Part shown: positions 1-64,000 of the stretch, piece by piece
How the letters are laid out: each line of letters begins with the position of its first letter
Numbering within the stretch: position 1 is the first letter of the stretch
NCBI GenBank assembly: GCA_022707885.1
Contig: JAKIZT010000001.1
Location: 96,233-160,232 of the forward strand
DNA from: Caldisericales bacterium
GTDB taxonomy: Bacteria; Caldisericota; Caldisericia; JAAYUI01
Reading direction: 5' to 3'
Length of the DNA: 64,000 nt
Made by a program: the position numbers and the translations under genes
The notes under the pieces: model-generated
Seen by the model: only the letters and a program-made list of their open reading frames with translations
Database searches by the model: none
Told to the model about the DNA's origin: nothing

Positions 1-532
1 TAACCCACACGAACTATTGAGAATTAAAGGCGTAATGGCCACCCAGTCTTATCTGATCGAAGCAATTCAAAAGGTTTATAAATCACAGGGTGTAGACATA
101 AACGACAAGCACGTCGAAATAATCATCAGACAGCTTCTTCGCAGAATAAAAATCAAAGATTCGGGAGATTCTAGGTTCTTGCCTGGTGAAACTGCTGACA
201 AGCAGGAGATTGAGGAAGAGAACAGGTATTTGATCGCACAAAACAAGAAACCTGCAACATTTGAACCAATACTCCAAAGGGTCACAAAATCTGCCATCAC
301 CTCCGAGTCGTTCCTCTCTGCAGCTTCGTTCCAGGAAACACCAAGGGTTCTTGCCGAAGCAGCCGTAAAAGGCAAAATAGATCCAATACACGGTCTCAAA
401 GAGGCAGTCATCGTAGGTCAGCTCATACCCGCAGGCACAGGAACTCCATGCTATCTTGATATGGTTGTGGAAACAAAGGAGGAAACTCCTTTCACAGCAG
501 ATCAGGAGATTGTGCCAAAACAAGACGATTAA
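1..532 (+). CDS. rpoC: DNA-directed RNA polymerase subunit beta' (RpoC), C-terminal part
   Basis: This is the last ~176 residues of the RNA polymerase beta' subunit; the gene begins before the window and the frame is open from base 2. Family-typical blocks are clear: QKVYKSQGVDINDKHVEII, then RQLLRRIKI, SFLSAASFQET, PRVLAEAAVKGKIDP and LKEAVIVGQLIPAGTG, in the conserved order. The stretch after the PAGTG block is a short acidic tail, as in many bacteria. The subunit forms the catalytic half of the transcription enzyme together with beta. The stop is TAA and a strong intrinsic terminator follows within 25 bases, so this is the end of its operon. Identification is certain; only the 5' part is missing. 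Confidence 0.97.
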   Translation, partial: NPHELLRIKGVMATQSYLIEAIQKVYKSQGVDINDKHVEIIIRQLLRRIKIKDSGDSRFLPGETADKQEIEEENRYLIAQNKKPATFEPILQRVTKSAITSESFLSAASFQETPRVLAEAAVKGKIDPIHGLKEAVIVGQLIPAGTGTPCYLDMVVETKEETPFTADQEIVPKQDD

Positions 533-553
533 CTTTCGTAAACAATAATTTAC

Positions 554-584
554 AAAAAGGCGACCCTTAAGGGTCGCCTTTTTT
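554..584 (+). terminator. Intrinsic terminator after rpoC
   Basis: A perfect 13-bp stem (AAAAAGGCGACCC pairing with GGGTCGCCTTTTT) with a TTAA loop and a T-run starts 21 bases after the rpoC stop. Confidence 0.95.
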
Positions 585-617
585 ATTTTATTACCTATAA
601 TAGTTTAAACTGGGCTG

Positions 618-645
618 TTGAAATTTAAACTTTGTTATCTACAAT
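618..645 (+). promoter_or_regulatory. Predicted sigma-70-type promoter for the first propeller gene
   Basis: TTGAAA at 618-623, a 16-base spacer, then TACAAT at 640-645. It lies between the rpoC terminator and the gene starting at 671, which fits a separate transcription unit with a ~20-base leader carrying an AGGAGGG ribosome site. Confidence 0.7.
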
Positions 646-670
646 ACTTGTTGCCATAGGAGGGACAAAC

Positions 671-3600
671 ATGAAGAGGACAATGTTTTTGGCAATAATA
701 GCTATTTTTCTTATAACAACACTGACCACTGCCATTGCAAGTGATAATTGTGATTGGAATTTCTTTCACGGCACAGCCGAATCACAAGGTTATTCATCAT
801 GTGGCCCAGGTTCTGCGGAACTTACAGAGCTTTGGACTTTTACTGCGAACGGGAGAATAGACTCACCAGCTGTAATGTCTAATGGAAAGGTATTTTTTTG
901 TGATCATTCGAAAAGCACTCCAAATGCCAGTTTGCATTGTCTTGATTTGGTAACTGGCAAAGAAATATGGAAGGCAAGAATGAGCGGCTATGGAAACTAC
1001 AGCGCTCCAGCTGTTTATGGTGGGAAAGTTTATTCCGGTTGTTTCGCAGGTTATAAACCATCTGAAGAGTTGTTTCGTGGATGCAAGTTTTATTGCTTCA
1101 ATGCACTCGATGGCAAGGAGCTCTGGAAATTTGATACAAAATGCCCTGTCATGTGTTCACCAGTTGTGGTTGGATCAAGTGTTTTTTTCGGTACATTTGA
1201 TGAAAACAACTTCGTATACTGTCTTGACGCTACATCAGGAGCAATGAAATGGAAAACAAAGATAGGAACCGTGGTCTATTCATCACCGATTTGTTCCAAT
1301 GGGAAACTATATGTAAGCGCATTTGATGGAACAATCTACTGTTTAAATCAGGAAACAGGGGCTATTATTTGGAAAAAAATATACGGCCAATCAGAGAATG
1401 ATTTTATTGAAAGCTCGGCTCACAAAGACGGAAAGATTTATTTTGGAAACTCTAAAGGACAATTGTATTGTATTGATGCGAATACTGGCAATGAAGTCTG
1501 GATGACCAAACTTGATCATTCAATTGCAAGCGTTCCTGGGATATCAGGTGATATGTTGGTTATCGGCACAATGGACCCAGAGCAACAGAACATAAGGGAT
1601 GGATCATCAGATTGTAACATATATGGTATCGATATTGCATCAGGAAAAATCATTTGGAAAAAATTTGCAGATATCGGCTCTACAACAAGTTCTGCCATCT
1701 CAAACGGAATCGTATATCTGACTTTCGGAAAGGGAATAGCATACGCGCTTGATCTTAAAACAGGCGCAACCCTATGGCAAGAACCCCAAGATTCTTTCCT
1801 GGGAAGCTCTTTTTCGATCTCCAACAATATGGTGATTTTTGGCGAGGCTGATGGAACTTTGCACTGTTACACAGAATCAATTATCAATCAACATCTTATT
1901 GATTTTGGCGAGATTGAATCTGGTCAAAAACTGGAGAGAGAGATCAACGTCAAAAACAACCAACAATCCCAGCAAGAGTTCAAGATTACAATAACAAATG
2001 GAGATTGGATAAGGATAGATAAAACAAAATTATCGCTTAATGGACGCCAGGATGGAAAAATCAAGGTATCCCTAGTTCCTGAAAAAATGACCCAAAATGG
2101 TAATTATAAGGGCAAAATCACAGTGAGTTTAGGGTCCCTAGAAGCTAGTGTCGAATTAATGGCATGCGTATTATCAGGATCAGAAGAGGATCCAATCTCA
2201 TGCGAATGGAAGAATTTTGGCAAAACATCCACTCACAGTTTCACTTGTGATCCAAAATGCGCACCAACATCAAACTATCTAAAAAAAGCCTGGATGACAG
2301 CATTGAAATCTGGCGAATCAAACTATTCGTTACTTTCTGACCAGTCAAAAATTTTTGTGGCACTCGCTAATTCGAATCACTATGGAAAATTGTTCTGTTT
2401 GAAGAGATCAAACGGCGACAAACTGTGGTATGAGTCCATAGAATCAACAAATGAGGGTGCAGCTTCAATTGAGGGTGGCAATGTTTTATTTGGCTCTAGT
2501 TACGAACTACGTTCGATGAGTGTGGAAACCGGAAAACAACGATGGAGTTTTAAAGTAGATGCAGATAAAAACAGCAAAGCTAACATCAAACCTATTAGCA
2601 GGCCAGGAAGGGTATTCTTCACGGCCAGCGATGGGAATCTATATGGTGTTGCATCCGAAACAGGAGAAAAAATATGGTCTGTCCCGTTGGGTGAGAGTGT
2701 ATCTGCATATCCAGCGTATGATAAAGGCAAATTATACGCCGTATCGGCTAGCAAACTATATTGCGTTGAATCCAGTACAGGATTAATAATCTGGGAATCA
2801 TCCTTGAGCGGGAAACCAACAAACTCACCTTCAATAAACAATGGAAATATTTTTGTTGTGACCTCTATTGCATCCACCAACAATACGGCCGCGTCAGAAC
2901 AAACATTTGTCAATTGCATTGATCTCATATCCGGGAAAAATGTATGGTCCACAAAAATCGAGAAGAAAATATATTCGAGCATTATCTCAGACAATGAGTT
3001 CGTGTATTTCGGGTGCAGCGATGGATTTATGTATTGCCTTGATGCAAAAAAGGGCACAAGAAAATGGATCTTCAATTCCGAAGGCATGATATCAGCAACA
3101 CCAGTTTTATGCGGCGACAGACTCTTCTTCGGTAACACAACCTCAAAAGTATTCTGTATCGACAAAAATGCTGGTTCTTTAGTGTGGACAGTTCCGACAA
3201 AAGCACCCATCACAAGCGGTGTAATTCTTGTAAATGGAGATCTCTATGCAATCGACGACGAAGGGGTCGTTTATTGTTTAAACAACGATGAAAATGCAGT
3301 TCCAACAAAACTTGAGATCAGAAATATTGGAGAAAAAGTAGAGCTGGAACAAACAATCCAGCTTGATGGTGCAGTGTTGGACGCAAAAGACAACCAAATG
3401 AGGGGTTACCCAGTGTCCTGGTCATCAGAGCCAGAGGGAATTGTCACAATAAATGACAAGGGTGTTCTTAAAGCAACAAGTATCGGCAAATGCAAAATAA
3501 CCTGCCGCACAGAAAAACTTGAGACAAGTCTGGATATAGAAGTTGTAGGAAGAATACCACCTGAGTGCCTGGATGAAATTGACTTTGGTACAGTTGAACC

Positions 3601-4786
3601 CGGCATAGAAAAAACTCTGGAACTAAAAGTAAAAAACCAGTCTTTCACCTCGATTGACATAAGAATCAACGAAAGCGATGAATGGTTCGAATGTTCATTA
3701 CCAAGTGTCCATATTCAAAAAGGTGAAACATATACACTAAAAATCAGGACCGTTCCGGACAAATTGCCCGAGGGTGCCTGGCTAACAGGGAAACTGAACC
3801 TCGACTGGGGGGATGACAAAAAAGACGTCAAAGTAAAAGTGGCAGGCAAAGGCATATCGTTCTCAAGAACAGAAATTGATTTTGGTGACATCCAAGTTTC
3901 ACAAATACAGTCAAGAACAATCATAATATCGAATAATACAAAAAATGATGTCCAAATGGCTGTTTCTTCCAGTGCTAACTGGATCAAATATAACCCTGAA
4001 AGTGTTGTAATCAAAGCTGGCAAGGACAGTTCAGTTACAATAACCATTGAAACCTGGGAATTTGAAGGCAATAAAACTTACAATGGGTTGATAATGTTTG
4101 ATTGGCCTCTTGGAAATGTTGAAATACCCATAAAGGCCAACGCCTTGCCAGACAAAACACCTCCGCAAATCAAAATTCCAGATACAATAACAATATACAA
4201 TGCGACAGAAGCAGAAATTACTGGAGAAACAGAAAAAGGTTGCTCTGTGATTGTGGATGGAATTCAGGCAAAACTCACCGAGACTCGGTTCAGCGCAAAA
4301 ATAAAAGTTGTCCAGGCACCTTCTAAAAAAACAATAATCATTGAAAGTACTGACAAGTCAGGCAATAAAACAGTCAAAGAGGTGCTTGTTGTCAATATAA
4401 AGAGAAGAAAAGTCGTCATGACTGTTGGAGTAGCAACCATGACTGTAAACGGAAAATCAGTGGCTATAAACCCGCCACCAACAATAATTCGTGGGGCAAC
4501 AATGGTGCCCGTAAGGGCAATTGCAGATGCTTTTGATGCTACAACAGAATTCAACAAGGAAACCAATTCCGTCACCATAACGCTTGATGGAAGAAAGATA
4601 ATCATATTTATAGGTTCTCAAACCGCAATCGTTGATGGGGAAACAAAGTTAATAAAACCACCTGCAATCATTTTCAACGGGAAAACCATGGTCCCCTTCA
4701 GGTTCATTGCAGAAGCACTTGGTGCGCAAGTAGAATGGGATCAGAAGACAAAAACAATAACACTTAACATGGACAAAATGCCGTGA
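671..4786 (+). CDS. Exported double beta-propeller protein with BACON, Big2, Ig-like and stalk domains
   Basis: A secreted protein of 1371 residues. The start at 671 is chosen because AGGAGGG ends 6 bases upstream and the protein then opens with a textbook signal peptide (MKRTMFLAIIAIFLITTL...). Two PQQ-type propellers follow (about residues 25-410 and 510-870), recognised by repeated units such as VYCLDATSGAMKWK and LYCVESSTGLIIWES. A BACON-like domain separates them. Then come a Big2-like domain, two more BACON-like domains (each starting near DFG.I/V), an Ig-like domain and two stalk repeats with the VPVRAIADAF and VPFRFIAEALGA signatures. PQQ-type blades here more likely make a protein-binding scaffold than an enzyme, because no catalytic motif is visible. 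The stop is 11 bases before the start of a paralogue, so the two form an operon. The exact ligand is unknown. Confidence 0.9.
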   Translation: MKRTMFLAIIAIFLITTLTTAIASDNCDWNFFHGTAESQGYSSCGPGSAELTELWTFTANGRIDSPAVMSNGKVFFCDHSKSTPNASLHCLDLVTGKEIWKARMSGYGNYSAPAVYGGKVYSGCFAGYKPSEELFRGCKFYCFNALDGKELWKFDTKCPVMCSPVVVGSSVFFGTFDENNFVYCLDATSGAMKWKTKIGTVVYSSPICSNGKLYVSAFDGTIYCLNQETGAIIWKKIYGQSENDFIESSAHKDGKIYFGNSKGQLYCIDANTGNEVWMTKLDHSIASVPGISGDMLVIGTMDPEQQNIRDGSSDCNIYGIDIASGKIIWKKFADIGSTTSSAISNGIVYLTFGKGIAYALDLKTGATLWQEPQDSFLGSSFSISNNMVIFGEADGTLHCYTESIINQHLIDFGEIESGQKLEREINVKNNQQSQQEFKITITNGDWIRIDKTKLSLNGRQDGKIKVSLVPEKMTQNGNYKGKITVSLGSLEASVELMACVLSGSEEDPISCEWKNFGKTSTHSFTCDPKCAPTSNYLKKAWMTALKSGESNYSLLSDQSKIFVALANSNHYGKLFCLKRSNGDKLWYESIESTNEGAASIEGGNVLFGSSYELRSMSVETGKQRWSFKVDADKNSKANIKPISRPGRVFFTASDGNLYGVASETGEKIWSVPLGESVSAYPAYDKGKLYAVSASKLYCVESSTGLIIWESSLSGKPTNSPSINNGNIFVVTSIASTNNTAASEQTFVNCIDLISGKNVWSTKIEKKIYSSIISDNEFVYFGCSDGFMYCLDAKKGTRKWIFNSEGMISATPVLCGDRLFFGNTTSKVFCIDKNAGSLVWTVPTKAPITSGVILVNGDLYAIDDEGVVYCLNNDENAVPTKLEIRNIGEKVELEQTIQLDGAVLDAKDNQMRGYPVSWSSEPEGIVTINDKGVLKATSIGKCKITCRTEKLETSLDIEVVGRIPPECLDEIDFGTVEPGIEKTLELKVKNQSFTSIDIRINESDEWFECSLPSVHIQKGETYTLKIRTVPDKLPEGAWLTGKLNLDWGDDKKDVKVKVAGKGISFSRTEIDFGDIQVSQIQSRTIIISNNTKNDVQMAVSSSANWIKYNPESVVIKAGKDSSVTITIETWEFEGNKTYNGLIMFDWPLGNVEIPIKANALPDKTPPQIKIPDTITIYNATEAEITGETEKGCSVIVDGIQAKLTETRFSAKIKVVQAPSKKTIIIESTDKSGNKTVKEVLVVNIKRRKVVMTVGVATMTVNGKSVAINPPPTIIRGATMVPVRAIADAFDATTEFNKETNSVTITLDGRKIIIFIGSQTAIVDGETKLIKPPAIIFNGKTMVPFRFIAEALGAQVEWDQKTKTITLNMDKMP

Positions 4787-4797
4787 GGGAGGGCAGA

Positions 4798-7563
4798 ATG
4801 AAAAAAATTATCGCTATTTTGATTTCACTGGTGGTTTTTTGCTCAATTACACCATCGATAACAACCGCAGAAGATGATGACAACAACAGCTGCATTTATC
4901 CAATGTTTGGTGGAGATGAAGAACATTCGGGTGTTGCTCAAGATCATTGCATTGAAGATGTTTCACTTCTGAAGAAAAAATGGGAATCCAAGATGCCTGA
5001 ATCAGACTTAATTGGTGTGCAGTCACTTGTGACTGCAAAAGGGCAAATTTATACCATCACAGAAGATCTTGATTTCAAAAAAATAAGGATGCATTGCCTG
5101 AGATCAACCGATGGCAAAATCATATGGTCAAGACAGCTAGATTTTCCAATGCTATTTTCCCAAATGGCAACTTCAGGCGAGAAAATCTTTTACGGTGATG
5201 CTATGGGTATGAAATGTTTTTCAACAAAAAGTGGCATGCCCCTATGGAACTATGATGTTGATATCTCAGAGGTAATGCAAACAATCATTTACTCCCCGAA
5301 ACCAACAATCTACAACGACCAGATATACACAACTTTTGGTCCTGGGAAAATCGCATGTTTTTCCTTGGGAGGAAAGATCTGGCTTGATAAAATTACAAGT
5401 AGTCCAAATTACTACTCCTATTCATCTCCAATCATATCCAATAATAAATTATTTGTATTAATGGATAATCTTTATTGTTTATCTCCATCAAATGGTCGTC
5501 AAATCTGGAGTTCATTTGTTGGCAATGGTGGAACAGGTTTGGCAAACATTTCTTCGTACAAAGACAAAATCATTGCATCAATAGAGCAAAGGGCTTCTAA
5601 TGCAAATTATTTTGCAAATGATGATGATGAAGATAAGCCGACACCAAATACAGTAATCTGTGTTGACCAGGAAAAAGGTAAAGTCTTATGGAAATTTAAA
5701 ACTGAAGATGACATCTTTTTTGGTTTTGCAGTTGATCAGGATTCAAATTCAGTTTTTTTTGGCTGCGTAGATTCAAAAATGTACGGGCTCGATGTGGAAA
5801 CAGGAAAAGAGAAATGGAACCTTACATTGCCAGAAAGGGTAATTGGTTCTCCTACAATTTTTGGAAAATACATTCTTGTTGGGTGTTACGATAATAATCT
5901 TTACTGTATAAACAAACTTTCTGGCAAAATAGCAGCGAAGTATGAGACCAATGGAGCTGTTTCAACATCACCCGCCGTTCTGGACAACATGGTCATTGTT
6001 TCAACAATAGACAACAACATAATCTGCTTCGAGGGGAAATCTGGTCCAAAACCAACTTCAATTGATATTTCTCCAAAGAATCCAACCGCTTTTGTAAATG
6101 AAAAGATGCAATTTGAAGCGACAGTTCTTGACCAGGATGGCAAAAAAATCATTGGTTTGCAACCGGTTTGGAAAGTTGATCCTCCAAAATATGGCACAAT
6201 CGATCAGTTTGGAGTTTTCCTTCCAGCTGAAAAGGGGAATTGCACTATTACAGCCTCAATTGGTAAACTCTCTGCATCTACAAATGTTGAAGTTTACATG
6301 AAACAGCCACTGGAGTTTACAGAAATATTGGATTTTGGCGAAGTTGAACAAGACACGACACTTACAATCCAATTCACAATAAAAAACCCCGAACCATACG
6401 AAGCAAAATTCAAAATATCTACAAAAAGCAAGTGGATTACATTTGATCCTTCAAGCGGGAAAATTGACCCTGAAAACACAATAACCATCAAAGCGACAGC
6501 AAATCCTGAATCGCTTGAGATGGATCAAATTGTGACCGAAAAAGCAGAGCTTGAATATAATTATGGCGAAGGCGAAATCACTATCCAGGTCCAAAAAACA
6601 TACAACCCACCACCACTCCTTGCACCAAAAGAAATTGAACTGACTGGGATCAAACAGGGCGAGAATATTAAAAAGTCATTCCAAATAATCAACCAGGCAA
6701 AAAAGGAATACAAGATAAGCTGCAAGTCCGCCACGCCATGGTTGAAAGTCCCAGGAGAAGAAATGATTATCCCAGCAGACAACGAAGCCACTTTTGAATT
6801 CGAAATATCAACGAATGGCCTGGCACTAAGTAAAACACACACTGGCATAATCATAGTTAAATGGCCAAAGGGTGAACTAGAGCTGCCTGTAAAAGTTGAA
6901 ATGGTGAAAGATGTTACGCCACCCAAAATAACAATCGATAAGATAGGAGACCTGGTAAATCAGGATTCCTATGTAATTATGGGTAGTGCCGATGAAACTG
7001 TAACTGCTAAAGCTATTTTTGGCGGCATCGAAATAAATGGAAAACAAAACACCCCAAACACATTTGCTATTACTGTCCCGCTAAAACCGGCCCCAAGCAA
7101 AAATGTATTCAAGATTGAAGTAATTGACGAGTCAGGCAACAAAACAACGGCTGATGTTGTGATTATAAATATTGCCGAAAAGAGAGTGGAGCTCAGTGTT
7201 GGCAGTCAAACTATGATGGTTGATGGGGTTGAGGTTCAAATTAATCCTCCGCCTTATATAAAGGGTGGAACAACTATGGTTCCACTGAGAGCAATCGCAG
7301 ACGCATTTGGGGCTGAGGTCAATTACGATGGGAAAACCAAGGGCATCTCGATAAAATATGGCAAGATAAAAATAACTATGGTTGTGAATAAAACAGAGGC
7401 CATTGTAAACGGGAAGCGTGTAAAAGTATCACCTCCTCCTGAAACACATAAATCCGGAAGAGTAACAGTGCCATTCAGATTTATAGCTGAGGCATTTGGG
7501 GCTGAGATTACTTATGATGCCGCTACAAAATCGATAATTCTCACAAAACAAATACGTCCATAA
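4798..7563 (+). CDS. Exported beta-propeller protein with Big2, BACON, Ig-like and stalk domains
   Basis: A paralogue of the preceding gene (921 residues) with one propeller instead of two. The start at 4798 follows GAGGGAGGG and gives a signal peptide (MKKIIAILISLVVFCSITPS...). Domains in order: a PQQ-type propeller (about 25-420, with blades such as MYGLDVETGKEKWN and LYCINKLSGKIAAK), a Big2-like domain, two BACON-like domains, an Ig-like domain ending near DESGNKTTADVV, and a stalk pair with VPLRAIADAFGAEV and VPFRFIAEAFGAEI. The stalk module is shared with five other exported proteins in this window and is probably the part that sits at or near the cell wall. It is co-transcribed with the upstream gene (11 bases between them) and is followed by a terminator. 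Function beyond a surface scaffold or binding role cannot be read from the sequence. Confidence 0.9.
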   Translation: MKKIIAILISLVVFCSITPSITTAEDDDNNSCIYPMFGGDEEHSGVAQDHCIEDVSLLKKKWESKMPESDLIGVQSLVTAKGQIYTITEDLDFKKIRMHCLRSTDGKIIWSRQLDFPMLFSQMATSGEKIFYGDAMGMKCFSTKSGMPLWNYDVDISEVMQTIIYSPKPTIYNDQIYTTFGPGKIACFSLGGKIWLDKITSSPNYYSYSSPIISNNKLFVLMDNLYCLSPSNGRQIWSSFVGNGGTGLANISSYKDKIIASIEQRASNANYFANDDDEDKPTPNTVICVDQEKGKVLWKFKTEDDIFFGFAVDQDSNSVFFGCVDSKMYGLDVETGKEKWNLTLPERVIGSPTIFGKYILVGCYDNNLYCINKLSGKIAAKYETNGAVSTSPAVLDNMVIVSTIDNNIICFEGKSGPKPTSIDISPKNPTAFVNEKMQFEATVLDQDGKKIIGLQPVWKVDPPKYGTIDQFGVFLPAEKGNCTITASIGKLSASTNVEVYMKQPLEFTEILDFGEVEQDTTLTIQFTIKNPEPYEAKFKISTKSKWITFDPSSGKIDPENTITIKATANPESLEMDQIVTEKAELEYNYGEGEITIQVQKTYNPPPLLAPKEIELTGIKQGENIKKSFQIINQAKKEYKISCKSATPWLKVPGEEMIIPADNEATFEFEISTNGLALSKTHTGIIIVKWPKGELELPVKVEMVKDVTPPKITIDKIGDLVNQDSYVIMGSADETVTAKAIFGGIEINGKQNTPNTFAITVPLKPAPSKNVFKIEVIDESGNKTTADVVIINIAEKRVELSVGSQTMMVDGVEVQINPPPYIKGGTTMVPLRAIADAFGAEVNYDGKTKGISIKYGKIKITMVVNKTEAIVNGKRVKVSPPPETHKSGRVTVPFRFIAEAFGAEITYDAATKSIILTKQIRP

Positions 7564-7580
7564 GATAAAATATCTGCTTT

Positions 7581-7610
7581 AAAAGCCCGAGGATTTCCTC
7601 GGGCTTTTTT
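7581..7610 (+). terminator. Intrinsic terminator after the two-gene propeller operon
   Basis: A 12-bp stem (AAAAGCCCGAGG pairing with CCTCGGGCTTTT), an ATTT loop and a run of six T. It starts 18 bases after the stop. The following AT-rich stretch up to 7836 holds no gene, repeat or promoter that I can support. Confidence 0.93.
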
Positions 7611-7836
7611 ATTGGTTTTTACATGATTATTTTTGTATACATTACTACATTAAAGGATAATTTAATTTAGTAATATAATAATTTGGATTGATCAAAAAAA
7701 TGGGTAGAAATTTTATTGGGGGTTATTACCCTTTGTTGATTTATTAAAAACTCAAAAATGACAGGTTATTTTAGATGATCAAAAGAAAACAAGTATAGGC
7801 AATGATTCCTTGTAAGTTACTTTAGAGGTAATATTT

Positions 7837-8787
7837 TTATTTGGGCAATTTTCTCTCAAAACCTTTTCCAACAACCTCTGAGAGGTCGGACACCATCATA
7901 AAAGATTCCTGATCAGCCTCCCTTATAAACTCCTTTATCCTGCTTACCTGAGATTGAGGGACTGCGCAAATAACCATTTTCTTGGGATCAAAGCGATAGC
8001 CGCCTTCAGCATCCAGTATTGTAACGCCTCTCCCAAGTTTATCCATGATTACATTTCTTATCTTGTCGCACTCATTGGTGATAATTATTACAAGTTTTGT
8101 TGATGTCATCCCGGATGCAACCATATTCAAAACCATTGAGTAGATAAAAAGGGTGATGATTGAATAAAGGGCCAATTGAATATTTCTAAAGTACAACGTC
8201 ACAATAGCGATGATAACCGAATCAAGAACCAAGACAGCTTTTCCATATTCATAACCAGTCGACCAGTACAAAAGTTGGGAAATGATCTCGGTTCCTCCAG
8301 CACTTCCTCCGCTTCTGAAAATTAGACCAACACCTATTCCAAGGAGAACTCCTCCAAATATGGATGCCAAAATATAATCTGGCCCACTTGGAAAGATATT
8401 GAGTTTTGGAACTATAAACATGGCGCATAAATCCATGGTAGCTGATGAAACAGCAATAGCAACACCAGTCCTTAAGAGGTATCTTGGTCCAAGAAGTTTG
8501 AACGCCCACAGGAACCCCGGGATGTTCATGAGGAAGTAAGCAAGACCTACGGGAAAACCGGTAGCGTTATTGATGATAATGCCAAAACCATTCAACCCAC
8601 CTGGGGCTAATTGTGCTGGGACAAGAAAAGTCACCTGACCAAAGCCAAATATCACGGCTCCTATAACAAGTTCTGAATACCTTACGGTTTCATGCCAGAT
8701 AGAACCAGAAAAAAAGGGCGTTTTCTTACCCGCCCTTTTTTTCTGACCATCTTCTGTAGTAATAATCCTATTATTTTGGTTTTTCAC
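7837..8787 (-). CDS. YitT-family integral membrane protein (DUF161 + DUF2179)
   Basis: A multi-pass membrane protein of about 316 residues. The core matches the YitT family: FLVPAQLAPGGLNGFGIIIN, PVGLAYFLMNIPGFLWAF, GIGVGLIFRSGGSAGGTEII and a C-terminal DUF2179 domain with LGRGVTILDAEGGY. The function of the family is not established. The start is uncertain. GTG at 8787 is preceded by GGAG at good spacing and overlaps the end of the upstream protease gene by 17 bases, giving translational coupling. However, it adds ~30 hydrophilic residues, and a terminator-like hairpin lies inside those codons (16-27). No better-supported ATG or GTG start lies between the hairpin and the first membrane segment. 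Stop is TAA; no clear terminator follows. Confidence 0.82.
   Translation of the reverse strand: MKNQNNRIITTEDGQKKRAGKKTPFFSGSIWHETVRYSELVIGAVIFGFGQVTFLVPAQLAPGGLNGFGIIINNATGFPVGLAYFLMNIPGFLWAFKLLGPRYLLRTGVAIAVSSATMDLCAMFIVPKLNIFPSGPDYILASIFGGVLLGIGVGLIFRSGGSAGGTEIISQLLYWSTGYEYGKAVLVLDSVIIAIVTLYFRNIQLALYSIITLFIYSMVLNMVASGMTSTKLVIIITNECDKIRNVIMDKLGRGVTILDAEGGYRFDPKKMVICAVPQSQVSRIKEFIREADQESFMMVSDLSEVVGKGFERKLPK
8709..8742 (-). terminator. Terminator-like hairpin after the first subtilase gene, inside the yitT 5' coding region
   Basis: A perfect 12-bp inverted repeat (AAAAAAAGGGCG and CGCCCTTTTTTT) with a 10-base loop, giving a seven-T run on the minus strand. It begins 28 bases past the stop of the subtilase gene, the normal place for its terminator, yet falls within codons 16-27 of the next gene if that starts at 8787. 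Confidence 0.8.
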
Positions 8788-11700
8788 TTCTTTCTCCAAA
8801 ATGTTTAGAGAAGTAGATAAAGTCTTTTTCGTCGATGACTTTGTCCCTGTTAATGTCGCACAGCTTGTTGTAGTCTGGATCTCCTTCTTTCTTACCAAAC
8901 TGCTGACCGAAAATAACAAGGTCTTTGTCATCTACCACCCAGTCTACGTTGAAATCACCGATCAAAAGGTATCGCTCGGTTATCAGCACCTCGACTGGCA
9001 ACGGTCTTACGAATCTAATATTTTTAATCTCATTGTCAAGTATTTCTACAAAAGAAGTATCAAACTCCGTTCCACCAACCCTGTTGCAAGTAAAATCAAT
9101 CTCCATGAGGTCACCTGTTCCATCCAATGTTAAACCAGCATAAGATGGCGAGATCTCCACGGTCATTTTCCCATCCTGATTGTCCTCGATTGAGATCATT
9201 ATACTTGTTGAATCTTCGGTCATTGAACCTCTTCTGTATTGACCAGTATATGTAACCATTTTTGCATCATAGAGCAGAGAGAACCTTATGACCTTGTTTT
9301 GGCTCGACCTTGCAAGGGACATTTTCACTGTGAGTGTTTTATTCAACGCACCAAACTCTGGGTTAACACTAAGATTTAGTTCAGGAAGTGGCAATTTGTC
9401 CGAGCCAATCACCTCCACCCAGGCTTGGGCATCCCTTGGCACCGAGCTTTCAACAAGCTTATTTTGCATACTGCCAACGATAGCTTCATAATACATAAAA
9501 CTCCCCAAGCCATTTGGCCCATTTGGCAAGAATAATTCTCCATCAATATCTTTTCCATCCCATTCAAATTCATAATCACCTGGAATGAGATAATTGCCTT
9601 CATAAATATCTCTCCACCTATCCAGGATCTTATCTAGAACAGATATCCTCGTCATATAGGCAAAATTGTCATATTGATTGCCCCAGAAGAATGATTTTGA
9701 GCCAGCCCCAACATGGAACTTGACTGTTCCAGGTTTTTCACCCTGGGCAACATCAATCTTGTCGTTCTGCACGAGAAGGTTTGAAAACGATTTAAGAGAG
9801 TTATAAATCTCTATTTCGCCAAACAAAGCCATGAACGGGACGTGGATCTGGGTTGAATTGTCGATGGTGATTTCAATTGAGCCCTCAACAACTCTATTCT
9901 TTGGAACCTTCTGTTTGTCCAGAGTTATTTTAAGATCAAGTGAGGCCGTTGCATCCCTTGGTGAGGATTGTGGTGGCGGAGATACTACTTCGTCTGATTG
10001 GGTAATTGATATGCCAACACCTTCGACATCCCCGACAAAGGTCACTTTGGAAGTGAATTTTACTGTCGCCCTCTTCAGATCAACATTGACAAGATTTATC
10101 TTTACTCCATCCTTGTAGTTACCACCATGGAAGGTAAATGCTGGAGGATCCGTTATTACTGGCGTTGTACAAGCATCATAAACATTGGCAAGCCCTGATC
10201 CCTGGATTACCAACGGATAGGGATCACCATTGAGTGGATTGATTTGAAACTTGGCCGTATTCATAAGTGAGGCTTTGATTTGCCATGGCAGCCAGTCAGG
10301 ATGATAGCTCTTTACAAGTGCTGACATGCCAGTCACAAATGGTGCTGCCATCGATGTTCCAGAATATGAGTCCCAAGCATCCTTCGGGTTCTTCTCATCA
10401 TAAACTGTTGAAAAAATCCACATTCCAGGCGCAGAAACTTCTGGTTTGAATTTCAGGCCCCTTGGTCCAAGGTACGGACCAGTCGAGGAAAAATCTCCAG
10501 GGTAGGATATTCTCTTGAAATGTATTTTCTGCCCTTCTTTTACTGCATCCAGAAGTATTTTTGCATCTCTTCTGTTCAGGGTATAGATGGGCACCGGGAA
10601 AGTCATTGCATCTTCGAAACTTTCAAAATAGGAGAGGGTAAATGGTGTTCCATCAAAACCATCGGACCAGAAAATGAAAGCTTTGCATTTGAGTGTTTTT
10701 AGTTTTCTAATAAAGCTTTGAGTTTCCAATCTGTGCCAGCTTCTAACATTGTCTTTATATTGAATGAGCAAAACCTTGCCAGCACAATCAGGAATTTTGT
10801 TGGCATCAGTGCCACCATCAACAACCTCATAAAGGGCATCATCAGGGTTTATGGATGGAAGGCCCCATATATGGTTGTTCGCCAACATCTTTTTTGTTTC
10901 ACCAGTTTTTGTCATTACCTCTATGAGGCATTTGCCACGCTCATCAGTTGCCGCAACACAGAGTGCTTCCTCTGTTACTGCCGGAACACCTATTGGTAAT
11001 GGCAACCTGTCTGAACGATAGCCATCATTTCCAGCCGCGACTACAACAAGCATTCCAGCTTTTGTGGCATTTTTTATGGCTTCATCTTCAACAGCATTCT
11101 CACCGCCATAATAAAGTGCTCTTCCAAGCGACATATTGGCAACAGCACATTTATCTTTTGCAGCCATCTCAAGCGCCGCAGCCACATTGTCCGGTCTTGC
11201 TCGGCCCTCATCGACGGTAAAAACCTTGTATGCACCAAAAGTAGCTTCCGGAGCGACACCGGTTATTGGAGTATCAAGATACTTGCCATTGGCACCAATT
11301 ATTCCAGCACAGTGTGAGCCATGTCCCATAAAATCAAGTGGGTCAGAATCTTTATCGGCAAAATCATACCCAAATTTGACCCTTCTGCCCCAACCATCAC
11401 CAAGAGCAAGATGTTTATAGTTGATTCCACTATCAATAACACCGACTCTTATGCCAGCACCTGTTGCTTTTTTACCATCAGGCGTTCCTATCTGCCTCAG
11501 TTTTGTTACACCAAGGTATGGAAGGTGCTTGTTGATCTGCATTTCATATCTGAATGTTGCATCAACAATTTTTTTCACCGAAGGCAGTTTGGCAAGGTCA
11601 ATCAATTTACTCGCATCTACTTCACAAGAAAAACCATTAATCACGGTATTAAAAACCCATCTTTTTGTGAGATCAGGTGAAATAGACTTGCATCGCAGAT

Positions 11701-11956
11701 AAACGCTCTCTACGGAATTGTTTATACAAGACTCAATCGTTCCCTGGAAGAATTTGTTGGAATAAGAAAGGTTACCAACATAATCGACAACAGTCTTGTC
11801 ACCAGTGATTATTATGACATTAACGGTGCCTGTTTTTCCAATTAGAGCTTTGTCTATTTTTGCATACCCATAATCCTGGGCTGCAAAAGAGGGACCGCAA
11901 AAAAGAAACATGGAAAAAATGATAAGACCTACAACAATGTTTTTGAGTATTTTCAT
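8771..11956 (-). CDS. Exported subtilisin-like serine protease (S8) with cohesin-like and dockerin domains
   Basis: A secreted peptidase of 1061 residues starting at an ATG preceded by GGAGGGG. Signal peptide: about residues 1-25. An inhibitor-like propeptide region precedes the S8 catalytic domain. The catalytic triad is visible as Asp175 (VGVIDSGINY), His212 (GHGSHCAG) and Ser535 (GTSMAAPFVTG), with oxyanion Asn310 (AAGND). A protease-associated (PA) insertion lies between the Asn and the Ser. After the protease come beta-rich domains, a cohesin-like domain near residue 870 (LNLSVNPEFGALNKTLTVKM) and a dockerin of two calcium loops at the end (GDFNVDWVVDDKDL and CDINRDKVIDEKDF). It is the third of three such proteases on this strand. 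Active peptidase function is likely; the dockerin suggests docking to a cohesin partner at the surface. Confidence 0.93.
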   Translation of the reverse strand: MKILKNIVVGLIIFSMFLFCGPSFAAQDYGYAKIDKALIGKTGTVNVIIITGDKTVVDYVGNLSYSNKFFQGTIESCINNSVESVYLRCKSISPDLTKRWVFNTVINGFSCEVDASKLIDLAKLPSVKKIVDATFRYEMQINKHLPYLGVTKLRQIGTPDGKKATGAGIRVGVIDSGINYKHLALGDGWGRRVKFGYDFADKDSDPLDFMGHGSHCAGIIGANGKYLDTPITGVAPEATFGAYKVFTVDEGRARPDNVAAALEMAAKDKCAVANMSLGRALYYGGENAVEDEAIKNATKAGMLVVVAAGNDGYRSDRLPLPIGVPAVTEEALCVAATDERGKCLIEVMTKTGETKKMLANNHIWGLPSINPDDALYEVVDGGTDANKIPDCAGKVLLIQYKDNVRSWHRLETQSFIRKLKTLKCKAFIFWSDGFDGTPFTLSYFESFEDAMTFPVPIYTLNRRDAKILLDAVKEGQKIHFKRISYPGDFSSTGPYLGPRGLKFKPEVSAPGMWIFSTVYDEKNPKDAWDSYSGTSMAAPFVTGMSALVKSYHPDWLPWQIKASLMNTAKFQINPLNGDPYPLVIQGSGLANVYDACTTPVITDPPAFTFHGGNYKDGVKINLVNVDLKRATVKFTSKVTFVGDVEGVGISITQSDEVVSPPPQSSPRDATASLDLKITLDKQKVPKNRVVEGSIEITIDNSTQIHVPFMALFGEIEIYNSLKSFSNLLVQNDKIDVAQGEKPGTVKFHVGAGSKSFFWGNQYDNFAYMTRISVLDKILDRWRDIYEGNYLIPGDYEFEWDGKDIDGELFLPNGPNGLGSFMYYEAIVGSMQNKLVESSVPRDAQAWVEVIGSDKLPLPELNLSVNPEFGALNKTLTVKMSLARSSQNKVIRFSLLYDAKMVTYTGQYRRGSMTEDSTSIMISIEDNQDGKMTVEISPSYAGLTLDGTGDLMEIDFTCNRVGGTEFDTSFVEILDNEIKNIRFVRPLPVEVLITERYLLIGDFNVDWVVDDKDLVIFGQQFGKKEGDPDYNKLCDINRDKVIDEKDFIYFSKHFGERSEKPK

Positions 11957-11973
11957 ATCCCCTCCATGTCTAC

Positions 11974-12003
11974 AAAAAAAGGGAGGCCAAAAGGCCTCCC
12001 TTT
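11974..12003 (-). terminator. Intrinsic terminator after the NHL/cohesin/stalk gene
   Basis: An 11-bp stem (AAAGGGAGGCC with GGCCTCCCTTT), a four-base loop and a seven-T run on the minus strand, starting just after the stop at 12014. The next protease gene starts 18 bases further on, so some readthrough or a promoter inside the upstream gene must serve it. Confidence 0.93.
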
Positions 12004-12013
12004 CAAAAATTCA

Positions 12014-15000
12014 TCAGGGCTTCGGGTGAGTGATTGTTATCTGCTTGTTTGAAGCCTCATACTTTACATCAGCACCAAGTCCAGATGAGATGGCACGTAG
12101 CGGTACAAGTGTCCTTCCACCAATTATCTTTGGCGCCTTACCAAAATCTAGTGGCGAGCCATTGAGTCTTCCCATGGTTTTGTCAATCCAGGCCTCAAGG
12201 ACTGTTTGTGCACCAGAGCATGGGTCAGTATATGTGTATGTTGCTTTCTTTTCTTTAGCGTCCCAGTCAACAACACAACTTAGAGCATTTCCAAGGTCAC
12301 GCATTGGAACATATGTTGAACCACCGATAAGCTGTGGAGCAGCATTAAGGTTCATGTTGGAACCATTAACCATGTAGACAAGCTTTCCAACCCACATAAC
12401 AACGACATTTCTTGTTGCCTGATTGATTGTAAAGGTATAGTCTTTTGAATTGCCAGCTGGATCGGTTGCGGTGATTGTGAAGTTGTTGGCACCCTTTTTC
12501 AAGTTCACTGTAAACTTGAAGCTTCCATCCGCACCAACTTTTATATCCTGGCTTCCATTAACAGTCTTGAGTACGAGTTTCGCATCTTTTTCAGTGGTCC
12601 CGGAACCGGCAAATGAAGCATCCCAAGAACACTTTGGAATATTGACATTTACTGGTGGTGGCGTGCTGTCTTTTGGCAATACTTTAACTTTGGCATTTGT
12701 GACTGAAACCTGGATATTGTTAAGATCTGGGTCCTTAACTAACACCTCTGATACTTCGAGCTTTGTGTCGCCCTCTTTAACACCAATAAAACGGAACTTT
12801 ATAAGTACGCCTTCACCATTCATTCCAGCAACCGCTGATGTTCTTGTTGGGCCACCAATTTTTACTGTACCCTTCGGCTCATCCTTGTAGATGAAGAGGT
12901 TTTTGTTTCCATCAGAGGAGAGGAAATTCCCCTGTTCACACTTGTCAAGCTGGAGATACTGCGGGTCATATTTGAGTGTCATACCAACACCATAGACATT
13001 TGATGCATACCTGATGCTGACATTGATGTCTGATGATCCGCCTGATGGAATCTTCACATCTGATGGCTGGAAATAAATCTCACCATCTGACGGGATGTTT
13101 TGTGGAGCTGGTGGCTGTGGTGGAAGCGGTGGTTCTGGACCAGTTTCACCGATTCCTGGCGGTGTGTAACCATTGATGTTGAGCCTGTAAACTACATTGT
13201 GGAAATTATCCGTGAGATAAACCTTCTGGTCCTTGCCCCAGCACATTCCCTGCGGAACATAGAACATGCGAGGAGAGGTGTATGTGGCCGTGAAATCAGA
13301 ACCTTCTTTGCGCTCGAAGATCTGAATTCTTCCATTTTCACCATCAGAAACGATTACTGCTCCATTATTTGCGAAAAGAACTCCATGGGGATAATAGAGT
13401 TGTCCTGGTTTTCTTCCCTGACCACCCATACTGGCGATGTCTCTGCCTTTTTTGTCAATGACAACTATCTGTCCATCGGTTGCACAGGCCATATTGCGGA
13501 ATGGGTCGACCGAGACATTGCTTGGTGAAGTATTGACGCCAAGTTCATCTCTTTTTCTTCCCTTGCTTGTAAATATAATCACTGACTGTCTTGCTCTGTC
13601 GGCAACATAAAGGTTGTCCATACGATCAACACACAGACCTGCTGGAGTTCCAAGATCACCTTTTCCGATTTGCTCGGATGAGTAAGAAATAGCGGTCCTT
13701 GAATTTGGGGTTATTGTTGAAAGCATTTCGGAGCCAGTTGCAATCTTTATGATGTAACCTGGAACTTCACCCCTAAAACCTTCATTGACAGAAACATAGA
13801 CATTATCGTATGAATCAACTGTTACATCAGAGAAGAGAGCTTGATTTGAAAGATTAAGATCATCGGTCGAAATCGAGTTCTGGTAGTTTCCTTTTGCGTC
13901 CCAAACAAGAATATTGCTAGCGTATTTGCCACCCTGATCAACATTGATGTTTGAAACAGCGTAAAGTGTACCATCTGAAGTCACGGCACACGAGGTGATG
14001 TTTCCACCCCTGCCCTCTTGCATCGGATTGTACGACTCTTCACCCTTTTTAGAACCTGACTTGTCAAACTTGATGAGTCTTTGCGAGCTTGGCACAATAA
14101 ACGGGTTGTCAATAGAGACTCCAGACCCTGGATTGATTGAACCATAAACATGGAGGTAAACACTGTCTCCTCCAACTGCAATACCATCAAGATATTCATC
14201 ATTGGAAGCAACACTCTGGAACCTTGACTTCTCTTTTCCGTCCTTGTCAAAAATCTTCACTGCGTTTGAACCATCTGCACGATCAAGGAGATAGAATGTC
14301 CCGTCTGAACCAACTTCAAAAGCACCCAGCTTTTTAAAAATGGGATTTTTTTCGTCGGTTGATTTAACAACTGCTTTTACAAAGTCACCGGATGGCTTGA
14401 ATTGATAAATGGTCCCACTTTTCATTTCTGCAACAAAGATTTCCCCATTTGGTCCAATTCTGATCGGTCCAGGAGAATCAAGGGCAACAGTCTCACTTCC
14501 AACATTCATTAAGTTTTTAAATTTGAAGGAAGAATCAAACTTTTGTATTCTGGCTGTGTTGCCATCGGAAACATAAATATTTCCATCGCTATCAACTGCT
14601 ATTCCACCTGGTGCAATAAACTGCCCGTTCTCCTGGCCTTCAGAGCCAAAAGCGCCAATAAATTTGCCATATTTGTCCCATTTTGAAACCTGGCAATTAT
14701 ACATGTCTACAAAATAAAGGTTGCCATCCCCATCTTCGGCACAATCCACTGGATACTGAAACTTACCATCGCCAAAACCAAGGGATCCAAAAACACTCTT
14801 GTGGGAGAGATCCGAGCCAAGCACATGAACTCTTCCATAGGCGGTATCGGCAACTATCAAATTGCCATCACTTGTTACCTTCATCGCACACATCGGATAA
14901 TAGTAACCAACCATATAGTCAGACTCTACTGTATTCGGGCCTGAAAGGTTGAATGAGCCGATGTAAGAATCAGGCATTACACCATAAACTTGCTCCACTG

Positions 15001-15097
15001 TAATCTTCACATCGGAGGCGACGGTGTTTCGAGCCATGATGACTGGCAAACCTGCCAGCACGGCAACTGCGACAATCAATGCAAGCGCTTTTTTCAT
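12014..15097 (-). CDS. Exported NHL beta-propeller protein with cohesin-like, Ig-like and stalk domains
   Basis: A secreted protein of 1027 residues with a signal peptide (MKKALALIVAVAVLAGLPVI...). NHL-type blades fill about residues 50-640: repeated units such as PGGIAVDSDGNIYVSDGNTA and PAGLCVDRMDNLYVADRARQ. A proline-rich linker (PEPPLPPQPPAPQ) leads to a cohesin-like domain (about 675-815, beginning EIYFQPSDVKIPSGGSSDIN), an Ig-like domain (about 825-900) and two stalk repeats with VPMRDLGNALSCVV and VPLRAISSGLGADV. It carries a cohesin but no dockerin, making it the plausible scaffold for the dockerin-bearing proteases on either side. It starts 16 bases after the upstream protease stop, so it is co-transcribed; only a weak GAAAGGG ribosome site is present. 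Confidence 0.9.
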   Translation of the reverse strand: MKKALALIVAVAVLAGLPVIMARNTVASDVKITVEQVYGVMPDSYIGSFNLSGPNTVESDYMVGYYYPMCAMKVTSDGNLIVADTAYGRVHVLGSDLSHKSVFGSLGFGDGKFQYPVDCAEDGDGNLYFVDMYNCQVSKWDKYGKFIGAFGSEGQENGQFIAPGGIAVDSDGNIYVSDGNTARIQKFDSSFKFKNLMNVGSETVALDSPGPIRIGPNGEIFVAEMKSGTIYQFKPSGDFVKAVVKSTDEKNPIFKKLGAFEVGSDGTFYLLDRADGSNAVKIFDKDGKEKSRFQSVASNDEYLDGIAVGGDSVYLHVYGSINPGSGVSIDNPFIVPSSQRLIKFDKSGSKKGEESYNPMQEGRGGNITSCAVTSDGTLYAVSNINVDQGGKYASNILVWDAKGNYQNSISTDDLNLSNQALFSDVTVDSYDNVYVSVNEGFRGEVPGYIIKIATGSEMLSTITPNSRTAISYSSEQIGKGDLGTPAGLCVDRMDNLYVADRARQSVIIFTSKGRKRDELGVNTSPSNVSVDPFRNMACATDGQIVVIDKKGRDIASMGGQGRKPGQLYYPHGVLFANNGAVIVSDGENGRIQIFERKEGSDFTATYTSPRMFYVPQGMCWGKDQKVYLTDNFHNVVYRLNINGYTPPGIGETGPEPPLPPQPPAPQNIPSDGEIYFQPSDVKIPSGGSSDINVSIRYASNVYGVGMTLKYDPQYLQLDKCEQGNFLSSDGNKNLFIYKDEPKGTVKIGGPTRTSAVAGMNGEGVLIKFRFIGVKEGDTKLEVSEVLVKDPDLNNIQVSVTNAKVKVLPKDSTPPPVNVNIPKCSWDASFAGSGTTEKDAKLVLKTVNGSQDIKVGADGSFKFTVNLKKGANNFTITATDPAGNSKDYTFTINQATRNVVVMWVGKLVYMVNGSNMNLNAAPQLIGGSTYVPMRDLGNALSCVVDWDAKEKKATYTYTDPCSGAQTVLEAWIDKTMGRLNGSPLDFGKAPKIIGGRTLVPLRAISSGLGADVKYEASNKQITITHPKP

Positions 15098-15113
15098 TTA
15101 GACTGCCCTTTCT

Positions 15114-18100
15114 TCACTCACTTTTGCCAAGATTATTAAGCAATACTTTCAAATCTTCGAAGTCAATAATACCATCCGAGTTGAAATCAGCAAGAGGGTT
15201 GTAGTGTAGTTCATCCCTCTTTGTGCCATACGATTGCGCGAAAATAAAATAGTCTTCCATATCTACAATTCCATCGAAATTGAGGTCGCCAAGTAGTGGT
15301 TCGACATCGGTAACTTCGAGTTCCAGCGGGAAACCCATGTGTGGGATCAACCTTCCTCTTGGATCATATGGACTAAGATCATCAAATTTAATTGTTGGGG
15401 CAGACGGGTTGGGGAAGATGGCCAAGAACTTCAGAATGATACCATGTCCGCTAATGCCAGTTTGATTTGCTCTCTTGGAAATAACTTTGATTTTACCATT
15501 GATATCATCAAGATAAACATCGGATTCAACCGGCGAGCCATCTGACTGGAGGAATCTCCCAGGCCAAACCTGGAGTATTTTAACCTCATCCGGATTGTAG
15601 GCTACATTGAAATTAAGCGATGAAATATCCTTTGCAAATGTCACATAGCAATCCACAAGAACCTTCTGGTTGGCAGAAGGTGTATGCGGTTGTGCAACCA
15701 TAAAGAACCTCGGTGGACTTTGCACTTTGCTTCCATTTATTCTTATAGTGTCTTTTGCGATCTGCGATGAATTCTTGGTTTTCAATTTGGCGCTTCCTGG
15801 CTCCAAGACCGTTTCGCTAATAACAATCTTGAGACCATAAGAACCGTCAGGTATTGAATGTACACCCTCGGCATCTTCACCAAACCAGTCAAATTTGTAG
15901 TAACCATACTGGGTGTTCTCAAAGCGTTTTATTGTTACCCATGTATCGCCATTACCATCAATAAGGTCAAACTGGACACCAGAAATCATAGTTTCTCTTG
16001 GCTGTGGAGCTTCCTCGTCGCTCTGCATTTTATAAAAAAGAGGTTTGTATGTAAACTTATCGCCCATCGCAACACCAAACTCGATGGTTACCTTATCGCC
16101 TTTTCCATCATAATTGATGTTGTTTCCTGTAACTTTGAGTGAGGTAATATTTCTTTTCTCGCTTGCGGCATAACCTTTCCAGCAAATGACCGGAACATGC
16201 AACTTTATCTTGTCGCTTTCGAACCAAATAACGCACTCCACATTCCATGGGATTTCAGTTGCGGAATAGTCAATGGAGAAAGTGTATGTTGATTCATTTT
16301 TTGAAGGCACACTTACAGTCTCCTGACCAGTAAATTTGACATAATCATCAAGCTTATTCAGAACTTCAAATCTCACTTTGAAATTCGCATCAGTACCAAG
16401 GCCCTTGAATGTAAGTTTTATGTCCTTTGATTTGTCTTTTGTGACTATCAACCCTCCCGGTGAAATAACACATGGGGTAGATGCTGCCATTTTGGCATTT
16501 ATCTGTCCAGCACCTTGCAACAGAAAACTGGAATATTCACCAGTTGTTGGATTGATAAGAAGTTTCGATGTGTTCATAAGAGCAAGTCTTGTATCGGATG
16601 GTGTCCAATCAGGATTGGCCTGTTTTATCAATGCAACGGCTCCAGACACAATACCAGCACTTGCAGAAGTACCAGAGAAATTCTGTGTATATTTCGAGGT
16701 GTTTCCATCAGCTGAACTTGTCGAGAGAGGAGCAGGCACTCCAATCCCAGGGGCGCAGACATCCGGTTTGAACGTCAGGTCCGATGTTGGACCAATAGCC
16801 GTCATTCTTGCCACTGTATCGGCATTTTCTTCTGTTACAGAGGCCCTGACTTCCTGGCTCGAGACAAGCTTTTGAAGGAAGAGCCCGTCAGAATTTCCTA
16901 TAAAACATGATGGGACAATTTCTTCGTTTCTTATTGGTTCTCCAGTTATCGAGTTGAAACCAACAAACATCTGGAAAACTTCTCCAAGGCTATGATTCCA
17001 GATAATTGCACCAACAGCACCTCTCTTTTTTGCGTTGAGTAATTTCTGGAAGAATGGGATTGCTTCTCCAATCTCCGGCCCTCTTTTTATAAGAACATAT
17101 TTGCCAAGAACATTGGTTTTTGAAAATTCCTCTTCGGAGCCGTATCCGCCATCAACAAGTTCGATGGATTGTGGTCCAGCAAATGGAAGGAGTGGCACAG
17201 ACATCATTCCAAAAATACTTCTGTTTGAGCCTTCAATTTTTACCCTGCAAGCTGGCCTGGTGTCTGAAGAACCAACACATATCGAATCAAGGGCCAGGGA
17301 TGGCCCACCAACCGTTCCACCTTCAACGCCATCACAATAAACTCCAAAATCACCGGCTGATCCAACAACTGAAATACCAGCATTTGTTGCCTGTTCTGCT
17401 GCAAGAGCAGAGGCTGAAAGTTCGGAGGAGCTGCCGCCTGGTCTTGCCAGAGAGATATTGATTACCTTGCATCCATCTTTTACGGCTGCCTGGATTGCCG
17501 CAATAACAACATCTTCCATTACATCTGGGTTTTTGTTTGAGAGAACCTTGTAAGACATCAATTTTGCGCCTTGAGCAATACCCGGTGCTTTTGTGTTGTC
17601 TGCAGCGATAATTCCTGCTACTAAAGTTCCATGTCCCATTACTTCATCATCAAGCGGCGGAGCTTTTGGCTCCACAAAATTGGATCCACCTATCACCTTT
17701 GCACCAGGTCCATACATTCCATTTCCAAGGTCCTGGTGTCTATAATCTATTCCAGAATCGATCACACCGACAAGAATGTCTTTGCCATTGACAAAATTAC
17801 CGCTTTGATCTTTAACTTCATAAAGCGGTGAAGCCCCAACTGTTTCAGCAATAGTCCTGACTGCTGCTGGCGCTAGACTATTAATTTTCGTAATCGACTT
17901 AACAAATGACAAATTCTTTACTACTTCAACATCCTGCTTATCAAGCTCGACAGACATTCCATTTAAAAGGTAATCAAAATCAAACCTGAACGAAGCCGAG
18001 TGGCAATTTTTTCTGATAGCATCTTTCGCACTGGCAAGCAAAGTTTTTGACACGAGCATTGAATGGATAGGCGAAAAACCCATACTTTCCATTCTACAAG

Positions 18101-18215
18101 CCGATTCACCATTAATGGTAACCAGATAGACGTCAGAAGCCGACAAGACCCGGCTGGCCGGAAAAAGACCTGCCGAGAGAACAAAAATCAAAGCCCAAAC
18201 CAGGTATCTTCTCAT
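15114..18215 (-). CDS. Exported subtilisin-like protease (S8) with cohesin-like and dockerin domains; altered oxyanion residue
   Basis: 1033 residues; ATG at 18215 with AAGGAGC upstream and a signal peptide ending near RVLSAS. The triad is present as Asp153 (VIDSGIDYRH), His195 (GHGTLVAG) and Ser517 (GTSAS). Two departures from the family are visible. The oxyanion-hole Asn is Asp289 (GSAGDFG instead of AAGNxG), and the usual MAAP after the catalytic Ser is SASAG, with no proline. A PA domain sits inside the catalytic domain. At the C terminus there is a cohesin-like domain (PRFFMVAQPHTPSANQKV onwards) and a two-loop dockerin (GDLNFDGIVDMEDY and ADFNSDGIIDFEDL). The enzyme may be slow or specialised; loss of activity is possible but not shown. 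Confidence 0.92.
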   Translation of the reverse strand: MRRYLVWALIFVLSAGLFPASRVLSASDVYLVTINGESACRMESMGFSPIHSMLVSKTLLASAKDAIRKNCHSASFRFDFDYLLNGMSVELDKQDVEVVKNLSFVKSITKINSLAPAAVRTIAETVGASPLYEVKDQSGNFVNGKDILVGVIDSGIDYRHQDLGNGMYGPGAKVIGGSNFVEPKAPPLDDEVMGHGTLVAGIIAADNTKAPGIAQGAKLMSYKVLSNKNPDVMEDVVIAAIQAAVKDGCKVINISLARPGGSSSELSASALAAEQATNAGISVVGSAGDFGVYCDGVEGGTVGGPSLALDSICVGSSDTRPACRVKIEGSNRSIFGMMSVPLLPFAGPQSIELVDGGYGSEEEFSKTNVLGKYVLIKRGPEIGEAIPFFQKLLNAKKRGAVGAIIWNHSLGEVFQMFVGFNSITGEPIRNEEIVPSCFIGNSDGLFLQKLVSSQEVRASVTEENADTVARMTAIGPTSDLTFKPDVCAPGIGVPAPLSTSSADGNTSKYTQNFSGTSASAGIVSGAVALIKQANPDWTPSDTRLALMNTSKLLINPTTGEYSSFLLQGAGQINAKMAASTPCVISPGGLIVTKDKSKDIKLTFKGLGTDANFKVRFEVLNKLDDYVKFTGQETVSVPSKNESTYTFSIDYSATEIPWNVECVIWFESDKIKLHVPVICWKGYAASEKRNITSLKVTGNNINYDGKGDKVTIEFGVAMGDKFTYKPLFYKMQSDEEAPQPRETMISGVQFDLIDGNGDTWVTIKRFENTQYGYYKFDWFGEDAEGVHSIPDGSYGLKIVISETVLEPGSAKLKTKNSSQIAKDTIRINGSKVQSPPRFFMVAQPHTPSANQKVLVDCYVTFAKDISSLNFNVAYNPDEVKILQVWPGRFLQSDGSPVESDVYLDDINGKIKVISKRANQTGISGHGIILKFLAIFPNPSAPTIKFDDLSPYDPRGRLIPHMGFPLELEVTDVEPLLGDLNFDGIVDMEDYFIFAQSYGTKRDELHYNPLADFNSDGIIDFEDLKVLLNNLGKSE

Positions 18216-18246
18216 TGAAGCTCCTTAAATCTAGTATCGCGTAAGA

Positions 18247-18252
18247 ATTATA
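18247..18252 (-). promoter_or_regulatory. Candidate -10 element for the second subtilase gene
   Basis: TATAAT on the minus strand, about 30 bases upstream of the ATG at 18215, in the 61-base gap between two protease genes. The -35 match at 16-base spacing (TAGCAT) is poor, so this is a tentative internal promoter. Confidence 0.35.
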
Positions 18253-18276
18253 CCAAAATGAAATGCTTATGCTAGT

Positions 18277-21200
18277 CTATGGGTACATTGTTTGCCCGTA
18301 GTGTTTTGCCAGTATTATAAAGTCAATTACGGTTATTTGTCCATCTCCATCAAAATCCATCGATTCAGTATAGTTTTCTTCACCTTCAGATGTCCCAAGA
18401 TGGTACATGAGTATGTCACCATCAAGCTCATCAATAACACCATCCATATTTAGATCATAAAAACTGTAGCCCTTTTTTATCTCAAAAACTGCTTTGTGAG
18501 GTATTGGGGCAATTTGGCCAAAAGAAGAGGTTGCAGTGCATTCTTTTATGGAAACGCTTGAAGTACCTTCCTGGTGCGAGATGCATTCAATAGCGAAAAT
18601 AGTGCCCTTGAAATCCACTGAAGAATCATTGGTGGAAAGATATTTTATACCCACCTTGCCCTTTTCATTGTCGATAGCATTTTCAAACAAAACATTTTCT
18701 TTGGAGTTGCCATAAACATCCAATGCTTTTATAGAGCTCACATGATAAAATGCGGGATCAGTATCAATATCCAGTTTTATAGAAGACAAGTTTGGAATAA
18801 AACTCGTTTTTACAAGAAGAAGGAAGGGCTCTTCAGGACGCGGTTTTTCTGGGACACACTTAATAAATATCAGGGGTTTTTCTTTTAGAGGTGCACCAAC
18901 AATTGAAATTGGCTTCATTTGATGGGGTGACTGCTCCACGATTGTACCACTGGAATTGGCCGAGAGGCCAAATGCATTTACAACATAATCTCCATCTTTT
19001 ACAAAAAGCCTTCCAAGATTGTCCGGCCCTTTCCACATAACATTGTGATAGCCTATCTCCAGGGTATCATCAAAAAATATGTTGCCAATTGGATTTTGTC
19101 CATCGTCATACAGAACAATTTTTGCTGCACCATAATTTGACGAAACATCCTGCCCCGGACCACCAGACATGAAGGTACCATAATTGAACCTGAAGCTGAT
19201 TGTTGTCCCAGCCTCACTACCCTCACCATGCGTCATAATCGATTTGCTGACCCTTAAGTCAGAAACTTGCGGCGGGACATCCGGAGAACCATTAAGGATT
19301 ATCAGCGGGAGATGAACACTCTCCTGGCCCATATTGGCAAAAATTACACCCTCAAGAAAACCTTTTGAATCGTCATCACAAATAAAAGATGCCGTTATTG
19401 TCTTTGTTTCGCCCGGTTTTAGTTTCTCTGTTTCCCTGTCAAAATTGCATTTTGTGGTATCTCCCAGGGAGTGATAACTCAAGCTAAATTCAACCTGTTT
19501 TTTTGAAATGTTTGTCACCTTGAAAGAAGCCTGCTTAACTGATTGGGAAATCGCCCTCAAGGAAAGCGCGGGCGGATCGAATATCATTTTGGCGCTAAGC
19601 GCAGCAGGAATATTGATTCTTCCAGATCCTTGCGACATTAAAGGAACATATTCTCCAGCTTCATCATTACGAAGCAGATCACATGTCGCCATAAATATAG
19701 CCTTGATCTGTTTTGGTTCGGCTTTTGGATACGCTTGTCTCAATATTGCAGAAGCTCCTGCAACATGAGGGCCAGACATTGATGTCCCTTGCATAACTGC
19801 CCACTGGGGATCTCTTTTTTTTGGGTCAGTACTGTTTGGTTTTGTTGTTACGGTGCTTTTTATGCCCACGCCAGGTGCAGTGACCTCAGGTTTAAAATAA
19901 TAATCGGCAGACGGTCCGGATGAAGAGAAATCTGCTATCTGGCCAAAAGGTTTTCCTGAAGACACTTTCACTTTAAGACCCTTCGCTATTAATGACTGGA
20001 GCTTAAGACCCTGAACATTTGTGATCGCAAGTGCAGGTATAAACTTCTTTTCCAGGTCTGTATCATCTATTTTCATGGTTCCCGCAAAAGAGCCAGGGCT
20101 ATGGTTGTAGATTATGCAACCTGTCGCGCCTGCTTTTGCTGCATTGAGGTCTTTGTCCCTAAAATAGGCATTTTTGTCAGTTATCGGGCCCCTCTGTATC
20201 AGGGCTACCTTGCCTTTGACGTCAATACCCTCAAAATCGCTCGGGTAACCATATCCACAATCAACAACTTCCCATTCACCATCTGGCCATTTCGGAGGAA
20301 GATCAAATTCCCTTCCCAGAATGCGCATATTTTCACCAGGTGGATTTGTTATGGAAATCTCCGGGTGCTTCATGTCATCAGATGCAGCCACAGAAATGAC
20401 TGGCATATAAGTGCTTGGGGTCCCTACAACATAAGGTTGGGTAAGACAGCGTGAGCCATTGTTACCTGCAGACGCAACAACGACGATGCCGGCCTTTACA
20501 ACCTTGTGATAGATTGAATTTCCTTCTTCGCCACCAGTGCTCCCTCCTGGAGAACCTAGCGAAAGGTTTACTACTCCGCACTTTGATGTGATTGCTTTCT
20601 CAAGTGCAGCATTGATGTTTGCACCAACATTGACCGATCTACCCTTCTCACTGGTAAAAACTTTATACCCTGCGAGATTTGCGCCCGGGGCAACACCCTT
20701 GACTTTTCCATTTGCTGCACAGATTCCAGCAACATGCGTTCCATGTTGTTCTGTGTCGTTAGATATATCAGCACCATCGGCGAAATCATAGCCATCAACA
20801 ACTTTTTCCTTCGAGCCCATTTTTGAGCCAAGGTCGGGATGGCGCCAGTCAAGACCGGTGTCTATTACACCAATGATAACCCCTGTTCCGGTTAAAGGTT
20901 GGCGATTCTGGTCAAGCATCTTCCAGGCATCATTGGCACCTATGACGGTTGTTGATGTATCAAGATCAAGCTTGTAATCTGGAATTCTTTCAATGCTCTT
21001 GACCCCAGGGATGCTAGCCAGTCTTTTAATATTTTGTGATTTTATCTTGCAGGCAAAACCTTTTGTGAGAATGCTGTATTTTTGATAAATCTGCTCGACT
21101 ATACCCTGACAGTTTGAGAATATGAAAGATTCAACTGATTTCATTGTTTCGCGTCTGGCAAAGGCAAGCGATGAATCCAGGGAGATTGAGTTTGTCTGAA

Positions 21201-21351
21201 CATAATTTTGTGGCAGGAAGTCCACAACAGTGTTGCCATTCAAAACTACCAGCATGTCAAGACAAATATCGGGCCTGTTTTCAACTGCATAAACAGGTTG
21301 TACCATCAAAATAATGGTCGCTACAAGAACAAGACTGAGATGGCGTCTCAT
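18277..21351 (-). CDS. Exported subtilisin-like serine protease (S8) with PA, cohesin-like and dockerin domains
   Basis: 1024 residues; the ATG at 21351 follows GGAGGT and opens a signal peptide (MRRHLSLVLVATIILMVQPV). Propeptide-like residues 30-130 precede a complete S8 catalytic domain: Asp164 (IIGVIDTGLDWRHPDL), His203 (HGTHVAGI), oxyanion Asn297 (ASAGNNGS) and Ser524 (GTSMSGPHVAG). A PA domain is inserted at about 360-460 (KVALIQRGPI, AGATGCIIYNHSPG). A cohesin-like domain (starting PLIFIKCVPEKPRPEEP) and a dockerin (YDLNMDGVIDELD and MDFDGDGQITVIDF) end the protein. It is the first gene of the minus-strand protease cluster and has a strong promoter. The TAG stop shows that amber is an ordinary stop in this genome. 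Confidence 0.94.
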   Translation of the reverse strand: MRRHLSLVLVATIILMVQPVYAVENRPDICLDMLVVLNGNTVVDFLPQNYVQTNSISLDSSLAFARRETMKSVESFIFSNCQGIVEQIYQKYSILTKGFACKIKSQNIKRLASIPGVKSIERIPDYKLDLDTSTTVIGANDAWKMLDQNRQPLTGTGVIIGVIDTGLDWRHPDLGSKMGSKEKVVDGYDFADGADISNDTEQHGTHVAGICAANGKVKGVAPGANLAGYKVFTSEKGRSVNVGANINAALEKAITSKCGVVNLSLGSPGGSTGGEEGNSIYHKVVKAGIVVVASAGNNGSRCLTQPYVVGTPSTYMPVISVAASDDMKHPEISITNPPGENMRILGREFDLPPKWPDGEWEVVDCGYGYPSDFEGIDVKGKVALIQRGPITDKNAYFRDKDLNAAKAGATGCIIYNHSPGSFAGTMKIDDTDLEKKFIPALAITNVQGLKLQSLIAKGLKVKVSSGKPFGQIADFSSSGPSADYYFKPEVTAPGVGIKSTVTTKPNSTDPKKRDPQWAVMQGTSMSGPHVAGASAILRQAYPKAEPKQIKAIFMATCDLLRNDEAGEYVPLMSQGSGRINIPAALSAKMIFDPPALSLRAISQSVKQASFKVTNISKKQVEFSLSYHSLGDTTKCNFDRETEKLKPGETKTITASFICDDDSKGFLEGVIFANMGQESVHLPLIILNGSPDVPPQVSDLRVSKSIMTHGEGSEAGTTISFRFNYGTFMSGGPGQDVSSNYGAAKIVLYDDGQNPIGNIFFDDTLEIGYHNVMWKGPDNLGRLFVKDGDYVVNAFGLSANSSGTIVEQSPHQMKPISIVGAPLKEKPLIFIKCVPEKPRPEEPFLLLVKTSFIPNLSSIKLDIDTDPAFYHVSSIKALDVYGNSKENVLFENAIDNEKGKVGIKYLSTNDSSVDFKGTIFAIECISHQEGTSSVSIKECTATSSFGQIAPIPHKAVFEIKKGYSFYDLNMDGVIDELDGDILMYHLGTSEGEENYTESMDFDGDGQITVIDFIILAKHYGQTMYP

Positions 21352-21378
21352 TGGACCTCCAAAGTCATTTGGTTGGGA

Positions 21379-21406
21379 ATTATAGGTTGAAATGCAATCC
21401 AGTCAA
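21379..21406 (-). promoter_or_regulatory. Promoter of the subtilase cluster
   Basis: On the minus strand TTGACT (21406-21401), a 16-base spacer and a perfect TATAAT (21384-21379), 28 bases upstream of the ATG with GGAGGT in the leader. Confidence 0.8.
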
Positions 21407-21481
21407 CAAATTTGGGAAGGTCTGAATGCCCAGTTTTAATCTGATTTTTTGGGAGATTTGATTTTTTTGGGTCAGTTTATT

Positions 21482-21557
21482 TGGCGGGATCGAGGGGATT
21501 CGAACCCCCGGTCTCCAGCGTGACAGGCTGGCGTGTTGACCGCTACACCACGACCCC
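21482..21557 (-). tRNA. tRNA-Asp (anticodon GTC)
   Basis: A 76-base cloverleaf including an encoded CCA end. The acceptor stem GGGGTCG pairs with CGATCCC, the anticodon arm is CCAGC-CTGTCAC-GCTGG (anticodon GTC), the T-loop is TTCGAAT and the discriminator is G, as expected for tRNA-Asp. Confidence 0.97.
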
Positions 21558-21572
21558 GCGAAACGTCCACGT

Positions 21573-21602
21573 ATTATAAGCAAGGCCCAAACAGTTTGTC
21601 AA
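21573..21602 (-). promoter_or_regulatory. Promoter of tRNA-Asp
   Basis: TTGACA (21602-21597), an 18-base spacer and TATAAT (21578-21573) on the minus strand, 15 bases before the tRNA 5' end. Confidence 0.75.
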
Positions 21603-21659
21603 TTAAGAACGCTAAGCCAATCTGGAGAACGCCGATAAACTAATCATCAGCACGATATT

Positions 21660-22097
21660 TTATTGTTTATTATCTAAAAGATGCAAGAAAAAATCCTGCT
21701 TGCCTGCCAGGATGATATTGCCCTTTGAAAAATCAACCCACCTGAAATTGAAAAGGATTGGATCAAATGAGCCATCACTCGGCTTTGTTTCATAATGGGC
21801 CCATGTATCCGGAACATCATCCGGGACTTCAAAATGATAATAATGTCTTTTGATTGCTATCTTTCCTTCAGGCTTTTCCAACACCAGCGTTTGCATACCA
21901 AGAAAATTCTTAAGGTAAAGCTTGTTCAGGCCTGTTTCCTCAAAAACCTCTCTCATCGCTGCAAAAGTCGGTGTTTCACCATCTTCAATCGTCCCCGCCG
22001 GAACTTGTGTCCCAGCTTCTGGAAAATCGGCATGATCAAAAACGATAAGTTTTGTACCTTTTGTGATATACGCAACTGCTTTATTCTGGTTTTTCAT
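21660..22097 (-). CDS. Nudix hydrolase
   Basis: A 145-residue Nudix-fold hydrolase. The Nudix box is complete at residues 35-57 (G-x5-E-x7-REVFEETGL), so divalent-metal-dependent cleavage of a nucleoside diphosphate derivative is expected; the substrate cannot be told from the sequence. An aromatic HYYHFEVPDD stretch follows the box. The gene lies between tRNA-Asp and tRNA-Val on the same strand, 97 bases downstream of tRNA-Val, and may be transcribed from the tRNA-Val promoter. No Shine-Dalgarno sequence is visible before the ATG, so translation may be weak. The stop is TAA. This gene is intact, unlike the broken Nudix gene near 26.7-27.2 kb. Confidence 0.88.
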   Translation of the reverse strand: MKNQNKAVAYITKGTKLIVFDHADFPEAGTQVPAGTIEDGETPTFAAMREVFEETGLNKLYLKNFLGMQTLVLEKPEGKIAIKRHYYHFEVPDDVPDTWAHYETKPSDGSFDPILFNFRWVDFSKGNIILAGKQDFFLHLLDNKQ

Positions 22098-22194
22098 TAT
22101 TATTTTAAAAAGACGCCAGGAAAATACTTTTTAGCAAATGATTATGTTTCTTAGACAAAGATTGTTGGGCATTAGAATTAAGAGGATCAGGAAA

Positions 22195-22269
22195 TGGTGG
22201 GCGAAACAGGATTCGAACCTGTGACTTCTTGCGTGTAAGGCAAGCGTTCTACCGCTGAACTATCCGCCC
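22195..22269 (-). tRNA. tRNA-Val (anticodon TAC)
   Basis: A 75-base cloverleaf with encoded CCA. The acceptor GGGCGGA pairs with TTCGCCC; the anticodon arm CTTGC-CTTACAC-GCAAG gives TAC; the T-loop is TTCGAAT; the discriminator is A. Confidence 0.97.
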
Positions 22270-22280
22270 AGGACAAAAAT

Positions 22281-22308
22281 ATTTTAGCGTCTACTTCTTT
22301 TACGTCAA
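22281..22308 (-). promoter_or_regulatory. Promoter of tRNA-Val
   Basis: TTGACG (22308-22303), 16-base spacer, TAAAAT (22286-22281) on the minus strand, 11 bases before the tRNA 5' end. Confidence 0.7.
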
Positions 22309-22398
22309 GATTGCTTACATTTGATCATTGGTAACAAAAATTATCGATTTGAAGAGCTATTTTCTTGTGCTAGTACAACAAACACATTTTACCAAAAT

Positions 22399-22426
22399 GA
22401 AAAAGGCCGGCTTTTGCCGGCCTTTT
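22399..22426 (-). terminator. Intrinsic terminator after secG-tRNA-Leu
   Basis: A perfect 11-bp stem AAAAGGCCGGC / GCCGGCCTTTT with a four-base loop and a five-T run on the minus strand, about 10 bases past the 3' end of tRNA-Leu. Confidence 0.85.
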
Positions 22427-22436
22427 GGTCTTTAAG

Positions 22437-22521
22437 TGGTGCCGAGGGCGGGACTTGAACCCGCACAGGTCTCCCCATACGCCCCTCAAACGTACGCGTC
22501 TACCAATTCCGCCACCTCGGC
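22437..22521 (-). tRNA. tRNA-Leu (anticodon GAG)
   Basis: An 85-base class II tRNA with a long variable arm and encoded CCA. The acceptor GCCGAGG pairs with CCTCGGC; the anticodon loop TTGAGGG gives GAG. Its 5' end is 7 bases after the secG stop, so it is probably processed from the secG transcript. Confidence 0.96.
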
Positions 22522-22528
22522 AAGCAAA

Positions 22529-22774
22529 CTACATGGTCCAGATTGATGGATCAACAATAGAGAGAACGAAAGCGCAAATTCCAAATATAAGAGCGCTCCA
22601 GAGAATCAGTTTGTCCAGAAATAAGTCGCGTGATTTCCTCACCTTGAATTTCTGGGCGGTGCCACCAATGGCGCCAAGACCAGATGCTTTTGGCGATGAA
22701 ACTATGTAGCCGAACACCATTCCGATTCCGGCGATTATTACAACAGTTACCATTATGTTTCTGAACAATACCAC
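22529..22774 (-). CDS. secG: Protein translocase subunit SecG
   Basis: An 81-residue membrane protein matching SecG, the small subunit of the SecYEG export channel. Two hydrophobic segments (about residues 5-25 and 57-78) flank the conserved cytosolic loop GLGAIGGTAQKF followed by a basic stretch. The start is GTG at 22774, chosen because GGAGG lies 7 bases upstream; the ATG inside the ribosome site is out of frame. The gene is divergent from asnS and directly precedes tRNA-Leu with only 7 bases between them. The many exported proteins in this window depend on this channel. Confidence 0.93.
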   Translation of the reverse strand: MVLFRNIMVTVVIIAGIGMVFGYIVSSPKASGLGAIGGTAQKFKVRKSRDLFLDKLILWSALIFGICAFVLSIVDPSIWTM

Positions 22775-22808
22775 GTTTCATCCTCCAATCAATCATGAAG
22801 CTTAGGTT

Positions 22809-22837
22809 TATATATCCATTTGGCCAACATATTTCAA
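22809..22837 (-). promoter_or_regulatory. Promoter of secG-tRNA-Leu
   Basis: TTGAAA (22837-22832), a 17-base spacer and TATATA (22814-22809) on the minus strand, ~35 bases upstream of the secG GTG. Confidence 0.6.
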
Positions 22838-22914
22838 GGGGGTAATCTTAAGAACTTAAAATTACCTTGCGTTTTTCACAACAAATAGTATCTTTTTATA
22901 GCTTAAGGAGGAAC

Positions 22915-24201
22915 ATGGTTACTATATCTGAACTCGGAAAACATGTAGGCGAAGATGTTAAAATTTCAGGCTGGCTGCACAACTCGAGATCATCGGGCAA
23001 GCTGGTATTTCTTGTAATAAGGGATGGAACTGGCTTCTGCCAGTGTGTCGCTTTCCAGGGAAATCTCTCACCAGAGCAGTTCAAGCTGGCAGGAGACCTG
23101 ACACAGGAAACTTCATTCTTTGTTGTTGGCACAGTCAAGGAAAACCCAAAACAAAAAGGTATTTTTGAAATTGATGTCAAACAGATCGAGAAATATGGCG
23201 ATTCTGTTGACTTCCCAATTTCACCAAAAGAGCACGGTGTGGGATTCCTCATGTCCAATAGGCACCTGTGGCTCCGTTCCCAAAAACAGTGGGCAACACT
23301 TCGCATCAGGGCAAGGATCGTAAAATCCATAAGAGATTTCCTCGATTCGGAAGGTTTCATAAACGTTGACGCACCATGTATAACCCCATCATCATGCGAA
23401 GGAACAACAACACTTTTTGAGTTAGACTATTTTGGCAAACCGGCTTTTTTGAGCCAGTCCGGCCAGCTTTACAATGAAGCGGCGGCGGCGGCATTTGGAA
23501 AAGTCTATTGTCTCGGCCCAGTTTTCAGGGCAGAAAAGAGCAAAACCAGAAGACACCTCATCGAGTTCTGGCAGGTTGAGCCTGAGGCCGCATTTGTGCT
23601 CCACGAAGAGAACATGAAGATACAAGAAAGGCTTGTGGAGAGGATTGTAAAGGATGCCCTTCATGATTGCGAAACAGAGCTCAAGGTGCTCGAAAGGGAC
23701 ACGACGGTCCTGCAGCATGTCGTCACTCCATTTCCAAGAATAACCTATACAGAAGCTGTAAAAATTTGTCAGCAGGAAGGTTCCAGCATAGAATGGGGCG
23801 GAGATTTCGGGGCACCAGACGAGAGCATTGTATCGTCAAAGTTTGACAGGCCAGTCATGATCGAGAAATACCCGGCCCAGGTCAAAGCCTTCTATATGAA
23901 ACAAGATCCTGAGGATCCAAGAGTTGTTCTCTGTGACGACATGATAGCTCCGGAGGATGTTGGCGAAATAATTGGCGGCTCCCAGAGGGAAGACAACCTT
24001 GATATTTTGCTCAAAAAGATTACAGATCACAATCTCCCACGGGAGATGTTCGACTGGTATCTCGACCTCAGAAAATACGGCACCTTCCCACATTCCGGCT
24101 TCGGACTTGGAATAGAGAGGGCAACTTCCTGGATTGCCGGTTCACAACACATCAGGGAAGCATCACCTTTCCCAAGACTGCTTGACCATAATTATCCGTG
24201 A
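22915..24201 (+). CDS. asnS: Asparaginyl-tRNA synthetase
   Basis: A 428-residue class IIb aminoacyl-tRNA synthetase. The ATG at 22915 has AAGGAGGA upstream. The N-terminal OB-fold anticodon-binding domain begins VGEDVKISGWLHNSRSSGKL. The catalytic domain shows motif 2 (VFRAEKSKTRRHLIEFWQVE) and motif 3 (GFGLGIERATSWIAG). The segment GGSQREDNLDIL and the family length separate it from aspartyl- and lysyl-enzymes. It charges tRNA-Asn directly, which lowers the need for the amidotransferase route for asparagine. The stop overlaps the holA start by four bases (GTGA), so the two are translationally coupled. Confidence 0.95.
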   Translation: MVTISELGKHVGEDVKISGWLHNSRSSGKLVFLVIRDGTGFCQCVAFQGNLSPEQFKLAGDLTQETSFFVVGTVKENPKQKGIFEIDVKQIEKYGDSVDFPISPKEHGVGFLMSNRHLWLRSQKQWATLRIRARIVKSIRDFLDSEGFINVDAPCITPSSCEGTTTLFELDYFGKPAFLSQSGQLYNEAAAAAFGKVYCLGPVFRAEKSKTRRHLIEFWQVEPEAAFVLHEENMKIQERLVERIVKDALHDCETELKVLERDTTVLQHVVTPFPRITYTEAVKICQQEGSSIEWGGDFGAPDESIVSSKFDRPVMIEKYPAQVKAFYMKQDPEDPRVVLCDDMIAPEDVGEIIGGSQREDNLDILLKKITDHNLPREMFDWYLDLRKYGTFPHSGFGLGIERATSWIAGSQHIREASPFPRLLDHNYP

Positions 24202-25187
24202 ACACTTTTACCGACGAGCTCCGGAAGATCAGAAAAGGGGAACGGCCACAGCCCCTATACTGGATTTGCTGTTCCAACCCATACCTTGAACGTGAGTTTC
24301 TGGAGCTCGTTGCTTCATCTGTTGGTGGAGGGGCTATGTCAAAAGTTGCCGTTGATCTCACCGAAACCGAGATAAATGATTTCGTATTCACAGTTACCTC
24401 CGGAAGTCTTCTTTCTGGTGGCAAGGTAATAATTGTTTCTGGTGCATTAAAGATCAAAGGCGACGACGGAAAAAGAATCACCGATGCAATAACGAATGCA
24501 AATCCTTCTAATATCATTGTTTTCACCGAACCAGACATACCAAAAACTACATCACTCGGAAAACATCTCGCCTCAAAAGCTATCCAGATAACAGAATCTG
24601 GCCTCACCGAGAAAATGCTCTCTGCATGGGTAAAAAAGAAGTTCCAGGAAAAAAATTGCCAGGTAACAGATGACGCATCATCAATCATGGTGGAACGCTC
24701 CATGGGTGACCTTGTAGCGCTTTCCGGGGAAATTGAAAAGATAGCTTCATGGCTTGGTGAAGGTGCCACAGCAACGCGCAAGGACATCGAACAACTAGTC
24801 CCTGAAAATCCAGAGATTATTGTTTTTCAGGTCTTTGACGCGCTTGGGGCAAAACAGACTTCAAAAGGAATAAAACTGCTCCACGGGCTTGTTCGGAACG
24901 GTGAACCAGCTGAAAGGGTCATGGCAATGCTCTACAACCACTTTATGAGAGTGCTTGTGGCAAAAGAAATGTCGTCCCAGAGGGCTACGGAAAAACAGAT
25001 TGCCGAAAGATTAAGGTGCCACCCGTTTGCTGCTAAAAAAGCCCTGGAGTCAGCAATACAGTTCAAAAAAGATGAATTGGTCTCTTATCTTTCAGCCATC
25101 GCCAACGCAGATGTCGCCGCAAAGACAGGAATGGCAGATGCTCTTTCTGCAATCGAATCTGCGCTTTTTCAGCTTGCAGGCAATTAA
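24198..25187 (+). CDS. holA: DNA polymerase III subunit delta
   Basis: A 329-residue clamp-loader subunit. It starts with GTG overlapping the asnS stop by four bases. The family pattern is visible: an N-terminal AAA+-like domain without a working Walker motif (PLYWICCSNPYLEREFLEL; SLLSGGKVIIVSG), then TEKMLSAWVKKKFQEKNCQV and the helical C-terminal collar domain (RLRCHPFAAKKALESA). Delta opens the beta sliding clamp within the DnaX complex encoded at 47.1 kb. In many bacteria holA lies next to rpsT; here rpsT is 2 kb downstream on the other strand, separated by a lipoprotein gene and a broken Nudix gene. Confidence 0.9.
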   Translation: MNTFTDELRKIRKGERPQPLYWICCSNPYLEREFLELVASSVGGGAMSKVAVDLTETEINDFVFTVTSGSLLSGGKVIIVSGALKIKGDDGKRITDAITNANPSNIIVFTEPDIPKTTSLGKHLASKAIQITESGLTEKMLSAWVKKKFQEKNCQVTDDASSIMVERSMGDLVALSGEIEKIASWLGEGATATRKDIEQLVPENPEIIVFQVFDALGAKQTSKGIKLLHGLVRNGEPAERVMAMLYNHFMRVLVAKEMSSQRATEKQIAERLRCHPFAAKKALESAIQFKKDELVSYLSAIANADVAAKTGMADALSAIESALFQLAGN

Positions 25188-25286
25188 TATTTTTATAAAT
25201 CATCAACAAATACTTTTAAAAAAACATTCTTTTAGCACATTTCGTTAATTACAACTTTATAAGGTCAAAACTGGCGGGAGGTGTAT

Positions 25287-26681
25287 ATGGAGAAAACAAT
25301 CCTAACAGGATTCTTAGCAACATGCTTATTGTTTGCAGGTTGCGGCACATCTTTAGATATCATAAACGACAATATTTCTGCAGAAAAACCTGAAGGGACA
25401 TACGAAACTTGTAGTACACATAAAGAGAACATCCAAATAAACACAATTTTAGATTCGGAATCTGCCAAATACTGGCAAATCATTCCAAAATCAGAGTTTC
25501 TAAAACCAAGGATAGAAAAAACTATAGAGATAAAAGGTGAATTTAAAGAATGGGAACCAAATAAATTCACTGGCAAAGGAAAATTGGTAAAAAAATGGTC
25601 AGTGCCCAATGAAAAAAACAAAAGAAGATCATGGGAATGGGCCACTTCTATCCCCAAGGGGTGGAATGTTTTTATGTCAGGTATGAGCTCTTTAATCAAT
25701 CCTGAAAATGGTGATTTTCAAGAAGGCATATTTGGAGTAGGGATAACTGATGGAGAAAGATTATTCATAAACAATTCTATGGGACCATCTGATTTGTCAT
25801 GTTATTCAGCTTATAATTTTTCCAATTGTTGGAAAAATCTATGGGCAGGGTGGCTTTATCAATCCAATTTACACATCGTCAATGGGTGCCTGATATTTTC
25901 AGGAACCCACGAAAACAGGATTTTTGGTGAAGGTATTTTCAGAATTAACCCAATCAATGGTGAAATCATCTGGGGAATCAAACCAAAAACCGCCAATTAT
26001 GACTCATATATGTTGTATAGCCATACGCAATCTGCTGGTGGATGGATATGGACAATCTGTACAGATGAAGACAAAAATTACAATGCAAAACTAACAAAAC
26101 TGTTTAGAATAAATCCTCAAAACGGCTCGGTATCTCATGTTACGCTTTGGAATGTGGGTGGAATAAAAAACATTAATTCAACAGATGAGGAGCCTGCGTC
26201 GCTTGTTCTTCAAACCACAAAAAACACTATAATTATACTGAATGCTGACACTCTACAAAAAAGAACCATCAATCTTGACTCTTTGCACAATTGCAAAAAT
26301 CCCAGTGCTATTGAGATAATTGGAGTGATTGGCCAAAAAATGCTCCTTAAAATTGGCGAATCTGGAGATGATTCGAGAAATTATGTTCTGTACAATTTTT
26401 GGAGGGAAAATATCATTTATGGCGAGGATGCATCGATGATTTATTTTTCTTCCAGAAATGCCTCTTGCTACAGAAAGAAGATTCTAGTTTTAAATTCAGG
26501 ACCATCGACAACTTTTACTCAAGACTACAGCATCCAAGCAGTTGATCCTGAGACACTTGAAACACTCTGGTGGATTGACCCAAAAGAAGCAGGTCCAAAT
26601 GCAAGGATACTATGCATTGACTGGCGAGGTGTCTTGATAGCAACAAATCATACTATTTCTTGCTTTGTAGAGCAAAAATAA
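25287..26681 (+). CDS. Lipoprotein with a PQQ-like propeller, function unknown
   Basis: A 464-residue predicted lipoprotein. The ATG at 25287 follows GGGAGG, and the signal peptide ends in a lipobox (LLFAGC), so the mature protein would be acylated on Cys. The rest contains propeller-like units such as IFRINPINGEIIWGI and AVDPETLETLWWIDP, resembling the exported PQQ-type proteins at the left end of the window, but it is shorter and carries no stalk domain. It is AT-richer than its neighbours. It ends two bases before a convergent Nudix pseudogene, and no terminator is visible. No enzymatic motif is seen; a ligand- or protein-binding role is inferred. Confidence 0.75.
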   Translation: MEKTILTGFLATCLLFAGCGTSLDIINDNISAEKPEGTYETCSTHKENIQINTILDSESAKYWQIIPKSEFLKPRIEKTIEIKGEFKEWEPNKFTGKGKLVKKWSVPNEKNKRRSWEWATSIPKGWNVFMSGMSSLINPENGDFQEGIFGVGITDGERLFINNSMGPSDLSCYSAYNFSNCWKNLWAGWLYQSNLHIVNGCLIFSGTHENRIFGEGIFRINPINGEIIWGIKPKTANYDSYMLYSHTQSAGGWIWTICTDEDKNYNAKLTKLFRINPQNGSVSHVTLWNVGGIKNINSTDEEPASLVLQTTKNTIIILNADTLQKRTINLDSLHNCKNPSAIEIIGVIGQKMLLKIGESGDDSRNYVLYNFWRENIIYGEDASMIYFSSRNASCYRKKILVLNSGPSTTFTQDYSIQAVDPETLETLWWIDPKEAGPNARILCIDWRGVLIATNHTISCFVEQK

Positions 26682-26683
26682 AA

Positions 26684-27163
26684 TCAAAAATCCTGTTCTT
26701 TCTGGACCAAATGGCAAATTGAATTCGGCAAGTTCAAAAGCGCGGTTTTTAAGGGGATCGGGTAGATCTCCATCTTTGCAAGAGAATTTATGGGAAACCA
26801 ATCAAATTCAAGTTTTATTGTACCTTCTCTGCCAAAAAAACGTCCCTTTATCTTATCAGTATCATCGGCAGTCTCAGGTTTCATAAGGTAGTAAAACCCA
26901 ATCTCGTGGCAACGAACTTTGTGGTAAACAAACATGTTTTCAATAACAAAAAGTAATCTAATGACCCTGAAAGAAGCCCCAGTCTCCTCTCTCATCTCCC
27001 TTACAATGGTATCTGCGGACAACTCCCCAATTTCACACCTGCCGCCTGGAAACGTCTAGAAGTTGTCTTCTTCCGAACGGTGCAGGAGTACTCTACCGTC
27101 TTGAATGTACACTCCGGCGACCCTGTAGTTAAAAACACAATTGTTCTGTTCAAATGATATCAT
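26684..27163 (-). pseudogene. Nudix hydrolase broken by one in-frame amber codon
   Basis: Reading the minus strand from the ATG at 27163 gives a normal Nudix N terminus (NYRVAGVYIQDGRVLLHRSE, then EDNF), followed by TAG at 27058-27056 and then, in the same frame, TFPGGRCEIGE and a complete Nudix box (G-x5-E-x7-REMREETGA) to the stop at 26684. Family members usually have Trp at the TAG position (NFWxxPGG), so one TGG-to-TAG change explains it. TAG is used as a true stop by rnc and one subtilase here, so recoding is unlikely. No ribosome site is visible, and the rpsT terminator lies directly upstream. It could be a recent pseudogene or a sequencing error. Confidence 0.82.
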
Positions 27164-27170
27164 GTAAAAT

Positions 27171-27204
27171 AAAAAAGGACCTTCCCTTTATCAGGGAAAG
27201 GCCC
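27171..27204 (-). terminator. Intrinsic terminator after rpsT
   Basis: On the minus strand a stem of about 10 bp with one mismatch (GGCCTTTCCC with GGGAAGGTCC), loop TGATAAA, then six T. It starts ~24 bases after the rpsT stop. Confidence 0.8.
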
Positions 27205-27227
27205 TCTAATTGACAATAAGTTTTTAC

Positions 27228-27491
27228 TTAAGCCTGCTGCAAAGATTTGTTGAGCTTTGCCATAAGCCTGGATTTTTTTCTGGCAACGGCATTCTTGTGC
27301 ATGATGCCATGGGATTCGAGTTTGTCTAGTGACTTAATGGCGATCTGTACGCTTGTTGTTGCTTCACCAGTCCCGATTGAAGCAATGGCTTTCTTTATGG
27401 CTGTCTTTGCGGCTGATTTCTGGGTCACGTTTCTTTCGTGCCTTTTGGCCGATTGCCTGACTGATTTCTGTTGTGCTTTATGTCTCAGCAT
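27228..27491 (-). CDS. rpsT: 30S ribosomal protein S20
   Basis: An 87-residue, very basic protein matching S20: KSVRQSAKRHERN near the N terminus, KTAIKKAI in the middle and GIMHKNAVARKKSRLMAKLN at the C terminus, the family's most conserved block. The ATG at 27491 follows GGAGGAT. It binds 16S rRNA early in 30S assembly. A promoter lies 30-57 bases upstream, divergent from that of rpmF, and an intrinsic terminator follows, so it is a single-gene unit. Confidence 0.96.
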   Translation of the reverse strand: MLRHKAQQKSVRQSAKRHERNVTQKSAAKTAIKKAIASIGTGEATTSVQIAIKSLDKLESHGIMHKNAVARKKSRLMAKLNKSLQQA

Positions 27492-27520
27492 GTATCCTCC
27501 AATATTTCAAAACCTTAGCG

Positions 27521-27548
27521 ATTGTACAAAAGAGTTCTCACCTGTCAA
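27521..27548 (-). promoter_or_regulatory. Promoter of rpsT
   Basis: TTGACA (27548-27543), a 16-base spacer and TACAAT (27526-27521) on the minus strand. Its -35 is only 3 bases from the -35 of the divergent rpmF promoter. Confidence 0.82.
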
Positions 27549-27551
27549 GGG

Positions 27552-27579
27552 TTGACATGTCGTGGTTAGATAATATACT
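27552..27579 (+). promoter_or_regulatory. Promoter of rpmF-plsX-rnc
   Basis: TTGACA (27552-27557), a 16-base spacer and TATACT (27574-27579). It lies back to back with the rpsT promoter, so the two may compete for polymerase. Confidence 0.85.
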
Positions 27580-27616
27580 TGCCGTTTGCGTAACCAACAA
27601 TACTCGGAGGATTAAG

Positions 27617-27829
27617 ATGCCTGAACCAAAAAAGAAAGTAACACCCCGCAGAAGCAGACTTCGCAGGGCTCACCAAAAAATCGACGTTCCAGCACTGGTC
27701 GAGTGCAAAAATTGTGGAAAAATGACCCGTGCACACCATGTTTGTATCTATTGCGGTTTCTACAATGAAGAACTTGTTGTAGTACCGAAAGTGAAAAAAG
27801 TAAAAACTTCCAAGGAAGAGCAGGATTGA
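27617..27829 (+). CDS. rpmF: 50S ribosomal protein L32
   Basis: A 70-residue zinc-ribbon ribosomal protein. The ATG at 27617 has CGGAGG upstream. A basic N terminus (KKKVTPRRSRLRRAHQK) leads to LVECKNCGKMTRAHHVCIYC, whose four Cys (30, 33, 43, 46) form the zinc site. The C terminus extends ~20 residues past the ribbon with a Lys/Val-rich tail (VVVPKVKKVKTSKEEQD), a little longer than usual. It heads the widespread rpmF-plsX cluster that links ribosome and phospholipid synthesis; the stop overlaps the plsX start by four bases (TTGA). Confidence 0.95.
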   Translation: MPEPKKKVTPRRSRLRRAHQKIDVPALVECKNCGKMTRAHHVCIYCGFYNEELVVVPKVKKVKTSKEEQD

Positions 27830-28812
27830 TAAGGATAGCACTTGATGCCATGGGGGGCGATCACGCCCCCAAGGAAATCATTTCTGGGGCAATACTTGCC
27901 CGCTCCTCCATGGAACTTGATATTACCCTTATTGGCGATAAAACGGCGATTGAGGAAGAACTTAAAATCCAAAAATCGCCTTTTATGTTTCCAGTAGTCC
28001 ACACGACAGAAGTTGTCACCATGAATGACCATCCTTCAGAGGTCCTCAGGACCAAGAAGGACGCTTCAATTTTTGTAGCAACAAGACTGGTGGCCGAGGG
28101 CAGATGCGATGCAATAGTGTCTGCTGGCTCAACTGGGGCGCAATTGGCTGCCGCAATGTTTATCCTTGGCCGCATAAAGGGTATAGAAAGGCCAGGGGTT
28201 GCAACGCCAGTTCCACAAGTAAATGGCAAATTGGCAATGATGTGCGATGGCGGAGCTGTATCAGACTGCAAGCCAAACAACCTTCTCGAATTTGCACAGA
28301 TGTCATCTGCCTATTGTCAGAATGTAATGGGGATAGATGGCCCAAGAGTGGCGCTTCTTAATATCGGTGAAGAGGCAGAAAAAGGCTCAGAACTTACGCA
28401 AGCCGCACATAAACTTTTGTTGAAATCAGACCTTAATTTTATTGGAAATATAGAGGGGAAAGATGTCCTCAAGGGGAACGCAGACGCAATTATAACAGAT
28501 GGTTTTACCGGAAATGTAATACTCAAAGCAATAGAAGGTATTGCAAGCGATGTTATGGGTCTGGTAAAAAAAGCTGCCAAGACGTCCCTCAGCTCAAAAA
28601 TGGGTGGGTTACTTCTACTACCAGCAATTGGTAATATCAGAAAAATGATGGATTATTCAGAGTACGGTGGGGCACCCCTTTTGGGTGTCAATGGTATATC
28701 AATAATTTGCCATGGCCGTTCGAATGGCAAGGCCATTTCCTCCGCAATTAGACAGGCAGTAAACTGTTGCAATGCTCAACTTATTTCAAAAATTTCGTCT
28801 CAGACAAGATAG
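27826..28812 (+). CDS. plsX: Phosphate acyltransferase PlsX
   Basis: A 328-residue enzyme that makes acyl-phosphate from acyl-ACP, the acyl donor for glycerol-3-phosphate acyltransferase PlsY in phospholipid synthesis. It starts with TTG at 27826, overlapping the rpmF stop, and opens with the family signature IRIALDAMGGDHAPKEIISG. Further family blocks are DAIVSAGSTGA, ALLNIGEEAEKGSE, IITDGFTGNVILKAIEG and the C-terminal YGGAPLLGVNG. The stop lies 41 bases inside the next gene (rnc), so the two are translationally coupled. No acyl carrier protein or fab gene follows, unlike in many Firmicutes. Confidence 0.96.
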   Translation: MIRIALDAMGGDHAPKEIISGAILARSSMELDITLIGDKTAIEEELKIQKSPFMFPVVHTTEVVTMNDHPSEVLRTKKDASIFVATRLVAEGRCDAIVSAGSTGAQLAAAMFILGRIKGIERPGVATPVPQVNGKLAMMCDGGAVSDCKPNNLLEFAQMSSAYCQNVMGIDGPRVALLNIGEEAEKGSELTQAAHKLLLKSDLNFIGNIEGKDVLKGNADAIITDGFTGNVILKAIEGIASDVMGLVKKAAKTSLSSKMGGLLLLPAIGNIRKMMDYSEYGGAPLLGVNGISIICHGRSNGKAISSAIRQAVNCCNAQLISKISSQTR

Positions 28813-29485
28813 TAGTCTAACAGCCCAGCAAAAAGCTCTTTTCAAGCGCCTTGGGCTCCAGAGTAGCTATAAGCAAATCTTTCTGGAAGCCTTAACGCAC
28901 CCATCATATACAAGTGAGAATGGTTTTCCCTCATACCAGAGACTGGAATATCTCGGAGATGCAATTCTGGGCAGTTATGTGGCCTATCGCTTGTATATGA
29001 GGCATAGAGACTGGCAAGAAGACAAACTCACAAGGGCAAGGGCTTCAATAGTCTCACAACCAGCTCTTGCAAAATCGGCAAGAAAAATTGGAATCCCACA
29101 CTGTCTTCTTTTGGGGAAGGGTGAAAGAGCAAGTGGAGGCTCTGAAAGAGACTCAATTCTCTGCGATTGTTTTGAGTCTATCGTGGCCGTTGTTTTTACT
29201 GCCAAAGGTTTTCAGAAAACATGTGATTTCCTTGATGCTTTGGGAATCATCTCTATGGCTACAGATAAAGAAGATCCAAAAAGCGAATTACAATCATTAT
29301 CCCAAAAAGAAGGCCTTGGGCTTCCACACTATCACATCGTTGGGAGCGATGGACCCGCCCACTGCATGAGATTCGAAGCAAAAGTCTCTGTTGGGGAAAA
29401 TATCATAGCTACTGCCTGGGGAAATTCAAAACAGGAAGCTGAACAAAATGCTGCAATAGAAGCACTCAAAAAAATCGAAAAATAG
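28772..29485 (+). CDS. rnc: Ribonuclease III
   Basis: A 237-residue double-strand-specific endoribonuclease. The ATG at 28772 overlaps plsX by 41 bases. The nuclease domain carries the signature YQRLEYLGDAIL (Glu59, Asp63) and the second acidic pair DCFE (Asp132, Glu135). The C-terminal part (about 165-235, from DPKSELQSLSQKEGLGLPHY) is a double-stranded RNA binding domain ending with the KQEAEQNAAIEAL helix. It processes rRNA precursors and structured mRNAs. The TAG stop is followed by a strong bidirectional terminator. All catalytic residues are present. Confidence 0.95.
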   Translation: MLNLFQKFRLRQDSSLTAQQKALFKRLGLQSSYKQIFLEALTHPSYTSENGFPSYQRLEYLGDAILGSYVAYRLYMRHRDWQEDKLTRARASIVSQPALAKSARKIGIPHCLLLGKGERASGGSERDSILCDCFESIVAVVFTAKGFQKTCDFLDALGIISMATDKEDPKSELQSLSQKEGLGLPHYHIVGSDGPAHCMRFEAKVSVGENIIATAWGNSKQEAEQNAAIEALKKIEK

Positions 29486-29516
29486 TAATCTTGTGTTTTC
29501 CTAATTCTACAAATCA

Positions 29517-29555
29517 AATTAAAAAAGGCACCCTTTTGGGGTGCCTTTTTTAATT
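29517..29555. terminator. Bidirectional intrinsic terminator between rnc and the SLH protein gene
   Basis: A 17-bp perfect stem (AATTAAAAAAGGCACCC with GGGTGCCTTTTTTAATT) and a five-base loop, with T-runs on both strands. It serves two convergent genes. Confidence 0.95.
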
Positions 29556-29572
29556 ACTTTAGTCTTTCCTGA

Positions 29573-32500
29573 TTACGGTTCTACAAAACCAAATTTCCTC
29601 TTTGCCTGGTTAACTGGCTGTCCTGCCTCAGTGAGTTTCTTGATGTACTCAAATATTGTTTTCCTAAGGTAGATACAAGAGGAATTAACATCAGTGGTAA
29701 CATTCCTTAGAACTTCGTGGCCAAAACCTGGGAGTGTGTGATACTCTCTGGATGGCATGGCAATTGAATATGTCTTGGAAGTATCAACCGGGAATTTCTC
29801 ATCATTCTTGATGATGTAGGCTTCTGAGACGCGGTTGCCTGGATCTTTCGACCTTGTGAAGACAAATGAAAGACCCCAGAGCTGGAGGACGCCTCTTTCA
29901 CCAGAGACTGATGATTCACAAATTTCTTTTATCTTGGCGCCAGAAATTTTGCCTTTCACCCAAGTATCATCAACAGGCAGAATCTGGTAAACGTCTTTGA
30001 CTGTTATGCTTCCTGGTGCAATACCTTTCTTGGTCTGATCTGACGGGAAGACGATTATGTCTACACCAAGCTTGTCTGAAGCATATTCAGTAATGAAATC
30101 GCCGAGAAGCGATTCGTTGGAATCATTGAAATCGAAACCGGTTTCAGTTCTTCCGATAACACGGTCAACATCGGCTTTCATTGCTGATTTCTGTCCTTCA
30201 ACGAAGGTCTTGACAGTGTTTGCAAATGTTGCTGCAGCTGGCTTAATCTCGTTATCAAGAAGATCGCTATATGTGTAATTGAGGGATGAGTCGATTGCAT
30301 CAATGGAGCGGTTCTTTGCATCAAATCTAACTTTTGCAAAACCAAGCGATGAACCGCCGATTCCAGGAGAGATTACCCATATTCCGGAATTTGTTGGTGC
30401 AACAAAGCTCATTGGTGCACCAGAGATAAACATGATGTTTGCACCTGAGAGCTGACCTGCAAGCTGGGCTGCTGGACCCTTAAAACCATCTTTTGCGCTC
30501 TTTCCAAGTTCGATATATCCAGAAGCAGAGGCTATTACAACAACAATCTCTGCACCCTGTGATTTAAGGACCTTGATTTCAGTGTTAACTGACTGCGCAA
30601 TTTGATTAATCTTGATCCCTGAAAGATCACCATCGCAGATGTATGTATTTGTGTCTGGGTCAATTGCGCCAACAATACCAACTTTAATTCCAGAAACGTT
30701 CTTGAGAACGGATTTTTTTGCTCCGTCAATTCCCTCGGCATTGGCTGCGAGAACTGCGATATTTTGTGGGATCTCTTTGGCTCTTGCCTTGATGGTCTCT
30801 CCACCAAGATAGAAGTCCCTGATTCCAAAAGTCATTGCATCATAGCCAAGAGCATTCATGAAACCGGTTGCCATCTTGCCACCAGCAAGTTCTGCCCATG
30901 CCGTGCCAGAAATCATTCCACCGGCATCAAGAAGTACATTCTTGTCATATAGTGCACGAATGTTGCCTACTGTGTATGCAAGACCATTCCAGCCTCCGAT
31001 CTTGCGATCATTGGTCGGATCAACTCTTCCGGAATCAATCTCGGTCCTGACATCAGATGTTGCCATTACTGCAACCATTGGGAAACGGGCTTTTGCCATA
31101 ATTGTGGCTACTTCACCCCTCTTGATGTTGGCTTTTGGATTGACATAGAGCTTGCCGTCTTTTGCTATTCCACCAACGATGCCAACTTTTGTTCCATAAG
31201 CAATATACTTTTTTGCCCATGGGGAACATGTGGAAGCATCAGCAAAATTGGCCTCAAACTGTGCCATATCAGCTGCAGAAATAGCTTCGGCCTGCGCCTT
31301 GGCGCCAACAGAGAATATTATGTTTGTAAAGACTTCTTCACGAGTAACGTTCGAATTGAGTCCGAAGGTATTACCCATCCAGCTCCACATTCCAACTTTT
31401 ACTCCACCTTCGATAAAACCATAGGCCCAGTGTGATTTTGGAACGTCTTTGAACTTGCCCTTTGCTGGTGATGATGGTGAAAGATCGTAGATTGAAAGAA
31501 GGATCTTTGAGGCTTCGGCCCTTGTCATATTAGCGTCTGGATTGTATCTGCCGTATTTGTCGCCTGATACAATCTTTTTGCTGATGAGGATATCAATGTA
31601 CTCATTGGCCCAGTGATCGACATAATCCGGTACGACAAACCAGTTCCTGGTGGTATTGCAGCTGAGCTGACCACCTTTCTCCTTAATATAATTCTGGATT
31701 GCATCAAGGAGTTTCTTTCTGGTTGGTTCAAATTTTGCTTCAAACTTATATCCACCCTGACCAAGCGCGATATAGCTGTTGGTGGCAACAGTGTAGGTCT
31801 TCTTTGGGTCTATTGGTGAGTTGCCGATCATCATGTATCCAACACGATCGGTGACCCCAGGTCTATTATCGAGGTAATAGTTGAAACCTTTTCCAATGAT
31901 GAAGTTGGTGTCGGCTTCTGTGTGGTAAAGTGTTGCTGCATGGGAAAGTGCATTCTCAAGCTGCTGCCCAGTGAGCGTCATTTTGTATATCTTGCTGTCT
32001 TTGGGGAAGAGGTTAAACAGTTCTCCAAAAGTAAACGAACCCTTTTTTATTGTTGCAGTTGTTGACCAGATATCAGTGATTGCAAATTGTGCATCAGTCT
32101 CTTTCATCATGACATTGCAGGCAAGTTCAGCAATCGGATTATCTGTTCTTCTTGCATTTGTTGACGAGATCTCACATTTTGACTCGCCGATCCTGACATC
32201 AAACTTTGTCTTAAGGAGTGAATCCTGCGGCCTGAACTTGTCCATGATGTCCTTGTCCGGGTTAACAGACTGGTCAAGAACCATGAAACGAGACTTCATG
32301 TCTCTTCTGCCATTGACCTTACGGAAAACAAATGGTTTGACCGGGCAGGTGCATTTTTCAAAAACGAAATCCATACGACCCATAGTGACGCCATCTTCTG
32401 GGAGCTGACAAACCAGGGTTTCGTGGATCTTTCCAGATGGCTCTGGAACAGTAAAAACTTCCTGTTGTATTGACTGGCCTGGAGCTGAAGAGCAGACAAA

Positions 32501-33337
32501 GTCAACATGAGTTACTTCCTGAATCATTCTGTAGAGCTCATTTTCTTTCCAGGTGCCATCAGCATTTTTCTGAAGACCAAGATCTGTCATTACAATAATA
32601 AAGTCAGCCTTTTCACCAGTTTCTTTGAGTGATTCGGCATGTTCCCTTGCCTTCTCTACATAATCGTCAAGGGCAAGCTTTGATGAGCCAAGGGTAAGGT
32701 TATTTGGATCTTCCCAGTTGAAGACAGCTGGGTTTGCCAGACCAACAATTCCGAAACGAAGTGGATGAGCAGCTGTTGGGATCTTGTAGATCATCATCTG
32801 ATATTCATCTGTCAGTTTCGAGCGATCTTTTCCAACAACCACGTTTGCATTTATCCACTTGAAGGAGGATTGCGTGTGTAGTTGCTCACGCACGGCCGGC
32901 TGAAGTGAAAACTCGCCTGCACCATAGCTCATAGCATCATACTTAATGGCATTCATCGCTTCAATGGTTGGGTGTTTCTGGTTCTCTGACAGTTTTGTGT
33001 TTGCAAAAAACCAACCTGTTTGGGAACCCATTATCGTGTTTCCAATATCAAGGACCATTGTGTTTCCGCCATACTGCCACCAGGTCTTGTCCTCAAGAAC
33101 CTGTTTGCGTACTTCGTCAATCTTGGTCTTTGCTTTTGCAAAACCACCGAAATTTGGCTGGCCTTTGTAATCAAAAGGCTTTACATTGCCATGCATTCCG
33201 GCAGTAAAGACAACGGAAAACGGAAGGTATTCCACAGCTTCAGCATTCACAATCGAGACTGGAATAAACGAGAAAATCCCAAAACAAAGTGCGAGGATTG
33301 TGAAAACAGACAAGCTTTTCGTGATGCTTGCTTTCAT
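29573..33337 (-). CDS. Exported SLH protein made of two degenerate 5'-nucleotidase (UshA-type) units
   Basis: A 1254-residue exported protein. The start at 33337 follows GGAGGATAAATTA and gives a signal peptide (MKASITKSLSVFTILALCFG...); the frame opens further upstream but has no ribosome site there. Order: a metallophosphatase-like domain (about 35-340) and a 5'-nucleotidase C-terminal domain (about 380-570); three SLH repeats (about 575-750, e.g. HWANEYIDILISKKIVSGD); a second metallophosphatase-like domain (about 755-1000); and a second C-terminal domain (about 1065-1250). Metal ligands are mostly missing: in unit 1, TAGMHG for TNDxHG, LDIGN for LDAGD and YGAGE for GNHE; in unit 2, TSDVR, LDAGG and FGIRD. 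Both units therefore look non-catalytic. SLH repeats bind cell-wall polymers, so this is probably a wall-bound structural or binding protein. Confidence 0.88.
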   Translation of the reverse strand: MKASITKSLSVFTILALCFGIFSFIPVSIVNAEAVEYLPFSVVFTAGMHGNVKPFDYKGQPNFGGFAKAKTKIDEVRKQVLEDKTWWQYGGNTMVLDIGNTIMGSQTGWFFANTKLSENQKHPTIEAMNAIKYDAMSYGAGEFSLQPAVREQLHTQSSFKWINANVVVGKDRSKLTDEYQMMIYKIPTAAHPLRFGIVGLANPAVFNWEDPNNLTLGSSKLALDDYVEKAREHAESLKETGEKADFIIVMTDLGLQKNADGTWKENELYRMIQEVTHVDFVCSSAPGQSIQQEVFTVPEPSGKIHETLVCQLPEDGVTMGRMDFVFEKCTCPVKPFVFRKVNGRRDMKSRFMVLDQSVNPDKDIMDKFRPQDSLLKTKFDVRIGESKCEISSTNARRTDNPIAELACNVMMKETDAQFAITDIWSTTATIKKGSFTFGELFNLFPKDSKIYKMTLTGQQLENALSHAATLYHTEADTNFIIGKGFNYYLDNRPGVTDRVGYMMIGNSPIDPKKTYTVATNSYIALGQGGYKFEAKFEPTRKKLLDAIQNYIKEKGGQLSCNTTRNWFVVPDYVDHWANEYIDILISKKIVSGDKYGRYNPDANMTRAEASKILLSIYDLSPSSPAKGKFKDVPKSHWAYGFIEGGVKVGMWSWMGNTFGLNSNVTREEVFTNIIFSVGAKAQAEAISAADMAQFEANFADASTCSPWAKKYIAYGTKVGIVGGIAKDGKLYVNPKANIKRGEVATIMAKARFPMVAVMATSDVRTEIDSGRVDPTNDRKIGGWNGLAYTVGNIRALYDKNVLLDAGGMISGTAWAELAGGKMATGFMNALGYDAMTFGIRDFYLGGETIKARAKEIPQNIAVLAANAEGIDGAKKSVLKNVSGIKVGIVGAIDPDTNTYICDGDLSGIKINQIAQSVNTEIKVLKSQGAEIVVVIASASGYIELGKSAKDGFKGPAAQLAGQLSGANIMFISGAPMSFVAPTNSGIWVISPGIGGSSLGFAKVRFDAKNRSIDAIDSSLNYTYSDLLDNEIKPAAATFANTVKTFVEGQKSAMKADVDRVIGRTETGFDFNDSNESLLGDFITEYASDKLGVDIIVFPSDQTKKGIAPGSITVKDVYQILPVDDTWVKGKISGAKIKEICESSVSGERGVLQLWGLSFVFTRSKDPGNRVSEAYIIKNDEKFPVDTSKTYSIAMPSREYHTLPGFGHEVLRNVTTDVNSSCIYLRKTIFEYIKKLTEAGQPVNQAKRKFGFVEP

Positions 33338-33392
33338 TAATTTATCCTCCTTTAAAGGTAGGGTTCCGCATTTGTGCGGATTAGCGAAACCG

Positions 33393-33420
33393 AGTATAAT
33401 TGCGGGGTAGTTAAAAACAA
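33393..33420 (-). promoter_or_regulatory. Promoter of the SLH/nucleotidase-like gene
   Basis: TTGTTT (33420-33415), a 16-base spacer and TATACT (33398-33393) on the minus strand, ~55 bases upstream of the ATG. A small stem (TCCGCA-TTTG-TGCGGA, 33365-33380) lies in the leader. Confidence 0.65.
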
Positions 33421-33502
33421 GATTCACAAGGAAAATTTGGGTTAGGTTAAATGTATTAACGAAACATAGTTTAACCATAGTCTGGCAATGCTTTGTGCTT
33501 GG

Positions 33503-33530
33503 TTGACCTTCACTATTGGCACAATAGAAT
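33503..33530 (+). promoter_or_regulatory. Promoter of the giant NHL gene
   Basis: TTGACC (33503-33508), a 16-base spacer and TAGAAT (33525-33530), leaving a ~45-base leader. An inverted pair GGTTAAA (33445) and TTTAACC (33470) lies upstream between the two divergent promoters; it could be an operator, but this is speculative. Confidence 0.65.
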
Positions 33531-33549
33531 CAATTCACAATTAGCTTTT

Positions 33550-33565
33550 CCTGGGTTAACCCAGG
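33550..33565. repeat. 16-bp perfect palindrome in the leader of the NHL gene
   Basis: CCTGGGTTAACCCAGG ends where the first AGGAG of the ribosome-site region begins. It could be an operator or form a leader hairpin that partly covers the ribosome site. Confidence 0.6.
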
Positions 33566-33580
33566 AGAGGGGAGAACAAA

Positions 33581-36500
33581 TTGATAATGAAAAGAACGTG
33601 GGCGATAACACTAACCATAGCAATAATCGCATCGTTGACCCCCTTTACTCCAGTAGTGAATGCACAGACTTTGCTGGATTCCTCCTCCCCCCAAATAATA
33701 GGCGGACCAATGCCAGCAAGACTTTTTCTTGGGCCAACATTTCTTCATGCAGATGGCTCAAGGTTGTACGTTGTTGAGGAACTTGCCGTAAGGGTCCAGT
33801 CATTGTTCCCACAAAATGATTATCTCTTAGGAACTTTTGGTTTCAAAACTGGCCAAATGTTCAAGCCGGGTGGGGTCACAACTTACCAGGGAATATCCTA
33901 TATCACCGATACAGCACAAAGCAAAATCCTTGTTTATGGAAAAATGGGTGAGTATCAAGGTGAATTTAAAGTAAAAGATCAGGCCCAAAAATCTGTCCTT
34001 GTGAATCCAATAGGTATTTCTTCTTACCAGGGAAGGCTTTATGTTGCTAACTCCGGCGACGGAAACATAGCAGTCTGTGATACAAATGGCAAGTTTATAC
34101 AGAGAATATCAAAAAAAGGTGCTGGTGAAGGAGAACTCCTCTATCCAACAGGTATTTGTGTTGCATCTGGCAAAATATTCGTGACTGATCCTGAAGCAGG
34201 AAAAATAGAGGTTTTTGATCAGGATGGAAACCACTCTGCGACAATTCCTTCCCCCAGACCATGGGCAGTTTTTCCAACTGAAGGCAAAGTTTTCATAACA
34301 GACATATCAACCAATAAAATAATAATGGTTGGTATTGATGGCACACAAGTTGGGGAAATCCAGGCCAATGGTTTCATCAAAACGCCAAAGGGTGTCGCCT
34401 TTATGGATGGCAAGATATACGTTTCTTCATACGAAACAAACAAGATTGAGATCTTCGAAGTTGATGGGAAACACTCTGGAACATTTGGTCATCCTGTTGA
34501 ACAAGCCGCAGGAACCCTTGGAAGACCAACAGGATTGGCCATTGGAAATGACAAGCTCTATGTTGCCGATTCGACCAGAAACAAAATTGTGGCTTATTCC
34601 AAAGATGGAAAATTGTCCGAAGAATCAAAAGATGATACTGCTGATTCAAAAATGGCCTCGCCAAGTGGTGTAGCTGTTGATGTATCAGGAAACTATTATG
34701 TTGCTGACACTGCAAACAACACAATAAAAATGTTCGAGAAAGATGGGACCTTCAAGAAGGCTTTTGGTGATTTCGGCTCCGGAAATGGAAAATTAAACAC
34801 ACCATCAGATATTGCAATAATTAACTCGCAAAACAAGCTTTTTGTCACAGACACAGGAAACAATCTTGTCCAGGTCTTTTCTCTCTCAGGCGACTTCCTC
34901 TATCAGTTTGGCGGCTTTGGATCAGCCCCAGGGCAATTCAACAATCCGATTGGTATTTGCACTGATGGCACCAACATATTTGTTGCAGATTCAGCCAATT
35001 GCAGGATCCAGGAACTTTCAAGCGATGGGAAGCCAATAAGAACCTTCGGCCACAGGGGCAGAGGCAAAGACATGCTCCTTTTCCCAATGGATTGTTCAAT
35101 TGACAATTCTGGAAAGATATATGTTGCTGATACATACAACCACAGACTGACCGTCTTTGACCCAGAAACAAACTTCTCCTGGAATTTTGGTAAAAACGGT
35201 GGACCAGGTGATGTTCCCTATGTCGCAGAAGCGACATGTGACGAACCACCACCAGATAAAACCGTATATGGAAAATTTAATTTTCCATCAGGAATAGCCG
35301 CCAATGATCAGGGTTGCTTTGTATCGGATACTTACAATCATAGGGTGCAATTCGTCGACTTCATCGATATCTTTGGCGACTCCAACTACCTCATTTCTCC
35401 ATCTTATGCCGATTTCGGCTTTATCTCTCCTGGTTCAATAGCAGAAAAAAGTATATATCTTAAAAACATCTCGGGTGGACCACTCACCGGGGTGGTTATA
35501 ATACCAAAAGAAGCGCAATGGCTCAAAACACATAATCCGACATTCAAAAGTGACGAAGAACCGATTGTTTTCTATGTTGATTCAAACGGTGTCCCTGCAG
35601 GTTCTTATGAAACAGATGTGACTATCGCCACAAACAAAGACGGACAAAGCCAACCAAAAACAATCCACTTCAAAGTCCAGATAGGCGATTCTTATGGTTT
35701 CCTCATTGATACAAACGTTTTCATCACAAAAGAATCTAACTCCAGAATTGATATAGTCATAAATCTTGTAGCACAGAATGGTTATACTGGCACAGCAGCG
35801 CTTGACGTAAAAGGAACCCCAAGAGGTACATATATTCAGTTTTCCGAGCCACTACTCACACTTTCGAAATCAACATCAACTGTAATGTCGATAAGGGCAA
35901 CTACAGTTATCGCACCAGGAATTTACAACATAACGATTATTGGCCAGAGCCCAAAAATAAAATATGAAACAAAGCTAGACATCACTCTGATTGTCTCAAG
36001 AAACCAGTCATTCGAGCCAAGAACTTCAATCGGAGAGACTTTCACTGCTGTCTGGTGCATCAACTGTCCATACGCTCACAGAGCTGGAGAAATGCTTGTC
36101 AACGAGTTTGGGGACAAGAGGGTTGTTTGGCTGATGTATTATGTTGACTCAAAAGAAGATGACGCCCACCTGTATTATTCACCGGCAGACAAAAGATACA
36201 AATGGTACCCGGGACAAGGGCTCCCAACCACTTTTATAGATGGTGTAAACTCCATTATTGGAGGAGATACTCCGGAAGAAAGACAAAAACCACCGAAAGA
36301 CAAAAAGAAATGCGACAAGTTCTCCGGGACAACATTTACCTATTTGAGATATAAAACTGAAGTTGAGAGAAGACAGAGCATGTCTTCCCAACTATCAATA
36401 TTCACCGAAGCAGAAGTTCTTGACGATACTATTGAACTCGGAATTGAAATCGAGACGCTTCAGGCATTTGAAAACCAGAAAAATATTGCCCTGTATGTCA

Positions 36501-38806
36501 TTCTCGCCGAAAACAATATTCCCTTTGAAGCTACAAATGGCGATTCATACCACAACATGGTGGTAAGAGAGATGTACACCGGCCCTCTTGGAGAACCAAT
36601 AACACTTGTTGAGGGTCAACCAATATATAAGAGGATGACGCTCAAGCTTCCACAGTGGGTCAACAAAGACAATGCCAACATAGTAGTCTGGATCCAGAAT
36701 AACAATTCAAAAGAGATCTATCAGGGTTCGAACATTAACCTCTACGAACAGCCTATTGTTAACCAATACACCATAAGGACACAAACAGAAAACATAAAAC
36801 TTGAAGTCGACAAGGAAGCCGAGTTCAAATATTACGTGACCAACACAAGCACACATTCCTTCCCAATCCATTGTTCCCCAATCATCAAGGCAGCCGGATG
36901 GGACTACATAATTCAAATTGATGGCAAAGAACAGAAGGCCGAGAATTTTGATATTTCTCTAAGGCCAATGCAAAGTGCAATTGTATCAATAAAAGCCCTG
37001 CCACCTGAAGATGCCCAGCCAGGAACAACCGCTTCTTTTGACATCAAAACAAGCTCAAGCCCAATAGACAACAGAAGCAATATTACAAACATAGAGACAA
37101 TCCCTAGATTGCCACCAGACTTCACTTTCACGTCACCAGTACCAAGGGTCGAGCTGACATCAGGATCAAAGACAGAATTTGACATAAACATCAACCCAAT
37201 CAACGATTTTGACGGACCAGTAAGCATAAGCAACTGCACCGATAACGCATCAATAAAGGTAACAATAACACCAAACACAGGCATTCCACCCTTCAAAGCC
37301 CATGTAATTGCTGAAGGAGGCTCTGCGCTCCAGATATCTGAAACCAAGATGTGCATAGTGGCAACAGGCAACCCAGCAAATGGGCAAGAAATGCAGCACA
37401 AGATTGAAATACCGGTCGAAGTGCTCTATGCAAGATTGCTGCTGGAAGCCAATCCAAAAAAGATCATCAGCTGTTCAGAAAACCAATCTTGCCATAGCTC
37501 AAGGGTCGACATCAACATCAGCACACCCATAGGCATCAAGGAAGCCAGGTTCTCTGTAAGGTATGATGCTTCAGTGCTTACAGTGAGCCATACCAGCCTT
37601 GGCGACTTCTTCCCCAGCAAAGACACAACATACGACTTTATAGATAGATCTAGTGAAGGAATCGCAACCGTACAGATAAAATCGACAGAATTTAGAAAAG
37701 GCGAAGACAAACTTTTCTCAGTGGTTCTCAGGGGCGTTAAAGGCCAGACAAAACTCGGAACACAGGTTGAAGTGTGCGATGTGACAATGTACGGCGAAAA
37801 GGGTGATAAAGTCCTCACAAATGTTGGTTGCTCAACAGCAACCATGGACATCATATCCCAGATTGCACCACCAACTCTCACTGCTGATGTCAAGGATGAT
37901 ATAATAGTCGATCAGGAAATATACGTGATAAAAGGCATTGCCAAAAGCAGTGATCCACAATATCCAATCACCCTTACGATTAATGGCAGGTTCGTTACTG
38001 TAAAACCTGATGGATCGTATGAGTATGAAGCAAGGCTAAGGGAAGGCAAAAACAATTTTGTCATAATCGCAACCGATGAATCGGGTGGCTCAACAGGCTT
38101 GAGGAAAACAATAATAAGGGACAGTACGCCTCCAGAAATCAACCTGATCGGAATTGAAGACGGCATGACAGTAAATGATCCAGCCCTTGAAATAAAAGGC
38201 TGGGTTGATGAGGTAGCATCAGTTACACTCAATGGTGAGTCGCTCCAGGTGAATGAATACAGGGAATTCCAGAAAACAATAACATTGAAGGACGGCCCGA
38301 ACAAAATAATAGTCAAGGCAACAGATCTTACAGGTAAAGTAACAACACTCACTGTCACAATCATTTTGAAAAAGAGGACGATTATCCAGCTCTGGCTCGG
38401 AAAAACACAAATGTTTGTGAATGGAAGCGCAGTAATTTTGCAAACCGCCCCAACATCATCATCACCACCACTACCAAAAGATCTTGCTGGATCAACGTTC
38501 ATGCCCATCTCGGAGGTCGCAAAGGCCCTGGGCGTAGAAGTACAATGGGATGGCAAGGAAAAACGCGTAACTCTGATCCAGAAACTGGACACCGGAACAA
38601 AAAAAATAGAACTATGGATCGGCAGGAAAACGGCAAAAATAGATGGCAAGGAAATCTTTATAGACTCAAAAACCAAAAAGCTCTATCCAACAATAGTTGG
38701 CGGAAAAACACTTCTTCCATTAAGGTTTGTTGGTGATGCTCTTGGGGCCGACGTCCAGTACGAGGCCGCCGAGAAGAAAATAACCCTCACCTATCCGAAA
38801 CTATGA
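33581..38806 (+). CDS. Giant exported NHL-propeller protein with thioredoxin-like, cohesin-like, Ig-like and stalk domains
   Basis: 1741 residues. TTG at 33581 lies 6 bases after GGGGAG and is favoured; ATG at 33587 is 12 bases away. A signal peptide ends near PVVNAQ. NHL blades fill about 40-600 (repeats such as LYVADSTRNKIVAY and IYVADTYNHRLTVF). Next are a BACON-like domain and then a thioredoxin-like domain resembling Omp28-type proteins: Cys826-Ile-Asn-Cys829 in AVWCINCPYAHRAG, with a typical cis-Pro loop LPTTFIDG. A cohesin-like domain (about 1285-1425), two glucodextranase-type Ig-like domains and a final stalk pair (ending LRFVGDALGADVQYE) complete it. Its stop overlaps the ComEA-like gene by ATGA. 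A surface scaffold with a redox-capable CxxC is plausible. Confidence 0.88.
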   Translation: MIMKRTWAITLTIAIIASLTPFTPVVNAQTLLDSSSPQIIGGPMPARLFLGPTFLHADGSRLYVVEELAVRVQSLFPQNDYLLGTFGFKTGQMFKPGGVTTYQGISYITDTAQSKILVYGKMGEYQGEFKVKDQAQKSVLVNPIGISSYQGRLYVANSGDGNIAVCDTNGKFIQRISKKGAGEGELLYPTGICVASGKIFVTDPEAGKIEVFDQDGNHSATIPSPRPWAVFPTEGKVFITDISTNKIIMVGIDGTQVGEIQANGFIKTPKGVAFMDGKIYVSSYETNKIEIFEVDGKHSGTFGHPVEQAAGTLGRPTGLAIGNDKLYVADSTRNKIVAYSKDGKLSEESKDDTADSKMASPSGVAVDVSGNYYVADTANNTIKMFEKDGTFKKAFGDFGSGNGKLNTPSDIAIINSQNKLFVTDTGNNLVQVFSLSGDFLYQFGGFGSAPGQFNNPIGICTDGTNIFVADSANCRIQELSSDGKPIRTFGHRGRGKDMLLFPMDCSIDNSGKIYVADTYNHRLTVFDPETNFSWNFGKNGGPGDVPYVAEATCDEPPPDKTVYGKFNFPSGIAANDQGCFVSDTYNHRVQFVDFIDIFGDSNYLISPSYADFGFISPGSIAEKSIYLKNISGGPLTGVVIIPKEAQWLKTHNPTFKSDEEPIVFYVDSNGVPAGSYETDVTIATNKDGQSQPKTIHFKVQIGDSYGFLIDTNVFITKESNSRIDIVINLVAQNGYTGTAALDVKGTPRGTYIQFSEPLLTLSKSTSTVMSIRATTVIAPGIYNITIIGQSPKIKYETKLDITLIVSRNQSFEPRTSIGETFTAVWCINCPYAHRAGEMLVNEFGDKRVVWLMYYVDSKEDDAHLYYSPADKRYKWYPGQGLPTTFIDGVNSIIGGDTPEERQKPPKDKKKCDKFSGTTFTYLRYKTEVERRQSMSSQLSIFTEAEVLDDTIELGIEIETLQAFENQKNIALYVILAENNIPFEATNGDSYHNMVVREMYTGPLGEPITLVEGQPIYKRMTLKLPQWVNKDNANIVVWIQNNNSKEIYQGSNINLYEQPIVNQYTIRTQTENIKLEVDKEAEFKYYVTNTSTHSFPIHCSPIIKAAGWDYIIQIDGKEQKAENFDISLRPMQSAIVSIKALPPEDAQPGTTASFDIKTSSSPIDNRSNITNIETIPRLPPDFTFTSPVPRVELTSGSKTEFDININPINDFDGPVSISNCTDNASIKVTITPNTGIPPFKAHVIAEGGSALQISETKMCIVATGNPANGQEMQHKIEIPVEVLYARLLLEANPKKIISCSENQSCHSSRVDINISTPIGIKEARFSVRYDASVLTVSHTSLGDFFPSKDTTYDFIDRSSEGIATVQIKSTEFRKGEDKLFSVVLRGVKGQTKLGTQVEVCDVTMYGEKGDKVLTNVGCSTATMDIISQIAPPTLTADVKDDIIVDQEIYVIKGIAKSSDPQYPITLTINGRFVTVKPDGSYEYEARLREGKNNFVIIATDESGGSTGLRKTIIRDSTPPEINLIGIEDGMTVNDPALEIKGWVDEVASVTLNGESLQVNEYREFQKTITLKDGPNKIIVKATDLTGKVTTLTVTIILKKRTIIQLWLGKTQMFVNGSAVILQTAPTSSSPPLPKDLAGSTFMPISEVAKALGVEVQWDGKEKRVTLIQKLDTGTKKIELWIGRKTAKIDGKEIFIDSKTKKLYPTIVGGKTLLPLRFVGDALGADVQYEAAEKKITLTYPKL

Positions 38807-39417
38807 CAGAAAACCACCCTGTCACTTTAACCAAAAAGAAGGAAGCGAGAGATTCAAGAAAGGCCCTCTTATGGGGCCTTTCTTGTTTTCTGGCAGGCTG
38901 TTCCATAGGAATTATCGTCGGGATAATGCTCCCGCAAATGGACACTGTGCACCACGAAGATAATCTGGAACTTGCAAAATCTGCATCAGCCAAGATTGGC
39001 TGGCCCATAATGGAAAGAGTCATCGCTGTAACAGATGCACGATTGCAAATCGACTCCATGATCGATTTGCAGAGCAAGATTGAGTCATCTCTTGCACAAA
39101 GATTCCAGTTCCTGGAAAAGACGAAACACACCCAAACCCCATCTATACCAGCACCCAAAAAAAGCGGCATGATTTCGATTCAACCAAGACCGGCCAGCAA
39201 CACAAACTACAAGGATGGATTGGGTCCAGATGACATAAATACCGCAACCTTTGACAAACTCGACAAAGTTCCTTACCTTAAAGCAGAAACTGCAAACGAA
39301 ATAATAAAATTCATCAAAACAAAGGGCAGGATTTCAAACTTTGACCAGTTGGGGGAGGTAAAGGGTGTTGGTCCAAAAACAATCGAGAAACTCAGGCAAT
39401 ACTTCCATATAAAATGA
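38803..39417 (+). CDS. comEA: ComEA-like membrane-anchored helix-hairpin-helix protein
   Basis: 204 residues. It starts at the ATGA overlap with the preceding stop. One membrane segment (about 24-46, LLWGLSCFLAGCSIGIIVGI) is followed by a linker and a C-terminal DNA-binding (HhH)2 domain: DINTATFDKLDKVPYLKAETANEII and GEVKGVGPKTIEKL match the ComEA pattern, with the usual N-A rendered as N-T. ComEA binds incoming DNA in natural transformation and passes it to ComEC, encoded directly downstream with another ATGA overlap. A terminator-like hairpin lies inside codons 18-28. The tie to competence rests on the neighbour and the HhH domain. Confidence 0.82.
   Translation: MTENHPVTLTKKKEARDSRKALLWGLSCFLAGCSIGIIVGIMLPQMDTVHHEDNLELAKSASAKIGWPIMERVIAVTDARLQIDSMIDLQSKIESSLAQRFQFLEKTKHTQTPSIPAPKKSGMISIQPRPASNTNYKDGLGPDDINTATFDKLDKVPYLKAETANEIIKFIKTKGRISNFDQLGEVKGVGPKTIEKLRQYFHIK
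38856..38890 (+). terminator. Terminator-like hairpin inside the ComEA-like coding region
   Basis: A perfect 11-bp stem (AAGAAAGGCCC with GGGCCTTTCTT), a seven-base loop and the T-rich sequence GTTTTC. It starts 50 bases after the NHL gene stop, where that gene's terminator would be expected, but lies within codons 18-28 of the coupled downstream gene. Confidence 0.65.
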
Positions 39418-41741
39418 CGCCAATTGTAATCTGTTCGGTTGTGTTTGTGGCCGGAACAGTGCTCGGGCTTTCATTCCAGTCTCCATGGTATGTCCTCATC
39501 TCAATTGCTTCAGCAGCGTTATCTTTTATCGTTGCGCCAGCTGGTAAAAAGATATATAAGCTCGCAATTGGCTTTTTTGCAGCTGGTTTTTTGCTTGCAA
39601 GCCTTGGACAAACATCACAAAAACAGGATGAAACGAATTTTCCAAAACAGGCAAATTTCTTGGGGGTTGCCATTTCCATTGATGAATCTACAGATAAAAG
39701 GCTGGTTGTCGATGCGAGGATCAAAGAAGCTGAAAACAACATATTGATTGGGAAAATAGTCAGGATTTATTCCCCACCTGTAGAAAATCTGGGAGTAGGA
39801 GACATCGTAAGCGGCAATGGCAATGTGGCAAACCCAGCCCATGCAACAAATCCTGGCCAGTTTGATTTTTCAAATTACTTATTAAGAAAAGACGTTTTTT
39901 GCGTCATTTTCACTGAAAACCCCTTGGAAATTGAAGGAAAGGGGAATTTGTCATTAGACAGTATTGGCGCAAAAATCAGGGCAAACGCATTTGAAACATT
40001 CTCCGAAGCCCTGCCAAAAAGATATGCCACAACAATGGACAGTATGGTCTTTGGAAAATCCGACATGCCAAAAGACATACTGGAAATATTCCAGAGGACA
40101 GGAACATCACACATCCTGGCCGCATCGGGGTTCAACCTTACCATACTCGTTTTTGCCTCAATCTGGCTGCTGCTTTGGATTACAGGGTCAAGAAAAACAG
40201 CCATAGTGGCCTCAATTGTTGTGGCAATATTGTATGCCGCAAGTGCAGGCTTCACGCCATCAATATCAAGGGCACTGGCTATGTCCGTTCTTTCGTTATC
40301 TGCGGTATTGCTGGGCAGGAAATACACTGCCGGTTCAGGGCTGGCGTTTGCCATAATACTGCTATTGGCAATAGATCCAAAAACAATCTATGATCCCGGG
40401 TTCCAGCTTTCTTTCGTCGCATGCCTCGGGTTTTTTGTGATGACAAGCTCCTTTGAAAACATAATCCCAAAGAAAAGATGGTACTCCGGTATTGCCATAA
40501 TGGCCATCCAGACAATTTTTGTGCAGATGGCGACACTGCCAGTACTGGCATACCACTTCCACACATTCTCGACAGTTTCGATTGCTTCAAACATGGTAGC
40601 CATAACAAGTTCGGAAATAATAATGCCACTTGGTGCACTCTCAGGTTTTCTTGGAATGATTTTCAGGCCCGTTGGCATCCTGCTGTGCTACCTTGCATGG
40701 CCAATTCTAGCCCTTCAAAACATCGTTCTTGGTTTCCTTGCATCCCCGGAATGGGCAACAGTTTCCATTGGTTCCTATAACATCCTTGTCTGGTTCGCAT
40801 ATTATGCATCATTTGCCGGCCTCTGTTTTTTTGTTTGCCGGCCAAAACCTTTCTTTTACGACACAAAGACAAAAAAAGTTTTTGCAGTTGCAGCAATTGC
40901 GTGCGTTTTTCTCTTCGGCGGATCAATAGTCGGATATGCAAAAGATGGCCAGGCCCAGGTGACTTTCCTGGATGTCGGACATGGGGACAGTTGTTTGATA
41001 CGAACGTCCTCCGGAAAAATAATACTTGTCGATGGAGGTGGTCTTGGAGGTAACTCTTCCTACGACATCGGAGAGAGGGTCGTGGTCCCATTTTTGAGGT
41101 ATCTGGGAATCAACAGGATTGATTATATTATTGCATCCCACAATGACATAGACCATCTGGGCGGACTTGTTCCTGTTATGGAGCAGTTCAGAGTGAGTAA
41201 TATTATTGGATCAAAGGTGCCTTCCGGCACATATAAGGAACAGGACTTCTGGGACCTGGCAAATTTAAAAGGGGCGCAAAAAATCTTTCCCCTCCCCGGG
41301 CAAAAACTAGACATTGATCCAAAAACATCTGTCGTTTTTCTGGGCCCACCAGCTGAAAAACTTGGCAAGGACTCAAAACAGATAAACAATGCAAGCGTTG
41401 TATTCAAAATAAATATCGATGGAGTAAAATTTCTTTTTTCCGGTGACCTGCAGGAAGAAGGAATGCTTTTTGAAATGAAAAACAGCCAGTGGCTTGATGC
41501 CGATGTCATCAAACTGCCACACCACGGAGGAAAAAACACCAATCTTCAATTATGGCTTGGAGCAATTTCGCCAAAGCTGGCCATCAATTCAAATTCGGCA
41601 AGCCAGGGAAATGGCGCCCACAGGGAAACAGTAGAAGTGCTTGATAAAATGAAAATCCCCGTTCTCTCTACCGCAGAGAACGGGGCCATAACATTCACCG
41701 TGAATGACGGGAAGTATTCAGTTTTTACTTTTAAGAAATAA
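39414..41741 (+). CDS. comEC: ComEC/Rec2 DNA uptake channel
   Basis: A 775-residue multi-pass membrane protein. The ATG overlaps the ComEA-like stop (ATGA). The N-terminal DUF4131-type region contains an OB-like segment (LGVGDIVSGNGNV). The competence domain follows, recognised by MDSMVFGKSDMP and FQRTGTSHILAASGFNLTIL and many membrane helices. The C-terminal metallo-beta-lactamase-like domain starts VTFLDVGHGDSCLI and has the SHNDIDHLGG metal motif and LPHHGGKN. ComEC moves single-stranded DNA across the membrane in natural transformation. Full-length and apparently intact, it suggests that the organism can or could take up DNA. The other competence genes (pilins, ComFA, DprA) are not in this window. 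Confidence 0.92.
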   Translation: MTPIVICSVVFVAGTVLGLSFQSPWYVLISIASAALSFIVAPAGKKIYKLAIGFFAAGFLLASLGQTSQKQDETNFPKQANFLGVAISIDESTDKRLVVDARIKEAENNILIGKIVRIYSPPVENLGVGDIVSGNGNVANPAHATNPGQFDFSNYLLRKDVFCVIFTENPLEIEGKGNLSLDSIGAKIRANAFETFSEALPKRYATTMDSMVFGKSDMPKDILEIFQRTGTSHILAASGFNLTILVFASIWLLLWITGSRKTAIVASIVVAILYAASAGFTPSISRALAMSVLSLSAVLLGRKYTAGSGLAFAIILLLAIDPKTIYDPGFQLSFVACLGFFVMTSSFENIIPKKRWYSGIAIMAIQTIFVQMATLPVLAYHFHTFSTVSIASNMVAITSSEIIMPLGALSGFLGMIFRPVGILLCYLAWPILALQNIVLGFLASPEWATVSIGSYNILVWFAYYASFAGLCFFVCRPKPFFYDTKTKKVFAVAAIACVFLFGGSIVGYAKDGQAQVTFLDVGHGDSCLIRTSSGKIILVDGGGLGGNSSYDIGERVVVPFLRYLGINRIDYIIASHNDIDHLGGLVPVMEQFRVSNIIGSKVPSGTYKEQDFWDLANLKGAQKIFPLPGQKLDIDPKTSVVFLGPPAEKLGKDSKQINNASVVFKINIDGVKFLFSGDLQEEGMLFEMKNSQWLDADVIKLPHHGGKNTNLQLWLGAISPKLAINSNSASQGNGAHRETVEVLDKMKIPVLSTAENGAITFTVNDGKYSVFTFKK
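41646..41685 (-). terminator. Terminator of the transketolase gene, inside the comEC 3' coding region
   Basis: A perfect 11-bp inverted repeat (CCCCGTTCTCT / AGAGAACGGGG, 41657-41685). Read on the minus strand it is followed by ATTTTCATTTT. It starts 71 bases past the convergent transketolase stop and is coding sequence in comEC. Confidence 0.65.
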
Positions 41742-41756
41742 CCCTGATGCTGTCGA

Positions 41757-42710
41757 TTATAAAACCACTCTTGAGGTCTGCCTTCTTGAAATGGCTCTAA
41801 GACATGCCTGGACGATTTCGCAAGAATTGCAGTGGAAATGTTTGAGGAGTTCAAATGGTTCGCCAGATTCGCCAAATCTGTCACCCATGCCCACCATCTC
41901 AAGAGGGACAGGCAAATTGAGCGAAAGAAAGCTGGCTATTATCGAGCCTATTCCACCGGTAATCTGGTGCTCTTCTGCCGTGACGGCACAACCCGTTTTT
42001 GCAACTGAATTGAGTATAGTTTCGCCATCAAGAGGTTTTATTGTCGAGAGATTTACCACTTCAACAGACACACCAAAATTTGCGAGATCAGCACTGGCTA
42101 TAAGGGCCTCATTAACCATGGTTCCGGTTGCAACAACGGTCACATCGGAACCCTTTTTCATGATGGTTGCCTTGCCAACTTCAAATGGCGAATCAACCTC
42201 GGTTATGATCGGTATCGGTGCCCTTCCAAACCTTATGTATGCGGGGCCGTCAACATAGGCGGCGGCCATCGTTGCCTTTATTGTTTCATAATAGTCACAT
42301 GGCGAAAAAACGTGCATGTTTGGAAGAACATTCATTATTGCAATATCTTCAAGTGCCTGATGGGTCGCTCCGTCTGCCCCGACCGAAACACCTGCATGGC
42401 CTGCGATCCTGACGGGGAGTTTGGAATAACAAACCATCGTCCTCATCTGTTCCCATGCCCTGCCAGTCACAAAAACACCATAACTTGAAGCAAATGGTAT
42501 TTTGCCGGATAGTGCAAGCCCTGCCGCAACATCAACCATGTTCTGTTCGGCTATGCCCATATTGAAAAACCTGTCGGGGAATTTGTCCCTGAACCTCGCG
42601 CTGGATGTTGATTTTGCAAGGTCCGCATCAAGTGCAACTATACGGTCGTCCTTTTCGCCAAGCATCAGGAGCGCTTCGCTATAACCAAAGCGTGTTGCCT
42701 TAGGTTCCAT
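41757..42710 (-). CDS. Transketolase, C-terminal subunit (split type)
   Basis: 317 residues covering only the pyrimidine-binding and C-terminal domains of transketolase. Family blocks: FFNMGIAEQNMVDVAAGLAL (containing the thiamine-activating Glu), GHAGVSVGADGATHQALEDIA and PAYIRFGRAP. The ATG follows GGAGGAG. Split transketolases are normal in many anaerobes and archaea, where the N-terminal (diphosphate-binding) subunit gene lies directly upstream. Here the upstream neighbour is glmS with 8 bases between, and no N-terminal half occurs in the window. The product probably works with a distant N-terminal subunit in the non-oxidative pentose phosphate pathway; it cannot be a complete enzyme alone. 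A DXS-like or other related function is less likely. Confidence 0.88.
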   Translation of the reverse strand: MEPKATRFGYSEALLMLGEKDDRIVALDADLAKSTSSARFRDKFPDRFFNMGIAEQNMVDVAAGLALSGKIPFASSYGVFVTGRAWEQMRTMVCYSKLPVRIAGHAGVSVGADGATHQALEDIAIMNVLPNMHVFSPCDYYETIKATMAAAYVDGPAYIRFGRAPIPIITEVDSPFEVGKATIMKKGSDVTVVATGTMVNEALIASADLANFGVSVEVVNLSTIKPLDGETILNSVAKTGCAVTAEEHQITGGIGSIIASFLSLNLPVPLEMVGMGDRFGESGEPFELLKHFHCNSCEIVQACLRAISRRQTSRVVL

Positions 42711-42718
42711 TTCTCCTC

Positions 42719-44536
42719 CTAGTCAACTGTTATTGTCTTGGAGCAGTTCCTCGGGAAATCTGGACTGTATCCTTTAACTACAGTCAAATGATAAGCGAAC
42801 AGTTGCATAAAGACAACCGACAGTATCGGGACAAGCGCATACTCGGAATGCGGGAGTGGATAGAACATCGTCGAGTTTTTGGCCAGAAGATCGGAGGGTG
42901 GTGCAACAGTGATTGCACTGCCAAGCCTGCATGTGACCTCGTTGATGTGGGAAAGAGTCATGTGCTGGTCTTCGACGGTTGTAAGATAGAAAACAGGGTA
43001 ACCTTCGGTGACAATGGCGAGCGGACCATGCTTGAATTCTGCCGAATAGAGCCCTTCACAGTGGGCATAGGAAATCTCTTTGATCTTCTGTGCAGCTTCA
43101 AGCGCAGAGCCATAGGTGGCGCCATAGCCAAGCGTGTACATGTCAACGCAATCCTTGTACTTTTCGGCAAGCTCTTTTGCCCAGCCGTTCATCTGGTTGA
43201 TGGTGTCCTTGATTGCTTTTGGTGTTTTGTCAAGCGTTTCCGGCAGATCACCAGCCCTACCCTTGAGCTTTGCAACCTCGATGGCAAGAGCCAGGAAAAG
43301 AACTGACTGATTAATAAAGGTCTTTGTTGCCGCAACAGCTATTTCCAGGTTGGAGAGCAACGGAAGGTGCCTTCTGGAACGCATCATGAGCGTGGAACCC
43401 AGGACATTAACGACCCCAAGGACATTATTTGCCATTCCTCTGGCAGTAAGCATGTTCAATACGTTTATGACGTCTTTTGTTTCGCCCGATTGTGAGACAA
43501 GGACAAAAAGATCAGTAGGTCTTATTCCTTCACCAAAATGCTCGATGAATGACCCTGCAACAACCGGGAAAGTTGCACACCCGCCAAGCTTGTTGAGATA
43601 GTACGACCCGATTACACAAGCATTGTACGATGAGCCGGAGCCAACTAGGTACACCCTGTCGCCAGAGGCAATTTCTTCTGCAAATGGGACGAGCTCGTCA
43701 CATTCTGCAAGATAGTCAAGCAAGGCCTGGGCCCTCTCCGGCTGTTCAAATATTTCTTTTTCCATAAAAAACGGAAAATCACCTTTTGAGGCCGACTCCG
43801 GGGAAAGAGGTGAAGTAATAGGTTTTCTGTCAATCTTTTCACCATTCTCAATACTGCGGATCTCGTAGGAATCGCTGTCAAACTCGACGTACTCACCATC
43901 ATTGAGCGGAACGATCTGGTTTGTGAGATTGAGTATTGAAGGCAGGTCAGAAGAACAGCACACAAATCCGTCACCAACACCAAGGTAGAGCGATGAACCC
44001 ATCTTTGTGCAAAACATCTTTTCACCCTTGAGCGCTGTGATCGTATAAGCGTAATCGCCCTTGAGTATCTTTCTTGCTTCCCTGATTGCCAGATCGAGGT
44101 CTCCATGGCGGTTGAATGAATCCTCTATTACATGGACTACAACCTCGCCATCGTTCTCACCCCTGAACACATGACCCTTTGCAGTCAGCTCTTTGATGAG
44201 GTGTATTGTGTTTACAACGTTTCCATTGTGGGCACCAACAAGTCTTCCTTTGGTGTCAAAATGCGGCTGGGCGTTCCTCTGTGCAGGAACACCAAAGGTG
44301 GCCCAACGGAGCTGGGTTATACCCCTGTTACCACAAAGCTCCTCAAAATTGAGTTTTTTGGCAACTTCGTCCACCTTGCCAACGTCTTTTCTGAGATCGG
44401 CCTTGCCGGTTTTTGTTACGGCAACAGCACCCACCGAATCATAGCCCCTGTAAGTAAGGCTTTTTGCGGCCTTTGTGAGTATCTTGCCCATATCATCTTT
44501 GTCTTCCTTGTAAACAATGCCAAAAATTCCGCACAT
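42719..44536 (-). CDS. glmS: Glutamine-fructose-6-phosphate aminotransferase
   Basis: 605 residues, the usual length for GlmS, which makes glucosamine-6-phosphate for cell-wall sugars. The N terminus is MCGIFGIVY, with nucleophile Cys2 after Met removal. The glutaminase domain is somewhat divergent: TQLRWATFG in place of HTRWATHG, AHNGNVVN and NDGEVVVH. The two SIS domains are standard: LVGSGSSYNACVIG, LVSQSGETKDV and KEISYAHCE followed by FKHGPLAIV. The C-terminal PRNCSKTITVD keeps the catalytic Lys. It lies in the dnaX-ybaB-recR operon, 8 bases after recR. No glmS ribozyme or other leader is possible in that space. Confidence 0.9.
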   Translation of the reverse strand: MCGIFGIVYKEDKDDMGKILTKAAKSLTYRGYDSVGAVAVTKTGKADLRKDVGKVDEVAKKLNFEELCGNRGITQLRWATFGVPAQRNAQPHFDTKGRLVGAHNGNVVNTIHLIKELTAKGHVFRGENDGEVVVHVIEDSFNRHGDLDLAIREARKILKGDYAYTITALKGEKMFCTKMGSSLYLGVGDGFVCCSSDLPSILNLTNQIVPLNDGEYVEFDSDSYEIRSIENGEKIDRKPITSPLSPESASKGDFPFFMEKEIFEQPERAQALLDYLAECDELVPFAEEIASGDRVYLVGSGSSYNACVIGSYYLNKLGGCATFPVVAGSFIEHFGEGIRPTDLFVLVSQSGETKDVINVLNMLTARGMANNVLGVVNVLGSTLMMRSRRHLPLLSNLEIAVAATKTFINQSVLFLALAIEVAKLKGRAGDLPETLDKTPKAIKDTINQMNGWAKELAEKYKDCVDMYTLGYGATYGSALEAAQKIKEISYAHCEGLYSAEFKHGPLAIVTEGYPVFYLTTVEDQHMTLSHINEVTCRLGSAITVAPPSDLLAKNSTMFYPLPHSEYALVPILSVVFMQLFAYHLTVVKGYSPDFPRNCSKTITVD

Positions 44537-44544
44537 GGTTTTTC

Positions 44545-45153
44545 TTACTCCTTGGTTAGATGCACCCTGCCCTTTATGGATTCGGTCAGGGTCACACCGT
44601 CTGCAAATTCAAGCTCGGTGCCGATCGGGATGCCAGAAGCAATCCTGGATATTTCAACATCAATCCCGTCAAGCTCCTTTTTGATGTACATTGCCGTGAG
44701 ATTACCTTCGTGGGTCAGGTTTGTGGCAAGGATAATTTCCTTTATTCCACCATTTCTTACTCTGGCAATCAGGCCGTCTATATTGAGTTTTTCAGGCCCA
44801 ATACCCGATGCAAGCCTAATTGTTCCACCAATAACGTGATAAACCCCTGAAAATGAGCCGGCCCTTTCAATTGCAAGGACATCTTTTGCTTCTTCAACAA
44901 CAAGCACAACTGAATGGTCTCTCTTTTCATCAAGGCAAACCGGGCATTCACCGCCATCCGAAAGATTGAAGCACACCGGACAGCGTTTTACACGCTCATG
45001 CAGTTTCCCGATTGCATCAGAGATTTTCCTGGCCTCTTCCGGGTCCATCCCCAAAATAAACAGGGACAGCCTTTCGGCCGTTTTTGGGCCAATGCCTGGC
45101 AGCTTGTGGAGGTTGTCAACAAGCTCTTGAAAGGCCTTGACCGGATAGTTCAT
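44545..45153 (-). CDS. recR: Recombination protein RecR
   Basis: 202 residues, family-typical. An N-terminal helix-hairpin-helix (LHKLPGIGPKTAERL), a four-Cys zinc finger (Cys58, 61, 70, 73 in CPVCFNLSDGGECPVC) and a Toprim domain (VVEEAKDVLAIE; HVIGGTIRLASGIGPEKLNI) are all visible. RecR acts with RecO/RecF to load RecA at gaps. The ATG overlaps the ybaB stop by four bases (ATGA). The order dnaX-ybaB-recR is one of the most conserved small operons in bacteria. Confidence 0.96.
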   Translation of the reverse strand: MNYPVKAFQELVDNLHKLPGIGPKTAERLSLFILGMDPEEARKISDAIGKLHERVKRCPVCFNLSDGGECPVCLDEKRDHSVVLVVEEAKDVLAIERAGSFSGVYHVIGGTIRLASGIGPEKLNIDGLIARVRNGGIKEIILATNLTHEGNLTAMYIKKELDGIDVEISRIASGIPIGTELEFADGVTLTESIKGRVHLTKE

Positions 45154-45452
45154 CCAAGTTGCAGGCTGCGGGCAATCTTTGCGGCCTCGTTCTTTGCCTC
45201 AGACTGGGCCTTTGTGATTGCGCCAAGAACCAGTTTTGTCAAATCTTTTATGTCAAGCTTCTTGGTTTCTTCGGACTCGGTTATCGATAGGCCTATGACA
45301 TCAAGCTTGCCATTTACCAATGCGGTGACCTTCACTTCGCCCTTTGATGATTCGCCTTCAATTTTCATTGCGGCAAGCTCTTTTTCGATCTTCATTACCT
45401 GTGCCTTCATCTGGGAGGCCTGTTTTATCATGTCAAACATGTTGTTTCCCAT
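45150..45452 (-). CDS. ybaB: YbaB/EbfC nucleoid-associated protein
   Basis: About 100 residues, matching YbaB/EbfC: MFDMIKQASQMKAQVMKIEKEL is the family's N-terminal helix, followed by the beta strands SSKGEVKVTALVNGKLDVIGL and the C-terminal helix with KAQSEAKNEAAKIA. It is a small dimeric DNA-binding protein. I place the start at the ATG at 45452 (MGNNMFDM); AGGAG lies 13 bases upstream and an ATG four codons later is also possible. It sits 7 bases after the dnaX stop and overlaps recR by ATGA. Confidence 0.92.
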   Translation of the reverse strand: MGNNMFDMIKQASQMKAQVMKIEKELAAMKIEGESSKGEVKVTALVNGKLDVIGLSITESEETKKLDIKDLTKLVLGAITKAQSEAKNEAAKIARSLQLG

Positions 45453-45459
45453 TTTTTCT

Positions 45460-47061
45460 TCAATTCTCCTGTATTTTTCCTTTGAACAAATCAAAGGCAG
45501 CTTTTACCTGGTCATCTTCGGCCAGGTTTTTTGTCTGCACTTTGAGCAATTGCGGCTTGGCAGTGACTTCCTGCCCAATCAATTTTGACACTATTGTTGA
45601 AAGTTTTTCCTGGTTCGGGCGCTCCGAAAGCCTTGCTTTCTCAAACTCAGCATCGGATGGCAAAACAAGCTGGGCGATGTTTCCCTCAATTACCACATCC
45701 AGAAGCCTGGTCAGGAAGGCAAAAAGAATGATGTCGGTTTCTTTGACTGCCTCTTTGACCTTGTCTGCAAGGCAGGAACATGACCTGTTTTCAGCCTTTG
45801 GTTTGGAATCCTGCACCACAGAAGGTTGTACTTCAGGCTCTTTTTTGGGCTGTTCTTTTGCCGGAGCTTGTGATGGAGTAAATACCTCTTCTTTTTTGGC
45901 CTGGGTTTTTGGCGCTTGTTCTTTTACGGCTTGCGGTACCTGTTCCGGCAATTGCAAAACCGCGCCAGAGGCAATGTCGGACAATTCAAGTGTCGTCATC
46001 TCCAAGGAAGCAAGCGCCGAGAATGTATATCGCATTTGCGATACAAGCTCCCTTAGCTTCGTCTCTATGAGCCTCAAAGAATTGAAGCTGAAAGCTGATG
46101 ACTCCTGTGAGATTAGTTCCGGGTCAACAGCATAGTCCGAAAGCAATTCCTGCTTCGAGACTCCAATGGCAGAGAGAATGAGAATGTGAACCCTCAAGAG
46201 CAGGTCTTTTGAAATCTGCTCCGGTTCCTTGCCATTTTTGTATGCTTCCCTTACCAGCCCTATTGCTTCGCCGGCCTTGCCTTCTGCGATATGCAAAAGG
46301 TATCTGTGCAGGAATTTTTCACCGGTAACGCCAAGCATCATGGCGATGTCCTCGGTGCCTATTTCACCATCAGTAAAAGAGGCCACCTGGTCAAGCAGGC
46401 TTTCGGCATCTCTGAGAGAACCATTGCTGTCAATGGCAAGCAATCTCAGGGCATCATCGGTGATCTTTATCCCCTCTGCATCAGAAATCCTGCGCAAAAG
46501 CTGGACCTGCATGTCAGTCGGGATTCTTTTCAGGTCAAACCTGATGCATCTTGAGAGGATCGTGACCGGTATCTTGTGCGGCTCAGTAGTGGCGAGCACA
46601 AAAATAACATGTGGAGGCGGTTCTTCAAGTGTCTTGAGCAGGGCATTGAACGCCTCACCCGTTAGCATGTGGACTTCGTCGATAATGTAGACCTTGAACC
46701 TCGAGGAAACCGGTGCGAATTTCACCCTTTCCCTCAACTGCCTGATGTCATCGACACCCCTGTTTGAAGCGGCATCGATCTCGATTACATCAAGATTTGT
46801 CCCGTCAGTGATTGACTTGCAGCTTTGGCACACCTGGCAAGGGGTAGGGGTAATACCCGTTTCGCAGTTGACAGACTTGGCCAGTATCCTGGCAAGGCTG
46901 GTCTTGCCAACACCCCTTGGCCCGCAAAAAAGATAGGCATGCGCAATCTTTCCGGATTTAAATGTGTTGTTCAGGGTCCTGACCGCGAACTCCTGGCCAA
47001 CGATCTCGTCCAGCGACTGCGAACGCCATTTGCGATAGAGAGAAATATATGCCGATGACAC
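45460..47061 (-). CDS. dnaX: DNA polymerase III subunit gamma/tau
   Basis: 533 residues, the ATPase of the clamp loader. AAA+ features are complete: Walker A GPRGVGKT (47-54), four zinc Cys (66, 75, 78, 81), Walker B IIDEVHML, LLKTLEEPP and the SRC sensor (LSRCIRF). The Ala/Pro/Lys/Glu-rich linker (about 360-425) and C-terminal domain form the tau-type tail. It starts at GTG 47061 and has no ribosome site. A promoter with its -10 ending 8 bases before the GTG implies a leaderless mRNA. The operon continues with ybaB-recR-glmS-transketolase C-half. Confidence 0.94.
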   Translation of the reverse strand: MSSAYISLYRKWRSQSLDEIVGQEFAVRTLNNTFKSGKIAHAYLFCGPRGVGKTSLARILAKSVNCETGITPTPCQVCQSCKSITDGTNLDVIEIDAASNRGVDDIRQLRERVKFAPVSSRFKVYIIDEVHMLTGEAFNALLKTLEEPPPHVIFVLATTEPHKIPVTILSRCIRFDLKRIPTDMQVQLLRRISDAEGIKITDDALRLLAIDSNGSLRDAESLLDQVASFTDGEIGTEDIAMMLGVTGEKFLHRYLLHIAEGKAGEAIGLVREAYKNGKEPEQISKDLLLRVHILILSAIGVSKQELLSDYAVDPELISQESSAFSFNSLRLIETKLRELVSQMRYTFSALASLEMTTLELSDIASGAVLQLPEQVPQAVKEQAPKTQAKKEEVFTPSQAPAKEQPKKEPEVQPSVVQDSKPKAENRSCSCLADKVKEAVKETDIILFAFLTRLLDVVIEGNIAQLVLPSDAEFEKARLSERPNQEKLSTIVSKLIGQEVTAKPQLLKVQTKNLAEDDQVKAAFDLFKGKIQEN

Positions 47062-47068
47062 GAAAGAG

Positions 47069-47097
47069 AGTGTAGTTTGGGGCAGCTTTCAAGTCAA
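47069..47097 (-). promoter_or_regulatory. Promoter of the dnaX operon, giving a leaderless message
   Basis: TTGACT (47097-47092), a 17-base spacer and TACACT (47074-47069) on the minus strand. The expected +1 (about 47062) is one base before the GTG start. Confidence 0.75.
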
Positions 47098-47172
47098 GGA
47101 ACCAAGGGGCTTTTTGTCTCCCCGTCATTGCAAACCAGTGCGCTTTATAGTATATGGAACCTGGAGGGTATG

Positions 47173-49419
47173 ATGAAGAAACTGGCGCTTGTTATGATTG
47201 TTTTGGTAATCGGACTATCTGGGTGTGTGTCTGGGACAAAAAAGCAGGAAGACAATGTACAAGAAATCAACAATACATCCAAAACAGAACAGCAGGATGA
47301 TAAAAGCGATCTGGATGCTTTAAAAAATATGTACGGAACCAATTTGGTACCCATTTCCAACAGCCCTCCAGTATACATTCAAACCATCCCAGAAATCCCA
47401 AAAGAAAGCTTTTATTGGAAGAATAAAGTTGTCGGATATATAAGTAAAAACAAGGAAATAACAACAAACAGCTATTCAACATACAAACCAAGTACTATTG
47501 GAGAGGGCATTCTCAGATGGATTAACGACAATTCAATTATAGAACCTTTTATCTATTTAAGCGTAAAAAACAATATGGCAGTTTGTTTCTTTTCGTTTGA
47601 TGACCATCAATCATATTTCGAAACAACAGATAGACGTCAGCTTGAATTTGATATGACAATTTCCGGCAAACTTGTTTTCTTCTTTTTGGGTACTGGTAAA
47701 TTTTACTGGCATGAACTATCCAAAAACGCCTTTCCACTTACAAAAGAATTGCCCTTCTTAATGTTTGATATCGACAACAACGGGATCATTGAGATCCATT
47801 TCAAACATGACAATAATATATACGAAATAATTGAGTTAGGTGAAAAACTTTTAGAATTCAAATTATCAATGAACGCTGATTCCAATGGAGAATTTCTATA
47901 CGGAAAAGGAAATCCTCTTATAATTAAAACATACAAAGAGTATGGAACCGGCGATTGTATAATGGCGATGAGAATAGGCTCTGTGGCTGGTTTTGTGTGT
48001 CCTGACCATGAATCCAGAATTCATCTAGTAAAAGTCTCTGGAGAAGATTTGATAGACGTTTCTTACATGTTCCCAAACATCCTGAGAGGATTATGGACAC
48101 CAGAGAGATTAAGAAACTCTTTTGAAAAATACATTTTCCTTGAGCAAACAGGGCCGTTAAATCAATACAAGCGCAACGCGCTAGTCAGCAAAATCAAGGA
48201 AAAAAGGAAGATTGAAATAGCTGAAAAAATTGTGCCCATTCAAGTGAAAAACTCTTTTGAACATGAAGAATGGTACGATCGTGATGTATGGCTCCATCCA
48301 GACAATTTCAGCTATAACAGATTCAAATACTACGAAGATGCCCTAAAAACCTTAAGGGAAGCAATAGAGGAGAAATCCATCCTTTATTTTGCAGAAATCG
48401 AAAATATTTTATTTAATAGCGATGAAGAAATCAAAATTACTCCATATTCACCTTATGAATTTGAACCTTTTAGTAAAAGAACCTGGGAAATAGAACCTGG
48501 AAGCTACTGGCCGGAAAGAAGACTTGGAAAACACAAGATGGTCAAGGTTAATTTTAATAACGATCGTGAATTGCCAGCTATAAGGCCTGATAATCTTGAA
48601 AAAGACATAATCAGGTTCGCCAATGCAACATACGGGGGTACAAAATTTGTTTGGGGGCGAGGTAATTTTATAGCAGAAGAATGCAGTTATAAAATTGTCC
48701 CAGCATCCGAAAATATAATGTTTATTATTGTTGGCCCTGTACCATGCATAACCGCCGTTAAACTTGGGAATGAAAAAAATAATTATAAACCAACCCAATT
48801 GATGGACTGGATCGAGGGAGAAATGGCAATAATAGTTAATGGAATAGGCGATGTAAATTGCGATGGAATTACAGATTTCATTTTTCAATTCCAAAACTTT
48901 GGTGCAACTGAAAATACCAATGATACAGCAACATTCTCGGTAATAAACGGGAAATTGCACCAGCTTGTGATGGATGTTGAAGGGTTAAGATCAGTTGAAT
49001 ATTTCTTTGGGTCTTTCGGTGGCAGGGGCCATTATGGCACCCTTGAATTGGGGTGTGCGCCAGTTCCAGACAATTTTACGGGACGATCACACGCATCAAT
49101 GAAGTTTAGTTCCATGCATAGGATGGAGTTGAGGGAAGACGGATTCATCTACGATGTAACATACAACTACCCAACTTCGGAACATACAAGTGCAGTGAAA
49201 GAAATGTTAACAGGAGAATACCTCGATAGATACCAACTTTGCGATTGTGAAACGGTCGGCCTTTCTAAAATTGCATTGAAGAATATTCCCAAAGGCAGCG
49301 AATGCAACGACGATGACTGCAGAATATATCGGGATTGTTTGTTACTGGGGAAAACTTACTATGTCCAGTCGCCAGAAGATGCCATAAAAAACTGGAGTAT
49401 TTACTACCCACAAAGATAA
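47173..49419 (+). CDS. Large lipoprotein of unknown function
   Basis: 748 residues from the ATG at 47173 (GGAGG with five bases spacing; the adjacent ATG at 47170 is too close). The signal peptide ends with a lipobox (VIGLSGC), so a lipid anchor is expected. I do not recognise the family. The mature N-terminal part is Lys/Gln/Asn-rich. The middle is rich in charged and aromatic residues, and a calcium-loop-like motif occurs near residue 560 (GIGDVNCDGITDFIF), as in FG-GAP/VCBS repeats. The C-terminal region has several Cys (CETVG, ECNDDDCRIYRDC). It is AT-rich compared with metG downstream. It diverges from dnaX and has no clear terminator. Confidence 0.75.
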   Translation: MKKLALVMIVLVIGLSGCVSGTKKQEDNVQEINNTSKTEQQDDKSDLDALKNMYGTNLVPISNSPPVYIQTIPEIPKESFYWKNKVVGYISKNKEITTNSYSTYKPSTIGEGILRWINDNSIIEPFIYLSVKNNMAVCFFSFDDHQSYFETTDRRQLEFDMTISGKLVFFFLGTGKFYWHELSKNAFPLTKELPFLMFDIDNNGIIEIHFKHDNNIYEIIELGEKLLEFKLSMNADSNGEFLYGKGNPLIIKTYKEYGTGDCIMAMRIGSVAGFVCPDHESRIHLVKVSGEDLIDVSYMFPNILRGLWTPERLRNSFEKYIFLEQTGPLNQYKRNALVSKIKEKRKIEIAEKIVPIQVKNSFEHEEWYDRDVWLHPDNFSYNRFKYYEDALKTLREAIEEKSILYFAEIENILFNSDEEIKITPYSPYEFEPFSKRTWEIEPGSYWPERRLGKHKMVKVNFNNDRELPAIRPDNLEKDIIRFANATYGGTKFVWGRGNFIAEECSYKIVPASENIMFIIVGPVPCITAVKLGNEKNNYKPTQLMDWIEGEMAIIVNGIGDVNCDGITDFIFQFQNFGATENTNDTATFSVINGKLHQLVMDVEGLRSVEYFFGSFGGRGHYGTLELGCAPVPDNFTGRSHASMKFSSMHRMELREDGFIYDVTYNYPTSEHTSAVKEMLTGEYLDRYQLCDCETVGLSKIALKNIPKGSECNDDDCRIYRDCLLLGKTYYVQSPEDAIKNWSIYYPQR

Positions 49420-49469
49420 GCTCAAAAACAGAATGCAAAGAGGCACCAGCAATCTGCTGCAATAAAACA

Positions 49470-49497
49470 TTGAAAAATGCCTCAATTTCGATAGAAT
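49470..49497 (+). promoter_or_regulatory. Promoter of metG-tatD
   Basis: TTGAAA (49470-49475), a 16-base spacer and TAGAAT (49492-49497), with GGAGGTG in the ~26-base leader before the ATG at 49530. Confidence 0.72.
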
Positions 49498-49529
49498 GAC
49501 ATGAATATCAAATTTTTTGGAGGTGCAAG

Positions 49530-51455
49530 ATGAAGAAGTATTATGTGACAACGCCCATTTACTACATCAACGACAATCCGCACATCGGACATGTTTACAC
49601 AACGATGGCCGCAGACATTATCGCAAGGTACAGGAAGTCGATGGGACGCGAAGTCATGTTTCTCACTGGCACCGACGAAAACGCTGTGAAGATCGAAAGG
49701 GCCGCAAAAGAAAAGGGGCTCACAACACAGCAGTTTGTTGACCAGCTTGCAGTGCAATGGGAGGACTACTTCAAAAAATTCGGCCTCTCATTCGATGATT
49801 TCATAAGGACAACCCAGCCCAGGCATGCTGCTGCCGTTAGAAAAGCAATCCAGCAACTTTATGACCAGGGCGATGTTTACAAGGGGAGCTACGAGGGCTG
49901 GTATTGTGTGCCATGCGAAACATACTTTCTCGAGAGCGACCTCGTCGATGGAAAATGCCCTGATTGTGGCAGACCAGTCGAGAAAATATCTGAAGAAAAC
50001 TACTTCTTCAAACTGACCGGCTACAGGGATAAATTACTGAAACACTATGATGAGAACCCGGACTTTGTAATGCCAAAAGCAAGATTCAACGAGGTTTACT
50101 CTGTCATAAAAGAAGGACTGCGCGATGTCTCTTTCACAAGAACAGGAGTGGATTGGGGCATAAAGGCACCTTTTGACGAAAAACATGTGGTTTACGTCTG
50201 GGCCGATGCCCTGATAAACTACATAACAGCTGCAGGGTTTGAGTCCAGTCCTGAAAACTTCAAAAACATCTGGCCGGCAGATGTTCACCTCGTGGGGAAA
50301 GATATCATAAGGTTTCATTGCATAATATGGCCAGCAATGCTCATGGCGCTTGGTCTTCCTCTTCCAAAGCACATTTTTGCTCACGGCTGGTGGACATGCA
50401 ATGGCAAAAAAATGAGCAAGTCGCTTGGAAATTTCGTCAAACCACACATCGAAGTTGAAAATCTTGTGGCAGTCTCAGGTTGCAAAGAAGAGCTGGCGCA
50501 GGATGCTTTCAGATACTTCCTGTTCAGAGAACTCCCATTCGGCGAAGATGGTGATTTTTCGAGAACAAATTTCGAGGGCAGATACAATTCTGATCTTGCA
50601 AACGACCTCGGCAACCTCTTGAACAGGTCGCAGCAGATGCTCCAGAAAAACTTTGATGGCATCGTACCAGATGGGAAAATTCTGCCTGAGGCAAGCGAAA
50701 AATTTGAAGAAACAATGAAGGTTTTCACCGAGCGTATGGAAGAATTCAGGTTCGGTCAGGCACTTGAGGCAATCTGGGGATTCATCAACACACTCAACAC
50801 GCTCATTGAAGTTAAAAAACCATGGGAACTGGTCAAGCAGGGCAGAAAAGAAGAACTTGCCGATCTCCATTACACACTCACCGATGGAATAAGGGCAATC
50901 TCAGCGCTTGTGAATCCCTTTATTTTCAACACCGCAAAAATACTCGCAAATGCAATCGGTCTGGACACTCCCCCAGCAATAGCAGGCCTTGCTCTTGGCC
51001 AGCTCAAACCAGGAACTGTTACAAACAAAGCCGATGTGATGTTCCCAAGGATACAAAAAAAGCAAAACCAGCCTGCCGAAAAACCTGCAGAGCCACAAAA
51101 AGTCGAATCTGTGCAACAGGATGAAGAATTAATGGCCATAGAGGACTTCCAGAAATTCAAATTCAGGGTGGCAAAAATTCTCAACGCTGAAAAGGTTGAG
51201 GGTGCCGACAAGCTCTTGAAGCTGACAATCGACATTGGTACAGAACAGAGAACAATTGCTGCAGGAATAGCAAAATTCTACAAACCGGAAGATCTGATCG
51301 GAAAAACAATTGTCGTTGTGGCAAACCTGAAGCCTGCAAAACTGCGCGGCATAATCTCCCAGGGAATGCTCCTTGCTGCAACCGACACTGAAACAGGAAA
51401 TGTTTTTGTCCTGTCTCCAGAAGGTCCGGTGGTTCCAGGTTCCATGGTCAAATAA
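49530..51455 (+). CDS. metG: Methionyl-tRNA synthetase
   Basis: 641 residues, class Ia. The ATG at 49530 follows GGAGGTG. Signatures: PHIGH (17-21), the zinc-binding knuckle CVPCETYFLESDLVDGKCPDC and KMSKSLGNFVKP near residue 295. The C-terminal ~110 residues, after a Lys/Pro/Glu linker, form an added tRNA-binding domain of the Trbp111/EMAP type (DFQKFKFRVAKILNAEKVEG; NLKPAKLRGIISQGMLLAA), as in many Firmicutes and thermophiles. It charges initiator and elongator tRNA-Met. The stop overlaps tatD by one base (TAATG), the common metG-tatD pairing. Confidence 0.96.
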   Translation: MKKYYVTTPIYYINDNPHIGHVYTTMAADIIARYRKSMGREVMFLTGTDENAVKIERAAKEKGLTTQQFVDQLAVQWEDYFKKFGLSFDDFIRTTQPRHAAAVRKAIQQLYDQGDVYKGSYEGWYCVPCETYFLESDLVDGKCPDCGRPVEKISEENYFFKLTGYRDKLLKHYDENPDFVMPKARFNEVYSVIKEGLRDVSFTRTGVDWGIKAPFDEKHVVYVWADALINYITAAGFESSPENFKNIWPADVHLVGKDIIRFHCIIWPAMLMALGLPLPKHIFAHGWWTCNGKKMSKSLGNFVKPHIEVENLVAVSGCKEELAQDAFRYFLFRELPFGEDGDFSRTNFEGRYNSDLANDLGNLLNRSQQMLQKNFDGIVPDGKILPEASEKFEETMKVFTERMEEFRFGQALEAIWGFINTLNTLIEVKKPWELVKQGRKEELADLHYTLTDGIRAISALVNPFIFNTAKILANAIGLDTPPAIAGLALGQLKPGTVTNKADVMFPRIQKKQNQPAEKPAEPQKVESVQQDEELMAIEDFQKFKFRVAKILNAEKVEGADKLLKLTIDIGTEQRTIAAGIAKFYKPEDLIGKTIVVVANLKPAKLRGIISQGMLLAATDTETGNVFVLSPEGPVVPGSMVK

Positions 51456-52225
51456 TGGAGATCATTGATACTCACGCCCATCTCGATCTTCCCGATTTCA
51501 AAGGCGAGTTTGAAAGGATACTTAAAAGGGCAAAAGAGGGCGACGTTTGTCAGATAATAAACGTTGGGTTTGACCTTGAGTCATCATCGAGGTCAGTATC
51601 CCTGGCGCAAAACAACAGGGAGATTTTCGCCACAGTTGGCATCCACCCGCATGAAGCCAAAAAGTGGAACTCCGAGATCAAAAACTGGATCATCGAGCTG
51701 TCTGGCAGAGAGAAGGTTGTCGCCATTGGAGAGATTGGCCTTGACTACTACCGTGACCTATCGGACAGGCAAACCCAGCGAGAGGTATTTTCGGAACAGA
51801 TCGAGATAGCAAAAAGCCTTGGGAAACCAATAGTGATACACAGCAGGGATGCCCAGGGCGATGTAATGAGGATACTTGAAGAGCATTCGCCAGAGTTGGT
51901 CGTCCTGCACTGTTTTTCAGGGGACACCCTCATGGCGGAATGGGCCTTTGAGAGAGGATACCATCTTTCTTTTGGCGGGCCACTGACGTACCCAAGAAAC
52001 GAGCGCCTCGAGATGGCGGCCGCCATTGCACCAGAAAACCTCATCATGGTTGAGACAGATTGTCCTTATCTTTCCCCTGTCCCCTTAAGGGGCAAGAGAA
52101 ACGAGCCATCCTATATCAGGCATACTCTAATAAGACTGGCAAATATAAGGAAATGTTCAGTGGAGAAGATGGCTGAAATTACAACGGCAAACGCAAGGAA
52201 ATTTTTTTCTATTACGAACCCTTGA
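51455..52225 (+). CDS. tatD: TatD-family metal-dependent hydrolase (deoxyribonuclease)
   Basis: 256 residues with the complete TatD metal-site set: DTHAHLD at the N terminus, VGIHPHEAK, GEIGLDYYRD, IVIHSRDA, LHCFSGD and VETDCPYLSP. Family members show 3'-5' exonuclease or deoxyribonuclease activity and act in DNA repair or turnover. The ATG overlaps the metG stop by one base, so it is translationally coupled. Its last 14 bases overlap the 3' end of the convergent propeller gene, and no terminator is visible between them. Confidence 0.94.
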   Translation: MEIIDTHAHLDLPDFKGEFERILKRAKEGDVCQIINVGFDLESSSRSVSLAQNNREIFATVGIHPHEAKKWNSEIKNWIIELSGREKVVAIGEIGLDYYRDLSDRQTQREVFSEQIEIAKSLGKPIVIHSRDAQGDVMRILEEHSPELVVLHCFSGDTLMAEWAFERGYHLSFGGPLTYPRNERLEMAAAIAPENLIMVETDCPYLSPVPLRGKRNEPSYIRHTLIRLANIRKCSVEKMAEITTANARKFFSITNP

Positions 52226-54206
52226 TCGTTATCTTTATCTGACTGGCAGAAATCATTACCCACCTGGCATCAAATGCCTGAGCCATGAATTGTACTGGCA
52301 CAAATGTTTTCCCACCAACAATAACTGGCGGGTCCTTCATCAGGATCGGGATTTTTCCACCACCACGGCGGTATTCGATAAAGGCTGTCTTGCTTCCAAT
52401 GGTAACGTAAACTGTTATTCCGCGACGGTTATAAATTATGGTCACTGTCTTTGTTGGCTGGTCCCATACGACCTGGCATTCAAAAGACTCGGCAACAAAC
52501 CTTAATGGCACCATTATCGTGCCACTTCGGAGTTTGTACGGCTTGGCATCAATCTTTTTGAAAGAGCCGTTGACAAGAGCATTTGTAGAACCAACTGTCA
52601 AAACAATAATCGTGTCCTGGACTGGCACAATATTGAGGTCGACAGTTATTGAAACCGAACCACCATTGGATATGACCTTAATGATCGCCGAGTATCTACC
52701 AGGAGAAAGACCCTGGGTATTTATCATCATCTGGATCGTGCGGGATTTTCCACTCTGGAGGGTCAATTTGTCTTGGCTTACCGTTATCCATGACCTTGAT
52801 GACGATATTTCAATATTCAGTTCACCACCACCCACATTTTCAACCCAAAGGTCGTCATTGCTGTCAATCTTTGAGTTGGGCGTTACGTTTTGGTAGGAAA
52901 AACTGGACTTTGAAACTGAAAGCGTTGGAGGGTCTTCACCATGTTCTAGCGAATAGACATTTCCGTCATCCCCACCGAAGAAAAGCTTGCCATAGGCTAT
53001 TGCAGGCGATGACCTTATTGCTGTGCTGGTTCTCTTGACTGACAGCTGGGCGCCATTTGAAAGACTGAAAACATAAACTTTGCCATCAAGGGAAGTGACA
53101 TAGACATAATCCTTGCCAATAGATGGCGTTGAGATAGATTCTTTTGTTGTCAGAGTGTCCCAGACAAGTTTGCCGTTTTCATCCAGACAAATGATTTTTC
53201 TTGCCGAGGCAATTACGATCCTGTTGTTGGCAGAAATGGCTGGTGAGCCATCTATCTTGCCTCCGGCATCATAAGTCCAGATTACGGAACCCGAAGAAGC
53301 CGAGATTGCATATATTTTTCCAGTTTCTGAGCAAACAATTATTTTTGCTGTATTAACACTTGAGCCAGTTGATGCAGGTGAGCTTGAAACAGGCCCATCA
53401 AGCTTTGTCACCCATTTCAGTTCTGGAGTGTCCTGCGTTCTAACACCTTTGTCAGAAGCAGGGATCTTCAACTCAACACAATAGAAACTCCTCGAATTTG
53501 ACCCAAAATACACATTGTTTCCAAGAAGGACGGGGCTGCTTTCAATCTGGTCCCCGGTGCTTGATGGTTCAGGCATTCTCCACCTTATTTGCGGATCCCT
53601 GCCTTCAATGTCAAACCCGTAAAGCCAGCCATTGCTTGCGCCAACAATAATGACCTTGTGAAGCTTTGACACCAAAGGAGATGTTGTAATGTTTGCCCTG
53701 TGACCTGGGCCAGAAAGATCAACTCTAAAAAGGAACTTGCCTGAATCAGCATTTAGAACAACAAGCATCTGGCCATAGGGGAGATAGACCCTGTTGTCAA
53801 AAACTGTTACTGGGGTTGTGAGCCTTGCTCTTTGAAAATCTATTGCACCATTTGGCCATGGTCTTTTGCCATCATCATCAACATAATCTTTGACGGAATT
53901 GTTGGGGAATTCCCAATTTTTGGTGCCATCATTGGCATCGATACAGTAGACATAGCCATTTTCAGTGCAATCATAAACCGAGTTTTTTGTTGTAACTGGC
54001 GAGCAGGATATAGAGGAACCAGAATTAAATTTCCAGCTTACCTTTTGGACTTCCGGTTCGACATAGACTTGAGTATAAGAACTTCTAAGGTAGCCACCCT
54101 TGAAAGTAAACCATTCATTGGAAGCTGCGCTGGCACTGGAGCCAGCAATTATGCAAGCAAGAACAAAAAGGAGGGATAAGAATCTAAAACGGCTGTGTCC
54201 AACCAT
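52212..54206 (-). CDS. Exported PQQ-type beta-propeller protein with BACON and stalk domains
   Basis: 664 residues, the smallest propeller/stalk protein here. Signal peptide ending near SASAAS. A single propeller spans about 25-430 (blades such as VYCIDANDGTKNWEFP and IYAISASSGSVIWTYD). A BACON-like domain (about 435-535, SRSWITVSQDKLTLQSG) and a stalk pair follow (VPLRFVAESFECQVVW and VPVQFMAQAFDARWV). The ATG at 54206 has GGAGGTGGG about 12 bases upstream and lies 23 bases inside the end of the radical SAM gene, so it is coupled to it. Likely a surface binding protein; no enzymatic motif is seen. Confidence 0.88.
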   Translation of the reverse strand: MVGHSRFRFLSLLFVLACIIAGSSASAASNEWFTFKGGYLRSSYTQVYVEPEVQKVSWKFNSGSSISCSPVTTKNSVYDCTENGYVYCIDANDGTKNWEFPNNSVKDYVDDDGKRPWPNGAIDFQRARLTTPVTVFDNRVYLPYGQMLVVLNADSGKFLFRVDLSGPGHRANITTSPLVSKLHKVIIVGASNGWLYGFDIEGRDPQIRWRMPEPSSTGDQIESSPVLLGNNVYFGSNSRSFYCVELKIPASDKGVRTQDTPELKWVTKLDGPVSSSPASTGSSVNTAKIIVCSETGKIYAISASSGSVIWTYDAGGKIDGSPAISANNRIVIASARKIICLDENGKLVWDTLTTKESISTPSIGKDYVYVTSLDGKVYVFSLSNGAQLSVKRTSTAIRSSPAIAYGKLFFGGDDGNVYSLEHGEDPPTLSVSKSSFSYQNVTPNSKIDSNDDLWVENVGGGELNIEISSSRSWITVSQDKLTLQSGKSRTIQMMINTQGLSPGRYSAIIKVISNGGSVSITVDLNIVPVQDTIIVLTVGSTNALVNGSFKKIDAKPYKLRSGTIMVPLRFVAESFECQVVWDQPTKTVTIIYNRRGITVYVTIGSKTAFIEYRRGGGKIPILMKDPPVIVGGKTFVPVQFMAQAFDARWVMISASQIKITIKGS

Positions 54207-55107
54207 TTGTTATTCCCACCTCCTCAAGGCAATCAAGTGCCTCTTCATATTCATCTTCTGTTATGTTTCTATTCAAACCCGGCTCTGAAAGTGCTCTGTG
54301 GGCAGGAAAATATTGGCTCATCAGCGAGAGATGGACATTTGGAATATTTTTTGCAATCCAGCCCAAAACTCCTTCTGTTCCAGCCCTTCCTTCCGGAAGA
54401 ACCAGATGTCTTATTATGAGGCCCTTCTTGGCAATCCCGTTTTCATCCATTACCAGATTACCAACCTGCCTGTACATCTCAACCAAAGCTGCCCTATTAT
54501 TCTCAACATATTTTACCACACCAGAATTTCTTATTGCTTCACCATCTGAATCATATTTTGCATCTGGAAGATAAATGTCAACAAACCCTTCCAAAAATTT
54601 TAACACTTCAACTGATTCAAAACCAGAACAATTATAAACAATTGGAATAGAAAGTCCACCCGCTTTAGCAATCTCAATTGCTTCTGCAATTTGTGGAGCA
54701 TAATGGGTTGGGGTCACAAGGTTCACATTATGGCAACCCCTTGCTTGCTGTTCTAGCATAATTTCGGCAAGCTTTTCAACTGTTACTTCATAACCATTGT
54801 GTAATTGAGAGATTGGATAATTCTGGCAAAACTTGCACGACATTGTGCAATATGTAAAAAAAATTGTGCCTGAACCATTTTTTCCAGAAATTGGCGGCTC
54901 TTCTCCTGGGTGGGGACCGGTTGAGGATATTTTCACAGTCATGGGCGCACGGCAATATCCCACTTCACCTTTATCTCTCATTGCTCCACATTTTCTGGGG
55001 CAAAGGTTGCATGGTGAGGCAAGTCTGTAGAGCTTTGAAATTTTCTCGCTTCTTTGCAATGCTTGAATCATGGCCCTTCGAACGAGGGATTTTAACATCA
55101 TATCCAT
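54184..55107 (-). CDS. Radical SAM protein, PflA-like (COG1313-type)
   Basis: 307 residues. The radical SAM cluster motif is CTMSCKFC (Cys87, 91, 94) with TIFFTY before it. An N-terminal Cys set (33, 36, 40, 52: CNLCPRKC...YC) could hold a second cluster. Other landmarks are GPHPGEEPPISG, VNLVTPTHYAPQI, IYLPDAKY and LSLMSQYFPAHRA, all typical of the uncharacterised relatives of pyruvate formate-lyase activating enzyme. The target is unknown and no glycyl-radical enzyme gene is nearby. No ribosome site is visible at the ATG at 55107. It is divergent from the Ig/stalk gene at 55193. Confidence 0.87.
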   Translation of the reverse strand: MDMMLKSLVRRAMIQALQRSEKISKLYRLASPCNLCPRKCGAMRDKGEVGYCRAPMTVKISSTGPHPGEEPPISGKNGSGTIFFTYCTMSCKFCQNYPISQLHNGYEVTVEKLAEIMLEQQARGCHNVNLVTPTHYAPQIAEAIEIAKAGGLSIPIVYNCSGFESVEVLKFLEGFVDIYLPDAKYDSDGEAIRNSGVVKYVENNRAALVEMYRQVGNLVMDENGIAKKGLIIRHLVLPEGRAGTEGVLGWIAKNIPNVHLSLMSQYFPAHRALSEPGLNRNITEDEYEEALDCLEEVGITNGWTQPF

Positions 55108-55192
55108 GTCAAAACAAGTCCCTTGGCAAAAGGAACTCTTTTGAACCGAAAAACATCAAAAATTGTATCTTCAAGTAAATAGAGGAGGTAAA

Positions 55193-57736
55193 ATGAAGAA
55201 AGTTTCAATAGTATTTCTTGTCTTTCTTCTTGCGATGCCGGTGACTCTTGTACAAGCAGCCAGCAACATTGCCGACAGAACGGACAAAATATTGCAGCCA
55301 GTCTCAACGCTCATAGTATCTACCACGCCAAACATCCTTACTGCTGGTGTTGTTCCCGAGCTTGTTGACACGGCAACACCATTCACAATAAAAGTTACCG
55401 ATTCGTCAGGAACACCGATTGACTTGACACAAGGTGGATCTATTGAAAATAAAAATGTATGGAACAATCTTTTCAAAGATCCGCACCCCGAGACGCTGGA
55501 CCAGTACTATTGGGTAAGGCTTGATCTCCACAATGATGATGGCACAGATATAAACAACAGGGCACTCTTTGGCATTCAACCAATCGAGATTGACTTCTCA
55601 ATGGCAAGGGATGGAATCTACGTCTTCAAAGGTTTCTGCGCAAATGATGTCGGAGAATTCAAAATCCAGGTATTTACACCCGACAGGAAATTCACCGGCA
55701 TCACAACCGTCAAAGTCCGAGCTCCACTCATTGATTATGCCATATTCAACATTGAAGATCCCGAAAAAAGGGTCTTTCACACACCAGGCGATCCTGATTT
55801 TGTAATGACAGCCGCAGACAACAGGATTTATGGCGTCACAGCCACAGTCCAGACTTCAGACGGCAAACTGATCAGGGGTAACTCAAAGGGTGTCCAGACA
55901 TGCAGCAGCTATACTGCCTCAAGGCTGACTGTTGGCACAACAATGCTTGCAAATTTCTATTACAGCAAGCCACATATCGTGCTTGAGAGAGATCCACTCA
56001 CCGGCAAAAACCTTGAATACATCGTTGATATGGGTGACAGATATTACATAAATCTTGGCATTGACTACAACAATAGCGGCTCTCTGGAAGAAACCAACAG
56101 GGAGATTTACGATATAGCAGGATTTAGAGTAAGAAACTGGAACACATCCACTAGAAGGTTTGAAGAAACAACGTACAAAACCTTCTACAACACAACGTGT
56201 ACAAAATGGGACGACGGCACTTATGCAACCGGCTATCTCTTTGACTACACCGACCAGACAACCGGATGGGGAATGGGGTGTATCTATAATTCTCCATACG
56301 CCGGCTGCTATCTGTTCGCTGACATAAATGAGGATGGAAAGCTGGATTACAGGGACTCCCTGGAGCTCGATTTTGGCGGAAAAACAATGTTCTACATCTT
56401 TGCCAATGATGTCTGCGGGATAACCTGCCTCGTTGGAGCAAACCACTATGGACAATCCGATTTTGCTGGCAGGGGACCGGTAAATGAAACAGATCCACAG
56501 GATGTCAGAAAAAGATACAGACCAGATGGTACTTTCATGCTCGACATGGATGGGTGGGTGGCATTCAACCTGGCATCCGGCAGACAATCGACCTCTCAGA
56601 TCAATGCAACTGTTTCAGTTTCTCCGGAAAAACTCGAAGTTGGCAAACCAGCCCACATCGAAGTCACTGTCACGACAAAAAATGACAGTAAACCAATCGA
56701 CAGGGCAAGGGTCCAGGTCATGGGCGGAGGCATCCTTGAGACTCAATATACAAACGAACTTGGAAAAGCAAATTTTGATATTACACCAGACAAACCCGGC
56801 AAATTGACAATCAATATCGCAGCAGGAAACTTCGGTTCCTTCTCGCAAGACATACAGGTAAAAAGGGACGAAACTCCACCAGAACTCAAAATTGACGAGA
56901 TACCTCTGCTTGTTAAAGATCCAAATGTCAAAATCACAGGGCAAACTGAACCAGGCGCAAAAGTGAAGGTTGCAGGAACAGATGCAACGGTAAGTCAAGA
57001 TGGCAAATTTGTTGCCGAAATACTGCTTGGGGAAGGCGATAACGCCATAACAATAGTGGCAACCGACCTAAATGACAATTCGACACGCAAAACAATAACC
57101 GTTACGCTGGACACAGTCCCACCTGAAATGCAGATTGAGGCTCTAGACCCAAAAATAATTGAAGCCAAAACGATAAAAATAAAAGGAAAAGTTAACGAGC
57201 CGTCCATCATCTTGATTGGTGATAAAAACCAGAATACCTCTGCAGGATTTGAATTCGAGCTTGAGTGCACATACGGCAAAAACACTGTCACAATTGAAGC
57301 GGTGGACAAAGCCGGCAACAAGGTTTCACAGACATTCGAATTTGAAAACTTCAGAAGAACAACTGTTGTGCTTCAAGTTGGTTCAAATTCAATGCTTGTC
57401 AATGGATCAACAAAACCAATCCCTGTGCCCCCCTTCATTGAGCGAGGAACAACAATGGTACCCATCAGGGTCATCTCAGAAGCTCTAGGGGCTACAGTCC
57501 AGTACGATCAGGCATCAAAAAGCATAGAGATTGTTCTTGGCGAAAAACAGATAATTATGCAAATTGGCACGAGGGTGATGGTTGTCAATGGCGTAAAGAA
57601 ATCACTTACTGTCGCTCCGCTTATAAAGAACAACTCTACATTCGTACCTTTCAGGGCAATCGCCGAAGCCTTTGAGTGTGACGTAAAATGGGCCTCCGAG
57701 ACAAAAGAAATAACGATAGTGAGGCTCTGGTACTAA
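55193..57736 (+). CDS. Exported Ig-like/stalk protein with an unrecognised N-terminal half
   Basis: 847 residues. The ATG at 55193 follows GAGGAGG and opens a signal peptide (MKKVSIVFLVFLLAMPVTLV). The first ~450 residues match no family I know. They contain an Ig-like segment (IVSTTPNILTAGVVPEL), many aromatic and Asp/Asn residues, several Cys and one EF-hand-like calcium loop (FADINEDGKLDYRD). From about 470 the protein is recognisable: an Ig-like domain with carrier-like KFTIDTPDKPG-type strands, two glucodextranase-type Ig-like domains (TGQTEPGAKVKVAG; KGKVNEPSIILIG) and two stalk repeats (VPIRVISEALGATVQY and VPFRAIAEAFECDVKW). It is a monocistronic gene with a strong terminator. Confidence 0.82.
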   Translation: MKKVSIVFLVFLLAMPVTLVQAASNIADRTDKILQPVSTLIVSTTPNILTAGVVPELVDTATPFTIKVTDSSGTPIDLTQGGSIENKNVWNNLFKDPHPETLDQYYWVRLDLHNDDGTDINNRALFGIQPIEIDFSMARDGIYVFKGFCANDVGEFKIQVFTPDRKFTGITTVKVRAPLIDYAIFNIEDPEKRVFHTPGDPDFVMTAADNRIYGVTATVQTSDGKLIRGNSKGVQTCSSYTASRLTVGTTMLANFYYSKPHIVLERDPLTGKNLEYIVDMGDRYYINLGIDYNNSGSLEETNREIYDIAGFRVRNWNTSTRRFEETTYKTFYNTTCTKWDDGTYATGYLFDYTDQTTGWGMGCIYNSPYAGCYLFADINEDGKLDYRDSLELDFGGKTMFYIFANDVCGITCLVGANHYGQSDFAGRGPVNETDPQDVRKRYRPDGTFMLDMDGWVAFNLASGRQSTSQINATVSVSPEKLEVGKPAHIEVTVTTKNDSKPIDRARVQVMGGGILETQYTNELGKANFDITPDKPGKLTINIAAGNFGSFSQDIQVKRDETPPELKIDEIPLLVKDPNVKITGQTEPGAKVKVAGTDATVSQDGKFVAEILLGEGDNAITIVATDLNDNSTRKTITVTLDTVPPEMQIEALDPKIIEAKTIKIKGKVNEPSIILIGDKNQNTSAGFEFELECTYGKNTVTIEAVDKAGNKVSQTFEFENFRRTTVVLQVGSNSMLVNGSTKPIPVPPFIERGTTMVPIRVISEALGATVQYDQASKSIEIVLGEKQIIMQIGTRVMVVNGVKKSLTVAPLIKNNSTFVPFRAIAEAFECDVKWASETKEITIVRLWY

Positions 57737-57755
57737 AAACCAGTTCAAACCAATT

Positions 57756-57790
57756 AAAAGGCCCCAGGGGAAATCCCTGGGGCCTTTTTT
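57756..57790 (+). terminator. Intrinsic terminator after the Ig/stalk gene
   Basis: A 14-bp perfect stem (AAAAGGCCCCAGGG with CCCTGGGGCCTTTT), a five-base loop and six T, 20 bases after the stop. Confidence 0.95.
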
Positions 57791-57802
57791 GTTTGGGTGT
57801 GA

Positions 57803-57830
57803 TTGACTAATAAAGCATAACCGCTATTAT
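57803..57830 (+). promoter_or_regulatory. Promoter of the roadblock gene, near-leaderless
   Basis: TTGACT (57803-57808), a 16-base spacer and TATTAT (57825-57830). The expected +1 is about 57837, three bases before the ATG, and there is no ribosome site. Confidence 0.7.
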
Positions 57831-57839
57831 TTTGTTGAA

Positions 57840-58211
57840 ATGCCCCAACCAAATATTGGCTATATTAGAAACATTCTGAACCAGATGGCCGCAAGCAACC
57901 CTGATATTTTGGGGTGCGCACTGGTTTCTGAAGATGGTCTTCCGATATTCTCCGTAATACCTGGCGAGATCGAAGAGGATTCGATGTCGGCCATGTCTGC
58001 CACTCTTTATGCACTTGGCGAAAGGGTCATCAGCGATCTTACAAGCGGAAACCTCGAACAGGTCTATGTAAAAGGCGACCAGGGTTATGTCGTAATTTCA
58101 TCAGTTGGGCAAATCGGCACATTGGCTGTTATCGCAAAACCAACAGCAAAACTGGGTTACGTATTGATGGTACTCAGACAGGTTATCTCCGACCTGACAT
58201 CATCCCACTGA
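57840..58211 (+). CDS. Roadblock/LC7-family protein
   Basis: 123 residues forming one Roadblock/LC7 domain: an N-terminal helix (IGYIRNILNQMAASNPDI), the strand and turn GCALVSEDGLPIFS, the helix SAMSATLYALGERVISDL and the strands LEQVYVKGDQGYVVISSVG and IGTLAVIAKPTAKLGYVL. Such proteins bind small Ras-like GTPases; MglB is the best-known bacterial example and acts as a GTPase-activating partner of MglA. No GTPase gene lies in the window. The gene has its own promoter and no Shine-Dalgarno sequence, so the message is probably leaderless. Its last 12 bases overlap the end of convergent nadE. Confidence 0.88.
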   Translation: MPQPNIGYIRNILNQMAASNPDILGCALVSEDGLPIFSVIPGEIEEDSMSAMSATLYALGERVISDLTSGNLEQVYVKGDQGYVVISSVGQIGTLAVIAKPTAKLGYVLMVLRQVISDLTSSH

Positions 58212-59009
58212 CCAGTCTCTGATATATCTAAAATCCTGATCTATGGTTCTTCCAGTTACTTTGCATACAGGCGGCAAAACTCTCTTAAATTGAGACTTGC
58301 GCATTTTCAATTCGATTGCTTCAACCTCTGACAAACTAAAACCACGCTGTGCAATTTTTTCCTTTGGGAGTCTCTGGTCAACCAGCATGTCAAGTATCTG
58401 GTCAAGCCTCTCGTATGTATTGCCTATTTCGCCCTCATCGGTCTGTCCTGGCCACAAATCTGCAGAAGGGGCCTTTTCTATTATCACATCAGGCACACCA
58501 ATGTACTTTGCCAGTGCTCTCACCTGGGTCTTGTAGATGTCGCCTATGGGGTAGCAACCTGCGGCCATGTCGCCATACCATGTTGAATAGCCCAGGAGCA
58601 TTTCTGTCTTGTTGGAAGTCCCTAAAACAATACTCTTGCTGGCCATTGACTGGTCAAATATCACACACATCCTCAGCCTTGCCAGAAGATTGCCAAGCCT
58701 GAACCTGTCAATTTCTTCATGATAGCCATCAACCATATTGGAAATATCAATGATTTTGGTTTTTACACCAAATTTCTCCGCAACCAGTTTGGCATGCTCT
58801 ATCGAATCCTTGCTTGACTGCCTGAACGGGAGGAGAAGCCCCAGAACATTATCTGGTCCAAGGGCTTTAGAGACAATTCCAGCCACAAGGGCCGAGTCAA
58901 GACCACCGGAGAGCCCCAGAACAGCACCCTTCATTGAAGCACCGCTTACACAGGAGCAAATGAATCCCTCGATTAGTTTTTGCGCCCTCTCAAGATCGAT
59001 TTCAAGCAT
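58200..59009 (-). CDS. nadE: NAD+ synthase
   Basis: 269 residues. The ATP-pyrophosphatase motif LGLSGGLDSAL (Ser34 to Ser39) is near the N terminus, followed by family blocks VLGTSNKTEMLLGYSTWYGD and EKAPSADLWPGQTDEGEIG. It converts nicotinic acid adenine dinucleotide to NAD+. The start at 59009 is chosen because it overlaps the upstream amidase stop by eight bases and gives the usual N terminus; the frame extends further but without a ribosome site. The protein lacks the glutaminase domain of glutamine-dependent enzymes; the upstream gene encodes one separately. Confidence 0.93.
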   Translation of the reverse strand: MLEIDLERAQKLIEGFICSCVSGASMKGAVLGLSGGLDSALVAGIVSKALGPDNVLGLLLPFRQSSKDSIEHAKLVAEKFGVKTKIIDISNMVDGYHEEIDRFRLGNLLARLRMCVIFDQSMASKSIVLGTSNKTEMLLGYSTWYGDMAAGCYPIGDIYKTQVRALAKYIGVPDVIIEKAPSADLWPGQTDEGEIGNTYERLDQILDMLVDQRLPKEKIAQRGFSLSEVEAIELKMRKSQFKRVLPPVCKVTGRTIDQDFRYIRDWSVG

Positions 59010-59847
59010 TTTTCTCAATCCTTTCCATTTCATCAAGGACTGTTCCAAAATCGCTTTCCCTGTAAAGGCTCATGTTGTATCTTGCCTTCGCAAGAACCGA
59101 TGAGTCAATGTCAACAATCTGGACATGCTCTACAAGTTCTGGCAAAATCGCCAGTTCATGGCCATCTGGGCCAAAAACAACGGAGTTGCCAAAAAATGCC
59201 ACGCCATCTTCGTATCCAACTTTGTTTGTGCTCGCCAGAAAAACCTGGTTAGTAAAAGCAATGTTGCCTGTTGTTCTTTCAAAAAACTTCTTTACCGAGA
59301 AACCATTTTTCCCAAGGACCCTCGCTGGTATCGCCGAACATGCAATTATCATCTCGGCACCATCCCTGGAGAGCACATAGGCTTCCTCCGGGTGCCAGAG
59401 GTCACGGCAAATCATTATTCCCAGTCTGCCAAATGGCGTGTCAAAAGCCCTTATAGTGTTACCTTTCCCAAAATACCTTGCCTCTTCAAACAGGCCATGT
59501 GTTGGCAAGTGGATTTTTCTGTATATCTGGGCAATTTCACCCCCGATATAGAGGCAACCGCTAATTCTTACCACATGGTCCGGACACATCTCCGGGAAAC
59601 TGCAGAAAATGGCAATCTCTTTTGAAGCCTCAATGATCGGGCGCATTTCATTACCATCGGGTCTAACAGCAAGATTATATGAAAGATCCCTTAAACTGTA
59701 GCCTGAAAGCCCCAGCTCGGGAAAAAGTACCATATTGGCGCCACTATTACATGATTCTTTTGCAACTCTGGCATGCTTTCCTATGTTGTATGCAAGATCG
59801 CCAAATTTTGATTCGATTTGGGCTATTGCCAGTCTAAAGTCCTTCAT
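59002..59847 (-). CDS. Nitrilase-superfamily amidase, probable glutaminase partner of NadE
   Basis: 281 residues with the complete catalytic set of the carbon-nitrogen hydrolase family: Glu44 (FPELGLSGY), Lys111 (YRKIHLPTHGLFEE) and Cys147 (MICRDLWHPE). The sequence RKIHLPTHGLFEEARYF and the overall pattern resemble the N-terminal glutaminase domain of glutamine-dependent NAD+ synthetases. The gene overlaps nadE by eight bases and queT by fourteen, so it is translationally coupled to both. The likely role is to release ammonia from glutamine for NadE. An independent amidase function cannot be excluded. Confidence 0.88.
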   Translation of the reverse strand: MKDFRLAIAQIESKFGDLAYNIGKHARVAKESCNSGANMVLFPELGLSGYSLRDLSYNLAVRPDGNEMRPIIEASKEIAIFCSFPEMCPDHVVRISGCLYIGGEIAQIYRKIHLPTHGLFEEARYFGKGNTIRAFDTPFGRLGIMICRDLWHPEEAYVLSRDGAEMIIACSAIPARVLGKNGFSVKKFFERTTGNIAFTNQVFLASTNKVGYEDGVAFFGNSVVFGPDGHELAILPELVEHVQIVDIDSSVLAKARYNMSLYRESDFGTVLDEMERIEKNA

Positions 59848-60385
59848 TCAAAAAACCCGTCCTTTTTAGTACGTATGCGAGTGGAACACCAAGAACACCA
59901 AGAGCTACCGCCTCGCCAAGCATTATCTGCCCTGCAACAACCATATACGCCCCGATTTTAAAATTGGTGAACGTGGCTGTAAACCCCTGCAACCCCTGCG
60001 GGATTCCAATATCAAAAAATCCTTGCAAAACAGACACATAGAGTCCAACCACAAGCCCATTGATGACAATCGGAGGGATGGCACCCAGCCATATTTTTTT
60101 TGTTCTGGACAGCAAGAACGTGAGTGTTGCTGCCAGAAGCGTGGCAAAGGTACCGAGTGTCCAGTCTATGACACCAAATGGAGACCAGAGCAGGTTGGAG
60201 ATAAAACACCCGACCGCAAGCCCGGCAATGGCCTCTGGCCAGAAAAATGGCAGTATAGTGAGTGCTTCGGCAAGTCTTACCTGTATGGCGCCAAAAGAAA
60301 ACACGGCAAAGGGGCCGGTCAAAACAACGTATGCGGCGGCAATGGCCGATCCTCTGACGATCTTTTTAAGTGCATTGTTTTTCAT
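59834..60385 (-). CDS. queT: QueT-type ECF transporter substrate-binding membrane protein
   Basis: 183 residues with about five or six membrane segments. The family signature FSFGAIQVRLAEALTILPFF, then PEAIAGLAVGCFISNL and the conserved GVIDWTLGTFATLL, match QueT, the S component thought to import queuosine precursors through an energy-coupling-factor transporter. The ECF module (EcfA/A'/T) is not in the window. The ATG overlaps the Nudix stop by four bases (ATGA). No preQ1 riboswitch can precede it because there is no intergenic space. Confidence 0.88.
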   Translation of the reverse strand: MKNNALKKIVRGSAIAAAYVVLTGPFAVFSFGAIQVRLAEALTILPFFWPEAIAGLAVGCFISNLLWSPFGVIDWTLGTFATLLAATLTFLLSRTKKIWLGAIPPIVINGLVVGLYVSVLQGFFDIGIPQGLQGFTATFTNFKIGAYMVVAGQIMLGEAVALGVLGVPLAYVLKRTGFLNEGL

Positions 60386-60909
60386 TGCTCACCCTTCCAG
60401 AGTTTGTATAGTCCATAAATAACAAGCGACTTTGCATCCTCAATCTGCCCTTCAGCAAGCATCCTCTCGAATTCTGGCATCGACACTTCTATTGGGTGCA
60501 CATCTTCATCCTCATCAGGATTGGGTGTCCCTTTTCTGAGGTCTCTGGCCAAAAAATAATGTGATCTTTCGGTGCTTATGCCAGGTGTGACAAAAGCCTT
60601 GCCAAGACTGATCATGTTGCCAGCCTCATAGCCAGTTTCTTCTTCAAGTTCGCGAAAAGCTGCCTCGACAGGGATTTCGCCTTCCTCGATCTTCCCGGCG
60701 ACAACTTCAATCAAATTGCTCCGGACAGGGGCCCTGAATTGCTCAACCAGAATGACCTTCCCATCATGGGTTATTGGAAGAACAACGACAACCTCAAATT
60801 TTGTCCTGATAAATTCCCTTATGTACTCTTTCTCATCCTGGTATTTTTCTCTTTGGACAGAAAACAGAATGCCATCAAACAGGTTTTCTTCCGAGATTTT
60901 TTTTGGCAT
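60382..60909 (-). CDS. Nudix hydrolase, ADP-ribose pyrophosphatase type
   Basis: 175 residues. The Nudix box is complete at 72-94 (G-x5-E-x7-RELEEETGY). The flanking sequence (LVEQFRAPVRSNLIEVVAGKIEEG before it; GKAFVTPGISTERSHYFLA after it) is typical of ADP-ribose pyrophosphatases, which clear ADP-ribose to AMP and ribose-5-phosphate. The position two genes upstream of the NAD-synthesis pair fits a link to NAD metabolism. The ATG overlaps the RNase J stop by one base (TAATG). Confidence 0.92.
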   Translation of the reverse strand: MPKKISEENLFDGILFSVQREKYQDEKEYIREFIRTKFEVVVVLPITHDGKVILVEQFRAPVRSNLIEVVAGKIEEGEIPVEAAFRELEEETGYEAGNMISLGKAFVTPGISTERSHYFLARDLRKGTPNPDEDEDVHPIEVSMPEFERMLAEGQIEDAKSLVIYGLYKLWKGEQ

Positions 60910-62570
60910 TATATTTGAAGGACCGTTGGGAGTATCATTGGCCTTCTCCTTGTAGTTTCCAGCAAGACGTCAGACAATTTCTCTCTTATCTGCCTTTTCA
61001 GCTCACTTGTTGATGAGCTTTCACTCTTCCAGTTTTTTACTATGTTAATGACAGCCTGTTTTACAACTTCGATTGTTTCTGCCGATTCTTTCATATAGAT
61101 GAAGCCCTGGCTGGTTATATCAGGCCCTGCCAAAATCTCCCTGGTGTCCTTTGAAACTGCAACAGATATTGTCATAAAACCATCCCTTGCAAGTTTCGAT
61201 CTCTCCTTGAGAACAACGGTGCCAATATCTCCAACAGAACTGCCATCGATATAGACAGCCCCGGCTGGCACTTTCTTTACTATTTTCCCTACCTTTTCCG
61301 AAAGCTGTATCTGGTCACCGTTATCGCAAATAAAGATGTTCTCTTTATTGATTCCGATGTTCTCTGCAATCTTTGCATGGAACCAGAGCTGTTTGTATTC
61401 GCCATGGAGCGGAATGAAATACTTTGGTCTGGCAAGCGCCAGGACTATCTTCATTTCTTCCTGTGACGCATGGCCGGAAACATGTACCCCGTCAACATTG
61501 CGATAGTAGACATTTGCACCCAGTTTCAGCAACCCGGAAACAGTCCTTGAGACAAGGCTCTCATTGCCAGGAATCGGGTCAGCAGAAATGAGGACAGTGT
61601 CGGTTTTCTGAATGTGTATCTTTGGATGGGTGGCATTGGCAATTTTGGTCATACCAGACATTGGCTCACCCTGCGTTCCAGTTGTAACAATGGCAACTTT
61701 GTCCGGAGGCATTTTGTTGGCCTGTTCCGGAGTAATTACCATGCTGTCCTGCATGTTGAAATAGCCGAGCCTCTGCGCGACTTTGATCGTATCAACAATA
61801 CTCTTTCCATCTATAATGAGCTTGCGTCCAAATTTTGCTGTCGTGTCAACTATCTGCTGGAGCCTGTGAATGTTTGTGGCAAAAGTGGCCACAACAATCC
61901 TGCCAGGGGCAAACTTGTACAGTTGTTCAAAGGTCCTGCCAACTGTTGATTCTGAAGCGGTGTAGCCCGGCTCGTCAGCATTTGTCGAGTCAGCCATAAG
62001 ACACAGTATGCCCTTCAGCCCAAGGTCTCCAAATCTCTGAAGGTCCATGGGGTTTCCATCAATCGGGTTGAGGTCGATTTTGAAATCGCCAGTGTGCAGG
62101 ACGATTCCAGCCGGGAAATGGAGCGCGATTGCCGCACCATCCGGTATGGAGTGGTTGACCCTTATGAACTCCGTTCTGACACCGGCAATAAAGTAATGCT
62201 TTCCAAACTGCACTGTCCTGAAGTCTACAGGCCTAACCGAGCCTGGGAGTACCTCATCGGCAAGTCCGATTGTCAATTCGGTCCCGTAAACAGGCACCTT
62301 GACCTTTTCAAGAACATATCTGAGGCCACCGATGTGATCGGCATGGCCATGGGTCAGGAGGACGGCTCGTATTTTTTTGGAAATCGTGTCCAGATATGAA
62401 AGATCTGGAATAACTTTGTCAATTCCGGGGAGATCGGCATCCGGGAATTTGAAACCAGCATCAATTATGACAGCATTGTTTTCCCACTCGATAACGGTCA
62501 GGTTTTTACCAATCTCGCCAAGACCGCCAAGCGGCGTTATCAAGACAGAATGTGGTTCGTTTCTGGACAT
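60909..62570 (-). CDS. rnj: Ribonuclease J
   Basis: 553 residues, a metallo-beta-lactamase/beta-CASP nuclease. Visible motifs: ITPLGGLGEIGKNLTVIE at the N terminus, THGHADHIGG (His74, His76, Asp78, His79), IRVNHSIPDGAAIAL, HTGDFKID and the beta-CASP block VSGHASQEEMK. It matures and degrades RNA with 5'-exo and endonuclease activity. The start is the ATG at 62570 (MSRNEPHSVL), which overlaps the udg stop by one base. The frame is open for a further 105 codons, but that stretch is the out-of-frame shadow of udg and should not be annotated as an extension. Confidence 0.95.
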   Translation of the reverse strand: MSRNEPHSVLITPLGGLGEIGKNLTVIEWENNAVIIDAGFKFPDADLPGIDKVIPDLSYLDTISKKIRAVLLTHGHADHIGGLRYVLEKVKVPVYGTELTIGLADEVLPGSVRPVDFRTVQFGKHYFIAGVRTEFIRVNHSIPDGAAIALHFPAGIVLHTGDFKIDLNPIDGNPMDLQRFGDLGLKGILCLMADSTNADEPGYTASESTVGRTFEQLYKFAPGRIVVATFATNIHRLQQIVDTTAKFGRKLIIDGKSIVDTIKVAQRLGYFNMQDSMVITPEQANKMPPDKVAIVTTGTQGEPMSGMTKIANATHPKIHIQKTDTVLISADPIPGNESLVSRTVSGLLKLGANVYYRNVDGVHVSGHASQEEMKIVLALARPKYFIPLHGEYKQLWFHAKIAENIGINKENIFICDNGDQIQLSEKVGKIVKKVPAGAVYIDGSSVGDIGTVVLKERSKLARDGFMTISVAVSKDTREILAGPDITSQGFIYMKESAETIEVVKQAVINIVKNWKSESSSTSELKRQIREKLSDVLLETTRRRPMILPTVLQI

Positions 62571-63148
62571 TATCTTGTTATTGTTTGATCCAGGATGAGC
62601 CTTAGCTCCCTGAAGTCTTTTTTCATTGCTTCCAGTAGTTCCGGGTCTCTTTTGTGGAGGTACGCCGCCGGATGGTACATTGGGAGGAACCTGAGCCCCT
62701 CCTTTAACTGGAGCTTTCCGTGTGTCACGCCTATGGATGCTTGTTTTGACAACATTGTTTGGGTTGCTGGCGCCCCGAGCGTGATTATTATTTTCGGCAT
62801 TATGACCGCTATCTGGGCCATTAGGTATGGTTTGCATGATTCTATTTCGTCCTGTTGTGGCGTCCTGTTTTGAGGAGGCCTGCATTTTACTATATTTGTT
62901 ATAAAAACTTCGGACCTTTTAAGTCCTATCATCAAAAGGAGTTTGTCCAGGAGCTGCCCTGCAGCCCCGACAAACGGTTCACCCTTCTCATCTTCATTTG
63001 CACCAGGGCCCTCACCAATGAACATTATTGATGCATCATAGTCTCCTATGCCTGGTACCGGATTTTTTCTCATTACGCCAAGACTGCACTTACGGCAGGC
63101 GGAAACCTGTCTGGTGACCTCATTCAAGATCACTTCGGCGTCAGTCAC
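62570..63148 (-). CDS. Uracil-DNA glycosylase, family 4 (iron-sulfur)
   Basis: 192 residues. Four Cys (18, 21, 89, 105) are placed as in the 4Fe-4S family 4 enzymes of thermophiles and many anaerobes. Motif 1 is GEGPGANEDEKGEPFVG and the motif 2 loop is MYHPAAYLHKR. It removes uracil from DNA after cytosine deamination. The GTG start at 63148 overlaps the M16 peptidase stop by eight bases; the stop overlaps RNase J (TAATG). Confidence 0.94.
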   Translation of the reverse strand: MTDAEVILNEVTRQVSACRKCSLGVMRKNPVPGIGDYDASIMFIGEGPGANEDEKGEPFVGAAGQLLDKLLLMIGLKRSEVFITNIVKCRPPQNRTPQQDEIESCKPYLMAQIAVIMPKIIITLGAPATQTMLSKQASIGVTHGKLQLKEGLRFLPMYHPAAYLHKRDPELLEAMKKDFRELRLILDQTITR

Positions 63149-64000
63149 TCACAAACCCCTTCTGGTTGCAAATGCCTTTTCCTACAAGTGAAATGGCGTA
63201 ATCTTCTGGTATGTTGTGCTTTATGTAGTTGTTGAAATTTTTTATCCCTAGGGAATCTATTCTATTCAGCGTTTCCTCAAGTGATGGCACCTGTCCAAGA
63301 AGCAGTCCGAATTTCCCACTGCGATCCATTCTTGCCATGTTGCTTTCAAGGGACAGGGTTGTTGAACCCTTTATCATCCTCTTTGCTCTTTCAAGCTCTT
63401 CTTCAGTCACGCCATGGTTGCGGAGGTTGTCCAGTTCGTAAAGCAGGATATCACGGCTTTTTTGGTAATTTTCCTTTGGAACAGCACCATAAACACCCAG
63501 GAGCCCGGCAGATTTCGAGAAAGAAGACATCATGGAAATATTGTAGACCAGACCTTCTTTTTCTCTGAGTCTCTGAAAAAGCCTTGAACTAATTGAACCA
63601 GCAATAATGACAGAGCTGACAAGTGCTTCGGCCATTTCTGCATCACAAAGTGTTGGCCCAGGCCATACATAAGTAAAATAGACCTGCTCGGAGTCTCTGT
63701 CCATGCAGAGTTTGTTTGGTTTGAATTCTGGACGGTCCTCAACATATGAGGTTTTCCCATTGAGTGGTTCGTGCGGGATTCCAAGCTTCTCAAGTTTGAC
63801 TGACAGCTGCTCGTAGGTTATTCCACCACATGCGGACAAAACAGTATTTTCAGGCTTGTAATGATCTTTGTGGTATTTCCTGACATTATTCGGAGAGACT
63901 TCCTTTATTACTTCCGGAAAACCAAGGACTGACCTCGCAAGTGGATGTGTTCCCCAAGCCGCCTGAAACGCCCTGACAGAGGCAATCTCGTCAGGGGCGT
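63141..64000 (-). CDS. M16-family zinc peptidase, C-terminal part
   Basis: The gene runs off the right end of the window; about 286 residues are present and the frame is open to base 64000. The visible part has the hinge region of the N-terminal domain (HPLARSVLGFPEVI, KYHKDHYKPENTVLSACGGI) and most of the C-terminal M16 domain, including SSRLFQRLREKEGLVYNISM. In processing peptidases of this family the second domain completes the active site but the zinc motif HxxEH lies upstream, outside the window. So catalytic status cannot be judged. It heads, or lies within, the operon that continues with udg and RNase J. Confidence 0.9.
   Translation of the reverse strand, partial: APDEIASVRAFQAAWGTHPLARSVLGFPEVIKEVSPNNVRKYHKDHYKPENTVLSACGGITYEQLSVKLEKLGIPHEPLNGKTSYVEDRPEFKPNKLCMDRDSEQVYFTYVWPGPTLCDAEMAEALVSSVIIAGSISSRLFQRLREKEGLVYNISMMSSFSKSAGLLGVYGAVPKENYQKSRDILLYELDNLRNHGVTEEELERAKRMIKGSTTLSLESNMARMDRSGKFGLLLGQVPSLEETLNRIDSLGIKNFNNYIKHNIPEDYAISLVGKGICNQKGFVSD

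Follow-up and report, generated by a model that had tools for sequence, protein, structure and literature searches.

Dockerin-tailed S8 proteases encoded beside a single-cohesin stalk protein: a probable surface anchor for proteases in Caldisericia

Plugs of the cohesin-dockerin type have been described chiefly in the breakdown of polysaccharides. In the 64,000-nucleotide stretch of DNA analysed here (hereafter the window), which derives from a Caldisericales bacterium, three genes encoding dockerin-tailed S8 proteases are found together with a gene for a cohesin-bearing stalk protein, raising the question of whether these proteases are held on the cell by their neighbour, are joined to one another, or use their dockerins in some other way. 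The class concerned, Caldisericia, is a little-studied group of anaerobic bacteria that are hard to culture, and a limited literature search returned no publication on dockerins in its members. A sequence-only reading had proposed a surface protease assembly, with the stalk protein as anchor and possible head-to-tail chains of proteases. This interpretation is supported in part: homology, fold, adjacency, genome inventories, and the precedent of the anchors OlpC and ScaG argue for protease cargo and a stalk-protein anchor that would bind it, but not for a multi-enzyme assembly or for chains.

Gene order and protease domains

The three proteases (P1 to P3), all complete, and the stalk protein are encoded on the minus strand, with the stalk gene located between P2 and P1.

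21573..21602, minus strand: sigma-70-type promoter match upstream of P3 (TTGACA-18-TATAAT, 12/12; consensus match only)
18277..21351, minus strand: P3, secreted S8 protease of 1024 aa, with prodomain, S8 and PA, Ig, FlgD-type Ig, cohesin, and dockerin
19666..20889, minus strand: P3 S8 catalytic domain with PA insert (Pfam PF00082, E 1.5e-55; PF02225)
15114..18215, minus strand: P2, secreted S8 protease of 1033 aa, laid out as P3, with Asp at the oxyanion-hole position
12014..15097, minus strand: anchor protein of 1027 aa, with signal peptide, NHL propeller, cohesin, Ig, and PF07833 stalk domain
8771..11956, minus strand: P1, secreted S8 protease of 1061 aa, with a cohesin-like domain plus dockerin

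The coordinates first given for three dockerin-tailed S8 proteases on one strand proved exact, and both their S8 domains and their two-loop dockerins were confirmed. Pfam matches to the S8 domain were obtained for P1 (E 1.8e-53), P2 (E 8.2e-49), and P3 (E 1.5e-55), and the Asp/His/Ser triad motifs are present in all three, as identified by regular expression for P1, P2, and the Asp and His of P3, and by eye for the P3 Ser motif (GTSMSG). The oxyanion-hole Asn occurs in P1 and P3; P2 lacks it and has Asp there, as do the P2 orthologs L081-L084. Judging from its sequence, the promoter match upstream of P3 is likely to be the start of an operon. Another S8 protease in the genome displays the same S8/PA/FlgD-Ig layout, with a C-terminal Ig and stalk domain replacing the cohesin-dockerin pair. 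Two more S8 proteins are encoded in this genome (C55:27414 and C55:84580).

Dockerins, cohesins, and the anchor protein

18280..18459, minus strand: P3 dockerin (PF00404, 29.9 bits, 35.0 in the genome search; loops DLNMDGVIDELD / DFDGDGQITVID)
15117..15293, minus strand: P2 dockerin, two canonical Ca loops (PF00404)
8774..8968, minus strand: P1 dockerin, two canonical Ca loops (PF00404, 25.1 bits, above cut-off)
18478..18873, minus strand: P3 cohesin (PF00963; AlphaFold model; Foldseek 2vo8 TMt 0.83, 3ul4 0.81)
15321..15704, minus strand: P2 cohesin (PF00963, 17.8 bits; class profile E 2.7e-5)
8987..9373, minus strand: P1 cohesin-like domain at the aligned position (class profile E 0.017, marginal by sequence)
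13163..15025, minus strand: NHL-repeat beta-propeller of the anchor (PF01436, E 3.5e-26)
12668..13072, minus strand: single anchor cohesin (PF00963; model pLDDT 89; Foldseek 2xdh TMt 0.82, 1ohz_A 0.80)
12419..12646, minus strand: anchor Ig-like domain, between cohesin and stalk domain (PF09136/PF19077)
12017..12418, minus strand: stalk domain, copper amine oxidase N-terminal-like (PF07833, E 1.3e-23)

In a whole-genome search with PF00404, the three dockerins scored above the Pfam cut-off of 22.9 bits (P1 25.1, P2 23.8, P3 35.0), and each has the two Ca-binding loops of a type I dockerin, with Thr at position 9 of the second loop in P3. Class profiles, built from other families of Caldisericia only, matched them at E 7e-18 (P1), 4e-16 (P2), and 2e-14 (P3), and PDB dockerins were matched by profile at up to 5.4e-16. 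Chance dockerin-like EF hands were ruled out by the cut-off scores, the PDB profile matches, and the class profiles. Alignments revealed that the three dockerins differ from one another at positions that we take to be those usually setting specificity.

The gene between two of the proteases had been read as encoding an NHL/cohesin/stalk protein devoid of a dockerin; the Pfam domains agree, and a loop-motif scan of this protein detected no dockerin loop. Its N-terminus is signal-peptide-like, and its cohesin is a true one, scoring 26.5 bits with PF00963 (above cut-off) and E 1.9e-26 with the class profile; PDB profile matches and the best Foldseek matches of this region are cohesins. The P3 domain also reached 26.5 bits in the genome search, above cut-off. 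Plain Ig folds would have spoken against the whole proposal; they were ruled out in both proteins by the cohesin folds of the AlphaFold models in Foldseek comparisons and, in the stalk protein, also by the PDB profiles. The statement that each protease carries a cohesin-like domain thus holds best for P3 (profile and predicted fold); the P2 cohesin is supported by its sequence, more weakly than that of P3, and the identity of the P1 domain is marginal. Five such domains are reached in the window only if a marginal fifth is counted, in the ORF at 33581-38806 (E about 0.02).

The position of the dockerin, joined to the preceding cohesin by a short linker as in X-module/dockerin pairs, also suggests a different function, that of a Ca-stabilised C-terminal cap packing on this cohesin and having no intermolecular partner. 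Dockerin-like modules are known outside cellulosomes, and one Caldisericaceae genus retains the dockerin next to an anchor with no detectable cohesin (see below). However, the same dockerin family follows unrelated Ig domains on C25- and M6-like peptidases, and dockerins and cohesin/stalk proteins co-occur across the class; we regard a mere cap as rather improbable.

Distribution across Caldisericia and partner choice

The same gene set was sought in 49 genomes of the class, including Caldisericum and Ca. Cryosericum, and in 30 of them a dockerin-tailed gene lies directly before an NHL/stalk gene, with gaps of -20 to +20 nt. This first gene encodes an S8 protease, or a C25 peptidase in two cases. 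Anchor orthologs were found across the class, and Caldisericum-type genomes contain the protease/anchor adjacency as two paralogous pairs. Most Cryosericum genomes checked (e.g., G005, G009, G013, G017, and G021) encode a single dockerin and two cohesins, of which one is in the protease itself and the other in its neighbour. Among the sampled cohesin proteins of the class, the cohesin either occurs with a stalk domain or is followed by a dockerin, and nearly all of those with no dockerin have a stalk domain.

In the window's genome, eleven dockerins and three further cohesin/stalk proteins were identified, and every dockerin-less Pfam cohesin is on a stalk protein. The dockerins occur mostly on peptidases (three S8, C25, and M6-like, weak matches) and otherwise on an alpha/beta hydrolase and PQQ propellers, in a tally that leaves out the C8 dockerin gene; in one of three C22 proteins, no catalytic domain could be named. 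The cargo is thus mainly peptidases and not, as in a cellulosome, mostly carbohydrate-active. A cellulosome or multi-cohesin scaffold was ruled out in this genome, where the six cohesin matches fall in six different proteins and no CBM was seen; CBM_3 (CBM3) had no match in the genome.

Building on these domains, on the folds of the anchor and P3 cohesins, and on gene order, conservation, and genome inventories, we infer the binding, partner choice, surface location, and physiological role of the set as follows. P3, P2, the anchor, and P1 would be transcribed as one unit that serves proteolysis at the cell surface. Once exported, P1 to P3 would fold in Ca2+, and each would insert its C-terminal type I dockerin into the only cohesin that the NHL/cohesin/Ig/stalk protein has. 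This anchor would be fixed on the cell envelope by its PF07833 domain, as OlpC of Clostridium thermocellum is by the counterpart domain, whose function was reported for a Gram-positive host with an envelope different from that of Caldisericia. Each anchor would hold one enzyme at a time; P1 to P3 would compete with one another and with the C25- and M6-like dockerin peptidases for such anchors, or share them, and peptides would be released beside the cell. The protease's own cohesin may serve mainly as a spacer or support before the dockerin and may sometimes take the dockerin of another enzyme. We consider this anchored proteolysis, from the single transcription unit to the envelope-bound stalk domain, reasonably probable. 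Since the dockerin proteases and the single-cohesin surface protein encoded by the next gene form a conserved set, the plug-and-socket principle of cellulosomes probably serves in Caldisericia to keep proteases attached to the cell.

An assembly of several enzymes is unsupported because the anchor carries one cohesin only. The head-to-tail chains proposed earlier would be polymers in which the dockerin of one protease binds the cohesin of the next copy, with the stalk protein as terminal anchor. The anatomy allows them: a cohesin precedes the dockerin in the same chain in P1 to P3 and in most S8 relatives of the class, and the P3 domain has a predicted cohesin fold. Yet comparisons between families showed 43.3% identity for the S8 domain, 39.6% for the dockerin, 25.7% for the anchor cohesin, and 15.8% for the protease's own cohesin, which is about the same as the prodomain and makes it the least conserved folded module compared. 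Because this cohesin evolves fastest among the folded modules compared, and with that of P1 barely recognisable and C25- and M6-like dockerin peptidases lacking one altogether, such polymers seem unlikely.

Several observations speak against the anchored proteolysis proposed above. The dockerins of P1 to P3 differ at specificity positions and the operon has one anchor cohesin; in the Caldisericaceae genus g5 (G007 and G041) the protease retains its dockerin, but no cohesin is detectable in the adjacent NHL/stalk protein; protease and anchor genes are not adjacent in family f3; and the anchor has no NHL part in families f5 and f6. The other stalk-domain cohesins of the genome could be partners of the P1 to P3 dockerins. 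Taken further, these three proteins, facing eleven dockerins, might provide the real surface tethering, with the adjacent gene encoding a separate substrate-handling or sensing protein. However, the checked Cryosericum genomes have no other cohesin and adjacency is retained in two paralogous pairs, so that we give this explanation little credence.

Comparison with known systems

The closest known anchors are the cell-surface, single-cohesin proteins OlpC (C. thermocellum) and ScaG (Acetivibrio cellulolyticus, C. clariflavum), which, like the anchor described here, are secreted and combine one type I cohesin with PF07833; in OlpC, this domain is reported to attach the protein to polymers of the cell wall (PMC3413522, PMC4582956). 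We propose from the case of OlpC (PMC4582956) that the PF07833 stalk domain is a cell-surface binding module. Foldseek matches of the anchor cohesin include 4dh2, the structure of the OlpC cohesin. With these as its closest relatives in architecture, the stalk protein is best read as a one-socket protease anchor and not as a multi-enzyme scaffold. In contrast to OlpC and ScaG, it adds an NHL propeller and an Ig domain, is encoded in an operon with proteases, and belongs to a host with no CBM3 match.

Dockerin-tailed S8 proteases have a counterpart in C. thermocellum dDoc_0689, whose dockerin prefers the cell-bound scaffoldin ScaD (PMC12484212). This protein is a cellulosome accessory with a double dockerin, whereas in each of P1 to P3 a single dockerin follows the protease's own cohesin, and the cargo of the Caldisericia set consists mainly of peptidases. 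In the cellulosome-like complex of Ca. Stygibacter (Cloacimonadota), too, the proposed cargo includes secreted peptidases of the S8 and C25 families that end in a dockerin, but this complex has a 3,755-aa scaffoldin with tandem cohesins and CBMs, and GH cargo as well (PMC8542988). The closest folds are non-cellulosomal cohesins, from Archaeoglobus fulgidus for the anchor (2xdh, TMt 0.82) and from Clostridium perfringens glycosidases for P3 (2vo8, TMt 0.83; also 2jh2), with other cargo and another genomic setting. The mucinolysome (Limousia) and the amylosome similarly reuse the cohesin-dockerin principle for another substrate, but with several multi-cohesin scaffoldins and glycosidase cargo (PMC12997984).

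A set that is conserved across the class, and in which the main cargo is proteases and the stalk anchor has one socket, suggests that the plug also serves protein feeding, and offers a specific function for part of the numerous PF07833 proteins in Caldisericia genomes. New pairs of cohesin and dockerin, including some from thermophilic relatives, could be useful protein connectors. It is conceivable, if doubtful, that stand-alone protease display, separate from any cellulosome, is ancestral in Caldisericia, and that its smallest form, in Cryosericum, is either a protease anchored one to one or a chain of proteases that assembles by itself and is capped by the stalk-domain anchor. For questions of partner choice, Cryosericum, with its single dockerin and two cohesins, is a natural minimal system. 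The Cryosericum protease and anchor genes are in frame with each other.

Organization of the protease and putative anchor gene cluster

Three secreted S8 proteases with dockerin tails (P1, P2 and P3) and a putative anchor protein are encoded by consecutive genes on the minus strand of the window, in the order P3, P2, anchor and P1, with intergenic gaps of 61, 16 and 57 nt:

18277-21351, minus strand, P3 gene
15114-18215, minus strand, P2 gene
12014-15097, minus strand, anchor gene
8771-11956, minus strand, P1 gene

A perfect match to the promoter consensus (TTGACA-18-TATAAT) is found 5' of P3, and a search of the minus strand revealed no strong terminator hairpin between the four genes. Based on their spacing and these consensus matches, P3-P2-anchor-P1 resemble a single transcription unit. 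Adjoining this putative operon, two proteins combining a PQQ propeller with a PF07833 stalk domain are encoded on the opposite strand (632-4786 and 4783-7563).

The three proteases have signal-peptide-like N-termini and catalytic-triad motifs (the Ser motif of P3 being recognized by eye), and each ends with a cohesin-type domain followed by a dockerin with two Ca loops. In the anchor, which lacks a dockerin, an NHL propeller is combined with a single cohesin, an Ig domain and a PF07833 stalk domain. All three dockerins exceeded the Pfam cut-off in a whole-genome search, and were matched at E 7e-18 to 2e-14 by profiles from other families of the class Caldisericia. Profile searches against the PDB returned matches in three blocks for the protease C-termini, corresponding to a FlgD-type Ig, a cohesin and a dockerin; for the anchor C-terminal region, they returned cohesins and one superoxide dismutase, the latter outside the cohesin region. 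The AlphaFold models of the anchor and P3 C-termini (pLDDT 89 and 80, respectively) both had cohesins as best Foldseek matches. These were 2xdh from A. fulgidus (TMt 0.82) and 1ohz_A (0.80) in the case of the anchor, and 2vo8 from C. perfringens (TMt 0.83) and OlpA 3ul4 (0.81) in that of P3. The dockerins are of type I, the anchor and P3 domains are cohesins, and the anchor has the OlpC/ScaG architecture. Sequence comparisons support a putative cohesin domain in P2 and give a marginal cohesin-type assignment in P1.

At the oxyanion-hole position (ca. aa 285), P2 and its orthologs (loci L081-L084) carry an Asp (GSAGDFG in P2), as opposed to the Asn of P1 and P3 (AGN[DN]G). A comparable change occurs in the proprotein convertase PC2, and the activity of P2 may be altered by this replacement. 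Most S8 proteases of the class, including P3, also display a conserved Tyr/Phe-Pro (e.g. ..GETYP, ..GDVYP) after the dockerin, right before the stop, which is absent from P1, P2 and the C25 proteins.

Distribution in Caldisericia and the candidate cohesin partner

According to the named genome loci, the gene set belongs to the class Caldisericia, with occurrences in Caldisericum, Ca. Cryosericum hinesii, terrychapinii and septentrionale, as well as digester and sediment Caldisericales. The NHL/stalk gene is directly preceded by a dockerin-tailed gene in 30 of the 49 class genomes, with gaps of -20 to +20 nt. These 30 comprise the window's genome, 25 examined by direct reading and 4 taken from named loci or coordinate tables. 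Several variants were identified. In two Caldisericaceae genomes, the S8 and anchor genes are separated by a gene for a dockerin-bearing C25 gingipain-type peptidase (L055, L064), and several Caldisericaceae possess two paralogous protease/anchor pairs (genomes G015, G023 and G019, the last presumably C. exile-like). Family f3 has kept the anchor without an adjoining protease, and families f5/f6 a short cohesin-Ig-stalk version of it. In genus g5 (G007 and G041; loci L104 and L150), the pair is adjacent and the protease retains its dockerin despite an anchor with no detectable cohesin.

Across nine lineages with hand-set domain boundaries, mean between-family identities were as follows: S8 domain 43.3%, dockerin 39.6% (a figure raised by Ca-loop residues), anchor cohesin 25.7% and the protease's own cohesin 15.8%, the last value being identical to that of the prodomain. 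This comparison indirectly favours the anchor cohesin as the constrained partner, the protease's own domain then having a structural or lesser function. In most of the Cryosericum genomes checked, Pfam detects exactly one dockerin alongside two cohesins, the protease's own and that of the neighbour protein, and the neighbour is therefore the sole candidate partner located in another protein.

Probable surface attachment and related systems

Dockerin-tailed proteases and cohesin/PF07833 anchors are already known separately. In OlpC of C. thermocellum and ScaG of A. cellulolyticus, a single type I cohesin is joined to a PF07833 domain (PMC3413522), which in OlpC was reported to bind secondary cell-wall polymers, thereby anchoring the protein (PMC4582956). 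The dockerins of a C. thermocellum S8 protease prefer the cell-bound ScaD (PMC12484212). Since the Caldisericia anchor shares both functional domains with OlpC and ScaG, the proteases would probably be held at the cell surface, one per anchor. We infer binding, location and physiological role alike, the last being possibly protein feeding or the trimming of surface proteins. The anchor would work like an anchoring scaffoldin, yet the system is not a cellulosome: the window's genome has no multi-cohesin protein and no CBM3, and its dockerin cargo consists mostly of peptidases. A class-wide pairing of such proteases and anchors as the main system, in combination with an NHL-propeller anchor, was not found in the open-licence papers searched.

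The window's genome has eleven dockerins and six cohesins. Besides the C8 dockerin gene, the cargo is made up of P1-P3, a C25 peptidase, an alpha/beta hydrolase, two PQQ-propeller proteins (one with a cohesin-dockerin) and a cluster of three proteins of about 570-580 aa (L092, G000:C22:145001-161000), two of which weakly match M6 metallopeptidases. The three further cohesins without a dockerin all occur on PF07833 proteins. In a class-wide sample, nearly all cohesin proteins had either a stalk domain or a subsequent dockerin, the exceptions being one with both and one truncated; four proteins of the sample, from two lineages outside the phylum, were built on other plans.

Among the seven S8 matches in the window's genome, a protease of 989 aa (L155:1148-4117) has the S8/PA/FlgD-Ig layout of P1-P3, with an Ig and a PF07833 stalk domain where these have cohesin-dockerin. 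On this reading, one protease type would therefore be fused directly to the stalk domain and another joined via a dockerin, making the L155 protein the putative directly anchored counterpart of P1-P3.

PF07833, a domain of largely unknown function, has undergone a striking expansion in this genome, with about 100 matches in its 1.94 Mb. In a further large stalk-domain protein (33581-38806), the stalk domain is preceded by a stretch with marginal resemblance to a cohesin (E about 0.02). The protein encoded at 29573-33478 combines a 5'-nucleotidase C-terminal domain with SLH domains, indicating that the genome also has an SLH-type mode of surface attachment.
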